The notes beneath the pieces are model-generated. The model did not search any database, had not been told where the DNA came from, and saw only the letters and a program-made list of their open reading frames with translations. The translations under genes and the position numbers were made by a program. A stretch of DNA of 34,674 nt. It comes from Burkholderiaceae bacterium (GTDB lineage: Bacteria; Pseudomonadota; Gammaproteobacteria; Burkholderiales; Burkholderiaceae_D). The stretch lies in assembly GCA_023653025.1 (NCBI GenBank), contig JAMNXS010000028.1:1-34674 (forward strand). The letters run 5' to 3'. Shown piece by piece: positions 1-34,674 of this stretch; position 1 is the stretch's first letter; each line of letters starts with the position of its first letter.

Positions 1-220
1 ACCCCCTTTGTTCATGACGCTCAGAAATAGTTTCTGTCCGGAAGAAAAAAAAGTGCCCGTGAGCAGGGTTTCATTGCCGGCGATTCAGATCGACCGTGGT
101 TTCGTCAATCTTGCAGCGGGAACCTGTTTGCATGCCTGCACGTTGCCGAACAAGGAATGCCGTTGCACGGTCATAAATCGTTAGCAGCCATTCAACTTCC
201 CCCTTGTTTCTGGAGTACGC

Positions 221-1360
221 ATGGAATCCCTGATCGTGTTTTCCCACTTGCGCTGGGACTTTGTGTACCAGCGCCCGCAGCACCTGATGTCGAGACTGGC
301 GCGGCATTACCGGGTCGTGTTCTTCGAGGAGCCGCAGCCGGGGGAGAGCGGATCGGCCGACGTGCGCTGGGAGACCAGCCAGCCGCTGCCCCAGCTGACC
401 GTCATGCGGCCGTTGATGCCGATTGCCAAGCCGGGCTTTCACCAGGTCGATCCCACGCCGTTGCGGCGCAAGCTGCGCGAATTGCGGCAGCAGCACCCGG
501 ATCATCGCGCGTGGTTCTACACGCCGATGGCCATGCCGCTGCTCGACGAGCTCGATCCGGTCAGCGTCGTCTACGACTGCATGGACGAACTGTCCGCCTT
601 CATGAACCCGCCGCCGCGGCTGCTCGACTACGAGCGCGCGCTGCTGCAGCGCGCCGACCTCGTCTTCACCGGCGGTCCCAGCCTGTACGAGGCCAAGCGG
701 CAACTGCACCCGGACGTACATTGCTTTTCAAGCAGCGTCGATATCGCGCATTTCCGGCAGGCGCTGGACCGCAACGTCGCCTACCCGGCCCACCGCGCGC
801 TGCCCGCGCCGAGGCTCGGCTATTTCGGCGTGCTCGACGAACGCTTCGACGCGTCGCTGGTGGCGGCGCTGGCCGATGCCCATCCCGACTGGCAGATCGT
901 GCTGGTCGGGCCGGTCGCGAAAATCGAGCCCGACAGCCTGCCGCGGCGCGCCAATATCCACTACATGGGGCAGCAGCCGTATGCGGCGCTGCCGGCCTTC
1001 CTTGCCTCATGGGACCTGTGTCTGATGCCGTTCGCGATGAACGCATCGACGCGCTTCATCAGCCCGACCAAGTCGCTCGAGTACATGGCGGCCGAACTGC
1101 CGATCGTCAGCACGCCGGTGCCCGATGTGGTGAGCCAGCATGCCGACGTCGTGACCATCGCCGGCACGCCGGCCGATTTCGTCGCCGGCTGCGAGCGCGC
1201 GCTGGCGATGCCGGCCGCCGAGCGGCAGGCGCAGATCCGCCGGATGCGCGTCAAGCTCGCGCGCACCTCGTGGGACGCCACCGCGCGCCAGATGCAGGCG
1301 CTGCTGCAGCGCCTGGGGTCTACCGAGGTCGACGCCAGCGCCGAATCGGGAGCTTCCTGA
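221..1360 (+). CDS. GT-B fold glycosyltransferase (group 1-like)
   Basis: This 379-residue protein is probably a cytoplasmic glycosyltransferase that adds a sugar to a surface glycan. It opens with the phrase FSHLRWDFVYQRPQHLMSRL, a typical N-terminus of this group. Near residues 285-305 it carries SPTKSLEYMAAELPIVSTPV, which matches the nucleotide-sugar binding region of GT-B enzymes, with Glu in the usual E-x7-E neighbourhood. The ATG at 221 is preceded by GGAG about seven bases upstream, so this start is well supported. The stop codon overlaps the ATG of the next gene (ATGA at 1357-1362 region), so the two are probably co-translated. The downstream genes (sugar-nucleotide reductase and UDP-galactopyranose mutase) support a role in polysaccharide assembly. 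Donor and acceptor cannot be read from the sequence. Confidence 0.85.
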   Translation: MESLIVFSHLRWDFVYQRPQHLMSRLARHYRVVFFEEPQPGESGSADVRWETSQPLPQLTVMRPLMPIAKPGFHQVDPTPLRRKLRELRQQHPDHRAWFYTPMAMPLLDELDPVSVVYDCMDELSAFMNPPPRLLDYERALLQRADLVFTGGPSLYEAKRQLHPDVHCFSSSVDIAHFRQALDRNVAYPAHRALPAPRLGYFGVLDERFDASLVAALADAHPDWQIVLVGPVAKIEPDSLPRRANIHYMGQQPYAALPAFLASWDLCLMPFAMNASTRFISPTKSLEYMAAELPIVSTPVPDVVSQHADVVTIAGTPADFVAGCERALAMPAAERQAQIRRMRVKLARTSWDATARQMQALLQRLGSTEVDASAESGAS

Positions 1361-3585
1361 TGGCCGACGGCATCGCGCTGTGGGGCGGTGTCGAGTGCAC
1401 GGTCAATCGCGTCGGCGATCGCTACTTCAGCCAGCTCGAGCGCAACGGTCATGCGCACCGCCCGGGCGATCTCGACCGCATTGCCTCGCTCGGCGTGAAG
1501 GCCCTGCGCTATCCGATACTCTGGGAGCGCACCGCGCCCAACGGCCCGGCGTCGGCAGACTGGCGCTGGGCCGACGAGCGGCTGGTCGCAATTCGCCGGC
1601 TCGGCATCGAGGCCATTGCCGGCCTCGTGCATCACGGTAGCGGGCCGCCGCACACCAGCCTGCTCGATCCGGCGTTCGCGCCGCTGCTGGCCGACTATGC
1701 GGGCGCGGTGGCCGCGCGCTATCCGTGGATCGGCTACTACACGCCGGTCAACGAGCCGCTGACCACGGCGCGCTTCGCGGCGCTGTACGGCGTCTGGTAT
1801 CCGCATGAACGCAGCGACCGGCGCTTCGTCGAGGCCGTGATGAACCAGTGCCGCGCGACCGTACTGGCTATGCGCGCCATCCGCCGCGTCAACCCGGAAG
1901 CCAGGCTGGTGCAGACCGACGACCTGGGCAAGACCTGGAGCACGCCCGAGATGGCGCCGCTGGCCTGGCTGTACAACGAGCGGCGCTGGCTGGCGTGGGA
2001 TCTGCTGTGCGGCCGCGTCGACGACCGCCATCCGCTGTGGGACTACCTACTCGAGACCGGGCTGCCGCCGGACAGCTTCGACTGGTTTCGCGAGAATCCC
2101 TGTCCGCCCGACATCATCGGCGTCAACTACTACATCACCAGCGAGCGCTGGCTCGACCACCGGCTCGACCGCTATCCGGAACGCTACGCCGGCAGCTATC
2201 GCGGTTTCCGCTGCGTGGACATCGAGACCCCGCGCGCCTTCGCCGTGCCCACGCCCGGCATCGGGCCGCTGCTGCGCGAGGTCAGCGACCGCTACCGCAT
2301 TCCGCTGGCCATCACCGAGGCCCATATCGATGCCCACCGCGAAGACCAGTTGCGCTGGCTGTCCGAGATCTGGCGCGCCGCCGAGCGCGTGCGTGGAGAG
2401 GGCGTGGACATCCGCGCCATTACCGTCTGGGCCCTGTTCGGCTCGTTCGACTGGAACTGCCTCGTCACCGCCGATCGCGGCTACTACGAGCCGGGGCCTT
2501 TCGACGTGCGCTCAGAACCGCCGCGCCCGACGGTCGTGACGCGGCTGATGCGCGAGCTTTCCAGCGGCCGCAAGCCCTCGCATCCGGTGCTGCAGGGCGA
2601 CGGCTGGTGGCGCCGGCCCGGGCGCTTTCTCTGCCCGCCGGTGTCGATTCCCGAGATGGACCAGTGGGTGTCGCCGCACCCGCCGCTGGCGCGCAGCCCG
2701 CAGCCGCTGCTGATCGTCGGCGCCACCGGCACGCTGGGCCGCGCCTTCGCGCGCATCTGCAGCGTGCGCAACATCGCATTCCGCCTGCTCGGCCGCGCGC
2801 AAATGGATATGGCCGATGCGGCCGCGGTCGAGCAGGCAATCCGCGAGCACCGGCCGTGGGCGGTCGTCAATGCCGGCGGCTATGTACGGGTCGACGAGGC
2901 AGAGCGCGACCGCGAGCGCTGCCACCGCGAGAACACCCTGGGTCCGGTGGTGCTGGCGATTGCCTGCGCGCTCCACGGGCTGCCGCTGCTGAGCTTTTCC
3001 AGCGACCTCGTGTTCGACGGCGCGAAGGGCGCGCCGTATGTCGAGGACGACCCGACCGCGCCGCTCAATGTCTACGGGCAGACCAAGGCCGAGGCCGAGC
3101 AGCGTGTGCTGGCGATCCATCCGCAGGCCCTCGTCGTCCGCACCAGCGCCTTCTTCGGGCCGTGGGACAGCGTGAACTTCGTCTCGCTGGCACTGGCCGC
3201 GCTGTCTGAAGGCAGGCCCTTCGTCGCCGCCTCCGACATCACGGTCACGCCGACCTATGTGCCGGACCTCGTGCATGCGGCGCTGAACCTGCTGATCGAC
3301 GGCGACGCCGGCATCTGGCATCTGGCCAACCGCACCGCGCTCACTTGGGCGGAACTGGCGCAACGCGCGGCGCAGATGGCCGGCGTACCGGCCGACACGC
3401 TGGAGCCGCGTCCGTCCTCTCGGCTGGGCAGCCCGGCCCGGCGTCCTGCCTGCAGCGCGCTGGCCAGTGCACGCGGCGAGCACCTGCCGCCGCTCGACGA
3501 TGCGCTCGCGCGCTACCTGCAGTTGCGCTCGCAGGCCTCGGAGGAGGACGAGACCGGGCTCGAGCCGCTGCAGGGGCGAATGTAG
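1360..3585 (+). CDS. GH1-like glycosidase fused to RmlD-like sugar-nucleotide reductase
   Basis: This 741-residue protein has two enzyme-like halves. Residues 1 to about 430 resemble glycoside hydrolase family 1: TPVNEP at 128-133 supplies the acid/base Glu132 and ITEAH at 318-322 supplies the nucleophile Glu320, so both catalytic carboxylates are present. Residues about 447-741 resemble dTDP-4-dehydrorhamnose reductase or another extended short-chain dehydrogenase, with the nucleotide motif GATGTLG at 454-460, SSD at 547-549 and the YxxxK pair Tyr572/Lys576. There is no signal peptide, so the protein should be cytoplasmic. The frame is open much further upstream, but the ATG at 1360 is chosen because it overlaps the previous stop and follows GGGAG. 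The two halves may act on the same sugar intermediate; this is inference. The order GT, this gene, glf suggests one pathway. Confidence 0.85.
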   Translation: MADGIALWGGVECTVNRVGDRYFSQLERNGHAHRPGDLDRIASLGVKALRYPILWERTAPNGPASADWRWADERLVAIRRLGIEAIAGLVHHGSGPPHTSLLDPAFAPLLADYAGAVAARYPWIGYYTPVNEPLTTARFAALYGVWYPHERSDRRFVEAVMNQCRATVLAMRAIRRVNPEARLVQTDDLGKTWSTPEMAPLAWLYNERRWLAWDLLCGRVDDRHPLWDYLLETGLPPDSFDWFRENPCPPDIIGVNYYITSERWLDHRLDRYPERYAGSYRGFRCVDIETPRAFAVPTPGIGPLLREVSDRYRIPLAITEAHIDAHREDQLRWLSEIWRAAERVRGEGVDIRAITVWALFGSFDWNCLVTADRGYYEPGPFDVRSEPPRPTVVTRLMRELSSGRKPSHPVLQGDGWWRRPGRFLCPPVSIPEMDQWVSPHPPLARSPQPLLIVGATGTLGRAFARICSVRNIAFRLLGRAQMDMADAAAVEQAIREHRPWAVVNAGGYVRVDEAERDRERCHRENTLGPVVLAIACALHGLPLLSFSSDLVFDGAKGAPYVEDDPTAPLNVYGQTKAEAEQRVLAIHPQALVVRTSAFFGPWDSVNFVSLALAALSEGRPFVAASDITVTPTYVPDLVHAALNLLIDGDAGIWHLANRTALTWAELAQRAAQMAGVPADTLEPRPSSRLGSPARRPACSALASARGEHLPPLDDALARYLQLRSQASEEDETGLEPLQGRM

Positions 3586-3623
3586 GACCGGATGCGGACC
3601 GGACATGACAAGGAGAAGCGGCG

Positions 3624-4769
3624 ATGAACAGGATCGCGGTAGTGGGTGCAGGATTTTCGGGCGCCGTAATCGCGCACGAACTGGCGGCCGACGGCCACGA
3701 GGTCGAGGTCTTCGAATCACGCCCGCATGTCGCCGGCAACTGCCACACGGCGCGCGACGAGGAAAGCGGCATCCTGCTGCACCAGTACGGCCCGCATATC
3801 TTCCATACGTCGAATCCAAGGGTCTGGGACTACGTGCGCCGCTTCGACGAGTTCATGCCCTTCACCAACCGTGTCAAGGCGGTTGTGCGCGGACGCGTCT
3901 ACTCGATGCCGGTGAACCTGCACACGATCAACCAGTTCTTCGGGCTGGCGCTCGGGCCGGCCGAGGCCAGAGCCTTCCTCGCCTCGAAGGCCGACCTGTC
4001 GATTGCCGAGCCGCGCACCTTCGAGGAGCAGGCGCTGCGCTTCATGGGTGCCGAACTGTACGAGGCCTTCTTCAAGGGCTACACGCAGAAGCAGTGGGGC
4101 ATGTCGCCGTCGGAGCTGCCGGCGAGCATATTGCGCCGCCTGCCGCTGCGCTTCAACTATGACGACAACTACTACGCCAGCACCTGGCAGGGCATGCCGC
4201 GGCACGGCTACACGCATATCGTCGAGCGCCTGCTCGATGCGCCCGGCATACGCGTGCACCTGGGCGCGCGCTTCGAGCGCGCCATGGCCGGCGACTTCGC
4301 GCGCGTGTTTTACAGCGGCCCGATCGACGCATGGTTCGGCAACGCCGAGGGCAGCCTCGGCTACCGCACGCTGGACTTCGCCGCCGAGCGGCACGCGGGC
4401 GACTTCCAGGGCAATGCGGTCATCAACTACTGCGATCCCGACGTGCCATGGACGCGGATCGCCGAGCACAAGCATTTCGCGCCCTGGGAAAGCCACGAGG
4501 CGACGGTGATCTTCCGCGAGAGCAGCCGGTACTGCGAAAGCGGCGACACGCCGTATTACCCGATACGGCTGGCGAAGGAGAAGGGACAACTGGCGCGCTA
4601 CATCGCACTCGCGCGCGAGGAAAAAAACGTCAGCTTCGTCGGCCGGCTCGGCACCTACCGCTATCTCGACATGCACGTGACGATCGCCGAAGCGCTGGAC
4701 TGGGCCGACCGCTGGCGGGCCGACGGCGTGACCGAGTTGCCGGCGTTCAACGTTGATCCCCTAGGTTAG
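3624..4769 (+). CDS. glf: UDP-galactopyranose mutase
   Basis: The 381-residue product is a flavoenzyme that interconverts UDP-galactopyranose and UDP-galactofuranose in the cytoplasm, giving the galactofuranose donor for surface glycans. The FAD-binding motif GAGFSG lies at residues 8-13, followed by FESRPHVAGNC and HQYGPHIFHT, which are hallmark segments of this family. The length matches the usual 370-390 residues. The ATG at 3624 has AGGAGA seven bases upstream. It follows the GH1/RmlD gene after 38 bases on the same strand and probably belongs to the same transcript. A galactofuranose-containing polymer is inferred from it. Late in the protein, RYLDMHVTIAEAL is the usual C-terminal family motif. 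I am confident of the family and do not see any missing key segment. Confidence 0.93.
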   Translation: MNRIAVVGAGFSGAVIAHELAADGHEVEVFESRPHVAGNCHTARDEESGILLHQYGPHIFHTSNPRVWDYVRRFDEFMPFTNRVKAVVRGRVYSMPVNLHTINQFFGLALGPAEARAFLASKADLSIAEPRTFEEQALRFMGAELYEAFFKGYTQKQWGMSPSELPASILRRLPLRFNYDDNYYASTWQGMPRHGYTHIVERLLDAPGIRVHLGARFERAMAGDFARVFYSGPIDAWFGNAEGSLGYRTLDFAAERHAGDFQGNAVINYCDPDVPWTRIAEHKHFAPWESHEATVIFRESSRYCESGDTPYYPIRLAKEKGQLARYIALAREEKNVSFVGRLGTYRYLDMHVTIAEALDWADRWRADGVTELPAFNVDPLG

Positions 4770-4864
4770 GCCCAGATCGTCTACCGAACAATTAGTTGAC
4801 GTTAATCAACTTGCAACTCGTGGTCCGGATTACCTTGGGGGCGACAAGACGAATCGCCTGACCC

Positions 4865-5311
4865 ATGAAGAAGGTTCATACCCATTACGACAATCTGAAG
4901 ATCGCACGCGATGCGCCGCCCGAGGTCATCCGGGCCGCGTACAAGGCGCTCTGCCACAAATTTCACCCGGACCGCAATGGCGGCAGTCCGCGTGCGACGC
5001 AGACCTTCCAGCTGATCAATACCGCTTACGAGGTGCTGTCCGACCCCGACCGGCGGCAGCAGCATGATGTGTGGATCGCGCAATCGGAGTCGGCGGAGGC
5101 CGGTTCGCGCGCCGCGCCGCGTGCCGCATCATCGTCATCATCGTCCGCGCGCCCGTGGAACGGAAAGGAGAGAAGGCGGCGCGCCTCGACGCCGCCGGGC
5201 GGCCCGGCAATGACCGACCTCGGTGGCCGCCTGCGCCGGCCGGGCGCGATGCTGGTGCTGTGGGCGTCTGCGCTGGTGGGGACCATGGTGTACCTGATCT
5301 ACAGCTCCTGA
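4865..5311 (+). CDS. Membrane-anchored J-domain protein
   Basis: A 148-residue protein with an N-terminal J domain (about residues 5-70) containing the essential HPD motif at His34-Pro35-Asp36, which stimulates Hsp70/DnaK ATPase. The domain is followed by a run of serines and a basic, Pro-rich stretch (about 75-115). A single hydrophobic segment at the extreme C-terminus (about 127-146, MLVLWASALVGTMVYLIY) suggests a tail anchor in the inner membrane with the J domain in the cytoplasm. Gly/Phe and zinc-finger regions of DnaJ are absent, so it is a type III J protein. The start at 4865 has only a weak ribosome-binding site. It stands alone between the glycan genes and a repeat cluster, so its client is unknown. 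The serine run is encoded by a TCATCG-like microsatellite. Confidence 0.8.
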   Translation: MKKVHTHYDNLKIARDAPPEVIRAAYKALCHKFHPDRNGGSPRATQTFQLINTAYEVLSDPDRRQQHDVWIAQSESAEAGSRAAPRAASSSSSSARPWNGKERRRRASTPPGGPAMTDLGGRLRRPGAMLVLWASALVGTMVYLIYSS

Positions 5312-5329
5312 GAGGCCGCAGGTTTGCAT

Positions 5330-5580
5330 GGCGGGTTTCGCTGCGCTCTACCCGCCCTACGGTGCGAAGGTCTAGCGGGACTTCGGGAATCGGGGATCAT
5401 CGATTGTTCGGCGGGTTTCGCTGCGCTCTACCCGCCCTACGGCACTACGGCCTTGCGGGACTTCGGGAATCGGGGATCGTCGATTGTTCGGCGGGTTTCG
5501 CTGCGCTCTACCCGCCCTACCTGACGATGGAATACTGCATGCGGATGACGTAGGGCGGATAGAGCGCAGCGAAATCCGCC
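5330..5580. repeat. REP-like palindrome cluster (three direct copies, one inverted)
   Basis: A 31-bp unit reading GGCGGGTTTCGCTGCGCTCT then ACCCGCCCTAC occurs at 5330-5360, 5410-5440 and 5490-5520, exactly 80 bp apart. An inverted copy with two mismatches lies at 5550-5580. Each unit is itself palindromic: GGCGGGT pairs with ACCCGCC around a 13-base loop. The 50-bp segments between direct copies are nearly the same in their last 36 bases (one difference). The third copy and the inverted copy could pair into a stem of about 30 bp. Such intergenic palindromes are widespread in Proteobacteria. The cluster fills most of the 380-bp gap between 5312 and 5691, where no gene is visible. It may stabilise or terminate the J-protein transcript. 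Confidence 0.88.
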
Positions 5581-5691
5581 ATCAGCGATCGTGTCCCGCC
5601 GCCGACTGCAAGCCCCCATTCGACCCTTCAAAAGCCTCGCACCCACCGCTTCCGCTATAGTGACGCGGTTCCCCGAAGACCGCGCACGCAC

Positions 5692-6699
5692 ATGACCCCA
5701 GCTGCCGAGGAAGCCGCCATCCTGTCCGCCCTGTACCGCATGGGCCTGCTCGAGCCGGGCGAGGCGCCGGCTGTCGTTCCGCTGACCGGGGGCGTGTCCT
5801 CGCTGATCGTGCGCGTCGATACCCGCCGCGGTCCGCTGTGCGTCAAGCAGGCGCTGCCCGAATTGAAGGTGGCCGCCCACTGGAGCGCCCCGCTGTCGCG
5901 CAACCGGGCCGAGGTCGCCTGGATACGCGAGGTCGGCCAGTGGCATCCGGCGGCCGTGCCCGCGATCCTCGGCGAGGACGCCGCCGCACATGCCTTCGCG
6001 ATGGAATGGCTGCAGCCCGATGCGCACCCGGTATGGAAGGCGCAACTGCGCGACGGCGCGATCGATCCGGCCTTCGCCGCAGCCGTCGCCGCGCTGGTCG
6101 CCTCCATTCATGCGCGCAGTGCGGCGCAGCCGCTGCTTGCGGAGCGCTTTGCCAACGACCGGAATTTTTTCGAACTTCGGCTCGATCCCTACTTCCTCGC
6201 CGCGGCGGCTGCCCATCCCGATTGCGCCCCCGTGCTGCGCGCGCTGGTCGAGGCCACGGCCGCGCGCAAGATCGCGCTCGTGCATGGCGACGTCAGCCCG
6301 AAGAACATCCTCGCCGGCCCGCGCGGGCCGGTGCTGCTCGACGCCGAATGCGCGTGGTACGGCGACCCGGCCTTCGATGCCGCTTTCTGCCTGTGCCATT
6401 TGCTGGCCAAGTGCCTGTGGCGGCCGGCACATTCCGATGCCTATCTCGCCTGCTTCGATGCCTTCGCCCGCACCTATCTCGCGCGCTGCGACTGGGAGCC
6501 GGCTCAGGATCTGGAGCGGCGTATCTGCCTGCTGCTGGCGGCCATGCTGCTGGCCCGCGTCGACGGCAAGTCGCCGCTCGAGTACCTGGATGACGATGGA
6601 CGGCGCCGCCAGCGCGCGTTCGCGCGCCGCCACCTGCTGTCGCCCGCCGCCACGCTGGCGGCTATGCATGCCGATTGGAGAAAGGATGTGTGTCAATGA
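5692..6699 (+). CDS. APH/choline-kinase-fold phosphotransferase
   Basis: This 335-residue protein has the aminoglycoside-phosphotransferase fold, which also includes kinases of choline, homoserine and methylthioribose. GGVSSLIVRV at about 28-40 is the nucleotide loop and LCVKQ holds the likely ATP-binding Lys. The Brenner motif HGDVSPKN runs from His198 to Asn205, with the catalytic Asp200. The metal-binding motif is DAE at 217-219 instead of the common DxD, followed by AWYGDPAFD. This resembles the DPEFAFYGPMGFD segment of methylthioribose kinase. Its small-molecule substrate is unknown, and there is no reason to call it a resistance gene. Its stop codon overlaps the ATG of the enolase-like gene, implying a shared pathway. 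A TATAGT at 5656-5661 could be a -10 element, but no good -35 is seen. Confidence 0.8.
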   Translation: MTPAAEEAAILSALYRMGLLEPGEAPAVVPLTGGVSSLIVRVDTRRGPLCVKQALPELKVAAHWSAPLSRNRAEVAWIREVGQWHPAAVPAILGEDAAAHAFAMEWLQPDAHPVWKAQLRDGAIDPAFAAAVAALVASIHARSAAQPLLAERFANDRNFFELRLDPYFLAAAAAHPDCAPVLRALVEATAARKIALVHGDVSPKNILAGPRGPVLLDAECAWYGDPAFDAAFCLCHLLAKCLWRPAHSDAYLACFDAFARTYLARCDWEPAQDLERRICLLLAAMLLARVDGKSPLEYLDDDGRRRQRAFARRHLLSPAATLAAMHADWRKDVCQ

Positions 6700-7970
6700 A
6701 CTCGAGCATCACGCGCGTGCAGGCGCGCCGCATCTGGGATTCGCGCGGACGTCCGACCGTCGAGGTCGATGTGCTGCTGGCCGACGGCAGCGTCGGACGC
6801 GGCATCGCGCCGGCCGGCGCATCGACCGGCAGCCATGAGGCGGTCGAGCTGCGCGACGGCGGCGAGGCCTTCGGCGGCTACGGGGTCCAGCGCGCCATCG
6901 ATGGCATCGGGCGCGAGATCGCACCGGCGCTGGCGGGCCGCGACGCCCGTGCGCAGGAAGAGATCGACCAGCTGCTGGTCGCGCTGGACGGCACGCCGAA
7001 CAAGGCGCGGCTCGGCGGCAACGCGCTGATCGCGACCTCGATGGCCGTGCTCGATGCGGCGGCCCGGTCGGCCCGGCTGCCGCTGTGGAGGTACCTGGCC
7101 GGCGACGCCGAGGTCAGCCTGCCGCTGCCCGAAATCCAGATCTTCGGCGGCGGAGCGCATGCTGGTCGCCGCGTCGACATCCAGGACTTCCTCGTCATGC
7201 CGGTCGGGGCCGCCGACATCGACGAGGCGCTGGCAATGGTAGCCGAGGTCTACCGCGCCGCCGGCCAGTTGATGGCCGACTCGGGGCGGCGTGCCGGCGT
7301 GGCCGACGAGGGGGGCTGGTGGCCCGACTTCGACGGCAATGAAGACGCGCTGCAGATGCTCGCGCGCGCGATCGAGAAGGCGGGCTACCGCCATGGCGAG
7401 GTCATGATCTCGCTTGATATCGCGGCGTCCGAATTCGGCCGCGACGGCGTGTACCGGCCAGCGCTCGAGGGCCGGGCGTTCACTACCGACGAGTGGATCG
7501 CGAAGCTGCTCGACTGGGTGGCAAAGTACCCGATTTTGTCGGTCGAGGACCCGGTCGCGGAAGACGACACGGCCGGCATGATCGCCTTCACGCAGCAGGC
7601 TGGCGGCCGCGTGCAGGTCATCGGCGACGACTATCTGGTGACGAACGCGCAGCGCGTGCGCGATGCGGCGGCCGTGAAGGCCTGCAATGCGGTGCTCATC
7701 AAGCCCAACCAGGCCGGCACGATCAGCGAGACGCGGCAGGCGCTGCTGGCCGCCCGGTCGCTCGGCTGGTCGACCGTCGTCTCGGCACGCTCGGGCGAGT
7801 CGGAAGACGTGATGATTGCCCATCTGGCGGTTGGCTGGAATGCCGGCCAGCTGAAGGTCGGGTCGTTCGCGCGTTCGGAGCGTATGGCGAAATGGAACGA
7901 GCTGCTCAGGATCGACGCCGCGCTCGGTACCCGCGCGCCGTATGCGGGGCGCCGAGCCTTGCCGGTCTGA
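6696..7970 (+). CDS. Enolase paralog with altered active site
   Basis: This 424-residue protein aligns along its whole length with bacterial enolase. The ATG at 6696 overlaps the preceding stop and has AAGGA nine bases upstream, so I prefer it to an ATG at 6675. The three Mg ligands are kept (Asp241, Glu284, Asp311), as are Glu205, Lys336 and Lys387, which correspond to yeast Glu211, Lys345 and Lys396. Two catalytic positions differ: the GGEHA motif reads GGGAHA, with Ala154 replacing yeast Glu168, and SHRSGE reads SARSGE, with Ala364 replacing yeast His373. LIKPNQAG also differs from the usual LIK-[FV]-NQ-IG. Ordinary 2-phosphoglycerate dehydration is therefore doubtful, and the housekeeping enolase is presumably elsewhere. 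Coupling to a small-molecule kinase suggests the kinase makes the phosphorylated substrate, which is inference. Confidence 0.85.
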   Translation: MNSSITRVQARRIWDSRGRPTVEVDVLLADGSVGRGIAPAGASTGSHEAVELRDGGEAFGGYGVQRAIDGIGREIAPALAGRDARAQEEIDQLLVALDGTPNKARLGGNALIATSMAVLDAAARSARLPLWRYLAGDAEVSLPLPEIQIFGGGAHAGRRVDIQDFLVMPVGAADIDEALAMVAEVYRAAGQLMADSGRRAGVADEGGWWPDFDGNEDALQMLARAIEKAGYRHGEVMISLDIAASEFGRDGVYRPALEGRAFTTDEWIAKLLDWVAKYPILSVEDPVAEDDTAGMIAFTQQAGGRVQVIGDDYLVTNAQRVRDAAAVKACNAVLIKPNQAGTISETRQALLAARSLGWSTVVSARSGESEDVMIAHLAVGWNAGQLKVGSFARSERMAKWNELLRIDAALGTRAPYAGRRALPV

Positions 7971-8061
7971 TTTAACCCGGCAACGATCTTTCTGACAGAC
8001 CCATTTTCAGGAATGTCGTGATATAAATATTTCCGTTGATTAACTTTCGGTCGATCTGCCG

Positions 8062-10764
8062 ATGCCCGAGCGGAACCCCTTGCGACAGCTTGCCTCCGAT
8101 CGTCAGTTCATTCCCTTCGCGTGGGGTGCGGCATGCGCAGCGGCGCTGGCACTGGTCTGGCTGGTCGGACTGAGCCTGCTGGCCGCCGAGCGCAGTGAAT
8201 TGACGGAGCGCGTGCTGCAGCAGCAGGGCGCGAGCGCGCGGCAGCAGGCGCTAGAGGTCGCGGAATTCGTGCAGGGCGCAGACCAGCTGCTGGTATTGCT
8301 GCGCGACGAGGCAGAGCGCGGCGGCGATCCCTTCCGTCTCGAGCGCTTTGCCACCGGCGTGCTGAGGGGAAAAACCTCGCGCGTCCTGATTGCCGACGCC
8401 GACGGACACATCCTGCTCAACAGCCGCCGTGCCCGCAACACGCCTGCCTTGCAGGACTATCCGCCTTTCCTTGCGCATCGCGCGTCCCCCTACCGGGGCT
8501 TCCGCGCGTTCGAGCGCGTGCCCGATCGCGATGCCCGGGGACGTTCCATCATCGGCCTTTCGCGTCGCATCGACCGGCCCGACGGCCGTTTCGCCGGGAT
8601 CGTGGTGATCGAGACCAGTGCGCCGGAGCTGATGGCGGAGGCCCGCCCGCTGCCGGCCGCGGCGATCGCACTGCAGATGGTGGATGGGCAGCAGGCATGG
8701 GCCGCAGGCGACCGGCATGAGCAGCTCGAGCTCGGCGCTGCCAGCCTGAACCTCGTGCCGACTGCGTATGCGGGCCAGCGCATCGAGCCGGGCGACAGTT
8801 TCACCGATGGCATCACGCGCGCACTCGGCTGGTCGATGGTCGATGGCGCGCCGATGGTCGTGGTCGCCAGCGCCGACCTGCAGGCGGCGCTGGCGCAGCA
8901 CGGATATCGGCCCTGGCAGTGGTTCGGCATGCTGTTCGGGAGCAGTCTGCTGTTGCTGCTGGCCGCAGCAGGCGCAGCGCGGTCGCACCTGCGCCGCCAC
9001 GAACGCCATGTGCGCCAGCAACAGGTGCGCGCGGCTTTCCGCCAGGCGGCCGACGGCACGCTCGACGCCATGTTCACGGTGCGGCCCGTACAGGACGGAA
9101 AGGCGGGAATCGTCGATTTCCTGGTCGACGATTGCAACGAACAGGCTGCCCGACGCGTGGGCCTGACGCGCGACCAGATGCTGGGCCGCACGTTCCGCGA
9201 ACTGATGAGCCGGGCCGATAACGAGCGCATTCATGGTTTCATGCTGCGCGTCGTGGCCGAAGGCCTGGTGGAGGACGAGATCGAGATCGCCAGACCGCAG
9301 GAGCCCGGGCCGGGGCGGTTCGCCGGCGGCTGGATCCATCGCCGCGGCCTCAGCACCGACGGCGGACTGGCCATCACGGTGCGCGACATCAGCGAATCGC
9401 GCGAGCAGCAGGCGGCGATGGCGGCGATGGCGGTCACGGACGCGCTGACGGCCCTGCCAAACCGCCGCTGGCTGGTCGAGCACCTGCAGGACGTGATCGC
9501 GCGCGGGCGGCGGCAGGACAAGATGGTGGCCCTGCTGTTCATCGATCTGGACAACTTCAAGGCAGTCAACGACACGATGGGCCACGAGGCCGGCGACGCG
9601 GTGCTGAGGGACATCGGCGCCTGCCTGCGCGCCTCGGTGCGCGGAACCGACACCGTGGTGCGGCTCGGCGGCGACGAGTTCACGGTGCTGGCCGAGTCGC
9701 TCGACAGCCTCGCGGATGCCGAAGCGCGCGCAGAGCGGCTGATCGCCGCGGTGAACCGCCTGAACGCCGCCAAGCCCTGGGGCGCCTTTGCGGTCACCGC
9801 ATCGGTCGGCATTGCCGTCGCGCCGCTGCACACGAGCGACGCGCACGAACTGCTGCAGTTTGCCGACATCGCGATGTACTCCGCCAAGTCGGCCGGCAAG
9901 GCGCAGTTCTGCAGTTTCGCTGCAAGCTTTGCCGAGGAGTTGCAGCGGCGCGTGCAGCTGCAGCAGGATCTCGCGCGCGCCATCGGCACCGAGCAGCTGT
10001 TGCTCCATTTCCAGCCGCGCGTCGATGTCTTCAGCGGCCGGCTGACCGCGCTCGAGGCGCTGGTGCGCTGGCAGCATCCGGTTCACGGCCTGTTGATGCC
10101 GCAGGAATTCATACCGCTGGCCGAGGAGCGCGGCCTGATCGTGGCGCTTGGGGAATGGGTGCTGTGCTTGCTCTGCCGGCAGCTGCGCGCCTGGCAGGAC
10201 GCGGGGCTCGGCGATTGCCGCGTGGCTTTCAACGTATCGGAACTGCAGTTGCGCAGCGATCGATTCCGGCTGCAACTGATCACGCAGCTGGCCCGTCACG
10301 GGCTGCCGGTCTCGCGCGTTGCGCTCGAACTCACCGAGTCGGCGCTGGGCGAAGATGGCAACGTGCTGACTTCCGAGATACAGCATTTGCGCGACCTGAC
10401 GGTCAGCATCGAGATCGACGATTTCGGCACCGGCATGTCGTCGCTGTCGCGGCTGCAGCGGCTGCAGGTCGATGTGCTGAAGATCGACAAGTCGTTCATC
10501 CACGCGCTCGGGCGCGACCAGCGCAGCGATGCGCTGTGCAGCGCGATCCTGTCGCTCGGGCAGTCGCTCGGCATCACGGTCGTCGCCGAGGGCGTCGAAA
10601 CGCCCGTGCAGCTGGAACATTTGCGCCGCCTCGGCTGCCACGAGGTGCAGGGTTACCTGATCTCGCGTCCGCTGCCGGCGGACGAAGTGGAGCCGCTGAT
10701 GCGGCGCCCGACGCTGCTCGAGCCGGTGGAGCCGTCGCTAGTGCGCTTCAGGCGCAGCCCCTGA
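8062..10764 (+). CDS. Membrane PAS-GGDEF-EAL cyclic-di-GMP protein
   Basis: A 900-residue inner-membrane signalling protein. A transmembrane segment at about 17-42 and a second at 287-308 enclose a periplasmic sensor region, probably Cache-like. A PAS-like region follows (about 325-450). The GGDEF domain carries an intact GGDEF at 536-540 and an RGTD inhibitory-site motif five residues before it. The EAL domain has LEALVRW from 664, NVSELQL, ELTESAL, IDDFGTGMSSL and AEGVETPVQ, so the metal and catalytic residues look complete. Both synthesis and hydrolysis of c-di-GMP are possible. TATAAA at 8022-8027 may be a -10 element; the ribosome-binding site is weak. The 3' end overlaps the 3' end of the convergent M81 gene by 27 bases. 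Nearby exopolysaccharide genes are plausible targets. Confidence 0.92.
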   Translation: MPERNPLRQLASDRQFIPFAWGAACAAALALVWLVGLSLLAAERSELTERVLQQQGASARQQALEVAEFVQGADQLLVLLRDEAERGGDPFRLERFATGVLRGKTSRVLIADADGHILLNSRRARNTPALQDYPPFLAHRASPYRGFRAFERVPDRDARGRSIIGLSRRIDRPDGRFAGIVVIETSAPELMAEARPLPAAAIALQMVDGQQAWAAGDRHEQLELGAASLNLVPTAYAGQRIEPGDSFTDGITRALGWSMVDGAPMVVVASADLQAALAQHGYRPWQWFGMLFGSSLLLLLAAAGAARSHLRRHERHVRQQQVRAAFRQAADGTLDAMFTVRPVQDGKAGIVDFLVDDCNEQAARRVGLTRDQMLGRTFRELMSRADNERIHGFMLRVVAEGLVEDEIEIARPQEPGPGRFAGGWIHRRGLSTDGGLAITVRDISESREQQAAMAAMAVTDALTALPNRRWLVEHLQDVIARGRRQDKMVALLFIDLDNFKAVNDTMGHEAGDAVLRDIGACLRASVRGTDTVVRLGGDEFTVLAESLDSLADAEARAERLIAAVNRLNAAKPWGAFAVTASVGIAVAPLHTSDAHELLQFADIAMYSAKSAGKAQFCSFAASFAEELQRRVQLQQDLARAIGTEQLLLHFQPRVDVFSGRLTALEALVRWQHPVHGLLMPQEFIPLAEERGLIVALGEWVLCLLCRQLRAWQDAGLGDCRVAFNVSELQLRSDRFRLQLITQLARHGLPVSRVALELTESALGEDGNVLTSEIQHLRDLTVSIEIDDFGTGMSSLSRLQRLQVDVLKIDKSFIHALGRDQRSDALCSAILSLGQSLGITVVAEGVETPVQLEHLRRLGCHEVQGYLISRPLPADEVEPLMRRPTLLEPVEPSLVRFRRSP

Positions 10765-12234
10765 GTCCAGCGGATACACGGGCCGGCGCAGCCGCCTGAA
10801 ATCGAAATACGCATAGTTCGAGCTGGTCGGGCCGCCCCGGTCCGAGTCGCATTCGACCAGCCCGCGAGCCAGCGCGCCGAACACGGGCCGGCAGTACATG
10901 CGCGACTTCAGCAGCAGGAAGCGCTGCGCCGCTGGTTCCAGCCCGACGCAGCGGAACACGCCGATGTCATAGGGCTCCATCCGCTTCTCGGTAATCACCA
11001 GATGCGCCGCGCCGATGTCGAGCAGCACGCTGCGGCCCATGTCGGCCTGCGCGCCGGTGTAGATCGGGCCGCTGACGGTGAAGCGCCCGTCGCTGTGTGC
11101 GCGCACGGTGCCCGCCACCAGCATCGGCTGACGCGTGTCCGTTGCGTGGATCCGGAAGCGGTTGCCGAGATCGACCTCGACATGCGCGCCATCGCGCGCG
11201 TCCCACAGTTGCGCGACCGCTTGCGGATCGCAGATCGGGCCGGCGGCGATGCCGGTCAGGCCGGCCTCCAGCGCCGCAGCCAGCACGTCCATCGTGTCGC
11301 AGGTGCCGCCGGACATCACGTTATCGCTGTGGTCGAGCAGCAGCACCGGGCCTTGGCCCGGCAGCGCGGCCAGCGCGCGCGCGCGCTCGAGCGAAGCCGC
11401 CAGCGGCTCGCTGCGCCAGACGAAGCCTTCGCGCTCGCGCCAGAGCTGCGCGGCCAGCTCATCGGCCAGCCGGTCGGCCAGCGCCGCATCATCGTCGGTG
11501 ACCACAATCACCGACATCCCCGCATCGTTGAAATCGGCGAGCGAGAAGCCGGCCATCACCGTGACGGCCTGCACGCCGGGCTGCGACTCCATCGCGCGCG
11601 CGGCCTGCACCGCGCGCTGCATCGCGCCTTCGTTCGTGTTGCTGCACAGCGTATGCGACAGCAGCGGCAGCTGGCGCCAGCGCATTACGGGACGCGCCTT
11701 GCCGTCGAGCCAGTCCAGCAGCAGCCGGCCGGCATGTTCGCCGGTCTCGGCCATGTCGATGTGCGGATAGGTCTTGAAGCCGACGACGAGATCGGCATGC
11801 TCGACCATGGCCGGCGTCACGTTGCCGTGCAGGTCGAGCGCGACGGCGATCGGTACGTTGGGCGCACGCGCGCGCAGGCGTCGCAGCAGTTCGCCCTCGC
11901 CGTCAGGTACCTGCGCGGCCACCATCGCGCCGTGCAGGTCGAGCAGGACCGCATCGATGTCGGAAGCGAGCGCGTCGACGATGCAGCCGACCAGGTGTTC
12001 GTAGGCGGCCGCATCGACGGTGCCGCCGGGATTGGCGGTCGCCGACACCGGCGTGACCAGCGTGCTGCCCGGCCGCGCCTCGAGCAGCCGGATGAACGCG
12101 CCCATCGCGGTGCGCGCCGCGCGCTCGCCGGCGAGTGCGTCAGCGCCGTAGCGCGGCTCGAAATCGGCCAGCGTCGTGCACAGCGGCGAGAAGGTATTGG
12201 TCTCATGGTTGAGCCGCGCGACCAGGAATTTCAT
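10738..12234 (-). CDS. M81 family metallopeptidase (MlrC-like)
   Basis: A 498-residue protein of the MlrC/M81 family, named for the last enzyme of microcystin breakdown, although most members have unknown natural substrates. The N-terminal RLNHETNTFSP (residues 7-17) is the family signature. LLDLHGAM (about 97-104) and LDLHGNV (about 133-139) are conserved family segments that include likely metal ligands, and DHSDNVMSGGTCDT occurs later. There is no signal peptide, so it acts in the cytoplasm. The ATG overlaps the stop of the acyl-CoA ligase gene upstream (ATGA), marking it as the last gene of the transporter operon. An amide- or peptide-like imported substrate is suggested by the neighbours. 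Its 3' end runs 27 bases into the convergent GGDEF-EAL gene, and no terminator is visible there. Confidence 0.88.
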   Translation of the reverse strand: MKFLVARLNHETNTFSPLCTTLADFEPRYGADALAGERAARTAMGAFIRLLEARPGSTLVTPVSATANPGGTVDAAAYEHLVGCIVDALASDIDAVLLDLHGAMVAAQVPDGEGELLRRLRARAPNVPIAVALDLHGNVTPAMVEHADLVVGFKTYPHIDMAETGEHAGRLLLDWLDGKARPVMRWRQLPLLSHTLCSNTNEGAMQRAVQAARAMESQPGVQAVTVMAGFSLADFNDAGMSVIVVTDDDAALADRLADELAAQLWREREGFVWRSEPLAASLERARALAALPGQGPVLLLDHSDNVMSGGTCDTMDVLAAALEAGLTGIAAGPICDPQAVAQLWDARDGAHVEVDLGNRFRIHATDTRQPMLVAGTVRAHSDGRFTVSGPIYTGAQADMGRSVLLDIGAAHLVITEKRMEPYDIGVFRCVGLEPAAQRFLLLKSRMYCRPVFGALARGLVECDSDRGGPTSSNYAYFDFRRLRRPVYPLDSGAAPEAH

Positions 12235-13793
12235 CGCAGTGCGCGCTTGAGCAGCTTGCCGTTGGCGTTGCGCGGCAGCGGCGCATCGACGAACACGACC
12301 TGTTCCGGCACCTTGTAGTCGGCCAGCCGCGCCGCGCAGTGCGCGCGCACCGCAGCGGCGTCGAGTGAGGCGGCTGGAGCGTACAGGTAGGCATGCACGC
12401 GCTCGCCGAGCACCTCGCACGGGTGCCCGACCACGGCCGCCTCGACCACGCCGGGCAGCGCCATCAGCGCGTTCTCGACCTCGACCGAATAGATCTTGAA
12501 GCCGCCGCGGTTGATCATGTCCTTGATGCGATCGAAGATGCGCACCAGTCCGCGCGCATCGACCGCGCCCAGGTCGCCCGAGCGCCAGCGGCCGTCGACG
12601 AAGCCTTTGGCGGTGGCGTCGGGATTGTCCCAGTAGCCGGGCACGACCATCGGCCCGCCGATCAGCAACTCGCCGCTGTCCCCCGCAGCGACGGGGTGGC
12701 CGCCCTCGTCGACGACACGGATATCGGCGCAGGGCGCGGCGATGCCGACGCTGTCGTTGTGGATGGCCGACAGGCCGAGCGGCATGATGGTGGCCGGCGA
12801 TGCAGTCTCTGTCGATCCGTAGCAATTGACCAGCGTCAGCCCCGGCACGGCCTCGGCCAGTGTCTGCACGGTCGGCACCGGCATCGGCGCGCCGCCGAAG
12901 CCGCCGACCCGCCATGCGCCGAGGTCGAGCGTCCTGAAGGCCGGCTGCAGCAGGCACAGCTGGTACATCGCCGGCACCATCAGCGAGTAACTGATGCGCT
13001 CGCGCGCGGCCAATTCGACAAAGGAGGGCGCCTTGAACTCGGGGACGATGACCAGCGTGCCGCCGACATGGACGATGGCCGCGATCAGCGCGACCAGCCC
13101 CGTCACGTGGCTGGCCGGCACGGCCAGCGCCGCGCGGTCATGGGCGGTCAGCTTGAACGCGACCTCATAGTGAATGACCGAATGCGCGATATTGAAGTGC
13201 GTGAGCATCGCGCCCTTGGGATGGCCGGTGGTGCCGGACGTGTAGAGGATGCACGCGCAGTCGTCCTCGGAGACGGTGGCAGGCGTGGCCGACACTGCCG
13301 AATCGGCGCGGGCCAGCTCGCCCAGCGGCAGCCGCCACGACAGGCAGGGCGCCGCGTCGGCCTGCGGAATCCGGTCGGCCAGCGCGTCGTCGAACACGAT
13401 GCCGGTCGCGCCGCACTGGTTGACGATGAAGGCCAGCCCCGGCGCCTGCTCGCGGGTGCCGACTGGCACCGCGATCGCGCCCAGCTGTTGCAGGGCGAAC
13501 AGCACGAACACGAACTCCGGCCGGTTGCTGATGAACATCACCACGCGCTGCCCGCGGCGCAGGCCCCGGTCCGCCAGCACGCGCGCGATGCGCTCGGTTT
13601 CGGCGGCGGCCTGCGCATAGGTCCAGCGCTGTCCGTCGCAGCTGATGGCCTCGCGATGCGGACCGGCCGCTACCGCGCGCGTGAACATCGCATGCATCGA
13701 CGGCGGCCGCTCGGCAAAGCAGCGCAGCGTGCGTCCGTAGTGCTGCTCGGTGCGCAGGGCCGGCAGCGCGACGTGGTCATCCCAGCGGATCAT
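12231..13793 (-). CDS. AMP-forming acyl-CoA synthetase / ligase
   Basis: A 520-residue member of the ANL superfamily that should activate a carboxylic acid with ATP and join it to CoA. The phosphate loop YTSGTTGHPKG lies at about 184-194, the A5 motif appears as NCYGSTETASP, the A7/A8 hinge as SGDLGAVDARGLVRIFDRIKD, and the acyl-adenylation lysine is in NANGKLL (Lys513). All core motifs are intact and the length is normal. The start at 13793 is chosen because its ATG overlaps the stop of the LivF-like gene. The substrate acid is not predictable from sequence. Its position between the transporter ATPase and the M81 gene suggests that the imported compound, or a product from it, is CoA-activated; this is inference. 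Confidence 0.9.
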   Translation of the reverse strand: MIRWDDHVALPALRTEQHYGRTLRCFAERPPSMHAMFTRAVAAGPHREAISCDGQRWTYAQAAAETERIARVLADRGLRRGQRVVMFISNRPEFVFVLFALQQLGAIAVPVGTREQAPGLAFIVNQCGATGIVFDDALADRIPQADAAPCLSWRLPLGELARADSAVSATPATVSEDDCACILYTSGTTGHPKGAMLTHFNIAHSVIHYEVAFKLTAHDRAALAVPASHVTGLVALIAAIVHVGGTLVIVPEFKAPSFVELAARERISYSLMVPAMYQLCLLQPAFRTLDLGAWRVGGFGGAPMPVPTVQTLAEAVPGLTLVNCYGSTETASPATIMPLGLSAIHNDSVGIAAPCADIRVVDEGGHPVAAGDSGELLIGGPMVVPGYWDNPDATAKGFVDGRWRSGDLGAVDARGLVRIFDRIKDMINRGGFKIYSVEVENALMALPGVVEAAVVGHPCEVLGERVHAYLYAPAASLDAAAVRAHCAARLADYKVPEQVVFVDAPLPRNANGKLLKRALR

Positions 13794-14431
13794 CCGAGGT
13801 TTTCGCCGCGTTCGATCACGATCTCGGCATCGAGCAGGTTGCGGGAATGGTTGAGGTCGGACTGGGCGATCAGCACCGACAGTTCGCCGCCGCGCAGGCC
13901 AGCGATCACCTCGGCCAGCCGCGCCGACAGGGCCGGCGCGACGCCCTCGAAGGGCTCGTCGAGCAGCAGCAGCTTCGTTCCCACCGCAAGCGCGCGCGCC
14001 AGCGCCACCAGCTTCTGCTGGCCGCCGGAGAGCAGCAGCGCGCGCCGCTCGCGCATGTCCTTGAGTTCGGGCAGCACGCCATAGACGAAGTCCAGCCGAT
14101 CGGTACAGCGCTTGCTGCCGGTGGCCCACAATGGGACCAGAATGTTTTCCTCGACCGACAGTTCGGGCACCAGGCCGCGGTCCTCCGGCATGTAGCCGAT
14201 GCCGAGCGGCGCGCGCAGATGCGGCGGCAGGCGGTCGAGTGCATGGCCGTCGAAGCTGACCGAGCCGCCCGCCAGCGGCAGGTGGCCCATGATGGTGCGC
14301 AGCGTGGTGGTCTTGCCTGCGCCGTTGCGGCCGACCAGCCCGACCATCTTGCCCTGGCCGACTTCCAGCGACAGGCCACGCAGCACCGGCGCCGACTGTA
14401 TCGCGACTTCGATTGCGCGGACCTCAAGCAT
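13790..14431 (-). CDS. LivF-like ABC transporter ATPase
   Basis: A 213-residue ATPase of the branched-chain amino acid type (HAAT) ABC importer. Walker A is GRNGAGKTT at 34-42, the signature is LSGGQQKLVALARAL, and Walker B is LLLLDEPFEGVAP. The H-loop region reads IAQSD, in line with LivF proteins, in which the usual histidine is often replaced. The frame is open 24 codons further upstream, but the start at 14431 matches the conserved MLEVRAIEV beginning and overlaps the end of the LivG-like gene by eight bases. At 213 residues it is slightly shorter than typical LivF (about 233). It works with the LivG-like subunit at the cytoplasmic face of the permease. Confidence 0.9.
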   Translation of the reverse strand: MLEVRAIEVAIQSAPVLRGLSLEVGQGKMVGLVGRNGAGKTTTLRTIMGHLPLAGGSVSFDGHALDRLPPHLRAPLGIGYMPEDRGLVPELSVEENILVPLWATGSKRCTDRLDFVYGVLPELKDMRERRALLLSGGQQKLVALARALAVGTKLLLLDEPFEGVAPALSARLAEVIAGLRGGELSVLIAQSDLNHSRNLLDAEIVIERGENLG

Positions 14432-15197
14432 GCGGCGCTCCCTGTGTCTTGCGGCCGGTGACATGGCGCTGCACGTCGGCGTCGGACAGAACTTCTTCGA
14501 CATGGCCGTCGGCGATGATGCGGCCGCTGTAGAAGGCGACGACGCGCTGGGCGTAGCGGGCCACGATGTCCATGTCGTGCTCGACGAACAGCACGGTGGC
14601 GGCTTCGTGCGACAGCGCGCGCATGACGGTTTCCATCAGCGGGAATTTTTCGTCGGCGGCCACGCCCGAGGTTGGCTCGTCGAGCAGCAGCACCTTCGGA
14701 TGGCGGGTCAGGGCCATCGCGATGTCGAGCAGCTTGCGCAGGCCGCCGGGCAGTTCGCCGACGCGCCGCCGCGCGTGGGCGGCCAGCTCGAAGCGCTCGA
14801 GCAGCGCCTCTGCGCGCTCTTGCGCGGCGCGGCTGCCGGCCGGCCGCCACGGCGATTGTTCGCCCGATTGCGCCGCGATCGCCACCAGCAGGTTATCGGT
14901 GACGGACAAATCCTTGAACAATTGCGGCACCTGGAAAGAGCGCGCAATGCCCATCCGCGCGATGGCGCGCGGCGGCAGCCCGAGGATACTGTCGCCGTGC
15001 AGCAGGATCTGGCCGGCATCAGGCCGGATGTAGCCGGTCAGCATGTTGACGAAGGTGGTCTTGCCGGCGCCGTTGCTGCCGATCAGGCTGACGCGCTGGC
15101 CGGCCGGCACGTTGAGGTCGATGTCGGCCGCCGCGACCACGGCGCCGAAGCGCTTTTGCACGCCGACCGCGCTGATGGCGAGTTCGTAGTGCGTCAT
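14424..15197 (-). CDS. LivG-like ABC transporter ATPase
   Basis: A 257-residue ATPase of the HAAT-type importer. Walker A is GSNGAGKTT at 40-48. The Q-loop region includes ARSFQVPQLF. The signature motif is LPGGLRKLLDIAMAL, with Pro and Leu where LSGGQ is usual; a relaxed signature is common in LivG. Walker B is VLLLDEPTSGV and the H-loop is FVEHDMD. The ATG at 15197 overlaps the stop of the LivM-like permease gene (ATGA), so the permease and ATPase are probably made in a fixed ratio. The length is normal for the family. It should pair with the LivF-like protein. Confidence 0.91.
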   Translation of the reverse strand: MTHYELAISAVGVQKRFGAVVAAADIDLNVPAGQRVSLIGSNGAGKTTFVNMLTGYIRPDAGQILLHGDSILGLPPRAIARMGIARSFQVPQLFKDLSVTDNLLVAIAAQSGEQSPWRPAGSRAAQERAEALLERFELAAHARRRVGELPGGLRKLLDIAMALTRHPKVLLLDEPTSGVAADEKFPLMETVMRALSHEAATVLFVEHDMDIVARYAQRVVAFYSGRIIADGHVEEVLSDADVQRHVTGRKTQGAPHA

Positions 15198-16144
15198 GCG
15201 TGCGCTCCACGCTGGCGGCGCGCCAGCCACAGCGAGCCGATACCGCCGGGCAGGAAGCGGATCACCGCCAGCAGGAACATGCCGAGCGCCAGCTGCCAGC
15301 TGTTCGGGAACCAGGCGCTGGAAAACGAGCGCACCATTTCCAGTGCGGCCGAAGCCACGAAGGCGGCCAGCACGCTGTGGTGGCCGGCAAGGATGGCGAC
15401 GAAGACGAAGTCGCCCGAGCGCGTCCAGTAGCTGAATTCCGGCTCGACATGGCCGAGCGCCATCACGGCCAGCGCGCCACCCATGCCGCCGATGAACGCG
15501 GCGACGATGAAATGGCTGGCGATCAGCGCTTGTACCGAGCTGCCGAGGTACTCGACGCGGATCTCGTTGTCGCGCGCAGCCAGCGCGACCAGCCCGCGCG
15601 CCGAGTCGAAATAGATGCGCATTGCGATGCCGACCGCGGCCGACAGCACGACCGTCACCGCATAGCCGGCATAGCCGCTGTCGCCCGCCGGCAGGCCGAA
15701 CAGGGTGGGGCGACCCATGTTGAAGCCGTCCGAGCCGCCGAAGGACTGCGACTTCAGCAGCAGCCCGTAGAGCACCATCGACAGCGCCAGCGACAGCATC
15801 GCGAAGAAGATACCGCGGTAGCGCGCGATCAGCCACGCAAACGGCGCGGCGATGGCGGCGGCGACCGCGCCGCCCAGCAGCGCCAGCAGCAGCGCGTCGC
15901 TGATGCCGAGACGGCCGAAGGCGAGCGCCGCCGTGTAGCCGCCGGCGGCGAACACGAGACCCTGGCCGAAGGAGACCACGCCGCAGCGCATCAGCAGCAC
16001 GATGCCGAGCGAGACGAGGCCCTGGGCGGCGGCCATGGTGACGAGGAAGGCCAGCCAGCGTGGCATGGCCAGGCCTGCGGCCAGCAGCAGGCCGGCGGCC
16101 AGCAGGCCGGCGAGCGCGGTGCGCAGGGGGGAATGGGCATTCAT
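15194..16144 (-). CDS. LivM-like ABC transporter permease
   Basis: A 316-residue, highly hydrophobic permease with about nine or ten predicted membrane segments, starting with a hydrophobic stretch at about 11-45. The conserved permease region LALAARDNEIRVEYLGSSVQ lies in the cytoplasmic loop that contacts the ATPases. The start at 16144 is chosen because the ATG shares one base with the LivH stop (TGATG) and begins MNAHSPLRTAL. A longer open frame upstream overlaps the LivH gene and has no membrane-protein character. The C-terminus is basic (LARRQRGAHA). It should form a heterodimer with the LivH-like protein in the inner membrane. Confidence 0.88.
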   Translation of the reverse strand: MNAHSPLRTALAGLLAAGLLLAAGLAMPRWLAFLVTMAAAQGLVSLGIVLLMRCGVVSFGQGLVFAAGGYTAALAFGRLGISDALLLALLGGAVAAAIAAPFAWLIARYRGIFFAMLSLALSMVLYGLLLKSQSFGGSDGFNMGRPTLFGLPAGDSGYAGYAVTVVLSAAVGIAMRIYFDSARGLVALAARDNEIRVEYLGSSVQALIASHFIVAAFIGGMGGALAVMALGHVEPEFSYWTRSGDFVFVAILAGHHSVLAAFVASAALEMVRSFSSAWFPNSWQLALGMFLLAVIRFLPGGIGSLWLARRQRGAHA

Positions 16145-17040
16145 CAGATCTTCCTTGCCTGCACGCGCTGGAACAGCCCTTCGGGGCGGAACATCAGCAC
16201 GATGGCCATCACGCCATAGATGGAAAACAGCTCGGCTTCCGGCATCAGGTGCACGGCGGCCGAGCGCGCCAGGCCGACAATCAGCGCGCCGATCGCCGCG
16301 CCCGGTATGCTGCCGAGCCCGCCGATGATGACGACGGCGAACGAGACGATGATCACGCCCACCGACACGCCGGGCTGTACCGAGATCATCGGCGCGGTCA
16401 GCGCGCCGCCCAGCGCGGCCAGGAAAATCCCGGTGCCGAAGGCGAGCGTGTAGATGCGCGATACGTTCACGCCCATGCTGGCGGCGACCTCCTCGCTGTG
16501 GATGACGGCCAGCACGATCTTGCCGGTGCGGGTGCGGGTCAGCCCCCACCAGACCGCGGTGCCGACAACCAGCGCAACGGCCACCAGCGCAAAGTCATAG
16601 CCGACATAGGACAGTTCGCCAAAATCGACGGTGCCGAACAGCATGTAGGGCTCGGACACGTAGAGCGGGTTCACGCCCCAGATCAGCTTGGTGACGTCCT
16701 CCAGGATCAGGAACAGTGCAAAGGTGACCAGCACCAGCAGCACCTCGTCGCGGCCATAGAAAGTGCGCAGCAGGCCGCGCTCGCACAGCGGCGCGACCAG
16801 CGCGGCCACCGCCACCGCCGCCAGCAGCATCGCGACCACCGACAGCGCCGGCGCGAACTGCAGGCTGGCGAACCAGCCGACCAGCGTCGCGGCCGCATAC
16901 GCTCCGAGCGCGTAGAAGCTGCCGTGCGCGACATTGAGGATCTTGAGCACGCCGAACACCAGCGTCAGCCCGAGCGCGACGATGAACAGCCATGACGCGT
17001 AGGTCAGGCCGTCGATCAGGATGGTGGCCGTCAGCATCAT
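16144..17040 (-). CDS. LivH-like ABC transporter permease
   Basis: A 298-residue inner-membrane permease of the HAAT family. The N-terminal region GLTLVFGVLKILNVAHGSFYALGAYAA (quoted in part: GLTLVFGVLKILNVAHG) is a clear LivH signature. The cytoplasmic loop contains HSEEVAASMGVNVSRIYTLA, close to the usual EAA-like contact site. The later GGLGSIPGAAIGALIVG is also typical. Two adjacent ATG codons at 17040 and 17037 could start it. It lies 16 bases downstream of the binding-protein gene and shares one base with livM. The family transports branched-chain amino acids, amides, urea or aromatic acids, so the substrate cannot be named here. Confidence 0.9.
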   Translation of the reverse strand: MMLTATILIDGLTYASWLFIVALGLTLVFGVLKILNVAHGSFYALGAYAAATLVGWFASLQFAPALSVVAMLLAAVAVAALVAPLCERGLLRTFYGRDEVLLVLVTFALFLILEDVTKLIWGVNPLYVSEPYMLFGTVDFGELSYVGYDFALVAVALVVGTAVWWGLTRTRTGKIVLAVIHSEEVAASMGVNVSRIYTLAFGTGIFLAALGGALTAPMISVQPGVSVGVIIVSFAVVIIGGLGSIPGAAIGALIVGLARSAAVHLMPEAELFSIYGVMAIVLMFRPEGLFQRVQARKI

Positions 17041-17056
17041 GGCAGTCTGCGCAGCG

Positions 17057-18379
17057 TCACTGGCACTTCGCGCCGGGGAAGCCGGCCTTGATCCAGTCCT
17101 CGGATTTCATGTTGGCCGGCGGGTTCACGCATTCGGCGGCGAAGCGCTGTATGTCTTCCATCACGATCAGCTTTTTCGATGCATCCCATTTCGTGCGGCC
17201 GATGGCGGTCGGCTGGATCGCCTGCTGGCCATCGCCGAGTGCCATCCGGATGCGGCCGCCGGGCGAATCCCACTCCGAGCCGCGCAGCGCGGAGGCGATC
17301 TGCTCGGTCGTCGGCTTCTTGCCGCCGTTGGCCGCCATCGCCTTCTCGACCGCGAGCTTGACGCCCATCAGCGCCTGCGCCATCCGGTACGGCGCCTGCA
17401 CCGGGTAGACGCCGTTCTTGTCCTGGTAGAGCTTCCACCACCAGTCGTTCAGGTCGGACTTTGCGGCCAGCATGCCGTAAGCGCCGCGCGCACCGAGTAC
17501 CACGCCCTCGGGCATCTTGTCGCCAAGCGGCACCAGCACATGGTCGGCCGCCGTCAGCACCACCTGCGAGCGCTTGAACATGCCGCGCGGCGCGGCTTGC
17601 AGCACCATGGCCTGCAGGTCGCCGCCCCACAGGCTGGAGTGGGTGATGTCGGCCGGGCGCGACATCAGTTGCGAGATCTCGGTGCCGTACTGGCCGGCGC
17701 CGAATTTCGGTCGCTGGTCGGATTGCACCTTCGCCTCGGGATACAGCACCGCCATCGACAGCGTGAAGTCCTTCAGCGAATCATGCCCCCAGGCATAGTC
17801 CTGGTTGATCATGTTGATCGTGCCGACCTTCACATTGCGCGCTTTCAGGTAGCGGGCGACGGCGACGTTATCCATCGCCGCATGCGAGGCTGTGCGGAAC
17901 ACGTATTGGTATTTTGCTTCCTCGAAGATGCGCGGCGTGCCGCAGTCGTACAGCACGAGCAGCTTCTTCATTTCCTCGGCCACCGGCGACACCGCGAGGC
18001 AGTCGCCGGAACTGACATAGCCGATCACGAGGTCGACCTTTTCGCGGTCGTACAGGTTGCGCAGTTCCTGCACCTGCTTGGTCGCGCCGCCGTTTTCATC
18101 GACGTAGACCGGCACGATCTTCAGGCCGCCCATGCCCGGCTTGTTGTACGGCGCCGGAGCGCTGCCACCATTGAAGGCGTCGATCAGCACCTTTGCGCCA
18201 TTGACGGCTGGCACGCCGAAGCTGTCGGCTGCTTGACCCGACAGAAAGCTGACGACGCCTATCCGGATTTCCTGCGCACCTGCATGGCCGGCAAGGCCGA
18301 GCATCAGCGTGACACCCGCCGCAGCGGCGAGCGATCGAAGCGCAGCGCGTGCGGATGACAGTGTGGGGGTGTGCTTCAT
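17057..18379 (-). CDS. Periplasmic substrate-binding protein of HAAT-type ABC transporter
   Basis: A 440-residue periplasmic binding protein with a type I (LivK/AmiC-like) fold. Residues 1-35 form a signal peptide with a likely cut at AGA|QE, after which the mature protein starts EIRIGVVSFLSG, the usual first strand and binding loop. GYVSSGDCLAVSPVAEEMKKL and the later GMLAAKSDLNDWWWKLYQDK support the fold. A strong ribosome-binding site, GGGAGGAGA, sits just before the ATG at 18379, which decides the start. It is the first gene of the operon and probably the most highly translated, as expected for a binding protein. The ligand is unknown. AMP-ligase and M81 genes downstream suggest an acid or amide that is catabolised after uptake. 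Confidence 0.92.
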   Translation of the reverse strand: MKHTPTLSSARAALRSLAAAAGVTLMLGLAGHAGAQEIRIGVVSFLSGQAADSFGVPAVNGAKVLIDAFNGGSAPAPYNKPGMGGLKIVPVYVDENGGATKQVQELRNLYDREKVDLVIGYVSSGDCLAVSPVAEEMKKLLVLYDCGTPRIFEEAKYQYVFRTASHAAMDNVAVARYLKARNVKVGTINMINQDYAWGHDSLKDFTLSMAVLYPEAKVQSDQRPKFGAGQYGTEISQLMSRPADITHSSLWGGDLQAMVLQAAPRGMFKRSQVVLTAADHVLVPLGDKMPEGVVLGARGAYGMLAAKSDLNDWWWKLYQDKNGVYPVQAPYRMAQALMGVKLAVEKAMAANGGKKPTTEQIASALRGSEWDSPGGRIRMALGDGQQAIQPTAIGRTKWDASKKLIVMEDIQRFAAECVNPPANMKSEDWIKAGFPGAKCQ

Positions 18380-18461
18380 TGTCTCCTCCCGAAGGATTGG
18401 TGTGTTTTTTGTTTGAAGCAGCATCGCAACCGATGCGGCGGTCGCTCCGTACATTTTGTAT

Positions 18462-18488
18462 CGACAACCGGTTTGACGGTGTTTGTCG
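18462..18488 (-). promoter_or_regulatory. Possible operator/promoter region of transporter operon
   Basis: The 194-bp gap upstream of the binding-protein gene contains AACCGGTT (18466-18473) inside the imperfect palindrome CGACAACCGGTTTGACG, and CGACAA recurs inverted as TTGTCG at 18483-18488. On the minus strand, TTGACG near 18500 and TACAAAAT near 18455 are candidate promoter elements, but their spacing is not ideal. The spot, about 85-110 bases before the ATG, suits a repressor or activator site. This is pattern only; no known regulator motif was recognised. Confidence 0.25.
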
Positions 18489-18573
18489 TTCCAAAAGCTT
18501 ACGTCAAACGCGGCCCGTGCGGGGGCTGGCGATGATCCCGGATGTTGCGTCGCAGCGCCGCATCCGCTGCCGA

Positions 18574-19542
18574 TTACTCGGCTGATTGGTCGGCCGAGGG
18601 CGGGACGGCGTCGTCGGCGGCTCGCATGACCGTGGTGGGTACCAGCCGCAGCGCCTGCGCATCGGCGGGCACGCGAGCGCGCATCCCCTGCAGGTAGATG
18701 TCGAGCGCGGCCAGTCCGTCCGCGCGAACGAGATAAGGCGGCTTGCCGGCGAAGGCGTGGCCGGCGTTCGGCTTCAAGGTGATCAGCGCGGGCCTGCCGG
18801 AGGCATCGGCGATGCAGACCTCGACGGCCGTGCGGCTGATCAGGAAGACGCGCAGGTCGGGCTTGCGCTGGTACGGCGGCGACCATACGGGAACACCGGC
18901 GGCAGGCGGCAGCGTGCAGGCGGTGGCCTCGGTGGCTGCATTGGCACGTGCTGGCGAATCTGGCTGCGGTGCGGGCTGCGGGGCGGGCTGCAATGCCGGA
19001 TTCGCCGCGGGTTCGGCTGCGGCGGTCGCGGGCACCGGCTCGGGCGCAGGCGCAGGCGAATCGAGGGCGGCGCTTGCCTCGACCGCTGCGGGCGGCGCTC
19101 CGGTGTCCGGTGTGCCGCGCTGCTTTGCGTACATGGCCAGCAGGATCGCGGTTGCCACGGCGCTTGCCAGCAGGCGCCGTCGCAGCCGGGCATTGCGCTC
19201 GGCTGCCGCGAGCCGCAGCTCGGCCGGCGTACCCGGTGCATCCGCGACCGCCACAGCATCGGCGGCGGCTGGCTCGGCGCTGGCAGGCCGGGCTTCCTCG
19301 GTGTCGATGATCACGTCCGACAGCGGGATGCCGAGGGCGCTTGCATACTTTCTCAGGGCTAGGCGCTTGTGCGCGGCCGTATAGAAGGGCAGGTTGCCAC
19401 CGTCCTCCAGCGCCCTGACTTGTTCGCGCGACAGGGTGACCGAGCTGGCCATGTCATGGACCGACATGCCGCGTGCCTCGCGCGCTTGCTTGAGCTTGTC
19501 GCCGTCAACGACGAGCGTGTCGGGTGGTGCCGCTTTTTCCAT
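18574..19542 (-). CDS. RodZ-like HTH membrane protein
   Basis: A 322-residue protein with the RodZ layout: a cytoplasmic helix-turn-helix domain (about residues 14-75, LKQAREARGMSVHDMA and ALRKYASALGIPLSDV), a single membrane segment at about 124-139 preceded by RLRRR, a long Ala/Pro-rich periplasmic linker, and a C-terminal beta-rich domain (AVEVCIADASGRPALITLKP; AGKPPYLVRADGLAALDIYLQG) like the RodZ C-terminal domain. RodZ binds MreB and helps set cell shape. The start at 19542 (MEKAAPPD) is preferred to a frame extension upstream that lacks domain character. The usual RodZ neighbours (ispG, hisS) are not here, so this may be a paralog with another role. It is alone on its strand, downstream of nothing obviously related. 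Confidence 0.72.
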   Translation of the reverse strand: MEKAAPPDTLVVDGDKLKQAREARGMSVHDMASSVTLSREQVRALEDGGNLPFYTAAHKRLALRKYASALGIPLSDVIIDTEEARPASAEPAAADAVAVADAPGTPAELRLAAAERNARLRRRLLASAVATAILLAMYAKQRGTPDTGAPPAAVEASAALDSPAPAPEPVPATAAAEPAANPALQPAPQPAPQPDSPARANAATEATACTLPPAAGVPVWSPPYQRKPDLRVFLISRTAVEVCIADASGRPALITLKPNAGHAFAGKPPYLVRADGLAALDIYLQGMRARVPADAQALRLVPTTVMRAADDAVPPSADQSAE

Positions 19543-19719
19543 GGCATGCGGGGGCGGGGTAAGCCTTGCGGTTTTTATGGCCGGCAAATAGTGCCAGAAC
19601 CAGGCACCAGCATGCAACGGCCGATGTGCTTGAAGATCGGCGGACGAGAAGGCGAACTGATCGGGGGGCAGGATGCCCCGACAGGGGCACGGCAGGCAGG
19701 TGCAGCTTGGGTCGCTCGT

Positions 19720-19745
19720 GGGGTTGGCTTGCGGGGTTGGCTTGC
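19720..19745. repeat. Tandem 13-bp direct repeat
   Basis: GGGGTTGGCTTGC occurs twice head to tail with no mismatch, followed by a degenerate third start. It lies in the 252-bp gap between the RodZ-like gene and the small unknown gene. No function is visible. Confidence 0.7.
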
Positions 19746-19794
19746 GAGGGTGGCTGGTGGAGTTGCCTCCTAGGCCTGGTTTGTGGGTGAAGCC

Positions 19795-20082
19795 TCAGTT
19801 CTCGCGGCCGAATACGAACTGCTTTTGTGCCGCCGAGGTGCGCGGCGCGCGCCTCGACTTGCTGCGCTTGGCGGGCGTTTGTATGCTGGCCGGCACCAGC
19901 TTATCGACCGAGCGCCGGATGTCCAGCAACTGCTCGCTGCGTGCCAACCGCATCAGGCCTTGCAGCACCTCGCGCGCCAGCCAGGCTTCGCGTGCGCTCT
20001 GGCCACTTTGCGCCGATGCGCGCAGGAAGGCGTCCATCAGTTCCCCGGAGGTCGGGATGGCGTTCGCAGGAAAAAGATTCAT
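19795..20082 (-). CDS. Small hypothetical protein
   Basis: A 95-residue protein that I do not recognise. It has a helical middle part (about 14-60, including AREAWLAREVLQGLMRLARSEQLLDIRRSVDKL) and a very basic C-terminal tail (about 66-88, KRSKSRRAPRTS) that could bind nucleic acid. It has no cysteine, signal peptide or membrane segment. The ATG at 20082 is preceded on the minus strand by GAGGGA at a workable distance. The gene is divergent from the DksA-like gene across a 311-bp gap, so the two may share control. Coding is supported by the good start context and lack of any competing gene; function is unknown. Confidence 0.6.
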   Translation of the reverse strand: MNLFPANAIPTSGELMDAFLRASAQSGQSAREAWLAREVLQGLMRLARSEQLLDIRRSVDKLVPASIQTPAKRSKSRRAPRTSAAQKQFVFGREN

Positions 20083-20393
20083 GGCGTCCCTCAGACTGTC
20101 TGCACGTTAATGGTCAGAAACGAGTCTAATGAGATTGCCTTTGAAGTCCAGTAGAGCGGGCTTGAGACAAATCAACGCAGTGCCAGAGTCTGTGCATTCG
20201 CAAACAAATCTTCCGAAATTGCTAACGATATTCGAACCGACTAACTCTCAACGAACGATTTAACGTTAGCACATTGGGAACAATGGCGGCCTTGGCGACT
20301 CCTTCCTGTGCAGGGAGTGCGCACGGTTGCGAGGGTGCAGGTGTCCTCGTGCGCCGGCGCCCCGATGGAGTGACCAACAGACAAGAGGCCTGT
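20083..20393. promoter_or_regulatory. Divergent intergenic region with inverted repeat
   Basis: This 311-bp gap lies between two divergent genes and is richer in A and T than its surroundings. GCTAACG (20221-20227) is matched by the inverted CGTTAGC (20264-20270), the second inside the palindrome TAACGTTA (20261-20268). TTGCTA at 20219-20224 with TAACTC 17 bases later could be a weak promoter reading toward the DksA-like gene. No gene or known riboswitch was seen here. Confidence 0.35.
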
Positions 20394-20786
20394 ATGGAAG
20401 AACTGAATCAGCAGCAAAAGATCCGACTGAACAAGGCGCTGTCGGAGCGCGAGAGCACCTTGCGCGAGGAGATACGGCGTGAGGTGATCGCGCAGGATGA
20501 TTACGTGCAGCTCGCCAGCGAGGTGCCGGATCCCGGCGACCAGTCTTTTGCCAACCTGTCGGTCGATCTCGGCAATGCCGCCGTCACGCGGGACATCAAT
20601 GAATTGCGGGCCGTCGAACTGGCGCGCAAGCGGATGCAAAGCGGCACCTATGGCGAGTGCGCCGCCTGCGGCTATCCGATTCCGTTCGAGCGCTTGCAGG
20701 CCATGCCGACCGCCGAGCGCTGCGCTCCCTGCCAGGAGAACTATGAGCGCACGCACCACGAGGGACACCGCGGCGCCACCATGTGA
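20394..20786 (+). CDS. TraR/DksA family zinc-finger protein
   Basis: A 130-residue protein of the TraR/DksA family, which binds RNA polymerase through the secondary channel and tunes transcription in stress, often with ppGpp. An N-terminal helical hairpin (about 1-80) precedes a C4 zinc finger, Cys89-X2-Cys92-X17-Cys110-X2-Cys113 (ECAACGYPIP ... RCAPCQ). The tip of the coiled coil is shorter than in classical DksA (about 150 residues) and reads DLGNAAVTRDINELRAVE, so it may be a DksA-like paralog. The ATG at 20394 follows AAGAGG; an upstream in-frame ATG at 20274 would add 40 residues without family similarity and is rejected. Confidence 0.87.
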   Translation: MEELNQQQKIRLNKALSERESTLREEIRREVIAQDDYVQLASEVPDPGDQSFANLSVDLGNAAVTRDINELRAVELARKRMQSGTYGECAACGYPIPFERLQAMPTAERCAPCQENYERTHHEGHRGATM

Positions 20787-20877
20787 CGATTCCGCCTGCC
20801 GGCCAACGCCGCGCGCGAGGCTACCGTACAATCGGCCCGGCCCCGACTGGCGGGCCGATTCCTGTGGAGCCATCCTG

Positions 20878-23394
20878 ATGTCGAATTCGGGCGGAAATGC
20901 TTTTCTGCATGCGCTGCGCATGACCCGTCGCGACTGGCGCGCCGGGGAACTGCGCTTCCTGCTGGTCGCGCTGGCGATCGCGGTCGCGGCCTTGTCTGCG
21001 GTCGGTTTTTTCGTCGACCGGATGAACCGCGCGCTGACGCAGGACGCGTCCCAGTTGCTGGGCGCCGATCTGGTCGTGCGCGCCGATTATCCGGTGCGCG
21101 CCGAATGGCGTGCGCAGGCCACCGGGCGCGGCCTGGCGCTGGCCGACACGGTCAGCTTCCCCAGCATGGCGACCACCGGCAGCGGCGAGCAGGCCGACTC
21201 GCGACTGGTGGCCGTGAAAGCCGTCTCGGCCGGCTACCCGCTGCGCGGCGAGCTGACGCTCAAGCGTGAGGGCGGCGAGGTCGCGGCGCGCGGCGCACCC
21301 GATCCCGGCACCGTGTGGGTCGATAGCTCGTTCCTGAGTTCGCGCAAGCGCCGGATCGGCGATACCGTCGCTGTCGGCGAGCGCGAGTTCCGGATCGCGG
21401 CCGAGATCGTCATGGAGAAAGACCGCGGCGCCGGCTTCATGAGCTTCTCTCCGCGCGTAATGCTGGCGCTAGATGACCTCGCCTCGACCGGGCTGGTGCA
21501 GAACGGCTCGCGCGTGACTTACCGCCTGCAGGTGGCCGGCGCTGCCGGCGAGGTGGCGGCGTTTCGGCAGTGGCTGGAGCAGCAGATCGAGGCTGCCGAT
21601 GTGCGCGGTGTACAGGTCGAGTCGCTCGAGGCCGGGCGGCCCGAGATGCGCGCCACGCTCGACCGCGCGCGGCAGTTCCTCGCGCTGGTCGGCCTGCTGA
21701 CGGCGATGCTGGCCGCGCTGGCGATCGCGATGGCCGCGCGCCGCTTCATGCAGCGTCACCTCGACGCGGTGGCCATGCTGCGCTGCCTCGGCCTCACGCA
21801 GTCCGACGTGACGCGCATCTACCTGATCGAATTTGCGCTCGTCGGACTGGCCGGCGGGGTGCTGGGCGCGCTGGCTGGTTTCGGCGCGCATCACCTGCTG
21901 CTGCAATGGCTGGGCTCGCTGCTGACGGCGCCGCTGCCGCCGCCCGGCTGGATGCCGCTGGCGCAGGGCATCGCGACCGGCATGTTGCTGCTGCTGGGCT
22001 TCGCGCTGCCGCCGGTCCTGCAACTGCGCAACGTGCCGCACAATCGCGTGATCCGGCGCGAGCAGCAGCCGCCGCGGCCGTTCACGCTCGGCGGCTATCT
22101 GCTGGCCCTCGCGTCGTTCGTCGCGTTGCTGGTCTGGCAGGCGGGCGACCTCAAGCTGGGCTTGCTGACCACGGCCGGCTTTGCAGGCGGCCTCGCAGTA
22201 TCGTCGCTGGTGGCATGGATCGTCCTGCAGGCGCTGCGCCGGGTGCGCATCCCGCTGCACCTGCCGGCATGGCGCTTCGCGCAGGGTTCGCTGGCGCGGC
22301 GGCCCGCGTCCAGCGCGCTGCAGATCGTCGCGCTATCGCTAGGGCTGATGGCGCTGCTGCTGCTGACGCTGGTGCGGCAGGACCTGCTGGCCGCATGGCG
22401 GCAGGCCACGCCGGACAACGCGCCTAATCATTTCGTCATCAACATCCAGCCCGAGCAACGCGCGCCGCTGGCTGCCGCGATGGACGAGGCCGGTATTCGC
22501 GACGCCAGCCTGTTCCCGATGATCCGCGGCCGGCTGATCGAGATCGACGGCCGTCGCATCGGTCCCGACAGCTACCGGGAAGACCGTGCGCAGCGCCTCG
22601 TCGAGCGCGAATTCAACCTGTCGACGATGGCCGACCTGCCGCCGCAGAACACCTTGGTCGAGGGCCGCTGGTTCGACGGCGCGGGCGCCGAGGCCTCGAT
22701 CGAGCAGGGGCTGGCCACGACGCTCGGCCTGAAGCTCGGCGATACCCTGCGCTTCGACGTCGCCGGCGTGCCAGTCGATGCCAAGATCACTAGCGTGCGC
22801 AAGCTCGACTGGAGTTCGATGCGGGTCAACTTCTTCGTGATCCTGTCGCCGGCGGTCGCCGAGCCGCTGCCGAGCACCTGGATTACCGCCTTTCATCTAC
22901 CGCCTGACAGTCAGGGCTTGGTCAGCCGGCTGGTGCGCGACTATCCGAACCTGACCGTCGTCGATGTCGGCAGCATGGTCGCGCAGGTGCAGCAGGTCAT
23001 CGACCAGGTGGTCGCGGCGGTCGAGTTCCTGTTCCTCTTCACGCTGGCCGCCGGCGTGATGGTGCTGGCCGCCGCGATGCTGGTGTCACAGCAGGAGCGC
23101 GCGCACGAGGCGGGCCTGCTGCGCGCGCTGGGCGCGACACGCGCGCAGCTTGCGCGCGCGCAGTGGGTCGAGTGTCTGCTGGTGGGCGGCAGCGCGGGCG
23201 CGCTGGCCGCTACCGGCGCCGCGCTCGTAGGTTGGACGCTCGCGCGCCAGGTCTTCGAGTTCGCGTGGACGATGACGCCCGCAATCTGGCTCGCGGGCAT
23301 CGCGCTGGGCATGGCCTGCGCCCTTGCCGGCGGCTGGTTCGGCCTAAAAAACGTGTTGTCGAGGCCGCCCATATTGACCCTGCGGGAAGGCTGA
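20878..23394 (+). CDS. FtsX-type ABC transporter permease (YbbP-like)
   Basis: An 838-residue inner-membrane permease with two FtsX/MacB-type domains. A first membrane segment lies at about 23-43, followed by a long periplasmic region starting QDASQLLGADLVVRADYPV, a central membrane block (about 260-470), a second periplasmic part, and three C-terminal segments (from about 715, FLFLFTLAAGVMVLAAAMLV). LLRALGATRAQL near the end is the coupling helix typical of the family. The architecture and length fit YbbP (about 800 residues), usually paired with the ATPase YbbA in lipid- or lysophospholipase-related loci. No ATPase gene is next to it here. The ATG at 20878 has GGAG upstream and is far better than the longer open frame that overlaps the DksA-like gene. 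Confidence 0.88.
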   Translation: MSNSGGNAFLHALRMTRRDWRAGELRFLLVALAIAVAALSAVGFFVDRMNRALTQDASQLLGADLVVRADYPVRAEWRAQATGRGLALADTVSFPSMATTGSGEQADSRLVAVKAVSAGYPLRGELTLKREGGEVAARGAPDPGTVWVDSSFLSSRKRRIGDTVAVGEREFRIAAEIVMEKDRGAGFMSFSPRVMLALDDLASTGLVQNGSRVTYRLQVAGAAGEVAAFRQWLEQQIEAADVRGVQVESLEAGRPEMRATLDRARQFLALVGLLTAMLAALAIAMAARRFMQRHLDAVAMLRCLGLTQSDVTRIYLIEFALVGLAGGVLGALAGFGAHHLLLQWLGSLLTAPLPPPGWMPLAQGIATGMLLLLGFALPPVLQLRNVPHNRVIRREQQPPRPFTLGGYLLALASFVALLVWQAGDLKLGLLTTAGFAGGLAVSSLVAWIVLQALRRVRIPLHLPAWRFAQGSLARRPASSALQIVALSLGLMALLLLTLVRQDLLAAWRQATPDNAPNHFVINIQPEQRAPLAAAMDEAGIRDASLFPMIRGRLIEIDGRRIGPDSYREDRAQRLVEREFNLSTMADLPPQNTLVEGRWFDGAGAEASIEQGLATTLGLKLGDTLRFDVAGVPVDAKITSVRKLDWSSMRVNFFVILSPAVAEPLPSTWITAFHLPPDSQGLVSRLVRDYPNLTVVDVGSMVAQVQQVIDQVVAAVEFLFLFTLAAGVMVLAAAMLVSQQERAHEAGLLRALGATRAQLARAQWVECLLVGGSAGALAATGAALVGWTLARQVFEFAWTMTPAIWLAGIALGMACALAGGWFGLKNVLSRPPILTLREG

Positions 23395-23465
23395 GCGCCG
23401 TCAACCGGGCCGCCGGGCGTTCCCCTTACATTCGTCCACAGGTTGTGTCGTGGAGGTGGGGAATC

Positions 23466-24584
23466 ATGGACGGTCGTCATGCCGTAGTCATCATCGCGGT
23501 GCTGCTGTCGGGCTGCACGGCCATGGCGCCGGGTATCCAGTTCTCGAATGCCTCGGCCTCGAGTGACGGCTCGAAGGAAACCAACCCCGACATCCAGGTC
23601 ATCACGCCCGCGCTGGTGAAGTCCGAGCGCGAGGCGCGCAGCCAGCGCGTGACCGAAGACATCAGTGCGCTGATGCAGCCGTCGCAGCCGTACAAGATCG
23701 CGCCCGGCGATGTGCTGCACATCGTGGTCTGGGATCATCCCGAATTGTCGGCGTCGATGCTGCCGGCCACGCCGCCCGGCGCCATCGGCGTCGCGGCCAG
23801 CCCGATGCAGCCGGCCAACGGCTTCGAGGTCGACTTGAACGGCGCGCTGGATTTCCCGTATGCGGGCAAGCTGCAGGTGGCCGGGCTGACCTCGTCGGAG
23901 GTGCATGCGCTGCTGACGACCAAACTGGCCAACTACATCCGCAATCCGAAGGTCACGCTGCGCGTGCTCAATTACCGCAGCAAGCGCGTGTACGTCGACG
24001 GCGAGGTGAAGGCGCCCGGCGTGCAGCCGATCAACGACATACCGATGACGCTGACCGAGGCCATCAACCGCGCCGGCGGCATGAACCCGACGGCGGACCA
24101 GAGCCGCATCCTCGTCTCGCGCGAGGGCAAGACCTACGCAATCAACCTGCCGCAGCTGGTGCAGCGCGGCGTCAACCCGTCATCCATCATGCTCGCCAAC
24201 GGCGATCTGGTGCGGGTGCTGTCGCGCGACGACAGCAAGATTTTCCTTTCCGGCGAGGTCACGTCGCCGCGCGCGCTGCCGATGCGCAATGGACGGTTGA
24301 CGCTGAACGAGGCGCTGGGCGAAGCTGGCGGCATCAACCCGGTAACCGGCGACGCGCGCAAGGTGTATGTCGTACGCCGCAGCGAGAAGGAATCGAAGGT
24401 CTACCAGCTCGACGCCAATGCGCCGGGCGCGCTGGCGATGGCCGAGGGCTTCGAGCTCGAGCCGAAAGACGTGGTCTACGTCGCGGCCACGCCGCTGACG
24501 AACTGGAACCGCACCATCAGCGCGATGATCCCGGGTTCGCTGCCCACGGCCGTGATTGCGACCACGCCGCCGCCGGGACGCTGA
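23466..24584 (+). CDS. Polysaccharide export outer-membrane lipoprotein (Wza-like)
   Basis: A 372-residue outer-membrane lipoprotein expected to form the export channel for capsule or exopolysaccharide. The signal peptide ends in the lipobox LLSGC with lipidated Cys17. The polysaccharide-export domain starts at about residue 75 (YKIAPGDVLHIVVWDHPEL), followed by two SLBB-type domains (VYVDGEVKAPGVQPI and IFLSGEVTSPRALPM). The ATG at 23466 is preceded by GGAGGTGGGG. Its stop codon overlaps the start of the phosphatase gene, and the kinase follows, giving the classical wza-wzb-wzc order. Wza, Wzb and Wzc normally operate together, with Wzc spanning the inner membrane and docking to Wza. Confidence 0.92.
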   Translation: MDGRHAVVIIAVLLSGCTAMAPGIQFSNASASSDGSKETNPDIQVITPALVKSEREARSQRVTEDISALMQPSQPYKIAPGDVLHIVVWDHPELSASMLPATPPGAIGVAASPMQPANGFEVDLNGALDFPYAGKLQVAGLTSSEVHALLTTKLANYIRNPKVTLRVLNYRSKRVYVDGEVKAPGVQPINDIPMTLTEAINRAGGMNPTADQSRILVSREGKTYAINLPQLVQRGVNPSSIMLANGDLVRVLSRDDSKIFLSGEVTSPRALPMRNGRLTLNEALGEAGGINPVTGDARKVYVVRRSEKESKVYQLDANAPGALAMAEGFELEPKDVVYVAATPLTNWNRTISAMIPGSLPTAVIATTPPPGR

Positions 24585-25036
24585 TGGCCATGAATATCCT
24601 CTTGCTCTGCACAGGCAATCTTTGCCGCAGCCCGATGGCCGAAGGCCTGATGCGGCAGCTGCTGCCGGCGCATGAGCTATTTTCTGCAGGCATTTGCGCG
24701 CCGGGCGGCGCGCCGGCCGACCCAATCGCCGTCGAACTGATGCGGCAGTTCGGCATCGACATCGGCGAGCACCGCGCCCGACCACTGGCCAGCTGGATGA
24801 TGCACGAGGCCGACCTCGTGCTAACCATGGACGGCCAGCAGCGGCGCTTCGTCCGTCAGCGCTACCCGGCGGCCGCCGCCCGGGTCGAGCGTCTCGGCGA
24901 AGCCGGCGGCATCGATATACCCGACCCCTACCAGCGCGGCCCGGACGCCTTCCGTCGCTCGCTGCAACTGATCCGGCAAGCGATCGACCGCCGGCTGCCG
25001 GAACTGGCCGCACAGCCGGCCTGCGCACTGAACTGA
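24584..25036 (+). CDS. Low-molecular-weight protein-tyrosine phosphatase (Wzb-like)
   Basis: A 150-residue cytoplasmic phosphatase that should remove phosphate from the tyrosine-rich tail of the neighbouring Wzc kinase. The P-loop is CTGNLCRS, with nucleophile Cys9 and Arg15, and the acid loop is DPYQRGPDAF with Asp114. The start at 24584 overlaps the wza stop; a second in-frame ATG at 24590 (MNILLL) is possible and would shorten it by two residues. The length matches the family. Cycling between phosphorylated and unphosphorylated Wzc controls polymer length and export in related systems. Confidence 0.93.
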   Translation: MAMNILLLCTGNLCRSPMAEGLMRQLLPAHELFSAGICAPGGAPADPIAVELMRQFGIDIGEHRARPLASWMMHEADLVLTMDGQQRRFVRQRYPAAAARVERLGEAGGIDIPDPYQRGPDAFRRSLQLIRQAIDRRLPELAAQPACALN

Positions 25037-25058
25037 AAACCATCCGAGACAAGACAAG

Positions 25059-27320
25059 ATGCCTTCCCCGATGCCCCAACTCAGTTACGCGGGCGAGCAG
25101 CCCGTGATCCTGTCCGATGACGGCAACACCGACCTGATCTCCTACCTCGACACCGTCATCGAATATCGCTGGATGATCATGGCCGTTGCGCTGGTCGTGA
25201 CCCTGATCGGCACGCTGTATGCCTTCATCGCGCGGCCGGTGTTCGAGGCCAGCCTGATGGTGCAGGTCGAGGAGAAAGGGCAGCGCGAGCCCAAGAACAT
25301 CCTTGGCGAGGCAGGCTCGATCATCGACTACAAGACGCCGGCAGCAGCCGAGGTTGAACTGCTGCGGTCCCGCCTGGTCGTCGCCCGGGCCATCGACAAG
25401 CTCAAGCTCTACATCGATGCCAGCCCCGACCGCCTGCCGGTCGTCGGCAGCCTGGTCGCCGCCTCTGGCGTTGCCGAGGTGCTGCCGTGGCTGAAAGGCT
25501 TCGGCGGCTACGCGTGGGGCAAGGAAAAAATTGCAGTCGATGCGTTCGACGTGCCCGAGTACCTGGAGAACCGGCGCTTCGAGCTGCGCGCGATGGAGGG
25601 CGGGCGATTCATGCTGACCGAGCCCGATAGCGGCATCTGGTTCGAGGGCGAGACCGGCAAGGAGCTCGACGAGTCCACGCCCTACGGCCCGATCACACTG
25701 AAGATCGACCGGCTCGATGCGCCGCCCGGCACGCGCTTCTCGCTTACCCGCAGTTCGCGGCTGGCGGCCATCGAGGGCGTGCAGAAGGCGCTCGATGTGC
25801 AGGAGGTGGGCAAGCAGTCCGGCGTGGTGACGGCAACCCTGAAGGGCGGCAGCGCCGACGGCGTCTACCGTTTGCTGACCGAGATCGGGCGCGAGTATAT
25901 GGCCCAGAACAGCGCGCGCCGCACCGAGGAAGCGGACAAGTCGCTGGCCTACCTGAACCAGCGGCTGCCGGAGCTCAAGCAGCAGCTCGAGCAGGCCGAA
26001 GCGCGCTACAACCAGTTCCGAAACCAGAACGGCACGGTCGACATCGGCGAGGAAGGGCGGATCAACTTGCAGCGTTCGGCCTCGGTCCGCACGCGCAAGA
26101 TCGAACTCGAGCAGAAACGCACCGAGCTGCTGGCACGCTACATGCCGGCGCATCCGGCGGTGCAGGCAGTCGATGACCAGCTGCGCGAGGTCAGCCGCGA
26201 GCTGCGCGAGGCCTCGGCCCAGCTCAAGCAGCTGCCGGTGCTGGAGCAGGAAATGGTGCGCCTGGCGCGCGACGTCAAGGTCAACAGCGAGCTGTATACC
26301 GCGCTGGTCACATCGGCGCAGCAGTTGCAGCTGATCACGGTCGGCAAGACCAGCAACGTGCGGCTGGTCGACTCGCCGGAGAAGCCGGACCAGCCGGTCA
26401 CGCCGAACCGCCCGCGCATCATCGCCATTGCCATCTTCGCCGGCATCTTCCTCGGCCTGCTGCTGGCCTTCCTGCGGCGTGCGCTGCAGACGGCGCTCGA
26501 CGATCCGGACGAGGTCGAGAAAATGTTCGGGCTGCCGGTCTATGCGAGTATCCCGCACAGCAAGATGCAACAGACGCTGGTCAATGGCGGGCGCGACCCG
26601 ACCCGCCTGCCGCTGCTTTCGCGCATTGCCAGCATGGACGTGGCGGTCGAGGGCCTGCGCAACTTCCGCACCGCGCTGCAGTTCTGCCTGACCCGCACCG
26701 ACAACCACGTGGTACTGATCACCGGCCCCACCGAGGGTATGGGAAAGTCTTTCGTGTCGGTGAACCTGGCGTCGATCATGGCCGCCAGCGGCAAGCGGGT
26801 GCTGCTGATCGACGGCGACCTGCGCGACGGCCAGCTGCACCGCTACTTCCACAGCGAGCGCGCCGGCGGTCTGTCCGACATCCTCGCTGGCGCCAGCCCG
26901 GCCGAGGTGCTGCGCGCGAGCGTGCTGGAGAATCTCGACTTCATCTCGACCGGCACCTTGCCGCCCAACCCGGCCGAGCTGCTGATGCGACCCTCGCTGG
27001 CCGCCATGCTGGCCGAGCTGTCGCCGCACTACGACATTGTGCTGATCGACGCCGCGCCGCTGCTGGCCGTGGCCGACAGCCTGATCATCGGCGAGCATGC
27101 GGGCGCGATTTTCCTGACCACCCGTTCCGGCGTCACGCGCCCGGGCGAGATCGCCGAGGCCATGAAGCGCCTGGCGCGCGCCGGCCTGGCCGCCAAGGGC
27201 ATCCTGTTCAACGACATGACGAGCAAGCCGGGACGCTACGGCTACGGCAACCGCTACGGCTACGGCAAGTTCCGCCAGCTCGGCTATTCTCCCGACTCGC
27301 AGCGCATGGCGGACGCATGA
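25059..27320 (+). CDS. Polysaccharide co-polymerase / tyrosine autokinase (Wzc-like)
   Basis: A 753-residue inner-membrane BY-kinase. The Wzz-type chain-length part includes a membrane segment at about 38-60, a periplasmic coiled coil (about 280-420) and a second membrane segment at about 453-475. The cytoplasmic kinase has Walker A GPTEGMGKS at 556-564, Walker A' LLIDGDLRDG with Asp585 and Asp587, and Walker B VLIDAAP with Asp664. The C-terminal tail holds five tyrosines (727, 729, 733, 735, 743) in GRYGYGNRYGYGKF, the likely autophosphorylation cluster. The gene begins 22 bases after the phosphatase gene; the ribosome-binding site is weak. It overlaps the next gene by ATGA. Chain-length and export control of the exopolysaccharide is the expected role. 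Confidence 0.93.
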   Translation: MPSPMPQLSYAGEQPVILSDDGNTDLISYLDTVIEYRWMIMAVALVVTLIGTLYAFIARPVFEASLMVQVEEKGQREPKNILGEAGSIIDYKTPAAAEVELLRSRLVVARAIDKLKLYIDASPDRLPVVGSLVAASGVAEVLPWLKGFGGYAWGKEKIAVDAFDVPEYLENRRFELRAMEGGRFMLTEPDSGIWFEGETGKELDESTPYGPITLKIDRLDAPPGTRFSLTRSSRLAAIEGVQKALDVQEVGKQSGVVTATLKGGSADGVYRLLTEIGREYMAQNSARRTEEADKSLAYLNQRLPELKQQLEQAEARYNQFRNQNGTVDIGEEGRINLQRSASVRTRKIELEQKRTELLARYMPAHPAVQAVDDQLREVSRELREASAQLKQLPVLEQEMVRLARDVKVNSELYTALVTSAQQLQLITVGKTSNVRLVDSPEKPDQPVTPNRPRIIAIAIFAGIFLGLLLAFLRRALQTALDDPDEVEKMFGLPVYASIPHSKMQQTLVNGGRDPTRLPLLSRIASMDVAVEGLRNFRTALQFCLTRTDNHVVLITGPTEGMGKSFVSVNLASIMAASGKRVLLIDGDLRDGQLHRYFHSERAGGLSDILAGASPAEVLRASVLENLDFISTGTLPPNPAELLMRPSLAAMLAELSPHYDIVLIDAAPLLAVADSLIIGEHAGAIFLTTRSGVTRPGEIAEAMKRLARAGLAAKGILFNDMTSKPGRYGYGNRYGYGKFRQLGYSPDSQRMADA

Positions 27321-28396
27321 GCTTGCGCGCCTTCGTACCGCCCGACGACGCTGGGTCCGAGGAGGCTGTCGGCAGCCTGGCCCGGCCGCGCGACCCCGGC
27401 CTGTCACAGGAATTCCATCGCTGGCCCTTGCCCGGCTACGTCTGGCCGGCGCTAGAGCGCCGCTACCACAGCATTTTCTGCTCCGAGCCGCACCTGCGCG
27501 TGCATGGCGGGCTGTCGGCCGAGATCGAGGCCTGGGTCTCGCGCAAGGGCGGCCAGATCGCCGGCCTGATGCTGTTCGAGAAGCAGGGCACGGTGGCGCG
27601 CGTGCTCAACGAGGTCTTTGTCCCGAGCGGCGACGAGCTCGGCGAATTTGCCGCTGCGGTGTTCGCGCATCATCCGGGGCTGACGGCCGTGCAGGTCCGG
27701 TCGGCCGGCATCGAGGGCAAGGTGCCGGGTTTCTGGGCCCTGTCGGCACCGATGTCCGAAGACTTCGTACTGGCGCTGCCGTCGTCGTCCGATGCCTGGC
27801 TGGCCGGCCTGTCGGCGCAGACCCGCGAGAAGGTGCGCTATCACCTGCGCCGCACGCAGCGCAAGCAGCCGGGCTTCTGCTTCCGCCGGCTCGGCAGCGA
27901 GCAGATCACCGACGCGCAGCTGCGCCGGGTCATTGATTTCAATCGCGCCCGCATGCAGAAAAAGGGCCGCCGCTTCGGCATGGGCGACCGCGAGGAGCAG
28001 GGCCTGCGGCGCGTGATGCGCGAGCGCGGGCAGCTCACCCTGATCGACATCGACGGCGAGATCCGGGCCGGGCTGCTGTGCACGCTGGCCGGCCAGGACC
28101 TCTACATGCATGTCATCGCGCACGACCCCGACTTCGACGATTTGCGGCTGGGCTTCCTGTGCTGCGCACTAACGATACAGGACGCGATCGCGCAGGGCCT
28201 CGAGCGCTTCCATTTCCTGTGGGGGCAGTACGACTACAAGACGCGCCTCGGCGGCACGCGCGTCGAGCTGAGGCAATGGCTGCTGCTGCGCCATCCGGCC
28301 GCGGCGCTGCTCCATCCGCGGCGGGTGCTGGCGCTGGTCGGCGCCCGCTGCAAGGCGGCGCTGCGCGCGCAGGTCCGGCGCTGGCGCAACGGCTGA
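27317..28396 (+). CDS. GNAT/CelD-like acyltransferase-fold protein
   Basis: A 359-residue protein resembling the CelD/BcsL-like and FemAB-like branch of GNAT-fold proteins found in polysaccharide loci. Evidence includes SAQTREKVRYHLRRTQRK (about 168-185), typical of this group, and the late segment EIRAGLLCTLAGQDLYMHVIAHDPDF then LGFLCCALTIQDAIAQGLERFHFLWG (each quoted in part), which fits the GNAT core and the conserved aromatic-rich end FHFLWGQYDYKTRLG. It has no signal peptide or membrane segment. It overlaps the wzc stop by ATGA. It may transfer an acyl or aminoacyl group to the glycan precursor; the donor is unknown. A fit to the GNAT fold is likely, the precise function is not. Confidence 0.72.
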   Translation: MSLRAFVPPDDAGSEEAVGSLARPRDPGLSQEFHRWPLPGYVWPALERRYHSIFCSEPHLRVHGGLSAEIEAWVSRKGGQIAGLMLFEKQGTVARVLNEVFVPSGDELGEFAAAVFAHHPGLTAVQVRSAGIEGKVPGFWALSAPMSEDFVLALPSSSDAWLAGLSAQTREKVRYHLRRTQRKQPGFCFRRLGSEQITDAQLRRVIDFNRARMQKKGRRFGMGDREEQGLRRVMRERGQLTLIDIDGEIRAGLLCTLAGQDLYMHVIAHDPDFDDLRLGFLCCALTIQDAIAQGLERFHFLWGQYDYKTRLGGTRVELRQWLLLRHPAAALLHPRRVLALVGARCKAALRAQVRRWRNG

Positions 28397-28434
28397 CAGG
28401 CATCGGACCCACCCGGCAACTTGCGAGAGCACCC

Positions 28435-30159
28435 ATGTTCATCGATACGCGGCAGGTCAGCGATGGCAAGGCACTGATCGTCACGGTCTGCATCATCGGC
28501 GGCGGCGTGGCGGGCCTGACCCTGGCGCGCGAGTTCGACAAACGCGGCATCGATACCTGCGTGCTGGAGAGCGGCGGCTTCGAGCCGGACGACGCCACTC
28601 GCGACCTGGCCCGGGGCGACGCCACCGGCATCGATTACCAGTTCGCCGACGGCTGTCGCGCGCGCTTCCTCGGCGGCAGTAGCAATTGCTGGGGCGGCTG
28701 GAGCCGTCCGCTCGATTCCTGGGACTTCGCCGAGCGCGACTGGATTGCGCACAGCGGCTGGCCGTTCGGCCTCGACGAGTTGCAGCCTTACTACCGGCGC
28801 GCACACGACGTGCTGAAGCTCGGCCCGCAGAATTTTGATCCCGCCTTCTGGGAAGACGCCATCGGCCGGCCTGACGTGCGGCGGCTGCCGCTGTCCGGCG
28901 GCGACGTGCGCGACACGATCTCGCAGTTCAGCCCGCCGGTGCGCTTTGGCAAACACTACCGGCAGGAGCTGAAGCTGGCGCGCCATGTGCGGGTTTTCCT
29001 GCATGCGAACGTCACGCAGATCGTACCGGATGCCCTGTGCACGCGGATCAACCAGGTGCGCGTGCAGACCCTTGACGGCCGGCAGATGACGGTGGCCGCC
29101 CGCCTGTTCGTGCTGGCCACCGGCGGCATCGAGAATGCGCGGCTGCTGCTGGCATCGAACCGCGTGATGATGAATGGCGTCGGCAATCAGCACGACCTGG
29201 TCGGCCGCTACTTCATGGACCATCCGCGGATGCTGGTGGGCAGCGTGAAGTTTGCGCCGCGCTGGTCGCGCAACAAGCTCTACGACATCAAATACAACTA
29301 CATGAATGCGGCGGTCTCGGCGCACGGCCAGCACATCGCGGCCCAGCTGGCGCTGACCGAGCAGGCGATGGCGAGGGAGCGGGTGCTAAATGCCCGCGTC
29401 TGCTTCTGCTCCGAGTTTCCGGGCGAAGGCAGTGAGGGCGCGAAGGCGCTGTTCCGCTGCAAGCAGGCGCTGCTGTCAAAAGAGCAGCCCGGCTGGAACC
29501 TCGCCGGCGACGTGGCCGTGATGGTGCGCGAGCCGGTCAATACCTTCCTGTACGGATTTACGCGCCTGTTCCATCCGCGTCCGCTGATACGCAATGTCGG
29601 GTTCCAGGTCATCATCGAGCCGGCGCCCAACCCCGACAGCCGCGTCACACTGTCGCACGACAAGCGCGATGCGCTGAACATGCCGCGCGTCGAGGTTCAA
29701 TGGCAGATCGATCCGCTGACTCGTCGCACTGCCGACCGCACGCTGGCCCTGATCGCAAGAGAGCTGGAGGTCACCGGTGTGGCCGAGGTCGATACCGGTC
29801 CTTCTCTGGAGCAGCACGGCTGGCCGGCAAGCTTCGAGCGTGAGGGCACTTGGCATCACATGGGCACGACCCGCATGCATGACGACGAGCGCAAGGGCGT
29901 CGTCAATCGCGACTGCCGGGTGCACGGTCTGGCCAACTTGTATATCGCCGGCAGTTCGGTCTTCCCGACGGCAGGCGCGAACTTCCCCACCATCACGCTA
30001 ACCGCACTCGCACTGCGGCTGGCCGACCACATCGCACTGCAACTCTCCAGCACCTTCAGCACGCCGGTCGACGAGACCGCTGTCGCAGCCTCCTTCATCG
30101 ACGATGCCGACAAGGCCGTCGCCGCCTCGGTCGGCGCCGGCGGATTGTCCGCCACCTGA
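28435..30159 (+). CDS. GMC family FAD-dependent oxidoreductase
   Basis: A 574-residue flavoprotein of the glucose-methanol-choline oxidoreductase family. The dinucleotide fold is IIGGGVAGL, with GGGVAG at 22-27, followed by VLESGG. LGGSSNCWGGWSRPLD is the usual FAD-covering segment. At the C-terminus, WHHMGTTRM (His474, His475) and LYIAGSSVFPTAGANFPT with Asn516 form the active-site region, with the His/Asn pair of this family. No signal peptide is visible. The ATG at 28435 follows the previous gene by 38 bases, with weak GAGAG upstream; a frame extension back to 28078 overlaps the GNAT gene and is rejected. In an exopolysaccharide operon it may oxidise a sugar alcohol group. Its substrate is unknown. 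Confidence 0.87.
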   Translation: MFIDTRQVSDGKALIVTVCIIGGGVAGLTLAREFDKRGIDTCVLESGGFEPDDATRDLARGDATGIDYQFADGCRARFLGGSSNCWGGWSRPLDSWDFAERDWIAHSGWPFGLDELQPYYRRAHDVLKLGPQNFDPAFWEDAIGRPDVRRLPLSGGDVRDTISQFSPPVRFGKHYRQELKLARHVRVFLHANVTQIVPDALCTRINQVRVQTLDGRQMTVAARLFVLATGGIENARLLLASNRVMMNGVGNQHDLVGRYFMDHPRMLVGSVKFAPRWSRNKLYDIKYNYMNAAVSAHGQHIAAQLALTEQAMARERVLNARVCFCSEFPGEGSEGAKALFRCKQALLSKEQPGWNLAGDVAVMVREPVNTFLYGFTRLFHPRPLIRNVGFQVIIEPAPNPDSRVTLSHDKRDALNMPRVEVQWQIDPLTRRTADRTLALIARELEVTGVAEVDTGPSLEQHGWPASFEREGTWHHMGTTRMHDDERKGVVNRDCRVHGLANLYIAGSSVFPTAGANFPTITLTALALRLADHIALQLSSTFSTPVDETAVAASFIDDADKAVAASVGAGGLSAT

Positions 30160-30180
30160 TCTCCGTTCTTCGCTGAAGAG

Positions 30181-30201
30181 CCGCCGGCACCTTGCCGGCG
30201 G
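30181..30201 (+). terminator. Hairpin after GMC gene
   Basis: CCGCCGGCA pairs perfectly with TGCCGGCGG around the loop CCT, 21 bases after the GMC stop. The following GCGCTTGTTCATTT has few T residues, so it may be a weak terminator or mRNA-stabilising hairpin that separates the export operon from the GH16 gene. Confidence 0.6.
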
Positions 30202-30366
30202 CGCTTGTTCATTTCGCACGTCTCCGATGGTTGTTTTATTTGGAATGAATTTTCCGCACGAAAATTTTTTGCTTTCTGCGTGGAACTCTTCTCCAAAGGC
30301 AATGCTCTGACACAAGCATTTGCAAGCGATCTTTCATGAGATCAACAACCAGAGGGAGAATTTTTG

Positions 30367-31431
30367 ATGTTTGACGTGTCACTTAACGCGAAAGCAATGC
30401 GCACCCTGTCGATGACGGCAGCGGCAAGTGTTTCCGTTCTTCTCGCCGCCTGCGGCGGCGGCACCGGCTCCGCGCAATACGCGGTCGATGCCAATGGCAA
30501 CGTGACCTCGGCGACCGCGACCACCAAGCTGGCTAACGGCTCGACCCAGACCACCACCGTCAGCACTTCGCCGTCGACGACCGGCACCACGACGACCACC
30601 GGCACCACGACCACGACGACGCCGACGACGGGTACCACGACCCCGACCACCGGCACCACGACGCCGACGACCGGCACCACGACCCCGACCACGGGCACCA
30701 CGACCCCGACCGCTCCGGCGCCGACGACCGCCACCCCGATGCCCTTCGGCCAGACCGGCACCAACTGGACGATGACGTTCTCCGACGAGTTCACCGGCAC
30801 GGCGCTCAACACCGCGCGCTGGAACGACACCATCTGGTACGAAGCCAGCAACCCGACCAAGAACTATGCGGTCTCGAACGGCAGCCTGAAGATCTGGCCG
30901 CAGCGCGACGCCACCGGCAAGTTCTTCAACCGCACCATCGACACCGACGGCAAGTACTACCAGACCTACGGCTTCTTCGAGATCGAGGCGAAGCTCCCGA
31001 TCGGCAAGGGCACCTGGCCGGCGTTCTGGCTGTTCAACCACATCGGCACCCGTCGCCCCGAGATCGACATCATGGAAGCCTACGCAGGCGGCGGCCCCGC
31101 CAGCGGCTGGTCGGATGCCAACCTCCATCCGACCGCGTATGCACCGACCGTCTGGATCGATGCCGGCCGCTTGGCAGGCACCAAGACCATCCAGACCACC
31201 GACCTGTCGGCCGCCTTCCACAAGTACTCGGTGAAGTGGGAAGCCAACAAGCAGACCTTCTACTTCGACGGTCGCGAGGTGTACAGCCTGGCCGTGACGA
31301 TGCCCGACACGATGTACATCATGCTGGACCTCTGGTACGGCAGCGCATCTGGCCAGCCGGACAACACCACCCCGACCGGCATCGGCAACTCGTACGAGAT
31401 CAACTACGTTCGCGCGTGGAAGATGAACTGA
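30367..31431 (+). CDS. GH16 family beta-glycanase lipoprotein
   Basis: A 354-residue secreted glycosidase. The signal peptide ends in the lipobox LLAAC (Cys29), so it is probably a lipoprotein. A Thr/Pro/Gly linker (about 58-118) includes four units of GTTTPTT. The catalytic domain (about 125-354) has the GH16 motif EIDIME at 232-237, with nucleophile Glu232 and acid/base Glu237, plus GFFEIEAKLPIGKGTWPAFWL, the typical conserved strand before it (quoted in part). GH16 enzymes cut beta-glucans or galactans and often trim exopolysaccharides. AGGGAG lies eight bases before the ATG at 30367; a TTG three bases earlier is less likely. The AT-rich upstream region (30220-30300) suggests its own promoter. 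It may shorten or release the polymer made by the preceding genes. Confidence 0.92.
   Translation: MFDVSLNAKAMRTLSMTAAASVSVLLAACGGGTGSAQYAVDANGNVTSATATTKLANGSTQTTTVSTSPSTTGTTTTTGTTTTTTPTTGTTTPTTGTTTPTTGTTTPTTGTTTPTAPAPTTATPMPFGQTGTNWTMTFSDEFTGTALNTARWNDTIWYEASNPTKNYAVSNGSLKIWPQRDATGKFFNRTIDTDGKYYQTYGFFEIEAKLPIGKGTWPAFWLFNHIGTRRPEIDIMEAYAGGGPASGWSDANLHPTAYAPTVWIDAGRLAGTKTIQTTDLSAAFHKYSVKWEANKQTFYFDGREVYSLAVTMPDTMYIMLDLWYGSASGQPDNTTPTGIGNSYEINYVRAWKMN
30631..30714 (+). repeat. Four 21-bp coding repeats (GTTTPTT linker)
   Basis: Four consecutive 21-bp units, each starting GGYACCACGACSCCGAC, encode GTTTPTT (last unit GTTTPTA) in the linker of the GH16 lipoprotein. Units begin at 30631, 30652, 30673 and 30694. 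Most differences between units are at third codon positions. Copy number could vary by slipped-strand mispairing without breaking the frame. Confidence 0.9.
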
Positions 31432-31486
31432 TGCGATAAGCCGTCAACAACATCAGCATGCTTGCCCGCTTTGCCGGGCATTCCGG

Positions 31487-31513
31487 AGGCCAGCGTTATG
31501 CTGGCCTTTTTTT
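31487..31513 (+). terminator. Rho-independent terminator of GH16 gene
   Basis: AGGCCAGC pairs perfectly with GCTGGCCT around the loop GTTAT and is followed by six T residues, 56 bases after the GH16 stop. A second small hairpin, TGCCCG...CGGGCA, lies just upstream (31463-31480). This is the clearest terminator in the window and marks the end of the polysaccharide block before the opposite-strand toxin region. Confidence 0.9.
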
Positions 31514-31593
31514 GTTCGGCGCCTCGGCGGCGAGGGCACTCTCATTCGGTTGTGCGAGGTCGCGGATGCGGCATCCCCTTTGGGAATCTGCCG

Positions 31594-32055
31594 TTACCAA
31601 GGTCGTGTCGGCCGGGCATAGCGGAGCAGCTTCCCGGTATTCCAGTCGAAATCGAACAGGTAGTCGGTGTATCCGTCGTTGCCCTCGCAGCCCCATTCGA
31701 TTTCACCAAAGTGGGCGGAACTGGGGGGAAGGCTCAGGTAACCTTTCTCAGGACACGAATGCACATTAATTCGCGGCACTTTAATCAGAGCACGCTCTGA
31801 TCCATTACCATTGCGCACCACCAGACATCCAGTTCGAATATCATCATTCTGGAAGTACACCAATCCCGTTTGGTCTCGCAGCAGCCGTGCATAGAAGGGA
31901 AATTCATATGTTTTTCCACTATGCTTCCATTTGGTTCCAATTACTTTCTTCGCGCCCGTAGCCTGTTTCAACCGGAGGATTTCCTGGACGGGGAGCGCAT
32001 CCGAAGAGACCGCGCCGTTATCCCAAACTCTTGAAAAATTTTCTATTCTGTCCAT
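31594..32055 (-). CDS. Putative immunity protein (orphan module, second copy)
   Basis: A 153-residue protein of unknown family. It is recognisably homologous to the product of 32579-33052: shared features include the N-terminal VWDNG/VWNNG, GLVYF/GLVYA, IKVPRINVHSCPEKGYLSLP versus INVPRVSNLSVPENGELGMP, and the C-terminal GNDGYTDYLFDFDWNTGKLLR versus GSDGYRDDCRFFFDMHTGLLER (quoted in part). The start lies 12 bases after the stop of the orphan toxin module. Placement directly after a toxin domain, and the acidic, single-domain character, fit a CdiI-type cytoplasmic immunity protein. No signal peptide or membrane segment is present. GC content is lower than in the flanking operons, a common sign of accessory toxin-immunity DNA. 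I do not know its named family. Confidence 0.7.
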   Translation of the reverse strand: MDRIENFSRVWDNGAVSSDALPVQEILRLKQATGAKKVIGTKWKHSGKTYEFPFYARLLRDQTGLVYFQNDDIRTGCLVVRNGNGSERALIKVPRINVHSCPEKGYLSLPPSSAHFGEIEWGCEGNDGYTDYLFDFDWNTGKLLRYARPTRPW

Positions 32056-32067
32056 ACTCAGCGGTCT

Positions 32068-32679
32068 TCAATTCAACTGCTTCGGCGGCCCTAGCGGCCT
32101 CATAAACTGAAGTCGCTCATTGCTTTTCACCGCCTCGTCGATCTGTACTTGGGTTCTTCCACCTCTCAACATCCCTCCCGATGACTCCATCTGCTTTCCG
32201 ACGAATCCAACATTTGACTTCAGCGGCTGGGTAATTTCAAACTCGACGACATAGAAAGGACCGTCCCACTGAGCCTTGAACTTGCTAGATATGGCGGCGC
32301 GTTGACGCATGTCGGTTGCAAGGGATTGCGTGTCATCGAAGGTTACCCAGCTGCCCAAAGCAACCTTGTCAGTGCGCCCCTCGGAAATTGCTTGCGCCGT
32401 CTTCGCATCAACGATCATGTTGACCTTCGTCCCGGGCTGCAGTGTTGTCTCGATCACTGGCGTCCCCGGCGACCACGCCGGCTCCCATCCGCGTGCCTTC
32501 ATCGCCGCGTTGACCTCCTTGGCCGAGCGCACTGTCTTTACGCGACAACAGTCACTTGGGCTACCAACTGGGTAGAGACTACCAATGCCGCCCCACGAAC
32601 TCCACACGCTCGAGCAATCCTGTATGCATGTCAAAGAAAAAACGGCAGTCATCTCTGTAACCGTCGCTTCCCTCGCCAT
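32068..32679 (-). CDS. Orphan CdiA-CT-like toxin module
   Basis: The frame encodes a homolog of the C-terminal toxin domain of the adjacent CdiA-type protein. From about 32545 to 32068 (RSAKEVNAAMKARGWEPAW to PPKQLN) the two align end to end, including TFDD, DMRQRA, GPFYVV and MLRGGRTQ versus TLRGGATQ. The first part of the frame (32550-32679) overlaps the preceding immunity gene in another frame and has no similarity, so it is probably not coding. No secretion or adhesin region and no convincing ribosome-binding site precede it. It therefore looks like a displaced, silent toxin module of the kind found downstream of cdiA genes, able to recombine into the full-length gene. An in-frame ATG at 32502 exists but lies inside the shared segment. 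The toxin activity is unknown. Confidence 0.65.
   Translation of the reverse strand: MAREATVTEMTAVFSLTCIQDCSSVWSSWGGIGSLYPVGSPSDCCRVKTVRSAKEVNAAMKARGWEPAWSPGTPVIETTLQPGTKVNMIVDAKTAQAISEGRTDKVALGSWVTFDDTQSLATDMRQRAAISSKFKAQWDGPFYVVEFEITQPLKSNVGFVGKQMESSGGMLRGGRTQVQIDEAVKSNERLQFMRPLGPPKQLN
32414..32517. repeat. 104-bp direct repeat, copy 1 (orphan toxin)
   Basis: This segment matches 33407-33510 at 103 of 104 positions, offset by exactly 993 bp; the single difference is C at 32506 versus A at 33499. It encodes the start of the toxin domain (EVNAAMKARGWEPAW through TKVNMIVD). Sequence on either side is diverged, so the identity looks like recent recombination or gene conversion. Confidence 0.93.
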
Positions 32680-33052
32680 ACATGATGTTTAAGGGAGTGC
32701 TTGTCATGTGGCGCGGCATACCGAGTTCACCATTTTCAGGAACAGACAAGTTGCTTACTCGCGGAACGTTAATAACCAACTTTGTCGTGCCATCAGGATT
32801 TATGACGACCCACTGCTTCCATCCTGCGGTTGCATACACAAGACCCGACATATCCGGGATGGGGACCGGGCAATTAGGATTTTCAAAGGTACTGTCCTGG
32901 TAAGTCCAACGAGTTGCCACACAAAACTTGGCACCCGTGTTTCTCCGAATTTCATTGTGAAATTCGACGAGATCGAGACGCCAAGGCTCGAGAGGCGCAA
33001 GCAGGCCGTTGTTCCAAACCTCAAGTGGTTTCGACAAGTGAGGTGTCATCAT
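32579..33052 (-). CDS. Putative CdiI-type immunity protein
   Basis: A 157-residue protein that starts inside the stop codon of the CdiA-type toxin gene (ATGA overlap), with GGGAG just upstream of MMTPHLSK. The tight coupling to a toxin C-terminus is the normal position of the cognate immunity gene. It is homologous to the 153-residue product at 31594-32055, including VWNNG, GLVYA, INVPRVSNLSVPENGELGMP and GSDGYRDDCRFFFDMHTG. It has no signal peptide or membrane segment, so it should act in the cytoplasm by binding the toxin domain. Tryptophan and acidic residues are frequent. Family name unknown; the immunity role rests on position and on pairing of two homologs with two homologous toxin modules. 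Confidence 0.75.
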   Translation of the reverse strand: MMTPHLSKPLEVWNNGLLAPLEPWRLDLVEFHNEIRRNTGAKFCVATRWTYQDSTFENPNCPVPIPDMSGLVYATAGWKQWVVINPDGTTKLVINVPRVSNLSVPENGELGMPRHMTSTPLNIMYGEGSDGYRDDCRFFFDMHTGLLERVEFVGRHW

Positions 33053-34674
33053 TTATCTCCCAATCTTTTGGGGGCGGATAATGGTTTAAGGTACTCAATA
33101 CGAGGCTCTCCAGATGGGATTAAAAATTCAGCCTGCGTCGCTCCGCCTCGCAGCGTTCCAACACCATCTTTTTGTGGGCCAGCAAATCCGATATTTGCGT
33201 TCAAAGGCCTTTGCACCTCCATATCTACAACGTAGAACGGCCCTTGATCATTCGGCTTGAATTGCTTGGTGATACCAGCCCTTTGCCGCATATCTGCAGC
33301 AACTGTGTTTACATCGTCGAACGTGCCCCAACCTCCCAGCTTAAATTTGTCGAGCTTCCCGGTTGCTAAAGCCTCGTTGATACTGTCTGCAGTGGCCCTA
33401 TCTACAATCATGTTGACCTTCGTCCCGGGCTGCAGTGTTGTCTCGATCACTGGCGTCCCCGGCGACCACGCCGGCTCCCATCCGCGTGCCTTCATCGCAG
33501 CGTTGACCTCGTCCGCAGAGCGAACCGCCTTCACCGCCGACGCGACACCGACCACGCCCAAGGCTGCCGGGCCCAGGGCCTCGCCGGCGGCGACTTCGCC
33601 ACCGGCAATCACAATCCGGTTACAGGCCACCGGATTGGACAGACACCAGCTCAGTGCCGGCGGGGCGGTGATGGCGACTGCCGCAGATGCAGCGCCCCGC
33701 GTCGCGTTGGCAATGATGTCTCTGGTCTTTGCGTCCCGGCTTGCGCTGGTTTGAAGCTGCTGTGATGTCGGCTGTGTGATGCCGTTCGCTGCATAGAATT
33801 CCGCCACCTTCGGGTCGGATGCCGCCTGATCTGCATACATTCCCGCCATCGCCCTCTGTTGTGGCGTGGCATAGAACAGGTAGCCCGGGCCACAGCTCGG
33901 ACAATCCGGATCAGCATTCAGCATGCCCTTGGCCTGAGCAAGGAATTGCCGCGCATGCGCGTCCTCGCCACCGGGCGCACCGAACTGCACTTGGCGGAAT
34001 GCCTGTTGCGCCAGTCGGCGCTCCGCCTCCTGTTCGCTGATGCCGTGTTGCTGTGCGAAGCGCTTGGCATGTTGCCGAATCCATTGCGTCTCGTCCACAT
34101 GCAACTGCCGGTTGTTTGCATCGCTGGCCCATGCCGTGCCCGCGCCCGTTGCTCCACCGGCTGCTGCGCCCGCGCCCGCAGCGACGAGCCCCGTTACTTG
34201 ACCGGCCACGCCTTGTGCGAGCGTCGGGTTCATACCCGCTTCGGCCAGGGCCGAGGCCATGGTTGCCTGCCAGTCGTTGAGCATCGGTGCAGCAGTCGCT
34301 GCCACACCCGCACCGGCGGCCCCGGCGACATGGCCGCCCAAGCCACCGGCGGCCGTATGCAACATCACCCGGTATGCACCGCCCTCGCCCCAGCGCTCTT
34401 TGTCGGCCAGCAGGGCCGCACGACGGCTGTCGTCGGCTTCGTGCTGCAGTTGTTCGTTGATCACCCTGATCTGCCCGTCGGCATAGGTGGCCACCGCGCG
34501 TGGGGCAAGCGTGCTGAAGGTCTGCGTGATCTGCACGTCGGCATGGATGGCGGCCTGCACGCGCTGCGCATCGAAGATCTTCGGCAGCGGCGTGGGCGCG
34601 TCGCCGCTGCGCACGCTCGTGTCGCCGGCCAGACCGCTGATGCCGGCGCGGGTGACGCTGGCGACCTGGTCGCC
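33049..34674 (-). CDS. CdiA/filamentous haemagglutinin-type toxin, C-terminal part (partial)
   Basis: The frame is open to the window edge, so only the last 541 residues are seen; the true start lies beyond 34674. The segment DAQRVQAAIHADVQITQTF and the Ala/Gly-rich, helical GGLGGHVAGAAGAGVAA region (quoted in part) are typical of the pretoxin part of CdiA-like haemagglutinins. LSWCLSNPVACN with its two cysteines probably marks the conserved end before the variable domain. From about 33535 to 33049 comes the toxin domain, from VRSADEVNAAMKARGWEPAW to SAPKRLGDK. The toxin type is not recognised. GGATQAEFLIPSGE recalls a C-terminal strand of some ADP-ribosyltransferase-like toxins, a weak impression only. 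The overlapping immunity gene follows. A CdiB partner is not in the window. Confidence 0.8.
   Translation of the reverse strand, partial: GDQVASVTRAGISGLAGDTSVRSGDAPTPLPKIFDAQRVQAAIHADVQITQTFSTLAPRAVATYADGQIRVINEQLQHEADDSRRAALLADKERWGEGGAYRVMLHTAAGGLGGHVAGAAGAGVAATAAPMLNDWQATMASALAEAGMNPTLAQGVAGQVTGLVAAGAGAAAGGATGAGTAWASDANNRQLHVDETQWIRQHAKRFAQQHGISEQEAERRLAQQAFRQVQFGAPGGEDAHARQFLAQAKGMLNADPDCPSCGPGYLFYATPQQRAMAGMYADQAASDPKVAEFYAANGITQPTSQQLQTSASRDAKTRDIIANATRGAASAAVAITAPPALSWCLSNPVACNRIVIAGGEVAAGEALGPAALGVVGVASAVKAVRSADEVNAAMKARGWEPAWSPGTPVIETTLQPGTKVNMIVDRATADSINEALATGKLDKFKLGGWGTFDDVNTVAADMRQRAGITKQFKPNDQGPFYVVDMEVQRPLNANIGFAGPQKDGVGTLRGGATQAEFLIPSGEPRIEYLKPLSAPKRLGDK
33407..33510. repeat. 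104-bp direct repeat, copy 2 (CdiA toxin domain)
   Basis: Partner of 32414-32517, with one mismatch in 104 bases. It lies at the junction where the conserved pretoxin part passes into the variable toxin domain. Its position is what would be expected for an exchange point between the full-length gene and the orphan module. Confidence 0.93.

Follow-up and report, generated by a model that had tools for sequence, protein, structure and literature searches.

A kinase gene overlapping a gene for an enolase paralog

The window, that is, the whole 34,674-nucleotide stretch of Burkholderiaceae DNA that was analyzed, carries two overlapping genes on its forward (+) strand. The first (5692–6699) encodes a 335-residue small-molecule kinase with the methylthioribose (MTR) kinase fold, as assigned from its open reading frame (ORF), its AF2 model and Foldseek matches, and the second (6696–7970, with its ATG at 6696) encodes a 424-residue paralog of the enolase subgroup, assigned from its ORF, domains and alignments and designated here the Asp/Ala type after the residues at two catalytic positions. 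An ATGA at 6696–6699 (+), in which the stop codon of the kinase gene overlaps the start codon of the enolase gene, joins the two, and both ORFs and the overlap were found in the sequence as the initial annotation had described them. The flanking ORFs are DnaJ-like and GGDEF/EAL-type (names given by eye), and between them the pair stands isolated.

The AF2 model of the kinase has a pLDDT of 96.3, and Foldseek gave MTR kinase entries for each of its first 15 matches (E values of 2.7e-16 to 5.3e-13), the best of which gives a TM score of 0.81 by query; PsiK, LxmK and phosphotransferases follow. The protein contains an HGD motif in the catalytic loop (residues 198–200, codons at 6283–6291, +) and a DAE metal motif (residues 217–219, codons at 6340–6348, +). 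Across 44 aligned kinases, the window protein included, H198, G199, D200, D217 and E219 are invariant and A218 is nearly so; Lys52, Trp115-Lys116, Ser202-Pro-Lys-Asn205, His236 and Lys240 are invariant as well. The HGD and DAE motifs and the MTR kinase fold, all of which are seen, bear out the earlier description of a kinase with a DAE metal motif like that of MTR kinase. While the window kinase resembles 5-methylthioribose kinase (MtnK) in its fold, HGD loop and D-x-E metal motif, it is only 15–17% identical to the MTR kinase entries, has an enolase paralog as its partner and scores 56.6 bits with the TIGR01767 MTRK model, far under the cut-off of 275, which rules out a true MTR kinase. The sequence matched no Pfam family at E ≤ 1e-3, including aminoglycoside phosphotransferase, the name that databases give to its homologs. 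Glycerate kinases are described in three classes, I–III, in an excerpt of PMC2063504, and by sequence (Pfam) and fold (Foldseek) the kinase lies outside the classes I, II and III given there.

The enolase paralog has both enolase domains at full length (Enolase_N, 164.9 bits; Enolase_C, 295.1 bits) and scores 493.3 bits with the TIGR01060 eno model, above the cut-off of 300; annotation pipelines therefore label it phosphopyruvate hydratase, and the same name is found in the automatic annotation of related Asp/Ala copies. Its structural model has a pLDDT of 85.5, with low confidence in the active-site loops 42–62 and 153–157. The host genome (2.89 Mb in 126 contigs, 95.8% complete) contains a second, ordinary enolase (C91), which scores 447 bits compared to 296 for the window copy and is 47% identical to it. 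The initial annotation had named the lack of any other enolase gene as evidence against its proposal of a separate function; the ordinary enolase removes that objection and rules out that the paralog is the host's sole enolase.

Catalytic residues of the enolase paralog

To describe the active site we use an alignment of 125 rows, consisting of the window protein, 123 homologs (several of the loci coming from one genome) and the host's ordinary enolase, from which rows with fewer than 350 aligned residues were dropped. The window paralog keeps the metal ligands Asp241, Glu284 and Asp311 along with Ser43, His155, Gln163, Glu205, Lys336, Arg365, Ser366 and Lys387, so that the three Mg ligands and the Lys336/Lys387 pair are retained as originally stated. 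We take the window-to-yeast equivalences to be Ser43/Ser39, His155/His159, Asp164/Glu168, Glu205/Glu211, Lys336/Lys345, Ala364/His373, Arg365/Arg374, Ser366/Ser375 and Lys387/Lys396. The metal ligands and the equivalents of yeast Lys345, Lys396, Glu211, Arg374 and Ser375 are identical in all 159 tabulated rows (105 from clade I, 7 from clade II and 47 canonical, with an Enterobacter row left out). In an excerpt of PMC4450660, Glu165, Glu206, Lys338, Arg367 and Ser368 of the Chloroflexus enolase surround 2-phosphoglycerate, and by our reading these ligands would match window residues 164, 205, 336, 365 and 366 in kind and order.

The two catalytic positions that give the paralog its designation differ in how much has changed. 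Ala154, which had been taken as the equivalent of yeast Glu168, is the residue immediately before the catalytic-loop His155 and is also alanine in 37 of 47 canonical enolases; the Glu168 position is held instead by Asp164 (codon at 7185–7187, +; QDF for QEF), which is Asp in 124/124 non-canonical rows. The second assignment, Ala364 (codon at 7785–7787, +) at the position of His373, was correct: this residue is Ala in 122/122 readable non-canonical rows, two further rows being too short to read, and His in the host's canonical enolase. Of the claim that the Glu and His were both lost, the change of His373 to Ala therefore stands, while Glu168 is only changed to Asp, and so acid chemistry at the Glu168 site may persist. 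As judged from the alignment, His373 is the sole catalytic residue of the two that is truly lost. Neither position of the paralog holds the residue of an enolase, Glu168 and His373 equivalents being E and H, respectively, in 47/47 canonical rows.

Among 160 distinct enolases (identical sequences removed, each with at least 380 aligned residues), 112 are Asp/Ala, 47 are Glu/His and one is Asp/Gly, the canonical sample comprising Pseudomonadota and Streptomyces only, without haloarchaeal housekeeping enolases. By these alignments the family, as sampled, is fixed for the active-site changes. The Asp/Ala and canonical enolases also differ at 151, where Asn is replaced by Gly or Ser, and at 203, where Gly is replaced by Ala. 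The window paralog belongs to clade I, which has in addition Trp209, Phe150 (104/105) and Val388. Asp/Ala copies from Haladaptatus, Halomarina, Rhodococcus, Methylobacterium and Sphingobium are 44–49% identical to the window copy, and each has the kinase adjoining.

In an unrooted maximum-likelihood tree of 91 rows, in which clade I was represented by a random 35 rows plus the window protein, one branch (100/99) sets the 47 canonical enolases apart and another (98/83) does so for seven divergent Asp/Ala copies; the window's clade is split off weakly (67/33). Long branches meet at the row from an Enterobacter plasmid, a very divergent sequence whose position in the tree means little, and the haloarchaeal and Enterobacter rows are of odd composition. 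Compared with housekeeping enolase (EC 4.2.1.11), the paralog shares both Pfam domains, the three metal ligands and the equivalents of Lys345, Lys396, Glu211, His159, Ser39, Arg374 and Ser375, but differs from it by the changes Glu168 to Asp, His373 to Ala, Asn151 to Gly/Ser and Gly203 to Ala, by its linkage to a kinase and by its place off the canonical branch.

Linkage, distribution and neighbors of the pair

A search of genome contigs returned at least 564 loci, of which the best 80 were analyzed, the counts thus referring to the nearest relatives. The kinase is present at 74/80 of them. At 62 loci no more than 300 bp separate it from the enolase gene, with both genes on the same strand in 62/62 and the kinase first in 60/62; at 12 more it is 0.4–8.7 kb away, four of which have it on the opposite strand. 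Among the six loci without a kinase, the enolase is at the contig edge in three (L051, L067 and L102) and has 3.4 kb of upstream sequence in L092, while two (L078 and L093) offer no visible reason for the absence. Within the host's order the kinase was matched in 48 of 300 genomes, strongly (E below 1e-70) in 42. The pairing is not due to chance, since 41 of these 42 genomes have the enolase paralog on the same strand and no more than 2 kb away, as measured between the kinase and the Enolase_C domain; in the exception, G241, the kinase and the enolase are on separate contigs and the kinase match is 448 bases from the end of its own. A phylum-wide draw gave a strong kinase match in 9 of 398 genomes, the host included. 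The kinase–enolase pair travels together in Pseudomonadota, Actinomycetota and haloarchaea, and the conservation that the initial annotation had asked to see in relatives was found, the pair being a conserved unit.

Most of the 42 pair-positive genomes of the order have a second enolase: 37 give a full-length domain match and three more give contig-edge fragments, while the two genomes with none are incomplete (84% and 89%). An ordinary enolase is also present in 16/16 further carrier genomes. Class II D-glycerate kinase was found in 39/42 pair-positive versus 122/258 pair-negative genomes (Fisher p 6e-9, phylogeny ignored), and the host itself carries one (C74). Class I glycerate kinase occurs in 0/42 and 76/258, respectively, and for class I or II together the contrast shrinks to 39/42 versus 194/258 (p 0.009, phylogeny again ignored), with neither class in 3/42 pair-positive genomes. 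We therefore rejected the pair as a stand-in for D-glycerate kinase. Since carriers of the pair already have an ordinary enolase and, in 39/42, a class II D-glycerate kinase, a second, altered set suggests a different substrate.

For the loci of at least 15 kb and the alphaproteobacterial locus L201, both described below, genes were called by a simple codon-composition script that misses some, and were labeled by BLAST to annotated plasmid genes. The commonest labels among the best 80 loci are a CtBP-like 2-hydroxyacid dehydrogenase (26/80) and an FAH-type hydrolase (18/80). Of the 52 loci of at least 15 kb, 21 have one or the other within 5 kb; seven were skipped for want of a labeled enolase, and among the 45 readable loci up to 18 have no labeled catabolic gene within 5 kb, a number that is an upper bound because the gene caller misses genes.

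Several clusters have genes that would fit sugar-acid catabolism. On Paracoccus and Roseibium plasmids, LacI, kinase, enolase, FAH and SDR genes come in this order, followed by a sugar ABC transporter. An alphaproteobacterial genome (L201) has the SDR, FAH, enolase, kinase and LacI genes together; close to them are genes resembling galactonate dehydratase and talarate dehydratase, another SDR and an SMP30-type lactonase. With the model for 2,4-didehydro-3-deoxy-L-rhamnonate hydrolase the FAH proteins of L201 and of a Paracoccus locus (L125) score 334 and 352 bits, respectively, with a cut-off of 500, and the closest solved structure to the L201 protein is 8gsr (E 2.5e-82). On haloarchaeal plasmids the pair is surrounded by several dehydratases of the mandelate-racemase family and by SDRs, and an aldolase-type gene is also present. 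The neighboring dehydratases did not identify the sugar, as all models scored below their cut-offs and several specificities scored alike, and the structures nearest to the neighboring SDR named no substrate.

On two Rhizobium plasmids PEP carboxylase is in one run with the kinase and a CtBP-like dehydrogenase; the enolase lies nearby, as do a VOC dioxygenase, a cupin, a CMD-type gene, an alcohol dehydrogenase (ADH) and a branched-chain-type ABC transporter. The best model for two neighboring CtBP-like dehydrogenases is phosphoglycerate dehydrogenase, with glyoxylate reductase also scoring well and all scores below cut-off. The one VOC dioxygenase that was scanned is HpaD-like (272.5 bits, cut-off 321.4), and extradiol-dioxygenase clusters with the pair were seen in Rhizobium, Streptomyces and Paraburkholderia. 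In metagenome-assembled genomes (MAGs) of Comamonadaceae/Burkholderiales the pair is beside FtsY-like and RpoH-like ORFs (names given by eye). The host genome showed no sugar-acid genes beside the pair and no upstream route that we recognized. The protein in this genome closest to the CtBP-like dehydrogenase shares only 38% identity with it and is encoded on a different contig. The genome's single close FAH, probably a fumarylpyruvate hydrolase and adjoining a glutathione-transferase-like gene, was rejected as a marker of a diketo-hydrolase sugar cluster.

A proposed function in the assimilation of a 2,3-dihydroxy acid

The initial annotation had suggested a different enolase-superfamily reaction, which the sequences do not establish. 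The metal ligands and the equivalents of Lys345, Glu211, Arg374 and Ser375 are all kept. Together with the PEP carboxylase and hydroxyacid dehydrogenase neighbors in some clusters, these retained residues are more in keeping with an unchanged type of reaction, a dehydration giving a PEP-type product, in which the substrate is another one or has the opposite handedness. We tentatively propose, giving the reading a little under even weight, that the two genes form one metabolic module in which the kinase would phosphorylate a 2,3-dihydroxy acid at its 2-hydroxyl and the altered enolase would dehydrate the product to phosphoenolpyruvate (PEP). The order of kinase and enolase is chemically sensible if the kinase makes a 2-phospho-3-hydroxy acid, and the smallest 2,3-dihydroxy acid yielding such a compound is glycerate. 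We infer the substrate, regiochemistry, stereochemistry and product as follows. ATP would supply the phosphate that the kinase places on the 2-hydroxyl; the acid would be short, with glycerate the most likely and L-glycerate favored. The paralog, with two Mg ions and the retained Lys336 and Glu205, would remove water from the 2-phospho acid to give PEP. Asp164, Ala364 and the replacements of Asn by Gly151 and Gly by Ala203 would reshape the C3 pocket for a substrate that housekeeping enolase refuses. That the Rhizobium clusters include PEP carboxylase is in favor of PEP as the product.

In some organisms a sugar-acid route of dehydratase, 4-dehydrogenase and 2,4-diketo-acid hydrolase would yield pyruvate and glycerate, the latter then entering the module; at stand-alone loci, the host's included, the module may salvage the acid. 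According to an excerpt of PMC11199699, known 2,4-diketo-3-deoxy acid hydrolases release pyruvate and L-lactate, and by analogy the same hydrolase logic (pyruvate plus the acid from C4 upward) would give glycerate from a hexonate. The alphaproteobacterial loci resemble the nonphosphorylated L-rhamnose/L-fucose route in that a member of the diketo-acid hydrolase family and an SDR adjoin the pair, but that route, as the same excerpt describes it, ends in pyruvate and L-lactate and would leave the kinase and enolase without a place unless the acid were glycerate. The title of an old report, as cited in the excerpt of PMC13406643, refers to glycerate from L-galactose, and glycerate derived from L-sugars would presumably be L.

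A narrower form of the proposal, possible though doubtful, is that the kinase would be a fourth, fold-distinct class of glycerate kinase and the paralog a mirror-image enolase, converting L-glycerate via L-2-phosphoglycerate to PEP. Against L-glycerate, the CtBP-like dehydrogenases belong to a D-2-hydroxyacid family and would fit D-glycerate and ordinary 2-phosphoglycerate, and Asp164 is a conservative change. The proposal also leaves the extradiol-dioxygenase clusters without account. Further, the His-to-Ala and Glu-to-Asp changes enlarge the pocket rather than mirror it, and a bulkier substrate is therefore possible. We regard it as unlikely, on balance, that the substrate is a 2,3-dihydroxy acid of greater size or with another C3 group (a tetronate or a 3-substituted lactate), converted to a substituted PEP or to PEP with loss of the C3 group: both changed positions, which from the yeast structures we take to lie on the C3 side of the pocket, create space, and the clusters with VOC dioxygenase, cupin, CMD-type and alcohol dehydrogenase genes have no obvious source of glycerate, but clade I has gained the bulky residues Trp209 and Phe150 nearby, and the Rhizobium PEP carboxylase fits PEP itself.

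The same Rhizobium plasmids raise the question of an ordinary substrate. The serine-cycle segment consists of hydroxypyruvate reductase, glycerate 2-kinase, enolase and PEP carboxylase, and all four gene types are together on these plasmids. The paralog could then be a catabolic isozyme of ordinary enolase and the kinase could represent a new fold class of D-glycerate 2-kinase, the pair repeating the serine-cycle path from hydroxypyruvate through D-glycerate and D-2-phosphoglycerate to PEP. The TIGR01060 score above its cut-off and the scores of the two dehydrogenases, best with phosphoglycerate dehydrogenase and high with glyoxylate reductase, though all below cut-off, are in keeping with such an isozyme. 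However, the kinase is of another fold, no other serine-cycle genes were named in the regions viewed, the Glu168 and His373 positions are changed in the 112 enolases of the kinase-linked type and kept in all 47 housekeeping enolases, and nearly all pair-positive genomes, the host's among them, already have class II D-glycerate kinase as well as an ordinary enolase, all of which makes the isozyme rather unlikely. Least probable is a role of stand-alone pairs unrelated to sugar acids, either in metabolite repair, by which a phosphorylated side product would be made or removed, or of a phosphonate type like that of CPEP synthase (an enolase homolog recruited for another reaction, likened to the paralog here by its general description and not by sequence), since the loci lacking a labeled catabolic neighbor and the pairs beside FtsY-like and RpoH-like ORFs, which would suit it, are set against the same orthologs in clear catabolic clusters elsewhere and against the annotated regions that were viewed, none of which names a phosphonate gene next to the pair.

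Among the titles and abstracts listed by searches of open-licence PMC text we found no account of the kinase–enolase pair, in agreement with the earlier statement that no pathway with it is described, and its conservation across bacteria and haloarchaea strengthens that statement. Enolase is the textbook one-reaction enzyme. As the subgroup is widespread, linked to a kinase and fixed for changes at two catalytic positions, the phosphopyruvate hydratase labels of its members are probably wrong or incomplete. Judging by the catalog numbers in the CpgD paper, in an excerpt of PMC13228409, both enantiomers of 2-phosphoglycerate can be purchased, and the question of substrate is thus directly testable. 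Enolase may have a second job, in a subgroup that a two-residue fingerprint separates and for which the candidate substrates are few. If the L-glycerate reading were true, Pseudomonadota, Actinomycetota and haloarchaea would possess a dedicated route of L-glycerate assimilation, recognizable by Asp168/Ala373 (yeast positions) in a protein that is annotated as an ordinary enolase.

Surroundings of the pair in relatives

In four Comamonadaceae or other Burkholderiales metagenome-assembled genomes (loci L031, L034, L036 and L041), the kinase and the enolase paralogue form a self-contained two-gene unit that is flanked by ORFs resembling FtsY and RpoH, as named by eye, and no sugar genes were recognised around the pair in these four loci. 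Oxalobacteraceae relatives, such as locus L024, carry a DnaJ-like gene along with the pair, and these are preceded upstream by a gene resembling FMN-dependent L-lactate dehydrogenase (3263–4408 (+) in L024), a name given by eye; family F34 was found in 5 of the 80 related loci. In the window, the start of which is the contig end, no dehydrogenase-like gene of this kind was noticed on the upstream side of the pair.

Plasmid-borne loci

On an Enterobacter plasmid (L135), an enolase-like ORF with 37% identity, which has Asp at position 168 and Gly at position 373 (yeast enolase numbering), adjoins a very divergent kinase; the two lie at 8226–9497 (−) and 9896–10951 (+). Their surroundings, which include genes for a U32 peptidase, an aminotransferase, a nucleotidyltransferase and an MFS protein, look like a biosynthetic cluster. 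On the haloarchaeal plasmids (L134, L136 and L138), the pair is enclosed by a sugar-acid cluster; a gene resembling ketol-acid reductoisomerase is also part of that cluster, as are one or two chaperonin-like genes.

Other genes of the window and its genome

An operon-like run in the window (10738–18379 (−)) comprises one gene resembling MlrC and one resembling an AMP ligase, along with a branched-chain-type ABC transporter; these names were given by eye, and one permease of the run was assigned by Pfam. Elsewhere in the same genome, contig C37 encodes an FAH-type hydrolase (4599–5429; locus L236, 4596–5447) that is 51% identical to the hydrolase adjoining the pair in the alphaproteobacterial locus L201. 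A glutathione-transferase-like gene adjoins the C37 gene, and the C37 enzyme is probably a fumarylpyruvate hydrolase.
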